Origin: Arenicola marina
Taxonomy: Eukaryota; Annelida; Polychaeta; Arenicolidae
Length of the DNA stretch: 64,000 bases
Assembly: GCA_964019135.1 (NCBI GenBank)
Contig: OZ025265.1
Span: 24,899,143-24,963,142 of the forward strand
Reading direction: 5' to 3'
In this document: one piece after another, positions 1-64,000 of the stretch
How positions within the stretch are numbered: position 1 is the first letter of the stretch
Layout of the letters: every line of letters starts with the position of its first letter
Translations under genes and position numbers: made by a program
Notes under the pieces: generated by a model
Seen by the model: the letters and a program-made list of their open reading frames with translations, nothing else
Databases searched by the model: none
Told to the model about the DNA's origin: nothing

Positions 1-3000
1 GTCTCACTGCACAGGGTCTCACTCCACGAGGTCTCACTTAACGGGGTCTCACTCAACGGGTCTCACTCCACGGGGTCTCACTCCAAAGTGTCTAACTCCA
101 CGGGGTCTCATTACACATGGTCTCACTCCACGGCGTCTCACTCCACGGGGTCTCACTACACAGGGTCTTACTCCACAGGGCTAATTGCACGGGGTCTAAC
201 TCCACAGGGTCAAACTACGGGGTCTCACTCCACGGGGTCTCACTCCACGGGGTATAACTCTACGGGGCCTCACTCCATGGGGTCTAACTCCACGGGGTCT
301 AACTCCACGGGGTCTCACTCCACGGGGTATCACTCCACGGGGTCTCACTCCACGGGGTATAACTCTACGGGGCCTCACTCCATGGGGTCTAACTCCACGG
401 GGTCTCACTCCACGGGGTCTCACTCCACGGGGTATAACTCTACGGGGCCTCACTCCATGGGGTCTAACTCCACGGGGTCTCACTCCACGGGGTCTGACTC
501 CACGGGGTCTCACTCCACGGGGTATAACTCTACGGGGCCTCACTCCATGGGGTCTAACTCCACGGGGTCTCACTCCACGGGGTCTCACTCCACGGGGTCT
601 AACTCCACGGGGTCTCACTCCACGGGGTATAACTCTACGGGGCCTCACTCCATGGGGTCTAACTCCACCAGGTCTCCCTCCACGGGGTCTCACTCCACGG
701 GGTCTAACTCTGTGAGGTCTCACTCCACCAGGTCTCCCTCCACGGGGTCTTACTACACGGGGTATCACTCCACGGGGTATCACTCCAAGGGGTCTCACTC
801 CACGGGGTCTCACTACACATGGTCTCACTCCACGGGGTATCACTCCACGGGGCCTCACTCCACGGGGCCTCACTCCAAGGGGTCTCACTCCACGGGGTCT
901 CACTCCACGGGGTCTCACTCCACGGGGCCTCACTCCAAGGGGTCTCACTCCACGGGGTCTCACTCCACGGGGTCTCACTCCACGGGGCCTCACTCCAAGG
1001 GGTCTCACTCCAAGGGTTCTCACGCCAAGGGGCTAACTCCACGGGGTCTCACTACACATGGTCTCACTCCACGGGTTCTCACTCCACGGAGTATTACTCC
1101 ACGGGGCCTCACTCCAAGGGGTCTCACGCCAAGGGGCTTACTCCACGGGGTCTAACTCCACGGGGTCTCACTCCACGGGGTCTCACTACACGAGGTCTCA
1201 CTCAACGGGCTCTCACTGCACGGGGTCTCACTGCACAGGGTCTCACTCCACGAGGTCTCACTTAACGGGGTCTCACTCAACGGGTCTCACTCCACAGGGT
1301 CTAACTCCATGTGTTCTTCCTCCATGTTGTCTCCCTCTACGGGGTCTCACTCTACGGGGTCTAACTCCACGGAGTCTTACTCCACGGTGTCTTACTCCAC
1401 GGGGTCTCAATTCACGGAGTACCACGCCACGGGGTATCACTCGACGGGGTCTAACTCCAAGGGTCTCACTCCACGGGGCCTAACTCCAAGGGTCTCACTC
1501 CACGGGGTCTCATGAGGTCTAATTTCACGGGGTGTAATTTCACGGGGTCTAACTCCAAGGGGTCTAACTCCACGGGGACTCACTCCACGGGGTCTCACTA
1601 CACGGGGTCTCACTCCACAGGGTCTCACGAGGTCGAATTTCACGGGGTCTAATTCCACGGGGTCTCACTCCACGGGGTATCACTCCACGGGGTCTCACTA
1701 CACGGGGTCTAACTCTGTGGGGTCTCACTACACGGGGTCTATTTCTGTGGGGTATCACTCCACGAGGCCTCACTCCAAGGGGTCTCACTCTGAGGGGTCT
1801 AACTCCAAGGTGTCTAACTCCACGGGGTCTCACTACACATGGTCTCACTCCACGGGGTCTCAATCCACGGGGTCTCACTACACATGGTCTCACTCCACGG
1901 GCTCTCACTCCACGGGGTCTCACTACACATGGTCTCACTCCACGGGGTATAACTCTACGGGGCCTCACTCCATGGGGTCTAACTCCACGGGGTCTCACTC
2001 CACGGGGTCTCACTACACGGGGTCTCACTCCACGGGGTCTCACTCCACGGGGTATAACTCTACGGGGCCTCACTCCATGGGGTCTAACTCCACGGGGTCT
2101 AACTCCACGGGGTCTCACTCCACGGGGTATCACTCTATGGGGTCTAACTCCACGGGGTCTCACTCCACGGGGTATCACTCCACGGGGTCTCACTCCACGG
2201 GGTCTCACTCCACGGGGTATAACTCTACGGGGCCTCACTCCATGGGGTCTAACTCCACGGGGTCTAACTCCACGGGGTCTCACTCCACGGGGTATCACTC
2301 CACGGGGTCTCACTCCACGGGGTATAACTCTACGGGGCCTCACTCCATGGGGTCTAACTCCACGGGGTCTCACTCCACGGGGTCTCACTCCACGGGGTAT
2401 AACTCTACGGGGCCTCACTCCATGGGGTCTAACTCCACGGGGTCTCACTCCACGGGGTCTAACTCCACGGGGTCTCACTCCACGGGGTATAACTCTACGG
2501 GGCCTCACTCCATGGGGTCTAACTCCACGGAGTCTCACTCCACGGGGTCTCACTCCACGGGGTCTAACTCCACGGGGTCTCACTCCACGGGGTATAACTC
2601 TACGGGGCCTCACTCCATGGGGTCTAACTCCACCAGGTCTCCCTCCACGGGGTCTCACTCCACGGGGTCTAACTCTGTGAGGTCTCACTCCACCAGGTCT
2701 CCCTCCACGGGGTCTTACTACACGGGGTATCACTCCACGGGGTATCACTCCAAGGGGTCTCACTCCACGGGGTCTCACTACACATGGTCTCACTCCACGG
2801 GGTATCACTCCACGGGGCCTCACTCCACGGGGCCTCACTCCAAGGGGTCTCACTCCACGGGGTCTCACTCCACGGGGTCTCACTCCACGGGGCCTCACTC
2901 CAAAGGGTCTCACTCCACGGGGTCTCACTCCACGGGGTCTCACTCCACGGGGCCTCACTCCAAGGGGTCTCACTCCAAGGGTTCTCACGCCAAGGGGCTA

Positions 3001-6000
3001 ACTCCACGGGGTCTCACTACACATGGTCTCACTCCACGGGTTCTCACTCCACGGAGTATTACTCCACGGGGCCTCACTCCAAGGGGTCTCACGCCAAGGG
3101 GCTTACTCCACGGGGTCTAACTCCACGGGGTCTCACTCCACGGGGTCTCACTACACGAGGTCTCACTCAACGGGCTCTCACTGCACGGGGTCTCACTGCA
3201 CAGGGTCTCACTCCACGAGGTCTCACTTAACGGGGTCTCACTCAACGGGTCTCACTCCACAGGGTCTAACTCCATGTGTTCTTCCTCCATGTTGTCTCCC
3301 TCTACGGGGTCTCACTCTACGGGGTCTAACTCCACGGAGTCTTACTCCACGGTGTCTTACTCCACGGGGTCTCAATTCACGGAGCACCACGCCACGGGGT
3401 ATCACTCGACGGGGTCTAACTCCAAGGGTCTCACTCCACGGGGTCTCATGAGGTCTAATTTCACGGGGTGTAATTTCACGGGGTCTAACTCCAAGGGGTC
3501 TAACTCCACGAGGACTCACTCCACGGGGTCTCACTACACGGGGTCTCACTCCACAGGGTCTCACGAGGTCGAATTTCACGGGGTCTAATTCCACGGGGTC
3601 TCACTCCACGGGGTATCACTCCACGGGGTCTCACTACACGGGGTCTAACTCTGTGGGGTCTCACTACACGGGGTCTATTTCTGTGGGGTATCACTCCACG
3701 AGGCCTCACTCCAAGGGGTCTCACTCTGAGGGGTCTAACTCCAAGGTGTCTAACTCCACGGGGCCTCACTACACATGGTCTCACTCCACGGGGTCTCAAT
3801 CCACGGGGTCTCACTACACATGGTCTCACTCCACGGGCTCTCACTCCACGGGGTCTCACTACACATGGTCTCACTCCACGGGGTATAACTCTACGGGGCC
3901 TCACTCCATGGGGTCTAACTCCACGGGGTCTCACCCCACGGGGTATCACTCCACGGGGTCTCACTCCACGGGGTCTCACTCCACGGGGTATAACTCTACG
4001 GGGCCTCACTCCATGGGGTCTAACTCCACGGGGTCTAACTCCACAGGGTCTCACTCCACGGGGTATCACTCCACGGGGTCTAACTCCACGGGGTCTCACT
4101 CCACGGGGTATCACTCCACGGGGTCTCACTCCACGGGGTCTCACTCCACGGGGTATAACTCTACGGGGCCTCACTCCATGGGGTCTAACTCCACGGGGTC
4201 TAACTCCACGGGGTCTCACTCCACGGGGTCTCACTCGACGGGGTCTAACTCTGTGAGGTCTCACTCCACGGGGTCTCACTCCACGGGGTCTAACTCCACG
4301 GGGTCTCACTCCACGGGGTATCACTCCACGGGGTCTCACTCCACGGGGTCTCACTCCACGGGGTATAACTCTACGGGGCCTCACTCCATGGGGTCTAACT
4401 CCACGGGGTCTAACTCCACGGGGTCTCACTCCACGGGGTATCACTCCACGGGGTCTCACTCCACGGGGTCTAACTCCACGGGGTCTAACTCCACGGGGTA
4501 TCACTCCACGGGGTCTCACTCCACGGGGTCTCACTCCACGGGGTATAACTCTACGGGGCCTCACTCCATGGGGTCTAACTCCACGGGGTCTAACTCCACG
4601 GGGTCTCACTCCACGGGGTCTCACTCCACGGGGTCTAACTCTGTGAGGTCTCACTCCACAGGGTCTCACTCCACGGGGTCTCACTCCACGGGGTCTCACT
4701 CCACGAGGCCTCACTCCACGGGGTATAACTCTACGGGGCCTAACTCCATGGGGTCTCACTCCACGGGGTCTCACTCCACGGGGTCTCACTCCACGGGGTA
4801 TAACTCTACGGGGCCTCACTCCATGGGGTCTAACTCCACGGGGTCTAACTCCACGGGGTATCACTCCACGGGGTCTCACTCCACGGTGTCTAACTCTGTG
4901 AGGTCTCACTCCACCAGGTCTCACTCCACGGGGTATCACTCCACGGGGTCTCACTCCACGGGGTCTCACTCCACGGGGTATAACTCTACGGGGCCTCACT
5001 CCATGGGGTCTAACTCCACGGGGTCTCACTCCACGGGGTCTCACTCCACGGGGTCTCACTCAACGGGGCCTCACTCCACGGGGCCTCACTCCAAGGGGTC
5101 TCACTCCACGGGGTCTCACTCCACGGGTTCTCACTCCACGGGGTCTCACTCCACGGGGTCTCACTCCACGGGGTCTCACTCCACGGGGTCTCCCTCCACG
5201 GGGTCTCACTACACATGGTCTCACGCCAAGGGGCTAACTCCACGGGGTATAACTCCACGGGGTCTCACTACACATGGTCTCACTCCACGGGGTCTCACTC
5301 CACGGGGTCTCCCTCCACGGGGTCTCACTACACATGGTCTCACGCCAAGGGGCTAACTCCACGGGGTATAACTGCACGGGGTCTCACTACACATGGTCTC
5401 ACTCCACGGGGTCTCACTCCACGGGGTCTCACTCCACGGGGTATAACTCTACGGGGCCTCACTCCATGGGGTCTAACTCCACGGGGTCTCACTCCACGGG
5501 GTCTCACTCCACGGGGTCTCACTCAACGGAGCCTCACTCCACGGGGCCTCACTCCAAGGGGTCTCACTCCACGGGGTCTCACTCCACGGGTTCTCACTCC
5601 ACGGGGTCTCACTCCACGGGGTCTCACTCCACGGGGTCTCACTCCACGGGGTCTCCCTCCACGGGGTCTCACTACACATGGTCTCACGCCAAGGGGCTAA
5701 CTCCACGGGGTATAACTCCACGGGGTCTCACTACACATGGTCTCACTCCACGGGGTCTCACTCCACGGGGTCTCCCTCCACGGGGTCTCACTACACATGG
5801 TCTCACGCCAAGGGGCTAACTCCACGGGGTATAACTCCACGGGGTCTCACTACACATGGTCTCACTCCACGGGGTCTCACTCCACGGGGTCTCACTCCAC
5901 GGGGCCTCACTCCACGGGTTCTCACTCCACGGGGTCTCACTCCACATGGTCTCACTCCACGGGGTCTCACTCCACGGGGTCTCACTCCACGGGGTCTCAC

Positions 6001-6057
6001 TCCACGGGGTCTCACTCTACGGGGTCTCACTACACAGGGTGTCACTCCACGAGGCTA
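1..6057. repeat. 15-bp minisatellite array 1 with higher-order repeats
   Basis: About 400 tandem copies of a 15-bp unit, consensus ACGGGGTCTCACTCC. Common variants read TATAACTCT, CCTCACTCC, ATGGGGTCTAACTCC and TACACATGG. The unit is a multiple of three and the common variants contain no stop in any frame, so long open frames appear on both strands (repeats like HSTGS, RGVRP, WSETP). These are not genes. Higher-order structure is visible: the module beginning at 1 recurs near 1219 and 3184; the stretch around 704-1515 recurs 1965 bp downstream; a 463-bp block at about 5010-5340 recurs at 5473-5803. Each unit carries GGTCTC and a run of four G on this strand. The array is probably longer than seen, because it runs off the left edge of the window. 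Confidence 0.97.
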
Positions 6058-6059
6058 AC

Positions 6060-6330
6060 TAGAGACCGTAATTTAGGGAGGGAAGACATCAAGGTTGGGA
6101 AAAGTGAGACACCCAAGTTAGGGCAGGGAGGGGAGACACCCAAGTCAGGGAAGGAGAGACACTCCAAGTTAGGGGAGGAGCGACACCCAAAGTTTGAGGA
6201 GGAGATACACTTAAAGTTAGGGGAGGGGAAATGCCTAAGTTAAGGGAGGTGGGGACACCTAGGTTAGGGGAGGGGAGACACCCCAAGTGAGATCAGGGGA
6301 GACACCTCAAGTTAGGGGAGGGGAGACATA
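6060..6330. repeat. G-rich minisatellite, unit about 26 bp
   Basis: Degenerate tandem units built on GGGGAGGGGAGACACC followed by CAAGTTAG. The array directly adjoins the 15-bp array. It gives spurious open frames on both strands. About ten units; variable unit length suggests it is old or noisy. Confidence 0.85.
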
Positions 6331-7744
6331 AGAGGGCAATTTTTTTTTCAGCATTTTTCTGTATGACATGCTGCTTTGTCAACTTCTCTCAGTCAGCTTC
6401 AAGATCCTTCATCGCCGGCACCTATTAAAAAAGGCAAACAGCGGTCAGTTATAGTTAGTGACATACATGTGAGCTATCATTAACTCCTTTATTCACAAGC
6501 AAACATTTAAAGGTATCATTTCTGCAGCCAGGGAGAGACATAACCGACTGCCTGGAACAGTTGAATTACAGGGTCGGGTTGTCGGTTGTATGCTCGACGG
6601 GGCAGGTGAAGATTTAGACTGCGATCTCTCTCTATTGAGCAATGTTCAGCAGTTACACTTAGCACACAACCCTGCAGGCACTGATCAAAGCGAACAATAA
6701 ATGCACGGTAGCTTTCGTTTTTTGGCTCCAACAATATAACATCGGAAAAATGCCCTCAGTAATAGACACTCCCTTTTCGGAACATGACGTTGCAGAGTCC
6801 TCAAAATCCCTGTATATACCACAGTAAATAAAGTGTTTCTTAGTTGTCGTTTTTCAATTTGATAGGACAGGTACATTTTCAAGGGGGCAGGTCAATCTCA
6901 ACATCACGTGCCCGACAGGACAGGCGACATCCAAAGTTAATGTCTGTCTCTGGCAGCATCTAAACAACGATTGTTACAATTTGTAAGTAGCCTCCGTTAA
7001 ATCCATTTTCTTGATGTGTGGGGCAAAGCGCACCATCTCTGCGTTGATCTCATTGAAACAACACATATCCAGCTGCTTGCAATTTGACATCTTGCTTCTG
7101 CAAAGATAAATTGAACATGAATTAGCGTCCTACCTAACACTAGTCAGACCTACATAAATAAGAGAGAGCCATGAGAATGTCGGTTGCTTGCCTTGATTTG
7201 ACATCAGCACACTTTTGGGCATTGACTGCAGAACGTACACAAATAAATAAGCCTTATAAAGCTGTCAAGTGGTTCATACCTTTATGGTTGAAAAGGCGAC
7301 AAAGATACCTGTAAAGCAATATATACCAGTAACTCTTTGTAATTATGGAACTTCTCTAATAACAATTATTTACTTTTCCTTGCCGCCATGTCACTGTTAC
7401 ATTACCGTTCTTGTCTCGCATTTCGGTGTAAAATTGCTAAACTTCTGTAACAGTGATATAATGGCGAGGAATAAAAACAATTATTAACTTATTAAAAAGT
7501 TCCATAAATATAAAAAGTGATCAAATTTATTTACAGGCATTTTCTTCGCCTTTGGAATTATAAAGGTATGAAGAACAACTTGAATGGATTTCTAAGGTGC
7601 ATTTATTTGTGTACATTCTGCAATCCACACCTGAAGAATGCTAATTTTCTACGCTCCATGTCAATATTTACTACATAGCCCCTGCTCGCGCGACCAAACC
7701 AAAAAGTCAGGGGGGTTATGCAACCAGGCTAGAGTCTGAGTCCA
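6331..7744. other. non-coding stretch, nothing recognised
   Basis: AT-rich unique-looking DNA. I see no exon with convincing splice sites and no recognisable protein. Short open frames here have no family resemblance and no codon structure. Confidence 0.6.
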
Positions 7745-7753
7745 GTGTAGCCC

Positions 7754-8368
7754 TAGCCCAGAACCCTAGGCTGTGTGAGCTAAAACACAGCCTAGTAGCA
7801 TTCCATAGTAAATTTCTGCTCTGGCACAACCCCACTTCAGGGTTGTTTGATTGGACCAAGTGTAGCTCTGCTTCTCCTTTGCCGTGTGAAAATTTCTATA
7901 ACAGAAACAAACCTTAATCCTTTTCTTATTACTTCCTGACAAGTAATGACTAAGTACATAAGTAACTTTTCTTGAAAGGCAAATATAGTCCAGTCTGTCA
8001 CCAGAAATTCATATGAAAACATATGTTTTCACTGACCCAATGACTGGGTCCCTGAACAATGAACCAATTAGCATGGCTTTAAATGTCATGTGATGACCGT
8101 GCACATGTGCAGTGATCAACTTTCTGTAAAAAAAATGGTGGCATGTTGTTGTCCATTTTCATGCCAGTAGGCAATTAAGGCTCCTTTTGAAGACTTTAAC
8201 AACTTTGTTCATGCCTCAGTAATTATATATAGAAAAGTACTTTTACATTATTGAAACTACTTATGTAAGCTATGCTTTAACAATTCAATTTGTCATGTAA
8301 AGTTGATTTTTCACTATAGAATGCTACAGGGCTATGATTCTTCAACCATAGCCATGGATTCATGGCTA
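7754..8368. mobile_element. non-autonomous DNA transposon (MITE), copy A, 9-bp target duplication
   Basis: A 615-bp element nearly identical in sequence and ends to the one at 50874-51495. It begins TAGCCCAGAACCCTAGGCTG and ends CCATGGCTA; the ends form an imperfect inverted repeat of about 22 bp (roughly three quarters matching). It is flanked by perfect 9-bp direct repeats GTGTAGCCC (7745-7753 and 8369-8377). No coding capacity. A 9-bp target duplication is typical of Mutator-like (MULE) transposases; assignment to that superfamily is inference. Confidence 0.88.
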
Positions 8369-8377
8369 GTGTAGCCC

Positions 8378-9508
8378 TCTGACCATACCCGTAAATGGAG
8401 AAAGGGTGAGAGCCATGCCGTTCACTAGCCCCATGTGACGTTGTTGGGAAACAACGCAACATGGGCCAATCATCAAATATTGTATGGCAATGCACAAACA
8501 TGCGTGGCAAGAAGCGGTGTTCATGGCGAGAACTTTTTGGAGTATGGGTATAGTTTCTGGAAGTATGTATCTATCAATTTACTTTATTATTTTGGTTCAA
8601 GTCTTTATTATTACGACGATAACGTTTATTGTTTTCTAAAGCCAGCAGACCGCTCTGTTCCGTCCGCCATCTTGCCCACCAAGTGGAGAATCTGCGCATG
8701 CGCGCATGTCGTCAAAACAACACCATTCGCTTGGTGGCGCTTCTTACACCCAGCCATTGACACGCAATAAGCGAAACGCCACCTGGCGAAAGCCGCTGGT
8801 GAAGAATGACTCAATACGAAATGACGCGATAAACAACAAGAAAGTCTCATTTCAACCGACTTAATGGTAATGCGATACTTTGTTAGTTCATGTGCATGTG
8901 GGCTTTGTGGTAAATATGAAGTTTATGTATCATAGTAAAAAATGACGATGGTTTGATGGATCGTGCCATTCAGAACACTTAGTTGCCCACACAAACAAAT
9001 CTTCCCCCCACATTTCCCGCCTGAGGGTATGAGCCTGTTGTGCGGAGCAACAACTGTCTCATATGGGACTAGCCGTTCACCAGTCCTAAAATTAGAAATC
9101 GCGCACTGATGGCCCAATTTGAATGTCCTAACAGAATAAATATGCAGTGCCTACCTGTCAATGTGCTCCACTATGTTCCTGAAGTTTTTATGACATTCGT
9201 CGGACAGTCATTTCTTTGGTCGGTAGTGTATTTTCTTGTAATCCGGGCGATTTTTATCACCTCTCGCCTCGTTTTCAATGCTTCGCCAATCGCAAACAAC
9301 GTAAACAAACTTAGTGTGATCACTCGCTACCAGGCGGCGTTTGTCACGTCCGGCGCATGGAATTCTGTTAGGACCTTTAACGGGCGTGGTCAGTCACTCC
9401 CGTCCAACAATAAGAACGCATCGTCCGCGCATTAACCCAGCTTGTACTCATGCTTACCCAGCTTACTACCCCGAATGTTTTAAGTCTATTAACAGCAATA
9501 CACCTTTT
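8378..9508. other. non-coding stretch, nothing firm
   Basis: Mixed-composition DNA with several ATG-rich short open frames. None resembles a known family. The 8640-8800 part is GC-rich with CATCTTG and GCGCATGCGC motifs, which can occur near animal promoters, but no TATA box, first exon or donor pair could be supported. Confidence 0.5.
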
Positions 9509-10862
9509 CCCTTCTTTTCCTTTAAGTAGTGCATCACATCATATAGCAATCTGCTATTTTCCCCGATAAATCTTCCTTGTAAGAAGCCCTTTTGGTCGTG
9601 GTTAATTATTTCTTTTAAAACATTACTTAATCTCGGTGCCAAAACTCTAGATAAAATCTTATAATCGACATTAAGCAGGGTAATAGGCCTCCAGTTCTTG
9701 GTTGCCTATTGCCTCGGTTTATCACCCTTTGGTAAGCAAGTTATTATTCCCTGTGTTTGTGTAATGGGTAGTTTTCCAGTTTCATATGCGTAATTTATAC
9801 TCTTCATGAGATGGTATCCAATTTGCTTCCAAAACAACTTATTTCACCTCTTTTATCTCCTCTGCTGTAATAACTCCTTCACACGCCTCTCTCTGTGTAT
9901 CGTTTAACCTCTCTATGTTTCTCTCATTTAAGAGTTGTTTAATTGGACCATGCGTGTCCCTCTCCGCGTAAAGTGTCTTATAAAAGGTCATCTGTGCCTG
10001 TAAGATTTCACTTGGTTTACTGATAACACAATTATCCACCTCCAGTCTATTTATAACTTTGTTAATGTAATTTCTCTTTTCCAAACCACAGAAAAAAACG
10101 GGTTGGTTTCTCGCATTCCCCATAGTATTGAGCTCTTGCTCGTATAAGGGCGCCTTTCGCTTTGGGCAATCTCAGCGCTTCTAACTGCGTCATTAGCTCA
10201 TCTATCTCGTTATTTACCTGCCCCTGCTTTGTAAGACTCGTACACTCTGTTTGTTCAAGTATCTCTATATCTTTCACTAGATCTTTTTTTTCGCATCAGT
10301 CGTCCTTTTCTTGTGCGAGCAATACCTAATAGTTGCACCCCTGATTTCCATTTTCAACACTTCGAAGAAAAGTTGGTCGTTGACTTCTGTTGAGGCAGAT
10401 GTGCTCACTCCCGGTGCTCGCCCGTACATCACAGTTACATGTTCTACACATTTCTTTACCAGTTTCACATACTCCACATCTCGGAGAATAGATGTATTTA
10501 GTTTCCAGACACCTTTACCCCTGTCGATTCTGTTGAAATCTACCTCAATACCGACTAACGAGTGGTTAATCAAAACGTTACCCTCGTTATCTTTCTCAAC
10601 GCGGTGTACAACATGGTCAAGTGAATTAGAGATTATCGTAACAACTCCTCTTGATTGGGTCGATATGGAGCCAAGGAAGCAGTCACCACCCCATTCATCT
10701 TTCATCGAACCTTCAATGCTCTGCTCAAGGTGAACATCTTGTAAGCACATTATCATGAAACGTTTGTCTAATAACCGATCTTTGACATCTTGTCTCTTCA
10801 ACTCAGAGCCTATTCTCCGCACGTTTAGACTGTATATGGACACCAAACTAGACATATGACTT
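9509..10862 (-). mobile_element. LINE fragment (L1/Tx1-like): endonuclease and start of reverse transcriptase
   Basis: Read on the minus strand. An open frame from 10855 to 10277 begins MSSLVSIYSLNVRRIG and contains CLQDVHLEQ and SRGVV, matching the APE-type endonuclease at the N-terminus of LINE ORF2. The linker follows in shifted frames (10277-10062, 10123-9839; FYKTLYAERDT). RT blocks NWRPITLLNVDYKILSRVL and QKGFLQGRFIGENSR lie at about 9700-9550. The open frames are broken by at least two frame changes and a stop just before the RT block (near 9713), and similarity ends near 9510, before the catalytic FADD-type box. The 3' part is missing, which is not the usual 5' truncation, so a later deletion or rearrangement is likely. 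Inactive relic. Confidence 0.88.
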
Positions 10863-11015
10863 AAGCATAGCTTTTGTGCTATTTGTTGACAGCCATATAT
10901 TATTTACCATCCGACAACGAAATGCTTCCGCGTTATGTACACGCCTGTCTAATGAGTCATTATGTGAATACATCGTGAGGTAAATATATCGATATATCTC
11001 TCTATATAGGAAGGG

Positions 11016-11226
11016 ATTTATACGAAAAATGTGTACTTCAATGAGCAAAAGAAAGTTCAATTAGATCAAGTGGCCGTGTCAAACACTCGAGCGTTCATTT
11101 CAGCTGAGTCGTTGCCTACGTCAAGTAAACGGACATCAACCCCAGCTCGCCGCCCCGTCAGCCCAGTCGCTGCCTCCGCTGGCCCTGACATGGTGCAGTT
11201 AACCGGCTCAGGATGTTCCAGTAAAT
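11016..11226 (+). other. dispersed repeat with a conserved open frame, copy A
   Basis: This segment matches 62455-62655 in inverted orientation. Both copies keep an open frame of about 50 residues containing NTRAFIS, LPTSS, RRPVSP and LTGSGC, with conservative replacements between copies. Homology starts about 60 bp before the conserved residues (at TTATACGAAAAATGT) and stops at GGATGTT. It could be a captured exon, a transposon coding fragment or a paralogous exon. I do not recognise the family. Confidence 0.6.
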
Positions 11227-11239
11227 GACCATCGCCAAA

Positions 11240-11431
11240 ACACCATGGTATACCATGGTACAATGTAACACGGTAATTTACCATGATCATTTACCATGGT
11301 AATTTACCATGGTAATTTGCCATGGTAGTTTACCATGGTATCATACCATGGTATGCTAATGTACCATGGTATCTTACCATGGTATGTGTACCATGATACT
11401 TTAATACATGGATACCATGGTATACTATGGC
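11240..11431. repeat. palindromic CCATGG tandem array, locus 1
   Basis: Repeats of TTTACCATGGTAA and TACCATGGTATAC. Each unit is its own reverse complement, so the DNA can extrude hairpins at many positions. Sibling arrays lie at 57597-57735, 59909-60036 and 62830-63232. Confidence 0.85.
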
Positions 11432-11525
11432 ACTAAAGTGACAGGACTTTGCCAAATAAAAACAATGATTGTTTAAGTGATTGATATATTGAAATCTGAT
11501 GTCCCTGTTGTCACATGTGGACTAT

Positions 11526-12461
11526 TACTGGGCCATCACTGAGGCTGCCGTTCATGCCTCATTATTGCTGAGGCTGCAGCTCATCGCCGGCACATCGCTA
11601 GAGCTGCCGGTCATCGCCGGGACATCGCTAGAGCTGCCGGTCATCGCCGGCACATCGCTAGAGCTGCCGGTCATCGCCGGGACATCGTTGGGGCTGCCGA
11701 TCATCGCCGAGACATCGCTGGGGCTGCCGTTCATGCCTCATTATTGCTGAGGCTGCAGCTCATCGCCGGGACATCGCTAGAGCTGCCGGTCATCGCCGGG
11801 ACATCGCTGGAGCTGCCGGTCATCGCCGGGACATCGCTAGAGCTGCCGGTCATGCCTCATTATTGCTGAGGCTGCAGCTCATCGCCGGGACATCGCTAGA
11901 GCTGCCGGTCATCGCCGGGACATCGTTGGGGCTGCCGATCATCGCCGGGACATCGCTGGGGCTGCCGTTCATGCCTCATTATTGCTGGGGCTGCAGCTCA
12001 TCGCCGGCACATCGCTAGAGCTGCCGGTCATCGCCGGGACATCGCTGGGGCTGCCGATCATCGCCGGCACATCGCTAGAGCTGCCGATCATCGCCGGGAC
12101 ATCGCTGGAGCCGCCGGTCATCGCCGAGACATCGCTGGGGCTGCCGTTCATGCCTCATTATTGCTGAGGCTGCAGCTCATCGCCGGCACATCGCTAGAGC
12201 TGCCGGTCATCGCCGGGACATCGCTGGGGCTGCCGATCATCGCCGAGACATCGCTGGGGCTGCCGTTCATGCCTCATTATTGCTGGGGCTGCAGCTCATC
12301 GCCGGCACATCGCTAGAGCTGCCGGTCATCGCCGGGACATCGCTGGAGCCGCCGGTCATCGCCTCAACATTGCTGGGGCTGCCGTTCGCGCCGAACTATT
12401 CCTGGGGCTGCCGCTCATACTCAACCATAGCTAAGGCTGTCATTCACGCCGGGCCATTGCG
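11526..12461. repeat. 30-bp minisatellite with a periodic variant unit
   Basis: Tandem units of 30 bp built on CATCGCCGGGACATCGCTAG then AGCTGCCGGT. Variant units with CATGCCTCATTATTGCTG punctuate the array every four to eight units, giving higher-order structure. 30 bp is ten codons, so open frames such as AGTSLELPVI run through on both strands; I regard them as spurious. Confidence 0.93.
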
Positions 12462-12464
12462 TAC

Positions 12465-12620
12465 TGTATCATACGTTAATTTAAAGAAATATACTTACAT
12501 GCGCCATCTTACATTTTTTACATTTTAGAATCAAGACTAAAAGTATCTTAAAAATTATGATGCATATGTTTTATATCTCTTCGAGTCTGTAAAACAAACA
12601 TTTCAACATAACATGCTCCA
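12465..12620 (-). repeat. dispersed repeat pair 2, copy A
   Basis: Inverted match to 63705-63850. Shared landmarks on the minus strand, in order: CATATGCATCATAA, AGTCTTGATTCTAAAATGTA, and AAGATGGCGCATGTAAGTAT. The last can be read as a start codon immediately followed by a strong splice donor, and both copies keep it. Function unknown. Confidence 0.6.
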
Positions 12621-13262
12621 CGCAGTACATTTCTCCGCTTCGCGCAGTAGGCCTATATTTCTCATCTCCGTGCAGTAGGCCTATATTTCTCAGCTCCGCA
12701 GTGGATTTCTTCGCCCCGCGCGGTGGCCTACATTTCTCTGCTCCGAGTGGTTCACCACGCAGAGCGATGAAATGCCCTCAGCGCCACCGTTGTACCTATG
12801 CGCCACAGTAATGGGCCATAGTAGTAGCTAAGGCTACTGGGCTGTGGAACTACCGAGGTAGCGCCCCAACCACTCGTCCCAACCACCCGCTTCCGCTCAT
12901 TCCACCGGGGCCTGCGTGGTGCGTGATGCCCGCGTCATGACACACCCCAACCCCTCCCTCATACCCGCCTGGCTTGGCGACGTATGGGCCTCTAGTTTGA
13001 GGTCCGCACCTCTAGTTTGAGGTCTGACTCCCAGTGGCTGGGGTAGGCGGGACGCACTACACCCCCTCCCTCATACCCGCCTGGCTTGGCCTGGACGGAC
13101 TCACAACTGTGGGTTCCGCTCGCTGTAGTTTGCGCGACTACCCCAACCCATTTCCCCTACCCCCACCCCTTTCCCCTACCCGCCGGATTTGGCGAGAAAC
13201 GAGGGCCCGTCCGGACCTCCAACTGTGGGTCCAGCTGTAGGTCCAGACATCTAGTTTTGGGT
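12621..13262. repeat. GC-rich block with short imperfect tandem repeats
   Basis: Contains repeated CAGTAGGCCTATATTTCTC (about 12640-12690) and two copies of CTCATACCCGCCTGGCTTGG about 115 bp apart (near 12958 and 13070). No convincing exon. Confidence 0.6.
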
Positions 13263-13420
13263 AGGGCTATCCCGTATATAAGGGGCCGGAATCTGGTAGA
13301 AGAGGAGGAGAGAGGCGGGCCAACTGACCGGGACTTGTCGAAACTGAATTCTTCTCAGAGCTTTTAATTTAGACTTGGCGTATATGAAATGTGTTTGAGG
13401 AATAAATACAAGAACATAGA
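13263..13420 (+). promoter_or_regulatory. TATA-like promoter block followed closely by a polyadenylation signal
   Basis: GTATATAAGGGG lies at about 13275 and AATAAA at about 13401, roughly 125 bp apart, with no long open frame between. The spacing resembles a TATA-driven very short transcript or the U3-R-U5 layout of a solo LTR. Neither terminal repeats nor a primer site could be seen, so this is a weak call. Confidence 0.25.
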
Positions 13421-16200
13421 CTAATGCTGTTGTTCCGCTTCAGTCATATCAACGGATTAAGGTAGCCGTGAACCTTCGACAGTGTTTTCTACAATATTTT
13501 ACATAGGCCTACTAAATTCCCTGGGTACATGTACATCTAAAAAACAAAATTTGGAGGAAGAATATATGGCAAGATTTTTAGTGCAGCTCCTCTATAATAC
13601 CGGTAATTGTAAAGGTAACTAGATACATGGGGGTTCAAATCTGTAATTGAGGTGAATACACATAAACTGGATGACAAAGGAAATGAAAATGTAGGCCTGC
13701 ACGTTTATAGTTTGCTTTATGATTTTCACAGACAGAGTAGCTGTCACACCCAGCTCTGTCAATTTCCATGCAGGGGTGTATTTGTTACTACTCAATCTAA
13801 GTGCCTTCGCTAATTAGAGTTGCTAATTACATTCAGCATCTTCAGGGTTTAATATTCTTTTGGTCTGAGATTTGGTCAAATTACTGAAAATCATAATTTT
13901 AAATTTGGATTTGATTTATCCAGCAATGTGGAAATGTGGCTATTGTCATATTGTCATTTGCTTGATGAAATAGCACATAATATTTAATATCTTATTATGA
14001 CGAAATATCTTATTATGTCGGTCGGTCGTGTTTGCCTGTTTCTATATATGTCTGTGTCACACAAAAGCGGGAAGATTTCTTATGGCCTAACACCTGCATG
14101 CATCGATTCGCAGTCTTCAGTACCTAATAGCTACGCAATAGGGCTGCAACATATTTGTCACGCCGATCAAAAGGTCAAAGGTTAGGGTCACAACGATTTT
14201 TTGGCAAAAAATAACTGGAAACTCTTATATCTCTGTAAATATTGAAGCTAAAGATCTCTGGTTAGTTTCAGAATGTGCTACCCCCCAAGGCGCAGTTTTC
14301 GTGTATTGTTCACTTTTTGATGCGTAACACTCATTTTCGAGCAAAATGAGGTCATAGGTTTTGGGCAAAATGCAGTAAATGACCTCTGTCAGTTTTCACG
14401 TTTTTTGACACCATTAGCATCAAGCTATCGCTATGTTGTTCTAATATGTCATAGAAATATGAATTGAGATGACTTGTGTGGAATCTTAGAGTTTTCTGAT
14501 GCGTCACGTGACGTCACGATGACGTACAAAAAATCGTCAAAAATCAGGCAAACATCCTTAAAATGCGGCAGTAGCGTCATATTGTAGGGAAAGTGCTTCC
14601 TCGTATAGCAGCAAACTAAAAACGATACGTTCCTATCTTACTTCCGGTTCCAGGGCCGACGGCATTTCTCTTTGGGACTTCCCATGTCAAAGCCCTGGAT
14701 CGCTCAGGCTGGGAAATATGTTTTGTCGGGTATTTCACAAGTGCCTCTAGTAAACAATACCGCAAATTTTTAGTTAGTTAAACATGATATCTAGTAGCCA
14801 CAGTGCTTACCGTATGCGATTGGAGCAAAATGTGACGTCACAGGATTTTTTTGTAAATTTGACCCATGGTGAAAGATACGGCTTTTTGCTGTTATCAGAG
14901 GCTCCCATGGGCGTCCTATTCAAGCCATAATCCAATGCTTGCAGCCGCGGATGGATAATACTAAGCTGAGTCATAATCTGTGAACATGGTGCCATAGCCA
15001 TATTAATTTTTGGTAAGTAGTGGAAATCGTTTCACATGGGATCCTATGGGGGGAAATGAACTTGAGTGAATATGAACTGCTTCCGCTCGAACTATTTCAG
15101 TCTCCTTCGCCAAACAGTGAGGTACTATGAACGCAAAGCACGGCGGTCTCAATATTACTTTTTATTTCCTTGACAACGATGCCACTGACCTATTGATGAA
15201 GATACAGATTCTTGCCATTAAAAGAAAAATCGTCAAAATCAGATACAAATGCTGAAATTGCAATCGTTTCGCCAACTAGTTGCCAATAAGCATCTACAGA
15301 TCATTTAGTGCTTCAATCTGGCGGATGTTGCCCAGTTCTGGCGCCAGAGCGCTTCGAACTGGGACGACACCTTTGCGGGGCGGCCAATGATGAGTGAATG
15401 GAGGTTGTGTCCATCTTGAAAACAGCGTCAAAATTCAGAAAAAAAGAGCTGTGATCTTTGCGTCAAAAGGTAGAGAACATTCGTTTTCAGAGAACTAGTA
15501 AAAGAAACAATTTAGTTGCTATATCACTTCGCCTGCGGTGTTCTTTGTTTTTGACCTATGTCTTCGTGTCTCCGCAATGATAAACTAATGCAACTTTTGG
15601 CCATTTCGTCAAGCCATAGCGACTTCCGACTTCCGATTTATTTGACGTTGTACCTTAAATCCAGGGACAAATGCTGCCGTGGGTAACTTTTTTCGCGGTA
15701 CCGAAACGTGTGCGTCAAAAATGACGTCGAAGTTGACGTTACCCGACGAAATTGTGAAATCGTTTCATTTTCACCTTTTTTTATGCATTTGGTTTGACTT
15801 ATTTTGTATCAAAATTGACCATCATGCTCTGTATGATATAACTTTCACTTCTCATTGTTTTATTACCAAGAGTTTGAAATTTGTTTCACACAAAAGAATT
15901 GATTTTATTTTTGTCAAAGTGACAAATTTAGCCTGAATCAAATGTGAAACATACCCATGTGGTTAAGTGGAGCTTACATTCACACCTCGTCATACTGTAT
16001 TCTGGTGATTCAATTTTCTTTGTAAATGTTATACAATAAATATCAATGAAATGGGTTAGGTGCAAAATGGAGTCATGCCCCCAACTCTTAGGGTTATTTC
16101 TGCCATGTGAAGGATGTTATATCCTAGCAAGATGTGAGATATCCTCCATGAAAATACAGACATTTAACTTTTCTTTTACATTCAAGGTTTCATCGTTTTA
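13421..16200. other. non-coding stretch, nothing recognised
   Basis: 2.8 kb of AT-rich DNA. I checked both strands for splice-flanked exons and known protein motifs and found none. Poly-A/T runs and repeated TGACGTCA-like cores (14500-14530, 15720) occur but support no specific claim. Confidence 0.55.
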
Positions 16201-16329
16201 GTCTAATTTAGTCTACGTCTTTCAAGCGGATGACATAAGTATACTGCAATATACGTGGCATAGTCTTCATTGCAAGTTGTGTTTGCATTGCTCATACGTG
16301 GATTCCAGTTGTCCACCGCAACTTGGACA

Positions 16330-19300
16330 TTATGTGGTTGCCTCTTGCTTTGCTCGGTCACGGAGATCCCTTCGAAGAATTTTACCGCTGGCCAGCTTGG
16401 GGATGGCTTCAATGAAAACCACCCCTCCTCTCAGCTTCTTGTAGTGCGACACTTTATCTAAATACAAAGAAAAACGATTCGATAAATCATATAAATACAT
16501 TTGTTGATCGCCATTTGTTAAAAATGTTTGTTTCGATATTAATATCAAACAAGTTATAATTAAGGAGTACATCTAAGAGTGTTACAATTTACGAGTCTGC
16601 GCCTTGGACGGCTATGCATCTATATTTAGAAGTGTTACAGTTTAGGAGTATGTCTAAACGTGTTGCAGTTCAAGCATTTGTCACTAGGGGTGTTGCTGTT
16701 TAGGAATCATAGATACATAAAAATGTTAAGTTTAAGATGTGTATCTAGAATTGTTGACGTGATTATTTGCGTTATGATAAAACTGCTTTGAGGAAATCTG
16801 AAATACAATTATATTAATTATGCGATAATTAAGTAAGTAATATGACCAATATCAAAAGTGCTATTATAACAAGTTTTCTGTTTTGTGAGGCGAGAGGGAG
16901 GCACATTCGCCGCGACCGGTCATTGTGACGTTCAGTGCTCGGTCCTTGCGTTGGACCTCGGATTGTTACAAAGTTCAATGCTCGACCAATTTTCCTTTTC
17001 GATTTACCGATGGCAACGACTACATTATCACAATGATATGGTCTTCGTCATGTTTGTCAGTTTGCTAAGAACAATCCTCGATGCTAATCTGTGATTCTGC
17101 GACAATCAGAACATTGATTCATTCGTCTCCGCCGGGTTCGCATGTCTACATATTGTTGTAATAACATCTTTAAATACTCTCACACAGATAATTGGGTCAC
17201 ATGGTACCCGAGGAAACTCCGCATTGGTCAATAAGCGAATTGTTGGGAAATAATGAGGAATGATTGCACTGATATGTACGTTGTCACGGCAACGGAATGA
17301 GTTCACTTTGATGAAAAGATGACTAATATTAAATGACACAAAACAGTTCATATTTCTCTCTCTAACGTTTTTGAGGGAATACGTTCGCCAGCCTTGAATA
17401 AACGTACCTGCGACATGTCGTCCGATGTCCTGCTCCGTGACCTTGCTCCCTGGCTGTCTGACCACGTAGGCCCGGGGCAGCTCGCCCGCCATCTTGTCTG
17501 GGACGCCGATCACACCCACGTCAGCTACATCCGGGTGTTCGAGGATAACGGCTTCCAGCTCTGCTGGCGCCACCTAGCGAAGATCATTTTGTGCACATTT
17601 GAATAATTTTGGCTCGCGCTCAACTGCAGTTTTAATGAATTGATATAATTTGAGCCTTTGCCGGTGACGGTCGCATAGCCATTATGCTATGAGATATGTA
17701 AATGATACAATTGATGGAGCATGGAAATACAGCCATGAGATAGGAAAATACATGATATCTCATTTAGCGAAGACAAGATACCAGAGCATAGCAACCGTGT
17801 ACCCCACATCTCTGCAATATCAAACCACCCGATATCCCTTTAAGTGATATCCACTTCCGGTCAAAATTACAAAAAAACAGAACCCCCTGGACCCCCCTTA
17901 CTGTACCAAATGCATCGCTCTGTGAGAACATTTGACTTGAAACCCCTGAGAAAGATGTTGGAGGCCCCGTCTTAAAATATCTGCGTGCCTGTTGCCAAAG
18001 GTCAATCACCGAAAACAAGCACTGCATCAAGTTCTGCGCAGTTTGTACACAGCAGTGAAAAAACAATGGTCACAGGGCAACGAAAGTTTGAATCATAATC
18101 TGCCCGGAAAAAGGGTCGCAGAGGGCAGGGCCAGAGAATACAATCGACCAAGAATAAGAATTTGGGACCAAAATGGAATTAGTATGGAGGGGGGGGGGGT
18201 GTGTAGGGGGGTGTAAGAAGCTGTGCGTTGCGGCTGTGGGCCTGACAACCGAACAGAGTGGGTCTCCCGGGGCTACTTCCCAATGTTCAGTCGTTACACC
18301 AAGTAGGCTACTAGCTTGAACGCAAGATGTTACGGTCGTAGGACAGTTGGAAAAGGGACGATATGGCGTCACTTTCCAAACCACAAGGTTATGACACTAT
18401 GCATGCATCCACAAATTACATGTACATATTTTAATTTTACCGATCAAACTGTGCTACATTTATATGTAGAATACGTTTGACAAAGCTTGTATCTTCAGAA
18501 CATAGAACAGAGTACGTTTGACAAAGCTTGTATCTTCAGAAATAGTGTATGACTTCATTTTCAGTGCATTTCGCGTTCAGCGACACAGGCAAATTAAGGG
18601 AACTTGAAATTTAACCTTGTTTAAGAAGTATATCAGATTTCTATTTCATATAATTTGAATAATTTAAATTCTCTTTGTGGTTTCTTTGTAGAAATGCTGA
18701 ATGGTTAACCCGTTTACATGTTAACCCTCTTAACATCATACCCACCTAATGTCCCTGTCTACATCATGCCCACCTGATGTCCCTGGCTACATCATACCCA
18801 CCTGATGTCCCTGTCTACATCATACCCACCTGATGTCCCTGTCTACATCATACCCACCTGATGTCCCTGTCTACATCATACCCACCTGATGTCCCTGGCT
18901 ACATCATACCCACCTGATGTCCATATCTACAGCATACCCACCTGATATCCCTTGTACTTGATGAGTTCCTTGATCCTGTCCAGCACGACGAAGTGACCGT
19001 CGTTGTCGTAACACCCAAGATCGCCTGAAAGAACCGACACTGTAACAACTTTGTCTCAACGGAACGATAATGTCATGACACCGATGGTAAATTAGAACCA
19101 TTATGGGAAGACCACATCGTTGGAATTAGAACATCAAGAAATAAATGATTACTATATTTCGATTTTGTCTTTTTTTTTTACTGTCATTGCATTTTTGCCA
19201 GCATGAAACCCGGAGTAATTGTGTATTTGCTTCAGCATAGTAAATCGGAACCATTGTCTACATGTATATGCACCTTCTAGCAATCCCCCCTCACCGCTCA

Positions 19301-21197
19301 TCGTCATACATACAATCTGTTAATAAGGCGTCAATCCCGGCCTACCGGTGTGGATCCAGCCCTCCCTGTCCATCATGGCGGCCGTGGCTTCCGGTTTGTT
19401 GAGGTATCCCATCATGGTTTGCGGCCCGCGCAGACAGATCTCGCCGCTTTCTTTCGGCCCCAGCATCTCGCCCGTGGCCGGGTCGATGACCTGCAAGTCA
19501 CAGATCCATGCCTCACTCATAGGAAGCTCGTAACGCTATTTCTCTATATGTGGTATGTGTTACTGCGAATGCATCAATTCCCTGTAACTGAATATATTCT
19601 TCATACCACTGCGGATTAAGATACTAAGAGGACGATGGTACGCAAATACGGCAAAACATTGTGGGTTTGTTTTCGGGAAAGTGGACTATTCAACCTTTAC
19701 GGGAAACAATTAATCTAATCCTTTGCCTTTATTTGCAGATTTGAGGCGAAATATCTGATCTGCAATGACACAGTACGTAGCGCTGACCTTTGCTTCAACC
19801 CCCGGCAGGACAGTTCCCACGCTGGCAGGCTTCCGGTGTCCGTCTTCAGTCCTCTTCGCCGTGACAACACAAGTGGCCTCCGACATACCATACACTGCGA
19901 ACGTAAAAACCACATGGTTCAGGGTTTGACATAAATCGTGAAGATTCCAGCTAGCTTTGGTAGGGGGGGAGGGGTCGATTAGGGTGAGGGGAGAGGGAGA
20001 GGGGGGGGGGTGAAAAGGGGATCAGTTCCTGGTCAAAGCTGCATTGCAGCCGGCCTTTAGTTTCCCGGCCCCCACGTCATCAGCCTGTCGGCTCCCGCCA
20101 CCGATTACATGACGCACTGGAACGTTTTTCTTCGTCGTACAAATAAAAGTGACACCAAACATCCAGATAGCGGTTGTGTATCATATGTTTATGCGGCAAT
20201 TCTTGTTACTATTGTTCGGTGAATCTGCATGTTCATGTACATAATAACATAATGAAGTGTCAGATCTATGCATCATAACACATTTGTTTGACACAAGAAA
20301 GTATAGAATCCATAGCATTTGAGGTTCTTTCGTCGCCAACGTACGTGTTTAAATCATACTTGTGTAACTACGAAGGCCAAAAGTATGCATTCCAAAGACG
20401 TCGCTTTGTATATTTGCAAGTAAAAGTTCAATTTAATGATCCTGACATTGACAGATGGCCGGGTTTCCGAGTCTTGCCCGACACTCTTCTTCCACTTCCT
20501 GTTTGGTCGGCGCAGCCCCCGTGATCACTTTGCGCACACTGCTGACGTCATACTTATCAACTAATGAGGACTTGGCCAGCAGGACAAGGACTGGTGGCGG
20601 CGCCATAATTTCTTCTGGCTGTTTGGGGCGCATAAAAAGCGGAGAAGAATGTGAGGAGAATAGGGGTGGGGGGCATGGCAAGCTGATTTAATGTGAGTGA
20701 CCTTTTTTCATTTGACACAAAAGCGATACTTTCCTCATGCATTTTTCCGTACATTTACCACATCAACTCAACTCACAAAACAAACCCAAATTGGCTCATT
20801 GCATAATACCTACCTTGTACAGTTCCGTCGCCTTCAAGAATTGTTCAAAATCAAATCTTGGGTGTATGACCTGAGTCGTTCCCGCTATAATTTTCGGCAA
20901 GTAATCTGCCCCCAAGCCGCCGGCGTGGTACATGGGGAACACATTGATGGCGACGGTTCCTTGGTGTACTAAGCCCTCGATGGCGCAGAGAGTGGCCACC
21001 ACGTTACGGTGAGACAGGACGACTCCCTTGGGCAGACCGGTCGTCCCGCTGCTGAATACAATCACCGCCGGGGTCGTCGCGGGGTCCACACCCTGTCCGC
21101 CATCCCATTGTGACGTCACCGAACTCGGGGATGACGACAGCGATGTCATTGTGACGTCACATCCGTCGCTCTCCTCGCCGGATGTGATCAGCGTGAA
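16330..21197 (-). CDS. acyl-CoA synthetase (4CL-like), copy 1: exons 5-11 only, 5' exons absent
   Basis: Minus-strand exons, numbered as in the complete copy 3: 5 = 20814-21197, 6 = 20447-20618, 7 = 19788-19894, 8 = 19346-19490, 9 = 18942-19024, 10 = 17408-17573, 11 = 16330-16457. Lengths 384, 172, 107, 145, 83, 166 and 128 are identical to copy 3, all have AG/GT borders, and phases join without a stop. Motifs present: [10 protein letters not shown] (AMP/ATP loop), YGMSEAT, HTGD, the C-terminal hinge [13 protein letters not shown], and [11 protein letters not shown] with the catalytic Lys. It ends QEATT, with no peroxisomal SKL. Exons 1-4 are not present: upstream lies the 23-bp array and then the inverted copy 2. 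It is therefore either a headless pseudogene or a transcript with a novel start; a full enzyme cannot be made from this locus as assembled. Exon 5 differs from copy 3 at only two bases. Confidence 0.9.
18727..18942 (-). repeat. 28-bp minisatellite in intron 9 of copy 1, overlapping the 5' splice site
   Basis: Eight 28-bp units running from the exon 9 donor into the intron. On the gene strand each unit contains ATCAGGTGGGTATGATG, the same sequence as the true donor (ATCAG then GTGGGT). Reading on from exon 9 without splicing gives a TAG stop five codons into the first unit. Confidence 0.93.
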
Positions 21198-21754
21198 CTA
21201 AATAAATATGGTAAGATGTGAAAGGAATGGAACTCTTGGCCTTAGTGAACAGTGGAGTTGGTGGCAGGTTTAATTTCAACGAGCGGATGGTGTCTACAGG
21301 ATCGCATAATTAAGTAGTTACATAATAGTGTCTAGATGCAGAGGGCGACTGATTAGGGAGATCAGAACCTTGGGTTCCGTGCTTTGTGCTGTCGACTACA
21401 TGAGACAGTCGTTGCGAATATATCCTACCTAACATTAGACATAAGACAAGTCAAGCTAGGTGGCGCTACGTTATTCGACCGCTTCTGTCACGAATCACGA
21501 TTCTTGAAGGACAGTCAAATTAGTGATAATTTATGGCAAAATATTCATTGCATATTTATTACAGAAAATACTACTCAATGTGCCATATTTAATAGCGATA
21601 ACTGAGCGCTAAACTGTTCTGTGTTTGACTGAGAGCGTGTTTCAACAGGCATACGCTGGGTTACCATACAGTTATAGCAATGCGCGGCATACAATAGTCC
21701 AATAGACGTGTGCAGCGCCACCCTGGCGGGTGAAAGTGCGAATGTATGGAGGGT

Positions 21755-24700
21755 GTAACGACAGCGGAGACATAACAAGGTGCCGAGCGGAGAAATAACA
21801 AGGCGCCTAGCGGAGACATAACAAGGTGCCCAGCCGAGACATAACACGGCGCCTAGCAGAGACATAACAAGGTGCCCAGCGGAGACATAACACGGCGCCT
21901 AGCGGAGACATAACACGGCGCCTAGCGGAAACATAACACGGCGCCTAGGAGACATATAATAAGGCGCCTAGCAGACACATAACACGGCGCCTAGCGGAGA
22001 AATGACACGGCGCCTAGCGGAGGCATAACACGGCGTCTAGCGGAGACATAACACGCCGCCTAGCGGAGACATCACAAGGCACCTAGCGGAGACATAACAA
22101 GGCGCCTAGCGGAGATATAACACGGCGCCCAGCAAGATATAACACGGCGCCTGGCGGAGACATAACATAGCGCCTAGCGGAGACATAACACGGCGCCCAG
22201 CGAGACATAACAAGGCGCCTAGCAGACCCATAATAAGGCGCCTAGCGGAGACATAACACAGCGCCTAGCGGAGACATAACACGGCGATCAGCGAAGATAT
22301 AACACCGCGCCTAGCGGAAACATAACACGGCGCCCAGCGAAAACATAACACGGCGCCCAGCGAGACATAACACGGCGCCTAGCAGAGACATAACAAGGCG
22401 CCTAGCAGACACATAATAAGGCGCCTAGCGGAGACATAACACAGCGCCTAGCGGAGACATAGCACGGCGATCAGCGAAGACATAACACGGCGCCTACCGG
22501 AGACATAACACGGCGCCCAGCGGAAACATAACACGGCGCCCAGCGAGACATAGCACGGCGCCCAGCGGAGACATAACACGGCGCCTAGCGGAGACATAAC
22601 ACGGCGATCAGCGGAGACATAACATGGCGCCTAGCGGAGAAATGACACGGCGCCCAGCGGAGACATAACATGGCGCCTAGCGGAGACATAACACGGCGCA
22701 CAGGGGAGACATAACACGGCGCCTAGCGGAGACATAACAAGGCGCCTATCGGAGATATAACACGGCGCCCAGCGAGATATAACACGGCGCCTGGCGGAGA
22801 CATAACATAGCGCCATAGCGGAGACATAACACGGCGCCCAGCGAGACATAACACGGCGCCTAGCAGAGACAAAACAAGGCGCCTAGCAGACACATAATAA
22901 GGCGCCTAGCGGAGACATAACACAGCGCCTAGCGGAGACATAGCACGGCGATCAGCGAAGACATAACTCGGCGCCTAGCGGAGACATAACACGGCGCCCA
23001 GCGGAAACATAACACGGCGCCCAGCGAGACATAGCACGGCGCCTAGCAGAGACATAACAAGGCGCCTAGCAGACACATAATAAGGCGCCTAGCGGAGACA
23101 TAACACGGCGTCTAGCGAAGACATAACATGGCGCCCAGCCGAGACATAACACGGCGCCTAGCGGAGACATAACACGGCGCCTAGCGAAGACATAACACGG
23201 CGCCTAGCGAAGACATAGCACGGCGCCCAGCGGAGACATAACACGGCGCCTAGCGGAGACATAACACGGCGCCCATCGGAGACATAACATGGCACCTAGT
23301 GGAGACATAACACGGCGCCCAGCGGAGACATAACACGGCGCCTAGCGGAGACATAACACGGCGCCTAGTGGAGAAATAACACGGCGCCTAGCGGAGACAT
23401 AACACGGCGCCTAGTGGAGACATAACACGGCGCCTAGCAAAGACCTAACACGGCGCCCAGCGGAGACATAACACGGCGCCTAGTGGAGACATAACACGGC
23501 GCCCAGCGAGATATAACACGGCGCCTGGCGGAGACATAACATAGCGCCTAGCGGAGACATAACACGGCGCCCAACGAGACATAACACGGCGCCTAGCAGA
23601 GACATAACAAGGCGCCTAGCAGACACATAATAAGGCGCCTAGCGGAGACATAACACAGCGCCTAGCGGAGACATAGCGCGGCGATCAGCGAAGACATAAC
23701 ACGGCGCCTATCGGAGATATAACTAGCGCCCAGCGGAAACATAACACGACGCCCAGCGAGACATAGCACGGTGCCTAGCAGAGACATAACAAGGCGCCTA
23801 GCAGAGACATAATGAGGCGCCTAGCGGAGACATAACACAGCGCCTAGCGGAGACATGACACGGCGCCTAGTGGAGACATAACACGGCGATCAGCGGAGAC
23901 ATAACACGGCGCCTAGCGGAGACATAACACGGCGCCCAGCGGAGACATAACACGGCGCCCAGCGGAGACATAACATGGCGCCTAGTGGAGACATAACACG
24001 GCGCCCAGCAGAGACATAACACGGCGCCTAGCGGAGACATAACACGGCGCCTAGTGGAGACATAACACGGCACCCAGCGGAGACATAACATGGCGCCTAG
24101 CGGAGACATAACATGGCGCCTAGCAAAGACATAACACGGCGCCCAGCGGAGACATAACACGGCGCCTAGCGAAGACATAACACGGCGCCCAGCGGAGACA
24201 TAACACGGCGCCTAGTAGAGATATAACACGGCGCTCAGCGGAGGCATAACATGGCGCCTAGCGGAGACATAACACGGCGCACAGCGGAAACATAACACGG
24301 TGCCTAGCGGAGACATAACAAGGCGCCTATCGGAGATATAACACGGCGCCCAGCGAGATATAACACGGCGCCTGGTGGAGACATAACATAGCGCCAAAGC
24401 GGAGACATAACACGGCGCCCAGCGAGACATAACACGGCGCCTAGCAGACACATAATAAGGCGCCTGGCGGAGACATAACATAGCGCCTAGCGGAGACATA
24501 ACGCGGCGCCCAGCGAGACATAACACGGCGCTTAGCAGAGACAAAACAAGGCGCCTAGCAGGCACATAATAAGGCGCCTAGCGGAGACATAACACAGCGC
24601 CTAGCAGAGACATAACACGGCGATCAGCGAAGACATAACACGGCGCCTAGCGGAGACATAACACGGCGCCCAGCGGAAACATAACACGGCGCCCAGCGAG

Positions 24701-27397
24701 ACATAGCACGGCGCCTAGCAGAGACATAACAAGGCGCCTAGCATACACATAATAAGGCGCCTAGCGGAGACATAACACAGCGCCTAGCGGAGACATAACA
24801 CGGCGCTTAATGGAGACATAACACGGCGATCAGCGGAGATATAACACGGCGCCTAGCGGAGACATAACACGGCGCCCAGCGGAGACATAACACGGCGTCT
24901 AGCAGAGACATAACATGGCGCCCAGCCGAGACATAACACGGCGCCTAGCGGAGACATAACACGGTGCCTAGCGAAGACATAACACGGCGCCCAGCGGAAA
25001 CATAACACGGCGCCTAGCGAAGACATAGCACGGCGCCCAGCGGAGACATAACATGGCGCCTAGTGGAGACATAACACGGCGCTCAGCGGAGGCATAACAT
25101 GGCGCCTAGCGAAGACATAACACGGCGCCCAGCGGAGACATAACACGGCGCCTAGCGAAGACATAACACGGCGCCCAGCGGACACATAACACGGCGCCTA
25201 GTGAAGACATAACACGGCGCCTAGCGGAGACATAACACGGCGCCCATCGGAGACATAACATGGCACCTAGTGGAGACATAACACGGCGCCCAGCGGAGAC
25301 ATAACACGGCGCCTAGCGGAGACATAACACGGCGCCCAGCGGAGACATAACACGGTGCCTAGCGGAGACAAAACACGGCGCCCAGCGGAGACATAACATG
25401 GCGCCTAGCGGAGACATAACACGGCGCCCAGCGGAGACATAACACGGCGCCCAGCGGAGACATAACATGGCGCCTAGTGGAGACATAACACGGCGCCCAG
25501 CAGAGACATAAAACGGCGCCTAGCGGAGACATAACACGGCGCCTAGTGGAGACATAACACGGCACCCAGCGGAGACATAACATGGCGCCTAGCGGAGACA
25601 TAACATGGCGCCTAGCAAAGACATAACACGGCGCCCAGCGGAGACATAACACGGCGCCTAGCGAAGACATAACACGGCGCCCAGCGGAGACATAACACGG
25701 CGCCTAGTAGAGACATAACACGGCGCTCAGCGGAGGCATAACATGGCGCCTAGCGGAGACATAACACGGCGCACAGCGGAAACATAACACGGTGCCTAGC
25801 GGAGACATAACAAGGCGCCTATCGGAGATATAACACGGCGCCCAGCGAGATATAACACGGCGCCTGGTGGAGACATAACATAGCGCCAAAGCGGAGACAT
25901 AACACGGCGCCCAGCGAGACATAACACGGCGCCTAGCAGACACATAATAAGGCGCCTGGCGGAGACATAACATAGCGCCTAGCGGAGACATAACGCGGCG
26001 CCCAGCGAGACATAACACGGCGCTTAGCAGAGACAAAACAAGGCGCCTAGCAGGCACATAATAAGGCGCCTAGCGGAGACATAACACAGCGCCTAGCAGA
26101 GACATAACACGGCGATCAGCGAAGACATAACACGGCGCCTAGCGGAGACATAACACGGCGCCCAGCGGAAACATAACACGGCGCCCAGCGAGACATAGCA
26201 CGGCGCCTAGCAGAGACATAACAAGGCGCCTAGCAGACACATAATAAGGCGCCTAGCGGAGACATAACACAGCGCCTAGCGGAGACATAACACGGCGCTT
26301 AATGGAGACATAACACGGCGATCAGCGGAGATATAACACGGCGCCTAGCGGAGACATAACACGGCGCCCAGCGGAGACATAACACGGCGTCTAGCAGAGA
26401 CATAACATGGCGCCCAGCCGAGACATAACACGGCGCCTAGCGGAGACATAACACGGTGCCTAGCGAAGACATAACACGGCGCCCAGCGGAAACATAACAC
26501 GGCGCCTAGCGAAGACATAGCACGGCGCCCAGCGGAGACATAACATGGCGCCTAGTGGAGACATAACACGGCGCTCAGCGGAGGCATAACATGGCGCCTA
26601 GCGAAGACATAACACGGCGCCCAGCGGAGACATAACACGGCGCCTAGCGAAGACATAACACGGCGCCCAGCGGACACATAACACGGCGCCTAGTGAAGAC
26701 ATAACACGGCGCCTAGCGGAGACATAACACGGCGCCCATCGGAGACATAACATGGCACCTAGTGGAGACATAACACGGCGCCCAGCGGAGACATAACACG
26801 GCGCCTAGCGGAGACATAACACGGCGCCCAGCGGAGACATAACACGGTGCCTAGCGGAGACATAACACGGCGCCCAGCGGAGACATAACATGGCGCCTAG
26901 TGAAGACATAACACGGCGCCCAGCAGAGACATAACACAGCGCCTAGCGGAGACATAACACGGCGATCAGCGGAGACATAACACGGCGCCTAGTGGAGACA
27001 TAACACGGCACCCAGCGGAGACATAACATGGCGCCCAGCGAGACATAACACGGCGCCTGGCGGAGACATAACAAGACGCCTAGCAGACACATAATAAGGC
27101 GCCGTGTTATATCTCCGCTAGGCGCCTTGTTATGTCTCCGCTAGGTGCATTGTGATGTCTCCGCTAGGCGGCGTGTCATGTCTCCGCTAGACGCCGTGTT
27201 ATGCCTCCGCTAGGCGCCGTGTCATTTCTCCGCTAGGCGCCGTGTTATGTGTCTGCTAGGCGCCTTATTATGTGTCTCCTAGGCGCCGTGTTATGTTTCC
27301 GCTAGGCGCCGTGTTATGTCTCCGCTGGGCACCTTGTTATGTCTCCGCTAGGCGCCGTGTTATGTCTCGGCTGGGCACCTTGTTATGTCTCCGCTAG
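21755..27397. repeat. 23-bp minisatellite in intron 4, centre of the inverted duplication
   Basis: About 245 units with AGCGGAGACATAACACGG then CGCCT; the unit contains the palindrome GGCGCC. On the plus strand the array reads in one orientation from 21755 to 27103, then flips at 27104 and runs inverted to 27397. The inverted part mirrors variant units at about 21804-22129 (for example CCTAGGAGACA, AAATGACACGG, ACATCACAA), locating the duplication junction. A block of about 1.49 kb is duplicated in tandem (features near 23867 and 24212 recur at 25359 and 25704). Open frames such as [13 protein letters not shown] are products of the repeat. Confidence 0.96.
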
Positions 27398-30016
27398 GCA
27401 CATTGAGTAGTATTTTCTGTAATAAATATGCAATGAATATTTTGCCATAAATTATCACTAATTTGACTGTCCTTCAAGAATCGTGATTCGTGACAGAAGC
27501 GGTCGAATAACGTAGCGCCACCTAGCTTGACTTGTCTTATATCTAATGTTAGGTAGGATATATTCGCAACGACTGTCTCATGTAGTCGACGGCACAAAGC
27601 ACGGAACCCAAGGTTCTGATCACCCTAATCAGTCGCCCTCTGCATCTAGACACTATTATGTAACTACTTAATTATGCGATCCTGTAGACACCATCCGCTC
27701 GTTGAAATTAAACCTGCCACCAACTCCACTGTTCACTAAGGCCAAGAGTTCCATTCCTTTCACATCTTACCATATTTATTTAGTTCACGCTGATCACATC
27801 CGGCGAGAAGAGCGACGGATGTGACGTCACAATGACATCGCTGTCGTCATCCCCGGGCTCTGTGAGGTCCCAATGGGACGGCGGACAGGATGTGGACCCG
27901 GAGAAGACCCCGGCGTTGATTATATTCAGCAGCGGGACGACCGGTCTGCCCAAGGGAGTCGTCCTGTCTCACCGTAACGTGGTGGCCGCTCTCTGCGCCA
28001 TCGAGGGCCTGGTGTCTCGAGGAACCCCCGCCATCAATGTGTTCCCCATGTACCACGCCGGCGGCTTGCGGGCAGATTACTTGCCGAAAATTATAGTGGG
28101 AACGACTCAGGTCATATACCCAAGATTTGATTTTGAACAATTCTTGAAGGCGACGGAAATTTAAGGTAGGTATTACGCATGTGTTATGTCAAATAAAATA
28201 GTCACGTAGTCGATAAAATAAAAGGTCACTCACATTAAATCAGCTTGCCATGCCCCCCCCCCCCTCCCCCCCCCCAACTCCCCCCCCCCCTTCCTTATAT
28301 TCTCCTCACACTCTTCTCCTCTTTTTATGTGCCCCAAACAGCCAAAAGAAATTGTGGCGCCACCACCGGTCGTTGTTCTGCTGGCCAAGTCCTCATTGGT
28401 TGATAAGTATGACGTCAGCAGTGTGCGTAAAGTGACCACGGGTGGTGCGCCGACCAAACAGGAAGTGGAAGAAGAGTGTCGGGCAAGACTCGGAAACCCG
28501 GCCATCTGTCAAAGTCAGGATCATTAAATTGAATTTTCACCTACAAATATACAAAGCGACGTCTTTGGAATGCATACTTTTGGCCTTCGTAGTTACACAA
28601 GTATGATTTAAACACATACGTTGGCGACGAATGAACCTCAAATGCAATGGTTTCTATACTTTCTTGTGTCAAACAAATGTATTATGATGCATGGATCTCA
28701 CACTTCATCATGTTATTATTTAAATGGACATGCAGATTCACGGGAAAATAATAACAAGAATAGCCGCATAAACATATGATATACAACCGCTACCTAGATG
28801 TTTGGTGTTACTTTTATTTGTACGACGAAGAAAAACGTTCCAGTGCGACATGTAATCGGTGGCGGGAGCCGACAGGCTGATGACGTGGGGGCCGGGAAAC
28901 TAAAGGCCGGCTGCAATGCAGCTTTGACCAGGAACTGATCCCCTTTTCACCCCCCCCCCCACCCCTCCCTCTCCCCTCACCCTCATCGATCCCTCTCCCC
29001 GCTACCACCGCTAGCTGGAATCTTCACGATTTATGATAACCCTGAACCATGTGGTGTTTACGTTCGCAGTCTACGGTATGTCGGAGGCCACTTGTACTGT
29101 CACGGCGAAGAGGAATGAAGACGGACACCGGAAGCCTGCCAGCGTGGGAACTGTCCTGCCGGGGAGTGAAGCAAAGGTCAGCGCCACGTACTGCGTCATT
29201 GCAGATCAGATATTTCGCCTCAAATCTGCAAATAAAGGCAAAGGATTCGATTAATTGTCACCCGTAAAAGTTGAACCTGACATTTTCTCGAATACCATCG
29301 TCCCCTTAGTATCTTATGACACATTTCCAGTATGCAGTCTCCAATTAGTGGGTTAATCCGCAGTGTTATGATGAATATATTCAGTTTCAATGAATTGGTG
29401 CAGTAACACATACCACATATAAAATAATAGCGTTACGGGTTTACTCGGACTGAGGCATAGATCTGTGACTTGCAGGTCATCGACTCGGCCACCGGCGAGA
29501 TGATGGGACCGGAAGAACACGGCGAGATCTGTCTTCGCGGGCCCAAACCATGATGGGATACCTCAACAAACCGGAAGCCACGGCCGCCATGGTGGACAGG
29601 GACGGCTGGATCCACACTGGTAGGTCGGGATTGACGCCTTATTAACAGATTGTATGACGATGAGCGGTGAGGGGGGATTGCTAGAAGGTACATATGCATG
29701 TAAACAATGGTTCCGATTTTCTATGCTGAAAGAAATACACAATTACTTCGGGTTTCATGCTGGCAGAAAAGCAATGACAGTAAAAAAAAGACAAAATCGA
29801 AATATAGTAATCGTTTATTTCTTGATGTTCTAATTCCAACGAAGTGGTCTTCCCATAATGGCTCTGATTTACCATCGGTGTCATGACATCATCGTTAAGT
29901 TGAGACAAAGTTGTTGCAGTGTCGGTTCTTTCAGGCGATCTTGGGTGTTACGAAACGACGGTCACTTCTACGTGCTGGACAGGACCAAGGAACTCATCAA
30001 GTACAAGGCATATCAG

Positions 30017-30712
30017 GTGGGTATGATGTAGACAGGGACATCAGGTTGGTATGATGTAGACAGGGACATCAGGTGGGTATGATGTAGACAAGGACATCAG
30101 GTGGGTATGATGTAGACAGGGACATCAGGTGGGTATGATGTAGACAGGGACATCAGGTGGGTATGATGTAGACAGTGACCTCAGGTGGGTATGATGTGGA
30201 GAGGGACATCAGGTGGGTATGATGTAGACAGGGACATCAGGTGGGTATGATGTAGACAGTGACCTCAGGTGGGTATGATGTGGAGAGGGACATCAGGTGG
30301 GTATGATGTAGACAGGGACATCAGGTGGGTATGATGTAGACAGGGACATCAGGTGGGTATGATGTGGAGAGGGACATTAGGTGGGTATGATGTAGACAGT
30401 GACCTCAGGTGGGTATGATGTGGAGAGGGACATCAGGTGGGTATGATGTAGACAGGGACATCAGGTGGGTATGATGTAGACAGGGACATCAGGTGGGTAT
30501 GATGTAGACAAGGACATCAGGTGGGTATGATGTAGACAGGGACATCAGGTGGGTATGATGTAGACAGGGACATCAGGTGGGTATGATGTAGACAGGGACA
30601 TCAGGTGGGTATGATGTAGACAGGGACATCAGGTGGGTATGATGTAGACAGGGACATCAGGTGGGGTATGATGTAGACAGGAACGTCAGGTGGGTATGAT
30701 GTAGACAGGGAA
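30017..30712 (+). repeat. 28-bp minisatellite in intron 9 of copy 2, overlapping the 5' splice site
   Basis: About 25 units, same unit as in copies 1 and 3. The first unit starts at the exon 9 donor (TATCAG then GTGGGTATG). Variant blocks GACAGTGACCTCAGG and GTGGAGAGGGACAT alternate in a higher-order pattern at about 30170-30430, showing recent local duplication. Confidence 0.94.
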
Positions 30713-31974
30713 AGCACGTGGTTATCCCATAGTAGTGCCAATGAACATGAAGTATCAGGTTACTATCGTGTCACAGAGACACAAGCTGTCTGATGGTTAT
30801 GTTCTCAGAGACAACGAGTATCACACACGTTTCCTGTGGTAGAGCCGAAGGAATATACATGGTTACAGTATCGCTGGGACCATGGGTGTCACTGTGTTAC
30901 AACATTTAGGTTAAATCAGCTTGTTACAACATCGCAGAGACAGCGGAAATCATGCCGTTATCCTATAGGGGAGACAAGATATATACGGTTGTTATCTTAT
31001 CAGAGAGAGAGAGAGTGGATATTAGGTTGCCATGTTATCACAGGGACAAGATATTTGATGTACTTTTCACATGCGCCGTCTTAGATACTTTTTGTTATTT
31101 GAATCAAACTAAAACTATCGTGCTTATGGTTTATAATTCGTGGAGTAAAACAACCGTTTCAATATAAAACTGCGATATCACACAGAATACCAAAAGGATA
31201 TCATAACTCAGTCTAGGGTTGCTGGAGCGAACTTTGGCGCAACGAGACAGACGGTACATGTAATCAGGTGAACTATTCAGCATTTCTACGAAGAAACCAC
31301 AAAGAGAAGTTACCTTATTCAAACTATATGAAATAGAAATCTGGTATATATTTCTTAAACAAGGTGAAATGTCAAGATCCCTTAATTTTGCATGTGTCAC
31401 TGAACGCAAAATGCACTGAAAAGAATGTCAAACACTATTCCAATGATACTTCCTCATACAAGAGATGTTTTGAGGATACAAGCTTCGTCAAGCGTATTCT
31501 TCGTATAAATGTAGCAACGTTTGATCGTATTGTAATTTGGAGATGCATGCATAATCTCGTAACCTTGTAGATAAGAAAGGGACGAATTTTTTTCTCTGTC
31601 CCTGCCCCTTCGATCCCTTTTCCTGTCAGATTTTGATTCAAACTTTCGTTGCCTTGTGGCCATTCTGTTTTCACTGCTGTGTGTGTACACGCTGCGCAGA
31701 ACTTGGTGCAGTGCTTGTTTTCGGTAAATGACGCTAGAGAACAGGCGCGCCGAGGATTTTGAAAGCCCGGTCGCCAACTTTTGTCTCAGGTTTTTCAAGT
31801 CAAACTTGCTCACAGAGTGATGCCGCATCGGATACAGTAAGGGGATCCAGTTTGTGCAATTTTCACCGAAAGTGGTGCCCATATTGAAATGGTCAGTTTC
31901 ACAGTTTATTGTTTATTTGTATGCATGTGCCGTTACCTGTTGCGGGTGAAACGGGAATAAAAGAAAATAACACG

Positions 31975-32200
31975 ATTTACGCAGTAAATCAGTTTAATGA
32001 TGCCGCGAGATCCATCATAACGTTTTGCGTACAAGGTTCTTTGTCAACCCCCAGCCTCCGTCACGTGACTCATTCGAGGCCATGTGACCACACAGACACA
32101 GACGAGTGCGTCCGATCGCTATCTTGCTGCGGGACGGTCACAACACTTCACAATTAAATTTCGCTCGTTTTCCCACCGTCCATCCCCATCGCCGCCGTTC
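31975..32200 (+). repeat. dispersed repeat inside intron 9 of copy 2, inverted partner at 38550-38790
   Basis: Shared landmarks with the partner (inverted): GTAAATCAGTTTAATGATGC, GATCCATCATAACGTT, CCTCCGTCACGTGACTC, GGCCATGTGACCACACAGAC and ATCCCCATCGCCGCC. The segment is not in the equivalent intron of copy 1, so it was inserted after the duplication or lost from copy 1. No coding capacity; family unknown. Confidence 0.7.
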
Positions 32201-33244
32201 TGCCTTCTGGTCAGTTTCTTTTTTATTTGTACATAACCTCACCATTTTGTATTAGGCGTGTTGGTGGTGTCTCCTGCCCCACCTTTGGTGCAAACACACG
32301 CATTATAGGTCTCATGCCGGCAGCAATTGCTTTGCACAGTCGCTGATACGTCAGGTCAGGTTGCTCACGCGCGTACCGATGCCGGCTGGTCATTACATAT
32401 TCTTGGGTTATTAATTAACCCCATGTTTCAACCTTACCATGCAGGCGTTTGTTGTTTGCCCCAAACATAGCCGCGAGTCCGCCGAGTGTGTCAAGGGGAC
32501 CTTCATAAATAAAAACTGCTGGTCTGGTGGTTATAATATATTATAAAAAAATGATATCTTCGCTAGGTAGCGCCAGCCGAGCTGGAAGCCGTTATCCTCG
32601 AACACCCGGATGTAGCTGACGTGGGTGTGATCGGCGTCCCAGACAAGATGGCGGGCGAGCTGCCCCGGGCCTACGTGGTCAGACAGCCAGGGAGCAAGGT
32701 CACGGAGAAGGACATTGAACAACATGTCGCAGGTACGTATTCCCTCAACAGCGTTAGAAAGAGAAATGTTAACTGTTATTTTGTGTCAATTTAATATAAT
32801 ATTAGTATTTCATTTTCACTTATTCCGTTGCCGTGACAATGTATCAGTGCAATAATTGCTCATTATTTCCCAACAATTCGCTTATTGACCAATGCGGAGT
32901 TTTCTCGGGTACCACGTGACCCAGTTATCTGTGTGTGAGTATTTAAAGAAGCTATTACAACAATATGTAGACATGAGACCTGGCGGAGACGAATGAATCA
33001 ATCTTCTGATTGTCGCAGAATCACAGATTAGCATCGAGGATTGTCCTTAGCAAACTGACGAACATGACGAAGACCATAATTTTAAGATAATGTAGTTGTT
33101 GCCATCGGTAAGTCGAAAAAGAAAATTGGTCGAGCATTAAACTTTATAACAATCCGAGGTCCAATGCAAGGACCGAGCACTGAGCTAATCGGCGTCACAA
33201 TGGAGAGGGGCAAGGGGTATTTCCGTTCCTCGGGAATGGGCTTT

Positions 33245-33345
33245 TTATTTCACGGTGAACTGGAAATGAGTAAAATAATTCTTCGTGAACTGGGAATGAG
33301 GAAAATAATTCTTCGTGAACTGGGAATTGGGAATCAGCCGAACGC
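33245..33345 (+). repeat. short 30-bp tandem repeat in intron 10 of copy 2
   Basis: Three units with GTGAACTGGGAATGAG and AAAATAATTCTTC. Related single fragments continue to about 33510 (GTGATCTGGGAA). Gives a spurious open frame with the repeated peptide KIILRELG. Confidence 0.75.
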
Positions 33346-34281
33346 CGTGCTCAAGGATATTCATTAATCGAGAACTGGGAATTTTAATATTAAATAACCG
33401 TGTATTGGGAAATCGTCAATTTGGTATCATGTATCCTCCCTTCCATTGTATGCGGTGGGGTTCTCCTTTAAATTCATCGTGACCGGGGAATAAAAAAGTT
33501 TATTCTTCGTGATCTGGGAACACGACCCCCTCACCCCCCCTCCTCACAATGGCCAGTTGCCCAGAATCGTAAACTGTAACAGTCTAAGATTTACTCCTTA
33601 ATTGCAACTTGTTTAATAATAACATCGTTTTTTTTGTATTTAGATAAAGTGTCGCATTACAAGAAGCTGAGAGGAGGGGTGGTCTTCATTGAAGCCATCC
33701 CCAAGCTTGCCAGCGGTAAAATTCTTCGAAGGGATCTCCGTCACCGAGCAAAGCGAGAGGCAACTACTTGATGTACAAAACTCATGCTGCGGGGAACAAC
33801 TGGAATCCACGTGTGAGCATTGCAGACACACCATTACAGTGAAGACAATACCACATATGGTCCAGCATACATATGTCATCCGCTTGAAAGACGTTCTAAA
33901 CGCTTTAATGCATGCGTTTAATATCCATTTTTGTTTGTTTAAAACCTTTCATTGTGTATCAAGAAAAGTTTAGACCTTCATGTAAGGATCTTCGCTGCAC
34001 GTTGGCACTGACAGTTATCAATAAACTATCTATCTATATTACCAGAAAGTATCATTTCATTTCATTTATCTTCTGCAACTGTGATTAGTAAAACACGAAA
34101 ACTAACAAAGAAAAGTATCAACACTTGCACTGTTTCGTTTGTATCACCTATAGGACAAGAGATAGAGAACACAGGCGCCCACTGGCGAGCTCCAGTGCTA
34201 CTAAGAGAAAGTACTGTTGCCGCCTAGTGGCCGCCCGTGTTATCCGTCACGAACCTGAGCGATAATATAGGAATGGCAACA

Positions 34282-34625
34282 TGTCTAGTAGACTAAGAAG
34301 CCGACGTATTACCAGTGCAGTAAAGCGACAGGGTCGTCTAATAGACAGAAAGGCAAGGAAGTTCCTCTGGTACTTAAATAAGCTAAAAACGTTTGAAACT
34401 ATTGATGGTCGCCCGATTATTGATTTGGCCTACCTTGCTAATCTACATATATTGTGAGCAGTTTTACGTTCTTTTCCAAGTATGTGTGAAAAGAAAACTA
34501 ACCGTGAAAAAGTTAATAGTTTGTTAGAAATCGACCACGTCAAACATATGATAAAAAAAGTTTATGTCGCCGCTTGTTTAGAAAGATACGCATGTCAATA
34601 TATAGACACCCCCCAGTTGGCATAG
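34282..34625 (+). other. unrecognised basic open stretch, decayed
   Basis: A Lys/Arg-rich reading of about 110 residues begins at an ATG at 34282 (MSSRLRSRRITSAVKRQG) and is not continuously open. I do not recognise it. Composition and surroundings (relic exons, LINE fragments) suggest a fragment of a mobile or captured gene rather than an active host gene. Confidence 0.3.
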
Positions 34626-34995
34626 AAACTTTTTATCCGTGAATTGAATTGATTAACTTGTGATGTTTTGCATCGACCTGTGTCTTAGTGTAATAATCAT
34701 GGGAAAAACAAAAAAAGGTACTTGCTCAGTAAAAGGTGTAGCATAACGTTCAGCCCTTGTAAGTATCAAACTGTTGAATTTTATGGCAACGCCATGGGTG
34801 CTATGCTGTCATATAACATTTTTACCAAATTATGGACAATTGACAGATAGTCTGTTGCTCATAATAAAAACAGATTTAGGTGACCGTACTTTTTTTTAAC
34901 TGAAGAAGGAAATATTGAGCCAACTATGTGTCAATTGTGAAGCATTTCTGATGGAATTTAATATCTGGCATGAAGCTAGCCCTTGCCCTTAAGCT

Positions 34996-35080
34996 TGTCT
35001 CCGGGTCAGCGAACATAAACTTAGGCTTGTTTTCTTGGAACTCACAGAAAATAAATGTCTTATTTCACCTGAATGATGAT
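34996..35080 (-). pseudogene. relic of exon 4, acyl-CoA synthetase copy 4
   Basis: Diverged copy of copy 3 exon 4 (48019-48131) in the same orientation. Matching landmarks on the plus strand are CTCCGGGTC, AACTTAGGCTTGTT, GGAACTC and CATTT/CACCTGAATGATGATA around the former acceptor. Only about the first 75 bp of the exon are recognisable and the frame is lost. Together with 37085-37262 it shows a fourth gene copy once lay here. Confidence 0.75.
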
Positions 35081-35385
35081 AAAATATAATATATTGCATT
35101 AAACTGAGGGAGAAAATGTTAGCTGGAGTAATTATGGTAAATCAGGATCATGAAGCTAGGTGCATTTCAGCAAAAAATCAGCATTCGTATGAATCTATAA
35201 GACGATGAAGGTTCGATTAACAGCATTCCCAACAATGGGGAGACTATTCTTAAGAAAATGAGTCGATTGAAATTGGTTGCGAAAAGATTTACATCGGCAA
35301 AATTTTAAAAAGGGAAAAGGGTGTGTGACTTTGTGTACCATACAATGTTAGCCTCAATTGAAGTAACCATTCAAAGTGAAAAAAA

Positions 35386-35613
35386 ATGGTGTCAAATATA
35401 CAGTACAATTATGTCGGAGCAAGGCTGGGGCAAGTGTTAACAAAATGCACCATAGACAAAGGTTTGCGATCCTTTCAATATAAATTAGTTACCAGAGCGT
35501 TGCCGACTAACAGATGTTTATACATCTGTAAACTGTGGGATTCAAAGACGTGCTCCTCCTGTCGCAATAGCGTAGAAACAATAGAACAGATGTTCTGGGA
35601 TTGCACCAAATAA
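35386..35613 (+). mobile_element. LINE ORF2 C-terminal fragment (zinc-binding tail)
   Basis: 75-residue open frame containing FQYKLVTRALPTNRCLY and CSSCRNSVETIEQMFWDC. This matches the tail domain after reverse transcriptase in L1/Tx1-type ORF2 proteins (two Cys, then E-x2-E-Q-MFW-x-C). No upstream RT is attached here; an isolated 3' fragment. Confidence 0.8.
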
Positions 35614-35740
35614 AGTTCACCATGAAAAATCATATCATTCTTTTAGCAAAGAAATATATTTACGATTGTAGATGCAGGGCAAAAGTATATGTATTTCGCA
35701 ATATTTTGTAAAATAATTCTTAAATATTATACGCTCGAAC

Positions 35741-36015
35741 TCGAACTCGGCGTAGATGAATGAATGAATAGAGGAGCCAGGGAAGTTAACTTCTGTCTGC
35801 GGGAACTCGGCGTAGATGAATGAATGAATAGAGGGGCCAGGGAAGTAGGCTTCTGTCTCGGCGTAGATGAATGAATGAATAGAGGAGCCAGGGAAGTCAA
35901 CTTCTGTCTGCGGGAACTCGGCGTAGATGAATGAATGAATAGATGAGCCAGGGAAGTAAGCTTCTGTCTCGGCGTAGATGAATGAATGAATAGAGGAGCC
36001 AGGGATGTAAAATTC
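35741..36015. repeat. minisatellite with internal AATG microsatellite, five units of 47-60 bp
   Basis: Units contain GGCGTAGATGAATGAATGAA and TAGAGGAGCCAGGGAAGT, alternating between forms with and without TGCGGGAACTC. Spurious minus-strand frame repeats IHSFIYAE. Confidence 0.9.
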
Positions 36016-37084
36016 TGTCTGTGGTCCGGTACACAAAATCGGTGCCTGGTAATCTCATCAAAGCAAATGCCACTTGGTATCTATGTAATGCGCCAAGGGC
36101 CGTATTCATAAACGCCACTTACGCTACGCCACTAGACTCGGTGTCACCGTGGAAAATATTGATTCATTGGCACAAACAGTTCCGGAAGTTATCAATGTCT
36201 TCACATCTATGAAGATAACAGTATCCAATACATAGGCCTATGCATAAATCTACATTAAATAATATTTAAATGTAAAATTAGGGGAATATATGATAATCTA
36301 TATGGTAATACCGGGAACCTTGTGAGATATTAATTTAGTAACTTTCTGCCACAATGTTAAAAAGTCATTAAATATTTCAGACTTGTACAGCATGTCACTG
36401 GATTATGCTGTAACATAATAAGCTAAAAACAATGAGTGGTCACCGAGACCAATTTATCTTAGAAATCCCCAACTTGTTGGGTTATCTTGGTACGCAAAGT
36501 TACTCTTCAAGTACATTGTTCCAGGAATCTGGCCTACTGGACAACTAATTCCATTCCATCCGTATTGCGTCTACGATGTATGTCACTATCAGATAATCAA
36601 TGACTGCTATGGCCATGGCATTTGTAGCTACCTGCCCACGGCACTAGCTCCACACGCAAGCTCGCAAAACGATTTAGGTTCCAGCCACAATATCTCGCCT
36701 TATGTACTCATTTCATTCATTTGCCAGATGTTCATATGCTGACATGCATAAAGTTCATTGCAAGCCTTTGATTAATGCAGATGTTTCTCTGACACGGGGG
36801 AAACAACGCCGAGAGGTATTGCAACGTACGCTAGTTCTAGTCTGGTTCCCAGGCACTAACTTCGCTCATCAGTATATGAGTACGGGCGGCGGTACCAGCT
36901 TACGCTAGTTCTAATGTTTCGCCAGGGAGCGCTTTTGTATTAAGCGCGAATTGTCTTCAGGAAAGTGCTAAAAGTGAAGAGGATTTCTTAATCATGAGCA
37001 CCACCACAGAGAGCTGGTGAGGCTAAGACAAAAATGCAATTTTCGTGCGTAACTTACGAGGGGATTATGACTTACACCCAGCGC
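36016..37084. other. non-coding stretch, nothing recognised
   Basis: Lies between the relic exons 4 and 3 of copy 4 and is probably its old intron with later insertions. The tract GCGTAGGAACT-like CTAGTTCTAGTCTGGTTCCC near 36830 and again partially near 36900 (ACGCTAGTTCTA) is a short local repeat. No exon. Confidence 0.5.
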
Positions 37085-37262
37085 GTGCGGGGATCACTAG
37101 ACATACCCCTGTCGACAGCGCGCTCAGCAGGCCGATGACATAATCTGCCGAATCGTGTTTACATGAAGCCATCGTAGGAGGCCATACCCGGTTCGTGTGC
37201 ACCAGTCGATTACCTCTTCGATCGTACAGGTTCGATTTGTTTCTTTATCAATCAGAATTGAA
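37085..37262 (-). pseudogene. relic of exon 3, acyl-CoA synthetase copy 4
   Basis: Matches copy 3 exon 3 (48672-48879) on the minus strand. Recognisable residues include IDKETNRT, EEVIDW and RTGYGL, and the reverse of GTCGACAGCGCGCTCAGCAG. Internal small deletions break the frame and the acceptor AG is lost. It is upstream of relic exon 4 in gene order, as expected for a decayed minus-strand gene. Confidence 0.8.
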
Positions 37263-37559
37263 GCATAAATAATAAAAAGATTTAATCTGCCGAATTTCCC
37301 AGGGCATTTAGCTAGATTGGGACAGATTGGGACGGAATAAAATCATATGGTTTTATTGAAACATGACAAGGCTAAATTAACTAACAAATACTCCGTCCTT
37401 ACTGAGACCAACAAAAAGGCAGGAATTCCTTCCTTGTTTTATTTCCCACATTTAGAAATCACGCGATAATTCTTGATACTATTGGCCACTAATATCTATG
37501 CTTCTGGAAAACACAGTACACGTATCTCTAATTCGCGTCAAACAAGGACATTGTTTTTG

Positions 37560-37800
37560 TTAGATAATGTCATTGTTCCGGCCAGACAGTAACCTGTTTT
37601 CTTTTTATCATGCCATTATATGGCTCCTGTCAGCCAATCACAATGCTATTGTCAGATAATCACGTGGTTCTTGTCAGGCACAAATATTTCTATTCTCAAA
37701 CAGTCACATTGCACTTTTCAGACAATGGCATTGTTCTTTTCAGACAATGGCATGGTTCTTATCGGACAATCATGCTAAATTTCGCGGACAATGTGATATT
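37560..37800. repeat. degenerate tandem repeat, unit about 25 bp
   Basis: Repeated TCAGACAATGGCATTGTTCT and related units. Old and diverged; open frame across it is spurious. Confidence 0.6.
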
Positions 37801-37999
37801 TATGCGTGTGTTTCATATGAAACATGTGCGTTTCACTACTTACATCGCAAACCGACCAGCAAAAGGGCAAACTTATGATTGTGCAAAAGAAAAATACACA
37901 CACGGAAATGAAAAATACATCGTACACACAGTACCTTTTGGATCCTTCTAACAAACATCTTCGTGCAGTTGTTTCTATATTTAAAAGCTCTTTATAAGA

Positions 38000-38520
38000 T
38001 GTCTAATAATAAAGCAGGGGAAGTGACGGCTTTATTTCAGAATTCTATAAATTCTTCTGGCCAAATCTACAAGACTATTCTGAAAGCTTAAAACTATGCA
38101 ATTATAAATAATAATACGCTAAGCAATGAACAAAGAATAGAAGTTTTCACTTTATTCCCCAAAGCCGATAAATACCTTTGCTACATTTCATCATGGCGCC
38201 ATTTGAGCCTCCTAAATACTGATAACAAAATCTTAACGACCTTGTTCTAGCCAAAAGATTGCACCTGCTTTTTAACACACCAGTCAGCAATGATCGAGGT
38301 GGCTATGAAAAAGGGCAATATATTGCACAAGACATAAAGACAACTGCAGGCATAATACGATACACAAACATGTATTTGTCTTAATGGTTATCTTAGATTT
38401 CGAGAGGACATTTTATAGAGTTAGCTGGTGTTTTTCTGCATAAGGTGGTAAAGCAAATGAAGTTTGGGCCAAATTACAGACGCTGCATAGATATTATATA
38501 TAACTTTATATAGTGTTGGT
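38000..38520 (+). mobile_element. LINE reverse-transcriptase fragment, strongly decayed
   Basis: In shifting frames the plus strand gives LSNEQRIEVFTL, SWRHLSLLNTDNKILT, GYEKGQYIAQDIKTTAG and VILDFERTFYRV, in the order of RT blocks (NWRP-LLN-DYKI, then QGFV-GR-I, then LDFEKAFD). Several frameshifts and stops. Not joined to the C-terminal fragment at 35386, which lies on its wrong side, so these are separate remnants. Confidence 0.72.
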
Positions 38521-38549
38521 GTATTAATAATTATAGTAGAGCAAGAAGC

Positions 38550-38790
38550 TATATCGGCGGCGATGGGGATAAATTAGTTGCAAAGTCTTGTGACCTTCTC
38601 GCAGCAAGATGGCGACAGGAGGCACTCAGCGTCTGTGTGGTCACATGGCCTCGAACGAGTCACGTGACGGAGGCTGCTGGTTTACAAAGTCATAGCGTCG
38701 CCATCCTAACGCAGAGGGCAGTGAATCTTGTACGCAGAACGCAGAACGTTATGATGGATCTCGTGGCATCATAAAACTGATTTACTACGT
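38550..38790 (-). repeat. dispersed repeat, inverted partner of 31975-32200
   Basis: See partner. This copy starts just after the LINE RT fragment and carries AAGATGGCGACAGGAGGC and TGTGTGGTCACATGGCCTCG. Function unknown. Confidence 0.7.
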
Positions 38791-40346
38791 AAAACGCGCA
38801 TATGTTCCCTTGGCAACACCAATCACAAACCAGACAACTATACGCAATCCACTGATGTACGCGTCAGTAGAGAAGTCTGTAAGATGAGGATTCCAAAGAA
38901 CCTAAATGAAGGGTTTAATAGATTTAGTAACATTATGCAAACAGCAACAGCAACAGCTGCTTTACATGTTCCTCTTGAATTTATTCACCGTGTAGATAAA
39001 GAAATTGTTTCAAAATCAAATGATCACGTTTTATAGGGTTTTTAGTTTTTTCTCTGTCGCACCAAATATACAGGATACCAGACCAGAAGGTCTTCGCAAT
39101 GATAGGATGACACTGGTTACGCCCTGGAAGGAAAGCGGTATGTGGTCGGCCATGTAATAAATCACCAAGTGTGATGTTTTATTACGCACATTTTACAGAC
39201 AAAAATATACTGTTCACATAAATACAATGTTAATTATATAATAGTATATACCATGCGACACCTTAACGAGGGATCGATATGCTAAGACGACTTCAGGGAT
39301 CACCTAGCCAACAAGACAAGTATAGAATACAAGTATAGAATACCTAGCATAGGCGGAGGAACCGGGGGGGGGGCATCCGGGGCAACCGGGACCCCCCCCC
39401 CCTCCAATATTTTGCTGACCAAAATAACACGTAATAATTTTCTTGGTCAAACCGCAGGGGCAGACCTCGGGGGGTGGAGTTACGGGGCAACCCCCCCCCC
39501 ATTGGGAACCTGAACAAACACTGTTAAAGTCAGCTTCTCCGAGCACCCCCCCCCCCCCCACACCCCTGTCGTAAGTTTTTCAGAGAGCACCCCCTCCCCG
39601 CCCCCGCCCCGCGGTTCGCAAGTTTTCAGAGAGGAATCCCCCCTTGGCAAATTCCTAGATCCGCCCCTGAAACCTCACGATAAAGTTAAAGCATCTTTGT
39701 ATGCGCGCGTCATATCAGGTCCTATACATAACCAAGAATCAATGCAGTATATTGCCTTTACTGTGCAACTCGCGTGTAACGTGGGTTTTGCGCGAAAAAC
39801 ACGCAACATAAAGCGAATAGAGAAACGTTAAATCCCATGCTGCTGAACTTTTGTAAAATTGTAAAACAGCCGATGACTAAACAGCTAGTAACCTCGAATC
39901 TCGACTCGGCAATTTGATTTTGTTTATTGTCTCATATCCGCTCATTTATTTTAGACTGTGTCACCACGGTCACCTAGGTCTAAGGCTTTTACGTGCATTC
40001 TTAAGGTATGTGCCCCCCCCCCCCCACCCTCCTCCTTTAAGAATTCATGCTCATGCCCTTGGTACGTATTGGTTGTGCCCCCCCCCCCCCCACAATCGCA
40101 ACAATTTTCCTACGCCTACGCCTAAGGGACATAGAAACGATAGCAGCGAACCTCATTACTTGAAGGTCAAAAGTCCATAGATATGGAATGCTCTTAAACA
40201 AAATATTGCATTAAATCGTCTAGAACGTCCTCCAAGCGGATGACATAAGTATACTGCACCACGTGTGCTATAGTCGTCACTGTAAACTGTGTTCGCATTG
40301 CTCCTACGTGGATTCCAGTTGTCCCTCTCAACATGAGTTTTGTACA
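38791..40346. other. non-coding stretch with poly-C/poly-G tracts and a possible MITE
   Basis: 39350-39670 has long C and G homopolymers and ends CCTAGATCCGCCCCTG, the reverse of the terminal motif of the MITE at 58947 (CAGGGGCGGATCCAG). The left end (AGGCGGAGGAACCGG) matches only weakly. C-runs recur at 40013 and 40080. The last ~200 bp before 40347 match the 3' untranslated sequences of copies 1 and 2 (shared AAGCGGATGACAT and ACGTGGATTCCAGTTG). Confidence 0.55.
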
Positions 40347-43300
40347 TCAAGTGGTTGCCTCTCGCTTTGCTCGGTCACGGAGATTCCTTCGAAGAATTTT
40401 ACCGCTGGCCAGCTTGGGGATGGCTTCAATGAAGACCACCCCTCCTCTCAGCTTCTTGTAGTGCGACACTTTATCTAAGTACAAAGAAAAACGATTCGAT
40501 AATCACATACACATACATCATACACATACATTTGTTGATTTGCCATTTGTTTGAAACGTTCCTTTCGATATTATTAGCATACACGAGTTATAGTCTATGA
40601 GTACACAACTAGAATTGTTACTGGTCAAGTCACTCCAGAAGTTCTGTAACGATTTTTTGCGTTATTTGCAAGCAGTTTAGGGAAACTAATGAAATAAATT
40701 GATAGATCAACCACACAAGATAAGTAGTAGAAACCACCTCACCAAGATTAAGGGTGTTATTATGGCAAGTCTGGCTGGGTAGTGGATTGCGAGGTCAGAA
40801 GGGGGAGCGACCGGTCTCTGTGATGCTAATAGACCGATCCAGGCTGTCAATCATACACTGACGTCACGGCTGCTTTTATACAATCATGTGCCATAAAAAA
40901 GCTCTTCCACGTGCGTCCAGGTCGGACAAACAAGTCGGGCCAACAAAGCAGCATGTCACTTTGTTGTCAGTTTCAGTGATGAGTACTTCTCACTTGTACC
41001 TACCATCAGCTATGATTGTTAATTGCATACTCACGACTAAAGAAAAAGGACTCAAGCGTGGGCGGGGCTTAGTGTCGGAGCATAGGTCGGTCATTTAGCT
41101 CACTGGGAGAGCATCGGACCTTTGATCGTACAATGTTAGTTGTTGAATGCTCGGCCAATTATCATTTTCGATTTACGGATGGCGAAAGCTATATTGTCTG
41201 GAAAGCATTCTGACTATCGTCACTTTGTATGGAACAATCCTCAATTCTGTGATTCGCCGACAATAGTTCACTCGGCCCGCCGGGTCGTATGCCTAAATAA
41301 CCTTGTAATAGTATATTTACATACTCAAGCAGGGGGCATTGGGTCATATGATGCCCGAGAGAACTCAGAATGGGTCAACAAGCAGATGTTCAGGAAATAA
41401 TAAATGAATTATTTCACTGATAGTTGTCACAGCAACGGAATAAGTAAATATAAAAAATATATAAAACTACACAAAAAAAGCAGTATCCATGTCTCTTCCT
41501 AACGATTTTGTGGGCGTTCGTTGGCCGGTTTTCGCTACACGTACCTGCGACATGTTGTCCGATGTCCTTCTCCGTGACCTTGCTCCCTGGCTGTCTGACC
41601 ACGTAGGCCCGGGGCAGCTCGCCCGCCATCTTGTCTGGGACGCCAATCACACCCACGTCAGCTACATCCGGGTGTTCGAGGATAACGGCTTCCAGCTCTG
41701 CTGGCGCCACCTAGCAAAGATGTCATTTTGTGCACATTTGAATAATTTTGGCTCGCGATCAACTGCAGTTTTTATGTATTGATATAAGTCGAGCATTTGC
41801 CGGTGACGGTCGCATACCCACCTGATGTCACTGTCTACATCATACCCACCTGGTGTCCCTGTATACATCATACCAACCTGGTGTCCCTGTCTACATCATA
41901 CCCACCTGATGTCCCTGTCTACATCATACCCATCTGACGTCCCTGCGTACATCATACCCACCTGATGTCCCTGTCTACATCATACCCATCTGACGTCCCT
42001 GCGTACATCATACCCACCTGATGTCCCTGTCTACATCATACTCACTTAATGTGCCTGTCTACATCATAGCCACCTGATGTCCCTGTCTACATCATACCCA
42101 CCTGATGTCCCTGTCTACATCATACCCACCTGATGTCCCTGTCTACATCATACCCACCTGATTTCCTTGTCTACATCATACCCATCTGATGTCCGTGTCT
42201 ACATCATACCAACTTGGTGTCCCTGTCTACTTCGTACTCACTTAATGTGCCTGTCTACATCATAGCCACCTGATGTCTCTGTCTACATCATACCCACCTG
42301 ATTTCCGTGTCTACATCATACCCACCTGATATTCCTGTCTACTTCTTACTCACTTAATGCGCCTGTCTACATCATAGCCACCTGATGTCCCTGTCTACAT
42401 CATAGCCACCTGATGTCCCTGTCTACATTATACCCATCTGATGTCCCTGTCTACACCATACCCACCTGATGTCCCTGTCTACATCATACCCACCTGATGT
42501 TCCTGTCTACATCATACCCACCTGATGTCCCTGTCTACATCATACCCACCTGATGTCCTTGTCTACATCATACCCACCTAGTGTCCCTGTCTACATCGTA
42601 CCCACCTGATGTCCTTGTCTACATCATACCCACCTGATGTCCCTGTCTACATCATAGCAAACCTGATGTCCCTGTATACATCATACCCACCTGGTGTCCC
42701 TGTCTACATCATACCTACCTGATGTCCCTGTCTACATCATACCCACCTGATGTTCCTGTCTACACCATATCCACCTAATGTCCCTGTCTACATCATACCC
42801 ACCTGGTGTCCCTGTCTACACGATATCCACCTAATGTCCCTGTATACATCATACCCACCTGATGTCCCTGTCTACATCATACCCACCTGATGTCCCTGTC
42901 TACATCATACCTACCTGATGTCCCTGTCTACATCATACCCACCTGATATTCCTGTCTATATCATACCCACCTGATGTCCCTGTCTACATCATACCCACCT
43001 GATGTCCTTGGCTACAGCATACCCACCTGATATCCCTTGTACTTGATGAGTTCCTTGATCCTGTCAAGCACGTAGAAATGACCATCATTGTCGTAACACC
43101 CAAGATCGCCTGAAAGAACCAAAACTTTAACAACTTTTTTTCCCAACGGAACAATAATGTCATGTCACAGATGTTAAATCAAAGTCATTATAGTAACACG
43201 TTGGAGCGTCAAGAGCTGGTCTAAAAAGGCCCACGGCGCTGGCATTAGAACATCAAGAAACAGATGAACACTCCATGTCAATTGTGTAATTAGTTTTGCC

Positions 43301-46300
43301 TTAACTGGAGTAATTTTTGTATGTCTTCCTGGTTAGAAAATCAGAGCCTATATGCGTCAATCCCGTCCTACCAGTGTGAATCCAGCCGTCTCTGTCCACC
43401 ATGGCGGCCGTTGCGTCCGGTTTGTTGAGGTATCCCATCATGGTTTGCGGCCCGCGCAGACAGATCTCGCCCTGTTCTTCCGGTCCCATCATCTCACCGG
43501 TGGCCGGGTCGATGACCTGCAAGTCACAGACTCATGCCTCAGTCATAGGAAGCTCTTAACGCTACTTCTGTTACCGCGAATGCATCAATTCATTACAACT
43601 GTTTATATTCATCATACTGCTACGGGCGTCCGTATATCAATAAGTCGTCGTTTGATTCTACTCGCCTTTTTTGCAGTTCTAACAGCAAAGGATCTCTGGG
43701 TCCCGATGTAGGACCTGGTAAGCGAATTATGGCGATAGTCAGATTTCCCGGTCAACGTTTAAGACAAACAATTCATCTAATCGTTCGCCTTTATTTGCAT
43801 ATTTTATAACAGAGAAATAGCGGATCTTCAATGTCGAAATAAGTAGCGCTGACCTTGGCTTCACTTCCCGGCAGGACAGTTCCCACGCTGGCAGGCTTCC
43901 GGTGTCCGTCTTCGGTCCTCTTCAAAGTGACAACACAAGTGGCCTCCGACATACCGTAGACTACAAAAAGCCGGATATTGAAAAAAGGTGGTGGTGGTAG
44001 TGAAGAGAGGGGTCTGAGCGAGGGGGCGGGGGGGTCGGGGTTCAGTTTCTTATCGATGCCGCAATAAAGCGGATCCGTAACTTCCCGATTCCCCACTCTC
44101 CCCAACCTATCCGCTCCCGCTATATGACGCATTGGAACATTTCTTTTCGTCGTACGAATGAAATTGCGAAAATCCAGATAGAGATTGTATACACCATATG
44201 TTTATGGGGCAATTCTGAAGACTACTTTTCCATGAATCCGGATGTCCATGTACACAGTATAAAGTGTAATATCTATACATCATTAAACATCTGTTTGACA
44301 CCAGAAAGTATAGAAACCACTGCATTTGGGGTTCATTCGGTGCAAACGCACGTGTTTAAATCATACCTGTGCAATCACGAATGCCACAACAGAAGCATGC
44401 ATTCCTACTAAGTATCTCCTGCCGTCTGTTCAAAAAAGTAACTAAAACGATTGTGACAGCTTCCAAAGACGTCGCCTTGTATTTTTGCAGGAAAACGAAA
44501 TTCAATTTAATGATCCTGACCTTGAATGAACGCCGGGTTTCCGAGTCTTGCCCGACACTCTTCTTCCACTTCCTGTTTGGTCGGCGCAGCCCCCGTGAGC
44601 ACTTTGCGCACACTGCTGACGTCATACTTATCAACCAATGAGGACTTGGCCAGCAGGACAACGACCGGTGGCGGCACAACGGCCTCTTCCGGCTATTTGG
44701 GGCGCATGTAAAAGCGGGGGAGGAGGGGAGGGGGAAGGGTTGGGGGGGGGGGCCCAAAATATAAGACTGACTTAATGTGAATAGAACTTTAATTTACTAC
44801 ATACATGACGATGCAGTGCTGTTTCGATTCACATCATTCGGTTAGTTTTGTTCACCACATATGACAATATTTTACTTTCTATTATGTAATGATGCGTGAA
44901 ATGACTTATATAGTGGCTATCGGGTAACAGGCGATCGGCACACCAGCTGGTGTCATCGCCGTGATCGGTGATCAGTACATTTCGTGCATCTGGGGTACCC
45001 CTTGTCACCCAGCCTCTGCCATTATCCCGGGCTGTGTTCACGTGCGTCAAACAGGCACACACACCATGATTTTATTCACACAAAAGCGACATTTGCCTCG
45101 TTACTTTGCTCATAAATGTATAACCGCATCGACCCTCGGATAAAACAATCCCGAATTTGTTACGGACATAATACCTACCTTGTACATTTCCGTCGCCTTC
45201 AAGAATTGTTCAAAATCAAATCTTGGGTGTATGACCTGAGTCGTTCCCGCTATAATTTTCGGCAAGTAATCTGCCCCCAAGCCGCCGGCGTGGTACATGG
45301 GGAACACATTGATGGCGACGGTTCCTTGGTGTACTAAGCCCTCGATGGCGCAGAGAGTGGCCACCAAGTTACGGTGAGACAGGACGACTCCCTTGGGCAG
45401 ACCGGTCGTCCCGCTGCTGAATACAATCACCGCCGGGGTCGTCGCGGGGTCCACACCCTGTCCGCCATCCCATTGTGACGTCACCGAACTCGGGGATGAC
45501 GACAGCGATGTCATTGTGACGTCACATCCGTCGCTCTCCTCGCCGGATGTGATCAGCGTGAACTAAATAAATATGGTTAGATGTGAAACGAATGGAACTT
45601 TTGGCCTTAGTGAGCAGTGGAGTTAGTGACAGGTTTAACTTTAATGAGCGGATGGTGTCTACAGACAGCATCGCATAATTTATAGTTATATAACAGGCCT
45701 AATGTTCAGATGCAGAGGGCGACTGATTAGGGTGATCAGAACCTTGGCTTCCGTGCTGTATGCCTTAGACTACATGAGAGACTACATATATTCATTGCGA
45801 ATATAATATGGATAGGTGCTACCTAAAACATGCGAGCGCATATTTATTAATTCAGCTATTCCTTGGGGATACATTTAGATTAATATTCAAAATAAATCCC
45901 ACTTAGGCTTGCCATAATGCATATCTTTTGGCGGGATGACTTATACCATGCAGGTGCATATGATTCGGTTGCTTAGCAACTCCCATTGTGACGTCATTTC
46001 TATAACATTTTGACGTCACAACTACGTAGTTGGCATCCGTCCGTCTGCGAGAGACGATGGATTTGCAGCTTTGTTTGGTTTAAGTTATACGATTCGCAAC
46101 GCGGCATTTACGCTTATGACTAAGTAAGCCTATCTGTGATCGACAGAGCTTACCACAGTCATCACAACGGTAACTACTCATTATTATAGCCGCGGCAAAG
46201 TCTCAAATTCCGCTTTAAACGTTAAATTCTTGTTGTTAATAAATTGTTGAACATAAGATGTATTTTTTGGTGAAATCGGCAAGTTTCATTGATATATATA

Positions 46301-49300
46301 CATATATGTCTTACAGTAATCATTTTTCGACGGAAAACAACGCACGCATGCGTACATAACATGCGATCCCTTCGGCTTTCCCCAGTGAAGGTCGACTTCA
46401 GGTGGATTTCACCAGCTCGTAACAGTATGGGCTTCATATAGGACTTCGTCATTTTTTTCACGTGTGTGTTAAGAATAAGAGCTAAAGAGCTCGCTACGCT
46501 CGCTTTCATGCTGAACATATAAAACAATCTAGGTGGCGCTACGCTCTTCGACCGCTTCTGTCACGAATCACCTTGAATGATAGTCAAATATTGAATAGCG
46601 CATAATAAACTGTTCTGCGTTTGACTGAGAGCGTGTTTTAATACGCATACGCTGGGTTCGCACATAGTTGTAGCAATGCTCGGCGTACAATAGTCCAATA
46701 GATGTGTGCAGCGCCACCCTGGCGGGTGAGAGTGTGAATGTATGGAGGGTGTATACGACAGCTGAGACATAAAAGGCGCCTAGCGGACACATAACACGGC
46801 GTCTGGCGGAGAAATAACACGGCGCCTAGCGGAGACATAACACGGCGATCAGCGGAGACATAACACGGCGATCAGCGGAGACATAACACGGCGCGTAGCA
46901 GAGACATAACACGGCGCCTAGCGGAGACATAACACGGCGCCTAGCGGAGACATAACAAGGCGCCTAGCGGAGACATAACACGGCGATCAGCGGAGACATA
47001 ACAAGGCGCCTAGCGGAAACATAACACGGCGCCTAGCGGAGACATAACATGGCGCCTAGCAAAGACATAACAAGGCGCCTAGCGAAAACATAACACGGCG
47101 CCTAGCGGAGACATAACACGGCGCCTAGCGGAGACATAACACGGCACCCAGCGGAGACATAACCAGGCGCCTAGCAGAGACATGACAAGGCGCCTGGCGG
47201 AAACATAACACGGCGCCTAGCGGAGACACAACAAGGCGCCTAGCGGAAACATAACACGGCGCCTAGCGGAGACATAACACGGCGCCTAGCAAAGACATAA
47301 CAAAGCGCCTAGCGGAAACATAACACGGCGCCTGGCGGAGACATAACACGGCGCCTAGCGAAAACATAACAAGGCGCTCAGCGACGTGTGTCGAGGGTGG
47401 AGTGTACAGTTTACGCCCTTCGCACACGGCTTTAATTTTTTTACGGCTCGGGATTCGGCAATTATATGAAAAGAAACAAGGAAGAAACAAAGAACACTTT
47501 CCATCACGAGGCACTTCACTACGGTAGACGTACGGTAGATATCCTTCTATATTACCATATACAGCTGAGGGCACAGGCGCCGCAGATCGACTGACACAGG
47601 CCAGGAGGGGGGGGGTCTCGCACCGCTATGTAGGCGGTGCGCGACCCCCCCCCCCCCACCCCCCGGCCTGTGTCAGTCGATCTGCGGCGCCTGTGGCTGA
47701 GGGTGTCTCGGTATAAGCATCGCAATAAGTGGCCGCCAAGTCGGCATTTGTTGAACAAAGACACCGAAATGTTATCCTCTCTCTGCATCGACTTCAGCGT
47801 AAATGTCACACCCTCCCTTCATCGACTTTGGCGTTAAAGTGTCATTTAAGAATCACCGCCCCCCCCCCCCCCCAACACCTCCCCCCGTCTTGGATGTGTC
47901 GTGCCAAACGAGTTGCCTTCAACGAGTTGCAGGATGACGTGAGTCCTGTGACTTACAGTGTCATCGACACACCCAACGTTAACGTTAGTGTCTTTGTTGG
48001 CGTAACATTGAGCCTCACCTTCAGATTGTCTTCTACTGACGCTTGTTTGAGCACGGAATGATACTCCGGGTCGGCCAACACAAACTTAGGCTTGTTGTCT
48101 TTGAACTCGCCAAAACAATGCCTCATTTCATCTGAATAATGATACGATACAGTAGATATAAGTACACTTGTAGCGCAAAGACATGGGGGAGTGGAGTATA
48201 TAGTCGTATTTAGAGAGGATAGGATAGTTGAGTGGATCATCCACTGGCAAGTAATCCACTGTATGTGGTCTAGTCTACAACACAGGTACATGTTTATATA
48301 TCCTACACTTGTGTTCACAACAGCGAATTCACATATAAATGTTCACCTCGGATAGCACAGGCAGAAATGTAATTGATCAACAGCAACGCAAACACAGAAA
48401 CAATTCAGTCATTTGACATAAGTGAACAACCGGTCAATAATCAGTTTGACATCTTAAGAAAAACTATTACGAGAAACGTTTGGTACTGAATATGTAGCGA
48501 ATAATAGATTGAAACATTAATGTATCATCTTCAATGGTAAATGCTGATGTACCGTGGAGGAGCAGGTCGCACATGATGTCATATATAGTTGTACAGGCTC
48601 ATAATGCTTATAAAACCCTGCCAGATCAAAGTAAATGACACTTGATATATCTGTGACCCGCAAGAACTTACACATAGTGTTTGCTGGGTTCACTAGACAG
48701 ACAGCGCCCCCTGTCGACAGCGCGCCCAGCAGACCGATGACGTAATCCGCCGAGTTGTGTTTACACATAACCATCGTCTCGCCTTTGCGCATGCCCAGCT
48801 GACTGAGGCCATATCCGGTTCGTCTGGACAAGTCGATGACCTCTTCGAAAGTATAGGTTTGATTTGTGCCTTTATCAATCTGAATTAAAGTATACATAAC
48901 GCGCATGAAATATAGCGTGGACAGGTCAACGTTACCGTTTTCAAATACCTAATTTGGAATCATCAGTGAATCTCCTATTATTTGTTAGTTCGTTTATTTT
49001 GTAAATTATATATTCGTAGCTGCAGTTTAAATGACAGCAAAAGGAACAATATCAAGACAATATTGTGATGTAATATTTTGATGACGTGCGGTGTATATAA
49101 AGGAATGTTATACTTTGAATAGTAAGAGAAAACCCAACGTTCCTCGATATCCAAGATTGGTACATATTCACACCCAATCCATTTCCCTCCATTGACCTAC
49201 TTCGGTTTAGCCGGTTCAGACGGCCTATTCAACTTTCGTTCTTGTCACCAATGGGTAGAAGTACCAATACAACGTACCAGGCACGTCCTATCTGCAAATG

Positions 49301-49550
49301 GCGCCATCTTGCGGAACATGTGCTCGTGGAGAGTGACAGGGGGCATATGCAAGGCGGGGCCCCTGGCGACGTGAGCAGTGGCGCCGCTCGTCGCTAGGAG
49401 GCGCTTGAGCAGGACACCTGGTAACCTAGGATAATGACAATCGGATAAGTACACGTAAAGTATGACGTCACGTGTGTTGCTGACGACCTACGCCATTTAT
49501 ATTGTATCATTGTTTCTTTCTGGTCCAGGTTAAGGCAGCACTCACCTCAT
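40347..49550 (-). CDS. acyl-CoA synthetase (4-coumarate--CoA ligase-like), copy 3, complete gene
   Basis: Coding exons on the minus strand: 1 = 49546-49550, 2 = 49278-49425, 3 = 48672-48879, 4 = 48019-48131, 5 = 45179-45562, 6 = 44521-44692, 7 = 43854-43960, 8 = 43372-43516, 9 = 43027-43109, 10 = 41545-41710, 11 = 40347-40474. All introns are GT-AG and phases join to 1659 bp: 552 residues plus TGA, the normal family size. Motifs: [10 protein letters not shown] (about 207-216), YGMSEA (345-350), TGD (427-429), hinge DR (443-444), PKLASGK with catalytic Lys536. ANL-superfamily enzymes activate a carboxylic acid with ATP and transfer it to CoA; the acid cannot be told from sequence. The start [15 protein letters not shown] followed by more Arg/Ala and no acid suggests a mitochondrial presequence; there is no C-terminal SKL. 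Start choice: ATG at 49550 has A at -3 and an in-frame TGA 6 nt upstream. The first coding exon is only 5 nt, so this start is the least certain part. Confidence 0.9.
41087..41128 (+). repeat. tRNA-like fragment in intron 10 of copy 3
   Basis: TTTAGCTCACTGGGAGAGCA followed by TCGGACCTTTGATC resembles the D-arm and anticodon arm of a tRNA (box A like). No T-arm or acceptor pair follows, so it is a truncated tRNA-derived repeat, not a gene. Confidence 0.4.
41815..43026 (-). repeat. 28-bp minisatellite in intron 9 of copy 3, overlapping the 5' splice site
   Basis: About 43 units, the longest of the three paralogous arrays, directly abutting the exon 9 donor at 43027. On the gene strand each unit repeats CATCAGGTGGGTATGATG. 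More variable units than in copy 2 (ACTCACTTAATG, ATTTCCGTG forms), which suggests greater age. Confidence 0.95.
45810..46526 (-). mobile_element. LTR-like fossil fragment in intron 4 of copy 3
   Basis: Matches the LTR at about 55570-56330 over 200 bp (shared GGATAGGTGCTACCTAAAA, TTTGGCGGGATGAC, CATTTTGACGTCACAACTAC). The equivalent intron of copies 1 and 2 lacks this block, which lies between CGAATATA and CTAGGTGGCGCTACG. It is a partial solo LTR of a Ty3/gypsy-type element, non-coding and inactive. Confidence 0.6.
46765..47396 (-). repeat. 23-bp minisatellite in intron 4 of copy 3
   Basis: About 27 units of the same 23-bp repeat as 21755-27397, in the same orientation relative to the gene. 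The 150 bp beside it (46590-46760) also match 21605-21755. This places the array in the ancestral intron 4 before the copy 1/copy 2 duplication. Confidence 0.94.
47572..47695. mobile_element. foldback MITE with 8-bp target duplication, in intron 4 of copy 3
   Basis: 124 bp that folds on itself almost end to end. The terminal inverted repeats begin CACAGGCGCCGCAGATCGAC and are perfect for 31 bp; the stem continues through G/C runs and CTCGCACCGC to a loop of about 7 nt at TATGTAG. Flanked by perfect 8-bp repeats GCTGAGGG (47564-47571 and 47696-47703). An 8-bp duplication fits hAT-type transposases. Perfect ends and duplication suggest a young insertion. Confidence 0.92.
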
Positions 49551-49640
49551 GTTTCAGAGTCGCCAGGGCTGTGTAGACCGCTGCTCTTCCTGCAGTGCGA
49601 AGGGCGTACTGACGGATTGCCACACTATACGTCTCTAGTC
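49551..49640 (-). promoter_or_regulatory. presumed 5' untranslated exon 1 of copy 3
   Basis: The ATG at 49550 is only 5 nt from the donor (ATGAG then GTGAGTGC), so most of exon 1 would be untranslated and lie here. No TATA box is evident. The start of transcription cannot be placed. Confidence 0.45.
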
Positions 49641-50096
49641 CCCGTTACCGTAACACCCCCCCCCCCCCCCACCACCACACCCCCCTCCTTACATAATATC
49701 TCACCAAAGTATGGGTTAGACAGGAGTTGTTGGAGTATGTAAAGGTCCGTGCTAAGAGGAGTGTAGGCCACTATTGTGCACGAGAAAGCAAAACTGGGCA
49801 AGTAAAACCTGTCTGGCGTGACATGTTTATGGTGTGATCTACTGACAAGAGTTGCCAAAGATGAAGGGCGTGAATCCAAAAGGCGAGCGGTAAACAAACC
49901 GTGTCTACATAAATGTGGGTCAGAGTAATTTGACTAGCATCACAGTTGCGGAGACGTTTTTTTAATTCTGAATATGCATGAACGAATCTAGACCCCCTTT
50001 TGTTTTGTGACCCCATTTCACAGTAACCCGTCGTAACATTGTGTTGTGTGCTATTGCGGTTTCGCCTATAAATATCAACGGCTGAATTTTGCGCGG
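49641..50096. other. non-coding stretch with a poly-C tract
   Basis: C-run at 49657-49671 followed by CACCACCACACCCCCC. No exon or element recognised up to the start of the 15-bp array. Confidence 0.5.
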
Positions 50097-51704
50097 ACCG
50101 GGGTTTCACTCCACGGGGTCTCACTCCACGGGGTATCACTCCACCTGGTCTCACTCCGAGGGGTCCCACTCCACGGGGTCTTATTCCACGGGGTCCAACT
50201 TCACGGGGTCTCACTCCACGGGGTTTCACTCCACGGGGTCTCACTCCACGGGGTTTCACTCCACGGGGTCTCACTCCACGGGGTCTAACTCTACGGGATC
50301 TAACTCCACGGGGTCAAACTCCACGGGGCCTAACTGCACGGGGTCAAACTCCACGGGGTCTAACTCCACGGGGTCTGACTCCACGGAGTCTCACTCAACG
50401 GGGTCTAACTCCACGGGGTCTAACTCCACGGGGTCTAACTCCGTGAGGTCCAACTCCACGGGGTCTTATTCCACGGGGTCCAACTTCACGGGGTCTCACT
50501 CCACGGGGTTTCACTCCACGGGGTCTCACTCCACGGGGTTTCACTCCACGGGGCCTAACTGCACGGGGTCAAACTCCACGGGGTCTAACTCCACGGGGTC
50601 TAACTCCACGGAGTCTCACTCCACGGGGTCTAACTCCACGGGGTCTAACTCCACGGGGTCTAACTCCGTGAGGTCCAACTCCACGGGGTTTAACTCCACG
50701 GGGCCTAACTCCAAGGGGGCCTAACTTCACGGTGTAACTCCACGGGGTTTAACTCCACGGGGTCTAACTCCACGGGGTCTAAATCCACGGGGTCAAACTC
50801 CACGGGGTCTAAATCCACGGGGTCTAAATCCACGGGTTCAAACTCCACGGGGTCAAACTCCACGGGGTCAAACTAGCCCAGAACCCTAGGCTGTGTGGGC
50901 TGAAACACAGCCTAGTCGCATTCCATAGTAAAATTCTGGTCTGGAACAACCCCATTTCAGGGTTGTTTGACTTTGACCAAGTGTAGCTCTGATTCTCCTT
51001 TGCTGTGGGAAAAGTTTTATAACAGAAACAAACCCTAATCCTTTTCTGTTTACTTCCTGACAAGTAATGACTAATCACATAAGTAACCTTTCTTGACAGG
51101 CAAAAATAGTCCAGTCTGTCACCAGAAATTCACATGAAAACATGTGTTTTCACTGACCCAATGACTGGGTCCCTGAACAATGAACCAATTAGCATGGCTT
51201 ATAATATCATGTGATGACCTTGCACATGTGCAGTGAACAACTTCCTGTTAAAAAAATGGTGGCATGTTGTTGTCCATTTTTATGCCAGTAGGCAATTATA
51301 GCTCCTTTTGAAGACTTTAACAACTTTGGAAGAGTTCATACATCAGTAATTATATATAGAAAAGGACTTTCACATTGTTGAAACTAATTGTGAAAGCTAT
51401 ACTTAAACAATTCAATTTGTCATGTGAAGTTGATTTTTCACTATAGAATGCTACATGGCTATGATTCTTCAACCATAGCCATGGATTCATGGCTAGGGTC
51501 AAACTTCACGGGGTTAAACTCCACAGGGTCTAGCTCCACGGGGTCTAACTCCGTGAGGTCTAGCTCCACGGGGTTTAACTCCGTGAGGTCTACCTCCACG
51601 GGGTCTAAATCCACGGGGTCTAACCCCAAGAGGTCTAACTCTACTGAGTCTCATTCCAGGGGGTCGGACTCCACGGGGTCTCACTCCACGGCGTCTAATT
51701 TTTT
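50097..51704. repeat. 15-bp minisatellite array 2, interrupted by a MITE
   Basis: Same unit family as array 1 (ACGGGGTCTCACTCC and AACTCC variants), from 50097 to 50873 and again from 51496 to 51704. A block at about 50178 (TCTTATTCCACGGGGTCCAA) recurs about 285 bp (19 units) later. The open frame of 211 residues (STGSHSTGS type) is a repeat artefact. Confidence 0.95.
50874..51495. mobile_element. non-autonomous DNA transposon (MITE), copy B, inside the 15-bp array
   Basis: 622 bp, same element as 7754-8368 with the same ends (TAGCCCAGAACC and CATGGCTA). Flanked by 9-bp repeats GGGTCAAAC (50865-50873 and 51496-51504). Because GGGTCAAAC also occurs in neighbouring array units, this duplication alone would be weak, but copy A independently shows 9 bp at the same boundaries. 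Confidence 0.88.
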
Positions 51705-52180
51705 GGGTAAGCAAACACGTACGACCGAATTTTATGGATTTTATGCCATCTCGTTCTCAAAATGATATTATTTGATATACTCAAGATATGTATCTATATT
51801 TATTTAGAAAAAACCCTGTTGAAACTGTTGAAAATTCTCCTCTTACACACAAATATCCGAGTGCAATGCTCTTTTTACTAATAAATATCGCAGTGCAATT
51901 CCTCATTTACTCATAAATATCGGAGTGCCATTTTCCTTTTATTCACAACAATGCGTTTAACAATGAGGTATATGCAGCTTCGTCCTATGTACATGTGCTT
52001 TGTTACGTGATGTTCTGGTTTCACTAAACGGATTCCGACGCGGTGTCCAGCCAAAAGCACAGCTGCTTAATATTTGTGACGCCTACTGTCAAAGACTGCG
52101 TTAAACTTGTTATACCGTTTGTATTGGCGTAATGGCCTGTCAACCACGCGATATTGTAATAACAAAGACATTAAAACCGC
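51705..52180. other. non-coding stretch, nothing recognised
   Basis: AT-rich DNA with a short tandem theme at 51840-51950 (ATAAATATCGGAGTGC repeated about three times). No gene. Confidence 0.55.
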
Positions 52181-52183
52181 TAA

Positions 52184-52573
52184 TGCCCTGCTCACATAGA
52201 CTAAGACTGGTCGGCCGACGTCAGAGCTCGCCTACGCCACGGAGTTCTTCAACTTTCCCACCGAGCTTTCATAGTTTTAAAAATCGGCCGAGCTAGGTGA
52301 CTACTCGGCCGACTGCTCGGCCGAGCTCGGCCGAGAGGTCGGCCGAGAGGTCGGCCGACCTCCGCCGACCTAAGGAAATTGGCCGAGCTCGGCCTGGTTT
52401 TAATGTCTGCATTAAAACTGGAAAGGCCTTGGCCGAGCACCTGAAATGAGCCACCGAGCAGCAATGCTCGGCCGAGGTCACGGCCGATTTGGGGCCGATT
52501 TGGGGCCGATTTGGGGCCAATTTCCCCCTTTTTAGCTCGGCCGAGGCGTCGGTGGGTCTATGTGAGCAGGGCA
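52184..52573. mobile_element. PIF/Harbinger-like MITE with TAA target duplication
   Basis: 390 bp with perfect 18-bp terminal inverted repeats TGCCCTGCTCACATAGAC, flanked by TAA on both sides (52181-52183 and 52574-52576). A 3-bp TWA duplication is the Harbinger signature. The interior is unusual: many copies of CTCGGCCGAG and GGTCGGCCGA palindromes and three tandem copies of GATTTGGGGCC near 52490. Confidence 0.88.
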
Positions 52574-53020
52574 TAAGCAGTTGTCTGCTTCATTTCTGTG
52601 AGTGCACTATCATGTTCGTTTAGCATTCTGAGAATGTTCTCTCATGTAACATTCGCAAAAAACATTCCCCAAATATTAAGAAAACGGTCCTGAACAACGT
52701 TCCCGGAATATTTGTTGGTAATATTACCGTAATATTGGCGGAATATTAGGAGAATCTTACTTTGTTGCCTGGGCGCAGCATCTGACACGTCAGGTTGAAC
52801 TCCCGCCTAAGTTTTTGTACCAACCAATTTAAATTCGGTGAGCGAGGAAAGTGACGTCCAGGGGGAATTCAAACACATGTGCTGTTACATTGAGACTCAG
52901 GTTCTCTCTGCTCATTGGCTTGAACTCAACGAAAAGCACTCAACCATGAGAGCAATACACGCCTTCGACAACAGATGCCTACACATTGCATCAAAGCTAA
53001 CCTGTCAATCTTGTCAATCA
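52574..53020. other. non-coding stretch, nothing firm
   Basis: Contains imperfect repeats of GAATATT/AATATTAC at 52660-52760. No exon recognised. Confidence 0.5.
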
Positions 53021-54190
53021 TCATTGGGGAATTTCTAAATAATGCGCAGCTGCAATGCCCCCAGAAAAAAATCCGCCGGACCTCACTTTTGCTACTTTGA
53101 CAAACGCGTTTATAGTGATATCGTGGAATAAAAGTTGTAAACTTCCATTAACACAAATTCTCATTTGTGAACCACCTTCCCTAAACAACGTTAGCTCTGA
53201 GCTAAATTCCCTTGGTAAGATAACAGTAAAACAACAAGTGACAAATATCTTCAAAGCCACCACATATATCGCAAAGGTCCGTTGGACATCTGCCCCATTT
53301 TCTGAGATTCTTTTTTTGCATAGTAATATCTGATTAATAATATTAAACTTAAAAGCCACTAGTCTCGTATCTGGAATATTTAGAATATTCGTTTGTAGAC
53401 CAACGAGAAGGTGACAGTATGGCAGTTTACATTTTTACATATGTTGCTTTCACTGCGTAGTAGATGTAATCCGGCCTTTTGTTGAATAAACTTATCGTAT
53501 AACTCTCGACTATGTCTATCTACTCTAGGTATATTCAATTCAAGGGTGTCACGACTTGTGCTCGACAACTGCGTACACCAGATTTTCAACGGCTTTAAAG
53601 CTTTGCGCAGCATTACCATTTCATCAAACATGCTTGTCTCCTACACGGTCGAAATTTTCGTCGACATGTCCATCAACAAACTTTAAATGTCCGACTTGGG
53701 TTATACCAACTTCGAATTGTATTTGTCCACCTGTCGTCTCGCACGTAATTGCCGAGTCTCCCCATAATTTTTCACGTTGCAGTATCTCAGGCAACAATAC
53801 ATTACTTTCTTCATGGCTTTCGCTATGCGCTGAGATGATTTCTTGATAAAACACTGGTTTTTGAAGTGTAGGCAGAGATAATTTTTACCCAGAGTGTTTA
53901 AATGTGCTCTGACTAGAAAGTTCCAATTTTTTCTTAGCCATGGATTATCCGATTACACAAGATGCTTTAATGGCTTTAAAGTGTGATTGAATATCAGTCA
54001 TTCCTACCCCGCGTTTTTCTATATTAAGGATTAGTTGGGTTCTTTTTAAGCGTTTGCTCTTGCCCCAGATAAAATCGTAAAATAGCCTCTCAATGCGTTT
54101 AATTATTTATTTTTGTACTGTTGTATGAGTGGCTCTAAAGGAAAAAGTGTCGTTTTTTTTATTGCTGCTTTACCCAAAATCGTTAATCCC
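53021..54190 (-). mobile_element. LINE ORF2 C-terminal half fragment (L1/Tx1-like)
   Basis: Read on the minus strand from about 54190: IKRIERLFYDFIWG, KRTQLILNIEKRGVGMTD, SHFKAIKAS, then an open frame 53854-53624 with FYQEIISAH and LQREKLWGDSAIT, then 53631-53380 and 53359-53021. The order matches the region after the RT core in L1/Tx1 ORF2 proteins (DFIWG, LFFxE, LWxNxxI). Several frameshifts. The endonuclease and RT core are absent. Inactive. Confidence 0.78.
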
Positions 54191-54392
54191 CCACCTGGCA
54201 ATCTCATTTTCTATGCTAGTTAATTTCATTTCCCAGGTACATCAATATGGCGGCGGCAGGTAGCACCTAGCTATCTGAGCGGAACACTCGAGAGTGGAAC
54301 ACGCGATGCAATATGTGTTGCTGGACTAATAAATGCTGCAATGACTAAGAATAAAGTATCCCGGCTATGCAGGAATAATCAATTCGAATAAC

Positions 54393-54577
54393 GGGGGCCT
54401 CCCTGGTGTAGTGGTTAGCGCACTAGACCGCAGATCAATAGGTCCTGGGTTCGCATCCGGGCTCGGGCACCTAATCTGGGGCATGTTTCATTCCTTCATC
54501 CTTCATCGTCCCGGGAGGTTCCTTGGCCCAATTTAGCCTGTATGTGCACAAAAGTGGCCTAAACACCAACATTTCAT
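54393..54577 (+). mobile_element. tRNA-derived SINE with 14-bp target duplication
   Basis: 185 bp. The head has RNA polymerase III promoter boxes: TGGTGTAGTGGTTAGCGC (box A) and GGTTCGCATCC (box B), with a tRNA-like body, then an unrelated tail ending CCAACATTTCAT. Flanked by 14-bp repeats TCAATTCGAATAAC (54379-54392 and 54578-54591). The perfect duplication indicates fairly recent insertion. Confidence 0.92.
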
Positions 54578-54669
54578 TCAATTCGAATAACAGGAGAGAT
54601 ACAAAACAGTTTCACGTCAAATTACTGACCCGGCCAGGCTCCCCTTTTAGAGCCAAAACCATTTAACAT

Positions 54670-55182
54670 ATGACAACCAAAACCGGCCCCCCCACCCCCC
54701 TATCCATCATTATATCTGAAAACGACCTTGACGCCGCCTATGTTACGGATGGATGTGCAAGGCCTGACGAAGGCAATGACATACACAAGCAAACGGATGG
54801 ACGAGCAAAACGCTCAAAACCAGACTCTTGGAACTTGAAAGACGGGATACCGTAAAAGAAGTAAGTCGCATAGAAAATAACTTTAAGGCACTTAAAGAGA
54901 AATGCGCTGCGCTCAAAAAACTATGGTCGACGAAAAATTCTGGTGATATATGGCTTGAATGAAAACAGAGGGGGCGAAGAAGACTGCTCTACGCTAGTGC
55001 GTGAGATGTTCCGGGAGAAGCTGGGGATTGAGGACGCTGCCTCCATCTGGATACAGCGGTGTCACCGCCTTGGCCCTGTCCCAACAGGACAGGACCCGGT
55101 CACCAGACCAAGACCCATTATCCCACGCTTTGCTTTCTTTCCGGAGAGACAGAAGATCTGGGAGGAAATGTTGATTGCATAA
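54670..55182 (+). mobile_element. LINE ORF1 fragment (coiled coil plus RNA-binding domain)
   Basis: Open frames 54670-54855 and 54943-55182. Between them another frame gives a coiled-coil-like run (RRDTVKEVSRIENNFKALK). The second frame carries IYGLNENRGGEEDCSTLVR, IWIQRCHRLGP, PRPIIPRFAFFPERQKIW, the typical RRM-like domain of L1-type ORF1p. At least two frame changes. No ORF2 follows; inactive. Confidence 0.85.
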
Positions 55183-55569
55183 CATGTACAATTTCATACT
55201 AGATTTAAAATAAATTACACAAGGTGTCCCAGTAGTAAACGCCTATCACGAAATTGGTATGTATGAGATAAAAATCCTCAAGATATGAAGTTCAATTATA
55301 ACCAACTGCCAGGTGCCAATTATAGAACTCACAGGTTCTAATAATATTACCCTATTCTTGCCACCCCAGCAAATATTTAATTAACAGCTGTTCTAATGCT
55401 TGTTTATTAGCAGCAATGGCTTGAAGGGCTTATCAAGTAAAATCTAGTCAGCTGAACATACACGTGTTCGATAACATGATAACGAAGGTAGTTACAACTT
55501 CCACATGTTTTCCATTATGATAGCTCTGGGTGGTAAGTGAGAGCTTCTCGATGTCGTGTTCGGATTGAT

Positions 55570-56725
55570 GCCACGTGGTGTAAGCCGGCTTGCTGGTCTG
55601 CTAGAGTCCCAACGACAACCAGAACCCTCGATGACCGTGTGGTAGACTAACTTTATTGTGCAGACCCCTTATTTATATATGCAGGCAATACGTGGTATCC
55701 CTCTAGGTGATAATTGGGCATCAGTCATACTCCTGGTAATTAACAGGTAATATGGATAGGTGCTACCTAAAAAATGCGAGCGTATATTTATTAATTCAGA
55801 TATTCCGATCTCGCTTCGGCTTGCCATAAAGAATATCTTTGGCGGGATGACGTATGCCATGCACCTGCTTGTCATATCATTCGGCTGCTTAGGAACTCCC
55901 ATTGTGACGTCATGTTTATAACATTTTGACGTCACAACTACTCAATATGACAGCAGCTGATGGGCGGTCACCAAGAGCGCTCTGCTTGGCAACAGATACT
56001 GTCATTTAGCCAGTCGCTTATAAATTAACTTTAATTTGAAGTATACATCCACCGTTAACATTGAATAATTTATTCGTTAATTTTGTGGGGCAGCTGATTT
56101 AATTATTAAAGACATGACATAATAGGTTTCGACCTCTCTTTGTTTGAATACATTTATGTATAGCTGATATTTAGTCCGAATCCGGAAACGTCTCATGGGG
56201 GCTGTTACGCGAAATGAAAGTCCTAAGCCTATGCTTGAAATGGACTGAATACGCATGCATGTTACCTTAGGAGCTCGCTTACGCTCGCTATTACGTCACA
56301 ACGCATCCAAGCATTCAAGCATACATTACATCCTCCCCTTTCTTCTTGATGTTCTTGAGTCAATTATAACACCAGTCAATATGAATTATGCATAACTAAT
56401 GTTACCACGTGAGTTGACGAATTGATCCTGAAACATGTAACACAATTAATGCAATATCAGGAATTACCAAAGAACTGGTCACTGCACTTAAGCGCAGGTA
56501 ATGACAACAAGAACAACATAATCGTTGGGTATATATTAAAGTTCAGTATTCGTATATAGTCTTAGGCTGTAGTATATCTCTCGGGTATGTAGATCTGTCG
56601 ACCGCTCCTCGTCACGGCTACCACTTTCCGCCCTGACGTTGGTGACACGGACTGTGTAAAGCCAGACAGTGGCTCTTCAGCACAATCAGTGATCGGTGAA
56701 CGCTGACTCTCAACCATTGCCCAGC
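55570..56725 (-). mobile_element. 3' end of a Ty3/gypsy-like LTR retrotransposon (fossil)
   Basis: On the minus strand: the tail of a pol-type polyprotein (about 56725-56570; TRSGRQIYIPERY resembles the end of gypsy polyproteins), a spacer, a purine tract AAGAAAGGGGAGGA (56331-56344), then an LTR starting TGTAATGTAT at 56330. Within the LTR a TATA-like ATATATAAATAAG and AATAAA lie near 55680-55650. The outer LTR edge, near 55570, is not certain. The 5' part of the element is absent here, so it is a broken fossil. Confidence 0.65.
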
Positions 56726-56734
56726 CAACATGCC

Positions 56735-57165
56735 CGGTTTGGGCCCAGATGGGCTAAGCATGGGCTACTGGGCTTGGGCTGTGGGTGGGATTTTCAATGG
56801 GCTCTATATGGGTCCCAGGTGAGCAAACCATGAGATGGAGCTATAATGCCCAGGCTGGGCCTGCATGGGCCAGGCATGGGCTCTTGGGCTACTTTTGTGT
56901 ACAGGATTTTGGTGGGCTACTTTTGTATGCAGGATTTGGTGGGCACCGTGTGGGATTTTTTCGTTGGCTCTTGATGGGTCCCACGTGGGCATACCATGGA
57001 TCTATGGAGCGATAATGCCCAGACTGGGCCCACATGGGCCATGCATGGGCTCTTGGGCTATGTTGTGTAGGGATTAGTTGTGTGCGGGTTCAAGTGGGCA
57101 AAACCATATGGATCTATGGAGAGATGGAACACGTGCAGCTATAATGCCCAGGCATCGGCCCTTGT
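56735..57165. repeat. GGGC-rich complex tandem repeat, unit about 150-180 bp
   Basis: Repeated AATGCCCAGGCTGGGCC, CATGGGCTCTTGGGCTA, GGTCCCACGTGGGC and CATGGATCTATGGAG blocks, in about three imperfect units. Open frames are spurious. Confidence 0.8.
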
Positions 57166-57596
57166 GATACATGTGTTTGCACTACTATATTTGGTTGGGG
57201 ACCTGGTGGATCCGGGATTTGCAAAACTTGGGCTGCCAACAAGAGCATGCGCTTACATGCTAAATTTAGAATGTTATAAAGCATATCCTTTCTTCGTCTG
57301 CATAATCACTTTTTGGCCTTTAGCCAAAGTTTTCAAATATCCGCTCTACATGGGTATCTTTTTTATCATACATATCTGCTCTATATCTCTTTCATCACGA
57401 ATATCCGGTCTCTCATGCATCAAGGCACCCGCGGACCCCCCCCCCCGGTTTTATCACAGTGTCCCTCCCACCCCAAATGGGGTATGGGTGATCGCAGCAG
57501 AATAGCCAACCATATGAATGCTAAAGCATAGACGTAGGGGTGGGGGAGCTGAGCAGGATTCTTTCCGTTCATCAAGAATAGGCTTTTTATTTCAGC
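57166..57596. other. non-coding stretch, nothing recognised
   Basis: No exon could be supported. Poly-C run at 57437. The stretch lies between the GGGC repeat and a palindrome array. Confidence 0.5.
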
Positions 57597-57735
57597 TGTA
57601 AACCATATGGTAAACCAAATATACCATACCATGTATGTATCATATATCATGTATGTATCATATATACAATATCATGTATGTATCATATACCATGAAATAT
57701 TATGGTAAATCATTGTACCACCAGAGTTGCACAAT
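57597..57735. repeat. CCATGG/CATATG palindromic array, locus 2 (decayed)
   Basis: AACCATATGGTAAACC, TATACCATACCATG and several units of CATGTATGTATCATATA. Weaker symmetry than the other three loci. Confidence 0.6.
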
Positions 57736-58020
57736 GGTATCAGCAGAATATTTCATATATACTATGATGAGCATGATATAACTACACATGCTACCCCGTA
57801 CAGAAAACAAGTGACTTCTCAGTCGTGCTACTCAACAGTCAACTATTGAGCGCGCTCAGAATTAATTAAATTACCATAATACATCATGGTAAACACTGTC
57901 ATTCTATTATTCCAAATTAGGGAATCAATCAGTAAGGGCATACGACTACGGGGGGCGGGATGCTTAGTGTCGGGTTTTGAGGGGGTGCTTATTGCCGGGT
58001 TTTGAGAGGTGGGGGGGTCG

Positions 58021-58217
58021 CAGTAAAGCCCCACCCCCCTTCAGCACCACAAACTTCGGTCGCGGTACTCTGCCGGGGAAAATAATAACCCAGCGGGTCC
58101 AAGGTAAAAAACATTTCTCTCCGGAGCGGATATTCTCGCGTTCAAACGTTCGAGCCGATTTTCAAGGTACAATACCCCTTACGAGCGTGAAGCGGTGAAG
58201 TAGGGGTGGCTTTACTG
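58021..58217. mobile_element. possible hAT-like MITE
   Basis: Begins CAGTAAAGCCCCACCCCC and ends GGGGTGGCTTTACTG, an inverted repeat of about 16 bp with one gap. No 8-bp duplication could be found (G/C runs on both sides), so the boundary is tentative. No coding capacity. Confidence 0.55.
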
Positions 58218-58946
58218 CCCGCCCCCCGCCCTAAAACACCAGTGAGATTTGCTGCGTGTCACAGCCCGCGAAGTGAGTGCGCCACCAGGCGGCAGCTGCC
58301 GCCTACCGGAGATGCGCAACGAAGATCGCGAGGCGCATGCGCGAAGTTTGAAAACTATTGCGGAAAGGCGAGCGAAGTCCTGCGGCATGTGTATACGATT
58401 AGCTTATATTCACGAATATTTGCTTATGTATGTGAATGAGATGTACGTATTTATCAATACTATGCTGAATAGAACCTGAAGACACCCAGGTTCGAGCGTG
58501 ACACTATAACATAAGGCGAACAAAAGCCTTTATAAATTGAAACTTGTTGATAGTCTTGTTCACGGTTGTTTTGCTTCAAGCCAATAGGTGAATAGAAGAA
58601 AGCTGTGATGAAAGCTTGGGGTGCGCCGCGAAGACCTCAATCAGAACAGGTTATACGACTCAACGGCTGCCACGGAGCATCAACGGCTACTTCAACGCCT
58701 TGTATTTGCAAAACTAATGACTGAATCTGCAAATCAGTCACCTACCCACCTTCTACAAACCTTTGTGAAACATTTGCAGCTACTTTTGAAGCATGACCTA
58801 CCACTATTTAATGTTACAAGGCAAGTTTTGGCACTCGCCGCGCAAATTTACTCGATTAGCCAGTTTTCGGTGTGGGAATTTCACAACTCTGGCGCAGCCA
58901 CTGTGTTTCATGTGGGAACTCTGTACTACGCTATACTTTATACTCA
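58218..58946. other. non-coding stretch, nothing firm
   Basis: Short open frames at 58249-58479 and 58621-58968 have no recognisable family and no splice context. The GCATGCGC-containing part near 58340 is GC-rich. Confidence 0.45.
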
Positions 58947-59114
58947 GGGGCGGATCCAGAAAATCTGAATAGGGGCGGCCGGTTTCAGATATGCTGGATA
59001 AGGGGGGCCGGTTTTGGTTTTCATATGTTAAATGGTATAATTATATAAATTTCGGCCCTAAAAGGAGGGGGGGGGGGCGGGGCCGGGTCGCCCCCCCCTA
59101 TGGACCCGCCCCTG
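58947..59114. mobile_element. hAT-like MITE, CAGGGGCGG termini
   Basis: 168 bp from CAGGGGCGGATCCAG to TATGGACCCGCCCCTG. Inverted ends of about 15 bp with two or three mismatches; the CAGGGGCGGA terminus is a common hAT MITE form in animals. Interior has G and C runs. A clean target duplication is not visible. Confidence 0.65.
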
Positions 59115-59908
59115 ATGCTATTTATAACATTGTCTTTGGTATTTATTTTTCTTCCTGCATAATATAATAATAATTGTGGTACAAAGTTTTGTAAGATAGT
59201 CTTCCGACATATTAGCACCCATGTTTTACAATGTTCAACAGCATTGGTGACTGATAATTTACTAAGGCGATAAGTGTATCCTTTGTTACAGATCAAGTCA
59301 TTAGTTATGTAGTAGTTGCCAAGTATTTCATTGTAGTGCATCTCATTTTTATTTTTATGTCATGTATATACTTTTAGTATGTCTATATACTGTGTGATTT
59401 TATTGTGCATATAATTACTGGACAAAATTCCATGATGGCATTTTTTTCAATTCGTTCAAATATATCAGCTGTAAAGTGAACAAAATTTAATTTGATATCA
59501 ATATATTAATCATTCAAACAAGCATTGTTTTAATTTGGCATGGTCCTGTCTCTTGTTAAATTTAAATTTGAAGGTATGTAACCATGATGCTGCTATATGG
59601 TATATTAATATTATTTGTTGATTTCATTTTATGTCAATATGCATATAAGCAATGAACATTTCTTCACATAATGGTAGCTTGCTTTTCTAATATATCTATA
59701 CGGCTAGAATGTAGATATTATATAAGTCTTTTGTTTTACATGACAGGTAACCTTGAGTTAATTATGTGTATATGTCACATACTGCATCTTTTTATAGTAA
59801 TACATATATATGAAAGTCGATTGTGAATCTTTCTATTCTTTATTCTGGTATTTTTCAGACTCTGGCATTATATATATACATTGCTATACGTAATGATAAT
59901 GTAGTAAA
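59115..59908. other. AT-rich non-coding stretch
   Basis: Strongly AT-rich with TATATA and ATTTAAATT runs. No gene recognised. Confidence 0.55.
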
Positions 59909-60036
59909 GTACCATGATACATGGTATATCTGTTTCAAAACACCATGGTATATCATGATAATTTATCATAGTACGCCATGGTATACCATGGTATACCTGT
60001 TACAAAACGCCATGATATACCATGGTAATTTATTGT
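59909..60036. repeat. palindromic CCATGG array, locus 3
   Basis: ACACCATGGTATATCATGAT, GCCATGGTATACCATGGTAT and CATGATATACCATGGTAATT; each core is self-complementary. ACCTGTTACAAAACGCCATG precedes a unit, as in locus 4 (ACCTGTTCCAAAACACCATG). Confidence 0.85.
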
Positions 60037-60110
60037 GCATCTGTAAACGTGTTATCCGGTATAAAACCAAGCTAATATCCCTGGATAACAGCTCCAAGTG
60101 GGCACACGAC

Positions 60111-60592
60111 TAGACCCAGTTGGTTGGGCAGGTGGAGCCCATCTTGTCTCCCACCTGAACTACACATGGACCATCGCTATAGGGAACCAGTCTAACCCGT
60201 AGTCCGAACCAAGTTGAACCCGCTGGGGCTACCCCTTCAGGAACCCAATCTGAACCCATGTCGAACCCACTTGGGCTGCCCCTACAGGGACCCAGTCTGA
60301 ACCCATGTCGAACCTACTAGGGCTGCCCCTACAAGGACTCAGTCTGAACCCATGTCGAACCTACTTGGGCTGCCCCTACTGCGACCCAGTCTGAATCCAT
60401 GTCGAATCCACTTGGGCTGCCCCTTCAGGGACCCAGTCTGAATCCATGCCGAACCCACTTGGGCTGCCCCTACAGGGACCCAGTATAAACCCATGTCGAT
60501 CCCACTCGCGCTGCCCCCACAGAGACCCAGTCTGAACCCATGTCGAACCCACTTGGGCTGCCCCTACAGGGACCCGGTCTGACCTATTACTA
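60111..60592. repeat. 48-60 bp minisatellite, CCCAGTCTGAACCCATGTCG
   Basis: About eight units containing CCCAGTCTGAACCCATGTCG, then AACCCACTTGGGCTGCCCCT and ACAGGGA. Minus-strand frame of 78 residues (GSTWVQTGSLWG type) is a repeat artefact. Confidence 0.92.
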
Positions 60593-62117
60593 TATGAAGA
60601 CATAGCTAACATGACGTTAACATTTAAGTAACTTTAGCCTAATACCCACTTTTTACGGATAAATTAATGTTTATATATTTTCTTGAAATCGGACCGTGAT
60701 TACTTGGGTACCAGTTATCTATAGTTTGGAAGGGTTAAACAGTGATAAACCATTTCAAAACTTTGATGCGATATGTTAACATAAAAAGTGTCACAATAAA
60801 ACATTTTTCCAATTTGTTTCTCCAAATCAACCTGACTGCGACAGCCATTATTCCAAATAAATAGATACTAGACCACCCCTATATATAAATTATCACATAC
60901 ACTGAGAAATAGATGTTATAAATAGTATGTGTAAACACCTGATGAATGCAGTCAAATTAAACCCATTTCGCTTCCTTGAGAAATACCACATGCACATTCT
61001 CCAGGAGTACCGCCCACATGCCACTCTTTTTCTCTCAATCTTCGGAGCAGAAATCTACAATTTCTCCTGACGTACCTATCTGAGCCTGAAGTTTTATCAA
61101 AATTGCAGCTCCTGACTATATATTCCAGTTGATTAAAACTGTTCAAATCAAACTTCAGCTTTTACCAGATCTACATATTCCAGTTGATATTAAAATTGTT
61201 TAATTAATTAACCTCTGTATATACATTGCCATGACCGTCAGTATCTAATTTGGATGCCTTTCCTAACCAAAAAAGTCTCTCAATGACCACAGAAACACTT
61301 TTCTCTCGCTCTCCATATGCCCTCCGTGACCTGGGTGGCACACCCCCAGTGGCCCCACCACTGTACTAATGTAGTGCCCCCCCCCCCTTACCCTCCCCCT
61401 GGGGATACCAGGCCAGCCCTGGAACATGGAACAACGGGGTGGACCGGTGGGCCATGACAGGCCTTCGATCAGAGCCAATGACAAACGGCGATCAGCTGAT
61501 GAGTGATGTGGGCGATCAAGTCAACTGCGACGGCCTGCGACTGTGTAAGTGTGGGTGTCAACAGCTCACATAGCCCCGAGGGACCCGGGAGTCACAGGCT
61601 CCTCCCTAGGGTCCCGAAGCAGCCCATTGACGCTGCCGCTAAAATCAAACAGAATGTTAAAAATAAATTAATTTAAATTACTTTCTGGGAGTATCATGCA
61701 TATATCTTAATATTTCCTTATTCTATGCAACCTAATCTATTACTTAACCTTTTAGTTGACGTCTTGACTCATATTATAAAGGTATCCGAGGCGATTTAGT
61801 CCGCTGCTTCAACTTTCACGCTGTGCGCAATGATAAACAAATATAGCGGTTAGCTCATGTGCGAATGTACTTGAAGTGGCGCCATCTGGCGGTGAATGTT
61901 AGCACCATATATTGCGCATACGCGCCTCGGTGCTCAATACCTTTGAATGCTCATTCGATACGGCATGGTGAGCAAACATAAATACGCTTGAAAATAACAC
62001 CAAAAATACCGATTGTTTCACAACATAGAGGTTGGAAGCAGCAAGATATAGCGCCAGAGTTGAACACAGTTACAACTTTAATGCTTTATTTGGGCATAAA
62101 TAAAGAGACATACATAC
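60593..62117. other. mostly non-coding; possible intron of the gene starting at 62201
   Basis: No second exon compatible with the phase-0 donor at 62118 could be identified. The 61340-61480 part is GC-rich with a C run and an open minus frame of 73 residues without recognised similarity. Poly-C at 61377-61387. Confidence 0.4.
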
Positions 62118-62201
62118 CTCAGAATCATCCAATCGTTCTTCCTCTGTCCCTTCTGTTGGCAAAGTTGCGTCAAGCTCGTAAACACTTGAAGTGTCCGCCA
62201 T
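62118..62201 (-). CDS. candidate first coding exon of an unknown host gene
   Basis: On the minus strand, ATGGCGGACACTTCAAGTG opens a 28-codon frame rich in Asp and Glu (MADTSSVYELD, then PTEGTEEERLDDSE) ending GATTCTGAG followed by GTATGTATG, a good splice donor in phase 0. ATGGCGG after a pyrimidine/A-rich leader is a common animal start context. No downstream exon was found within the window, so function is unknown; chance or a transposon origin cannot be excluded. Confidence 0.45.
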
Positions 62202-62454
62202 GTTTAAAAAAAAGCTTCGCGTCTGGTAGCGCCTCTTGCGGGAGAGTGTATAGTGTTTACAACGGTTCCAACAGCCGAACACCCCCACCGCCAAATTTGT
62301 TGAAATAGTAACTTTAACGTTCATCCGATTGTGAAGGTTTTGAAACGCCCCCCAACAGCGTCATCTGCGTACGTACAGAGTCGTAGACTGTGAACTGTTT
62401 GACCGCGATAAACACACGGATACACCGAAGCGGCTTTGCGTAACGCCACAGGCT

Positions 62455-62655
62455 GACAACATCCCGAGCCGGTCAAATCCACCAGGTCATGGCCAGCGGA
62501 GCCAGCGATCGGGCTGACGGGGCGGCGAGCTTTAGTTGATGTCCGTCTACTTGACGTAGGCAACAACTCAGGTGAAATAAACGCTCGAGTGTTAACCAAC
62601 GGCCACTTGAGCTAATTAAACTTTCTTGTTGCACATTGAAATATACATTTTTCGT
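62455..62655 (-). other. dispersed repeat with a conserved open frame, copy B
   Basis: Inverted match of 11016-11226. Shared residues NTRAFIS, LPTSS, RRPVSP and LTGSGC; differences between copies are mostly single substitutions without indels in the conserved 50-residue core, which keeps the frame. Not recognised. Confidence 0.6.
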
Positions 62656-62829
62656 ATAACTGTAGCGTGCCGAGTGTGTGTGTGGCAATATCGTATCGCT
62701 GCCACCAGCGTGCTGAAGGTGTATGTTGTAATAACACACTGTTGCGACCAAACTGTAGCGTACCGGTTGTATAGTTTGGGTAAAATGTCAGGAAGGGGGG
62801 ATCGCCCATGACCAGGCAGACCCCTGATG

Positions 62830-63232
62830 GAAAACACCATGGTATATCATGGTATACCATGATACATGCATGGTAGGGTATGATATGATATACCATGATA
62901 TACCATGGTATACCATACCTTACCATGCATGTAGAATGGTATATCATAGCATACCATGGTATACCATGGTATATCATACCCTGTCATGCATGTATCATGG
63001 TATGCGATAATATATCATCGTATACCATGGTATACCATGCATGTAGCATGATATATTATGGTATACCATGGTATATCATATCCTACCATGCATGTATCAT
63101 GGTATACCATGATATACCTGTTCCAAAACACCATGGTATACCATGGTAATTTACCATGGTGTACCTGTTTCAAAACACCATGGTATACCATGGTAATTTA
63201 CCATGGTAACTTATACCATGATATTTTATCAT
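62830..63232. repeat. palindromic CCATGG array, locus 4 (longest)
   Basis: About 400 bp of ACCATGGTATACCATGGTAT, TACCATGATATACCATGG and CATGCATGTAGCATG units, nearly all locally self-complementary. Open frames such as YHGIPWYIIPYH on both strands are products of the symmetry. Confidence 0.92.
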
Positions 63233-63704
63233 AAGGGACAATTGATGGGGAGGAGAAGGTTTCTGTGTAGGACCTTCGAACCTTTCTGCCCGTCCTCTCG
63301 ACGCAGGTTATATACTAGAATATCTTTCGCAGGTTGCGACATCACCTCGTACACCCCGGGGAGCCACTTGTCGGCAATCTTGTGCTTATCATCGAATGCC
63401 GACGTGTCGGGCCAAGACGCGGCCCGCCTCTGTGTACTGTATTAATTAGGCGAAACACTTTTAAAGCAATATATTTCGTATTTTTTTGTATTACCAACCT
63501 GTTCTCCATCGTTAATAAGTAGATTGCGTCTTGAATTTAAATCCTGAAAGCCTGCGGGCTATCTGGAGAGAAGCATTTTGGTCAACGGAGTAGAAGTTGG
63601 TGGCCGGCTTTATATCCATGCGCGCCTGTTCGCAGTTCGCTATTTTGTGTATGATGTCGACCGCGGCTCGCTATCACGTCCGCGCGCGATATAAATAAAC
63701 CGCG

Positions 63705-63850
63705 CAGATTCATATTAAAATGCTTGTTTTACCGGCTCAAAGAGATATTAAACATATGCATCATAAATTTTGAGGTACTTTTAGTCTTGATTCTAAAATG
63801 TAACAAATCTAAGATGGCGCATGTAAGTATATTGCTTTAAACATTTAAAA
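63705..63850 (+). repeat. dispersed repeat pair 2, copy B
   Basis: Inverted match of 12465-12620, including CATATGCATCATAA, AGTCTTGATTCTAAAATGTA and AAGATGGCGCATGTAAGTAT. Lies beyond a palindrome array, as copy A does. Confidence 0.6.
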
Positions 63851-64000
63851 GTTGTGCTTTACTAAAATGTATAACATTGTGTTTAACTGAGGCCGGTGAC
63901 CGTATCTGACTTGGCTCTTCAACCTCTGAGCCTCTCCATTAGTGCGATCAGGTCTACTTGAACCTCCCTACTTCAAACCAGCCAACCAACTCAAGTACGT
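63851..64000. other. end of window, nothing recognised
   Basis: Short non-coding tail; no feature could be supported. Confidence 0.5.

Follow-up and report, generated by a model that had tools for sequence, protein, structure and literature searches.

The 3′ half of an acyl-CoA synthetase gene in the Arenicola marina genome lies head to head with its own mirror image, and the turn between the two copies falls on a six-base palindrome, GGCGCC, within the repeat unit of an intronic minisatellite. The locus belongs to a class of DNA accident already known, the internal inverted duplication, which here would have come about through microhomology fold-back or a template switch. We consider it reasonably probable that both copies, together with two stray 5′ exons beyond them, are the remains of one former gene, here called gene D (minus strand, ~16.2-37.3 kb), and that reverse copying placed a second 3′ half inside intron 3 of this gene.

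The window, that is the whole stretch of DNA analysed, comprises 64,000 nucleotides (G000:C20:24899143-24963142). The genome has 867 Mb in 762 contigs, and the locus is internal, at ~24.9 Mb on a 33-Mb scaffold. The mitochondrial contig C762, with its genes named from the open reading frames, shows the gene order of annelids. A bindin search gave no match, nor did it give one in any of 14 controls, and it is thus uninformative. The window was joined to 60 kb on each side, giving a 184-kb region, and tandem repeats were masked before comparison. All positions are window coordinates, with negative numbers lying to the left of the window.

Mirror-image arms

A head-to-head inverted duplication around a minisatellite had been proposed in the initial annotation. 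It was confirmed by self-BLAST, which aligned 18733-20662 with 30225-28298, and 20800-21584 with 28179-27397, in mirror image (E = 0). Copy 1 (16215-22129, minus strand) is 5,915 bp long and copy 2 (27098-33912, plus strand) 6,815 bp, with 4,968 bp between them (22130-27097).

Both copies carry the same seven 3′ exons (a-g) in mirror order, as had been described. In copy 1, these are exons g (16330-16457), f (17408-17573), e (18942-19024), d (19346-19490), c (19788-19894), b (20447-20618) and a (20814-21197), followed by the first array units, and exons 1-3 are absent. Copy 2 starts with ~13 reversed array units (to 27399), and continues with exons a (from 27784), b (28342-28513), c (29070-29176), d (29476-29619), e (29935-30016), f (32567-32732) and g (33644-33771). 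The introns, previously called near-identical, are so only beside the array, where identity is 100% over one stretch of 107 bp and 98.8% over another of 240 bp. At a greater distance, 250-column blocks of exons and introns taken together showed mostly 82-95% identity between the copies, and several showed 39-76%.

Gene cluster neighbourhood

Exons were searched for over the 184 kb by tblastn, using the ten exon peptides of gene C (E up to 0.01). Complete exon sets were found for gene A (plus strand, -35742 to -28407), gene B (minus strand, -10671 to -1518) and gene C (minus strand, 40350-49385); copies 1 and 2 gave exons a-g only. Gene C (40207-49385), which is complete in exons 1-3 and a-g and has a 23-bp array of its own at 46760-47377, served as the yardstick for gene D. 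Its exons 3 and a-g matched the AMP-binding (PF00501, profile positions 92-384) and AMP-binding_C (PF13193, 1-76) domains. Copy 1 matched PF00501 at 159-384 and PF13193 at 1-76, thus having an AMP-binding domain without the N-terminal part. The best PDB matches were luciferases, Drosophila CG6178 and 4CL. By these sequence matches, the genes are classified as acyl-CoA synthetases of the ANL superfamily, luciferase/4-coumarate-CoA-ligase-like.

We placed the array in intron 3, because only three exons were found upstream of exon a in the full gene C; a further 5′ leader exon is possible. Both copies had been thought to be truncated in intron 4. Their ends fall inside the array, and thus in intron 3 by this exon count.

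Several other features of the neighbourhood were recorded. A 28-bp minisatellite follows exon e at 18733-18952, 30012-30725 and 41813-43037, as well as in gene A (-31056 to -29860) and gene B (-9208 to -7984). Its unit is built from the 5′ splice site of exon e itself, with ATCAG/GTGGGTATG in each unit. Exact CAGGTGGGT occurred 101 times in the five 28-bp arrays (real donors included) versus once elsewhere in the 184 kb, and splicing at a later donor of the array would introduce a stop. A 15-bp array (~6.9 kb, -876 to 6051) lies upstream of gene B, and shorter relatives of it lie upstream of gene C (50099-50874 and 51496-51698). A more diverged, partial relative with exons f, e, d and a was found to the right of the window, at 90773-93527 on the minus strand. 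Its exon f has 94% protein identity, and its exons e, d and a have 41-75%, a sharp mosaic that is perhaps due to gene conversion. Further clusters of related enzyme genes were present at C20:22.46-22.57 Mb and C20:27.26-27.41 Mb, among the matches listed; in the latter, again among the matches listed, exon f matches on the plus strand repeatedly face minus-strand gene fragments ~3 kb away.

To the left of the window, a 200-N gap (-18729 to -18530; C20:24880413-24880612) lies between inverted copies of the 30.7-49.7 kb segment, which holds gene C type sequence and the 3′ part of copy 2. The gap is probably the unassembled centre of a larger palindrome, and the neighbourhood is therefore hard to assemble.

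The turn in the 23-bp array

The minisatellite array (21763-27103, minus strand) consists of 233 units, as determined by TRF, with the 23-bp consensus AGCGGAGACATAACACGGCGCCT. It is a single array that continues the arm of copy 1. The spacer at 22130-27097 is copy 1's own intronic array, and not foreign sequence. At up to 2 mismatches, the unit was found 184 times in forward and 9 times in reverse orientation in the whole genome. The 184-kb region alone gave identical counts, and the unit is therefore specific to the cluster at this threshold. The matches were distributed over the array of copy 1 (146), gene B (19), gene C (19) and copy 2 (9, reversed), and no unit was found in gene A at up to 2 mismatches.

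Across the ~232 units of the array of copy 1, the self-complementary hexamer GGCGCC is present 168 times. Junction J1, where the sequence turns, lies on a GGCGCC at 27098-27103, and its inner partner is the GGCGCC at 22124-22129. The 51 bp of copy 2 from 27098 onwards mirror, without a mismatch, the 51 bp of copy 1 that end at 22129. Inverted microhomology of at least 6 bp was found in 0.74% of 200,000 random position pairs in the array (P 0.0074). The ~13 reversed units of copy 2 (27097-27399) are in register with 21822-22129 of copy 1, with 94.8% identity over 308 bp; the best other register listed for them had 87.9%. The initial annotation had suggested that the event used sequence within the intron. 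This is borne out, with the turn now resolved to the GGCGCC of the 23-bp unit.

Two features of the array appear to be younger than the turn. Copy 2 is without ~245 bp present at the array edge of copy 1 (~180 bp of unique sequence and ~3 units), and GTGCC flanks both edges of the missing stretch, which looks like a later microhomology deletion. The array of copy 1 contains a block repeat of 1,492 bp (98.9% over 1,652 bp), and some of today's spacer has therefore probably been added since the duplication.

State and divergence of the copies

In copy 1, exons a-g keep one open frame of 394 codons with intact splice sites, and the N-terminal part is absent. Copy 2 is a pseudogene. It has three disabling changes: exon a has lost 2 bp, which creates a TAA at its end, and exons d and e have each lost 1 bp. 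The two copies differ by a synonymous divergence of 0.109. The expectation that such a repeat would be short-lived fits poorly with this divergence of 0.11 and with the three disabling changes.

The same values bear on whether two haplotypes or two loci could have been joined within the array during assembly. Long arrays are hard to assemble, and the assembly does break nearby, at the 200-N gap, with inverted copies of the 3′ part of copy 2 on either side. However, there is no N in the window, and both the synonymous divergence and the number of disabling changes are too high for a hairpin read. Furthermore, the similarity of the outer flanks stops ~115-140 bp past the stop codons, unlike in alleles. 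Repeats may account for these sharp ends: a 1.6-kb interspersed repeat (14014-15620) lies in the left flank of copy 1, and several other repeats lie between copy 2 and gene C. The former was found in at least ~40 places, with 81-86% identity among the matches listed. The 3′ part of copy 2, together with the stray exons described below, was assembled at three places, and the turn itself at one. Overall, we regard an assembly artefact as very improbable, and an allelic join of copies 1 and 2 seems unlikely.

Over exons b-g, synonymous divergence was 0.108 between copies 1 and 2, versus 0.152 between copy 1 and gene C, and 0.172 between copy 2 and gene C. This argues against an inverted triplication (ODIRA-like or DUP-TRP/INV-DUP), in which copy 1, copy 2 and gene C would be the three copies and the stray exons an unrelated older relic, because copies made in one event should be equally old, barring later conversion. 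The order of the three (minus, plus, minus) would agree with a triplication, as would the tail-to-tail position of copy 2 and gene C and the end of their similarity near the stop codon. A second turn would be required between copy 2 and gene C, and the sequence around the midpoint of this interval showed no inverted similarity. In addition, most introns of gene C hardly align with copy 1 or copy 2, and the next exons after copy 2 are 3 and 2 rather than a-g, with gene C following at 40.2 kb. A triplication seems improbable.

Divergence was uneven along the copies. Exon a of copy 1 has zero synonymous differences from genes B and C, and the adjoining intron is 98.8-100% identical to copy 2. For exons f and g, each copy is closer to gene C than to the other copy, and the same holds for exon d of copy 2. 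Since copy 1 resembles B and C in exon a and copy 2 in the neighbouring intron, and exons d, f and g vary in their affinity, the pattern points to patchy gene conversion after the duplication.

Over exons b-g, comparison with gene C gave dN/dS ratios of 0.32 (copy 1) and 0.24 (the disabled copy 2), and comparison of the two copies with each other gave 0.44. The ratio fails to separate the intact from the disabled copy, and is therefore no evidence that copy 1 is working.

Stray 5′ exons and the outer junction

It had been assumed that both copies simply lost their 5′ ends. The assumption is not supported in this form, because exon 3-like and exon 2-like pieces lie past copy 2, on the minus strand and in the order expected if copy 2 sits inside an intron of the gene. 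Between copy 2 and gene C, tblastn gave minus-strand matches to exon 3 (34957-35049) and, in two pieces, to exon 2 (37086-37252). The exon 3 relic, including some upstream intron, spans 34993-35105 and is 76.6% identical to gene C over 107 bp. The exon 2 relic (37070-37272) is 72.7% identical over 234 bp, and its frame is broken. Two weak matches to gene C, collinear with the relics, lie between them (E 8e-4 and 0.19).

In the whole genome, all 6 matches of the exon 2 relic fell on its three copies or on exon 2 of genes A, B and C. The exon 3 relic matched its own three copies, and genes A, B and C at 78-81%; the other 30 of its 36 matches were confined to the first 40-61 bp, which is the edge of an interspersed repeat. 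To the left of the window, both relics are found again next to two other pieces of copy 2 that carry exons f and g.

The outer junction zone (J2, 33913-34992) begins with 239 bp that have no relative outside the cluster. A genome-wide repeat follows (34152-34992) and cuts into the stray exon 3. No readable junction was found by lenient BLAST of the gene C 5′ half and the copy 1 array edge against 33700-40600, nor by BLAST of gene A intron 3, 33905-35000, the copy 1 3′ flank and gene C intron 3 against the 184 kb. No array unit with up to 6 errors occurs between 33600 and 40600. Exon 1 of gene D was found neither by tblastn over the 184 kb nor by lenient BLAST of 33700-40600. Part of exon 3 and the intron between exon 3 and the array are also missing.

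The resulting order, g-f-e-d-c-b-a, array, inverted a-g, exon 3, exon 2, fits reverse copying of the gene into its own intron. An identical final order, including exons 3 and 2 past copy 2, is predicted if a partial tandem duplication via the array gave gene D a second direct a-g block, and an inversion in place of the block beside exon 3 came later. In this cluster, duplications in direct orientation occur commonly (genes B and C). However, this route needs two events, and the inversion breakpoint would have to fall on GGCGCC in both partners by chance, so we consider it unlikely.

A probable fold-back within gene D

Reverse copying of gene D into its own intron is favoured because of the 51-bp exact mirror, the GGCGCC in both partners, the in-register units and the ordered stray exons on the minus strand. 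From these features we infer a break, fold-back with annealing and end capture, in a single event. A DNA end broken inside the 23-bp array would have folded back on itself, its GGCGCC tip (27098-27103) annealing to the GGCGCC of a unit nearer to exon a (22124-22129). Synthesis from this primer would then have copied the array and exons a-g, to just beyond the stop codon. Finally, the far side of the break, near exon 3, would have captured the new end, and the array stretch enclosed by the hexamers would have stayed as a loop. Later changes, as read from the sequence, would include growth of the copy 1 array, loss of the ~245 bp between GTGCC repeats in copy 2 and its decay, overwriting of parts of copy 1 by A/B/C-type sequence, and invasion of the outer junction by a repeat.

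Several points stand against this explanation. The stray exons, at ~73-77% identity to gene C, are more diverged than exons a-g (88-99%), and could be an older relic. Their excess divergence means that descent of all parts from gene D would need gene conversion of a-g or an earlier death of the 5′ half. Exon 1, part of exon 3 and the intron leading from it to the array are missing. As for the fold-back, J2 is unreadable, and the duplication is internal, whereas published cases adjoin terminal deletions or translocations.

The array may have been involved in more than one event. The B and C sides share 98.9-100% identity over ~15 kb, a stretch that starts at -18388 and takes in the 23-bp array (-4263 to -3646 versus 46760-47377). 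Past the array, within a few hundred bases, identity in 300-bp bins falls to 82-99%, which marks the edge of a second rearrangement or of a conversion near the array. That the GGCGCC-bearing minisatellite is a fold-back hotspot, which reshaped the cluster at J1, at the B/C edge and maybe at the 200-N gap, is a rather doubtful proposition.

Comparison with known systems

Human fold-back inverted duplications (Hermetz et al. 2014, PMC3907307) similarly have, in the part of that report available, an inverted copy, a spacer and short inverted homology at the spacer edge. The spacers described there measure 766-70,466 bp (median 3,428), and 13 of the 21 sequenced junctions have inverted microhomology of 2-8 bp (PMC3907307). 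The 4,968-bp spacer and the 6-bp microhomology found here are inside these ranges. Unlike the human cases presented in that part (PMC3907307), the duplication here is on the kilobase scale and internal, without terminal deletion, translocation or ring, and its loop is a tandem array with a palindrome in its units. The inverted copy lies beside the original with a spacer, and GGCGCC is present at both partners. The locus is internal, and relics of 5′ exons follow the inverted copy, where the clinical definition has a terminal deletion, a translocation or a ring. The locus works like a fold-back with end capture, and is outside the human clinical class.

MMBIR template switching (PMC2621351) and ODIRA inverted triplication (PMC4689423), as far as the accessible text of both papers describes them, likewise produce an additional copy in inverted orientation, joined at microhomology or at short inverted repeats. 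In contrast to these, our locus has one readable junction, and no third direct copy was seen right after copy 2. Earthworm metallothionein genes, probably from the same phylum, also have large intronic minisatellite arrays, and repeat inversion between tandem gene duplicates, tandem exon duplications and inversions are reported in the excerpts of the paper at hand (PMC12783039). The gene is a different one, and those excerpts mention no half-gene copied in inverted orientation with its turn on a palindrome of the repeat unit. In soybean, the GmIRCHS locus is also an inverted pseudogene pair in an enzyme gene family cluster; in the sections available, it differs in being tail to tail, and in having a known promoter and detected dsRNA that silences paralogues (PMC13051633).

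If a minus-strand transcript of gene D spanned both arms, it would form a long hairpin RNA matching the intact paralogues. Both arms contain 305 of the 1165 21-mers of the a-g message of gene C, and 273 of the 1165 of that of gene A. Silencing of paralogues by such a hairpin would be only remotely possible, because Capitella teleta is reported, in the portion of the study available, to be without an endogenous siRNA pathway (PMC8915122).

Our literature search found no paper uniting minisatellite, palindrome, inverted duplication and breakpoint, a statement that applies to this search only. Inverted duplications have been studied mostly in patients, tumours and yeast. Here, an assembled animal genome contains a fixed one with an unusually clear turn that can be placed to the single base, and the unit register shows which units were copied. 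The general view of how inverted duplications form is unchanged, and a palindromic minisatellite unit is now linked to fold-back. In gene D, the event would have left 5′ exons stranded behind the gene's own inverted 3′ half, an arrangement easily misread as two truncated head-to-head genes.
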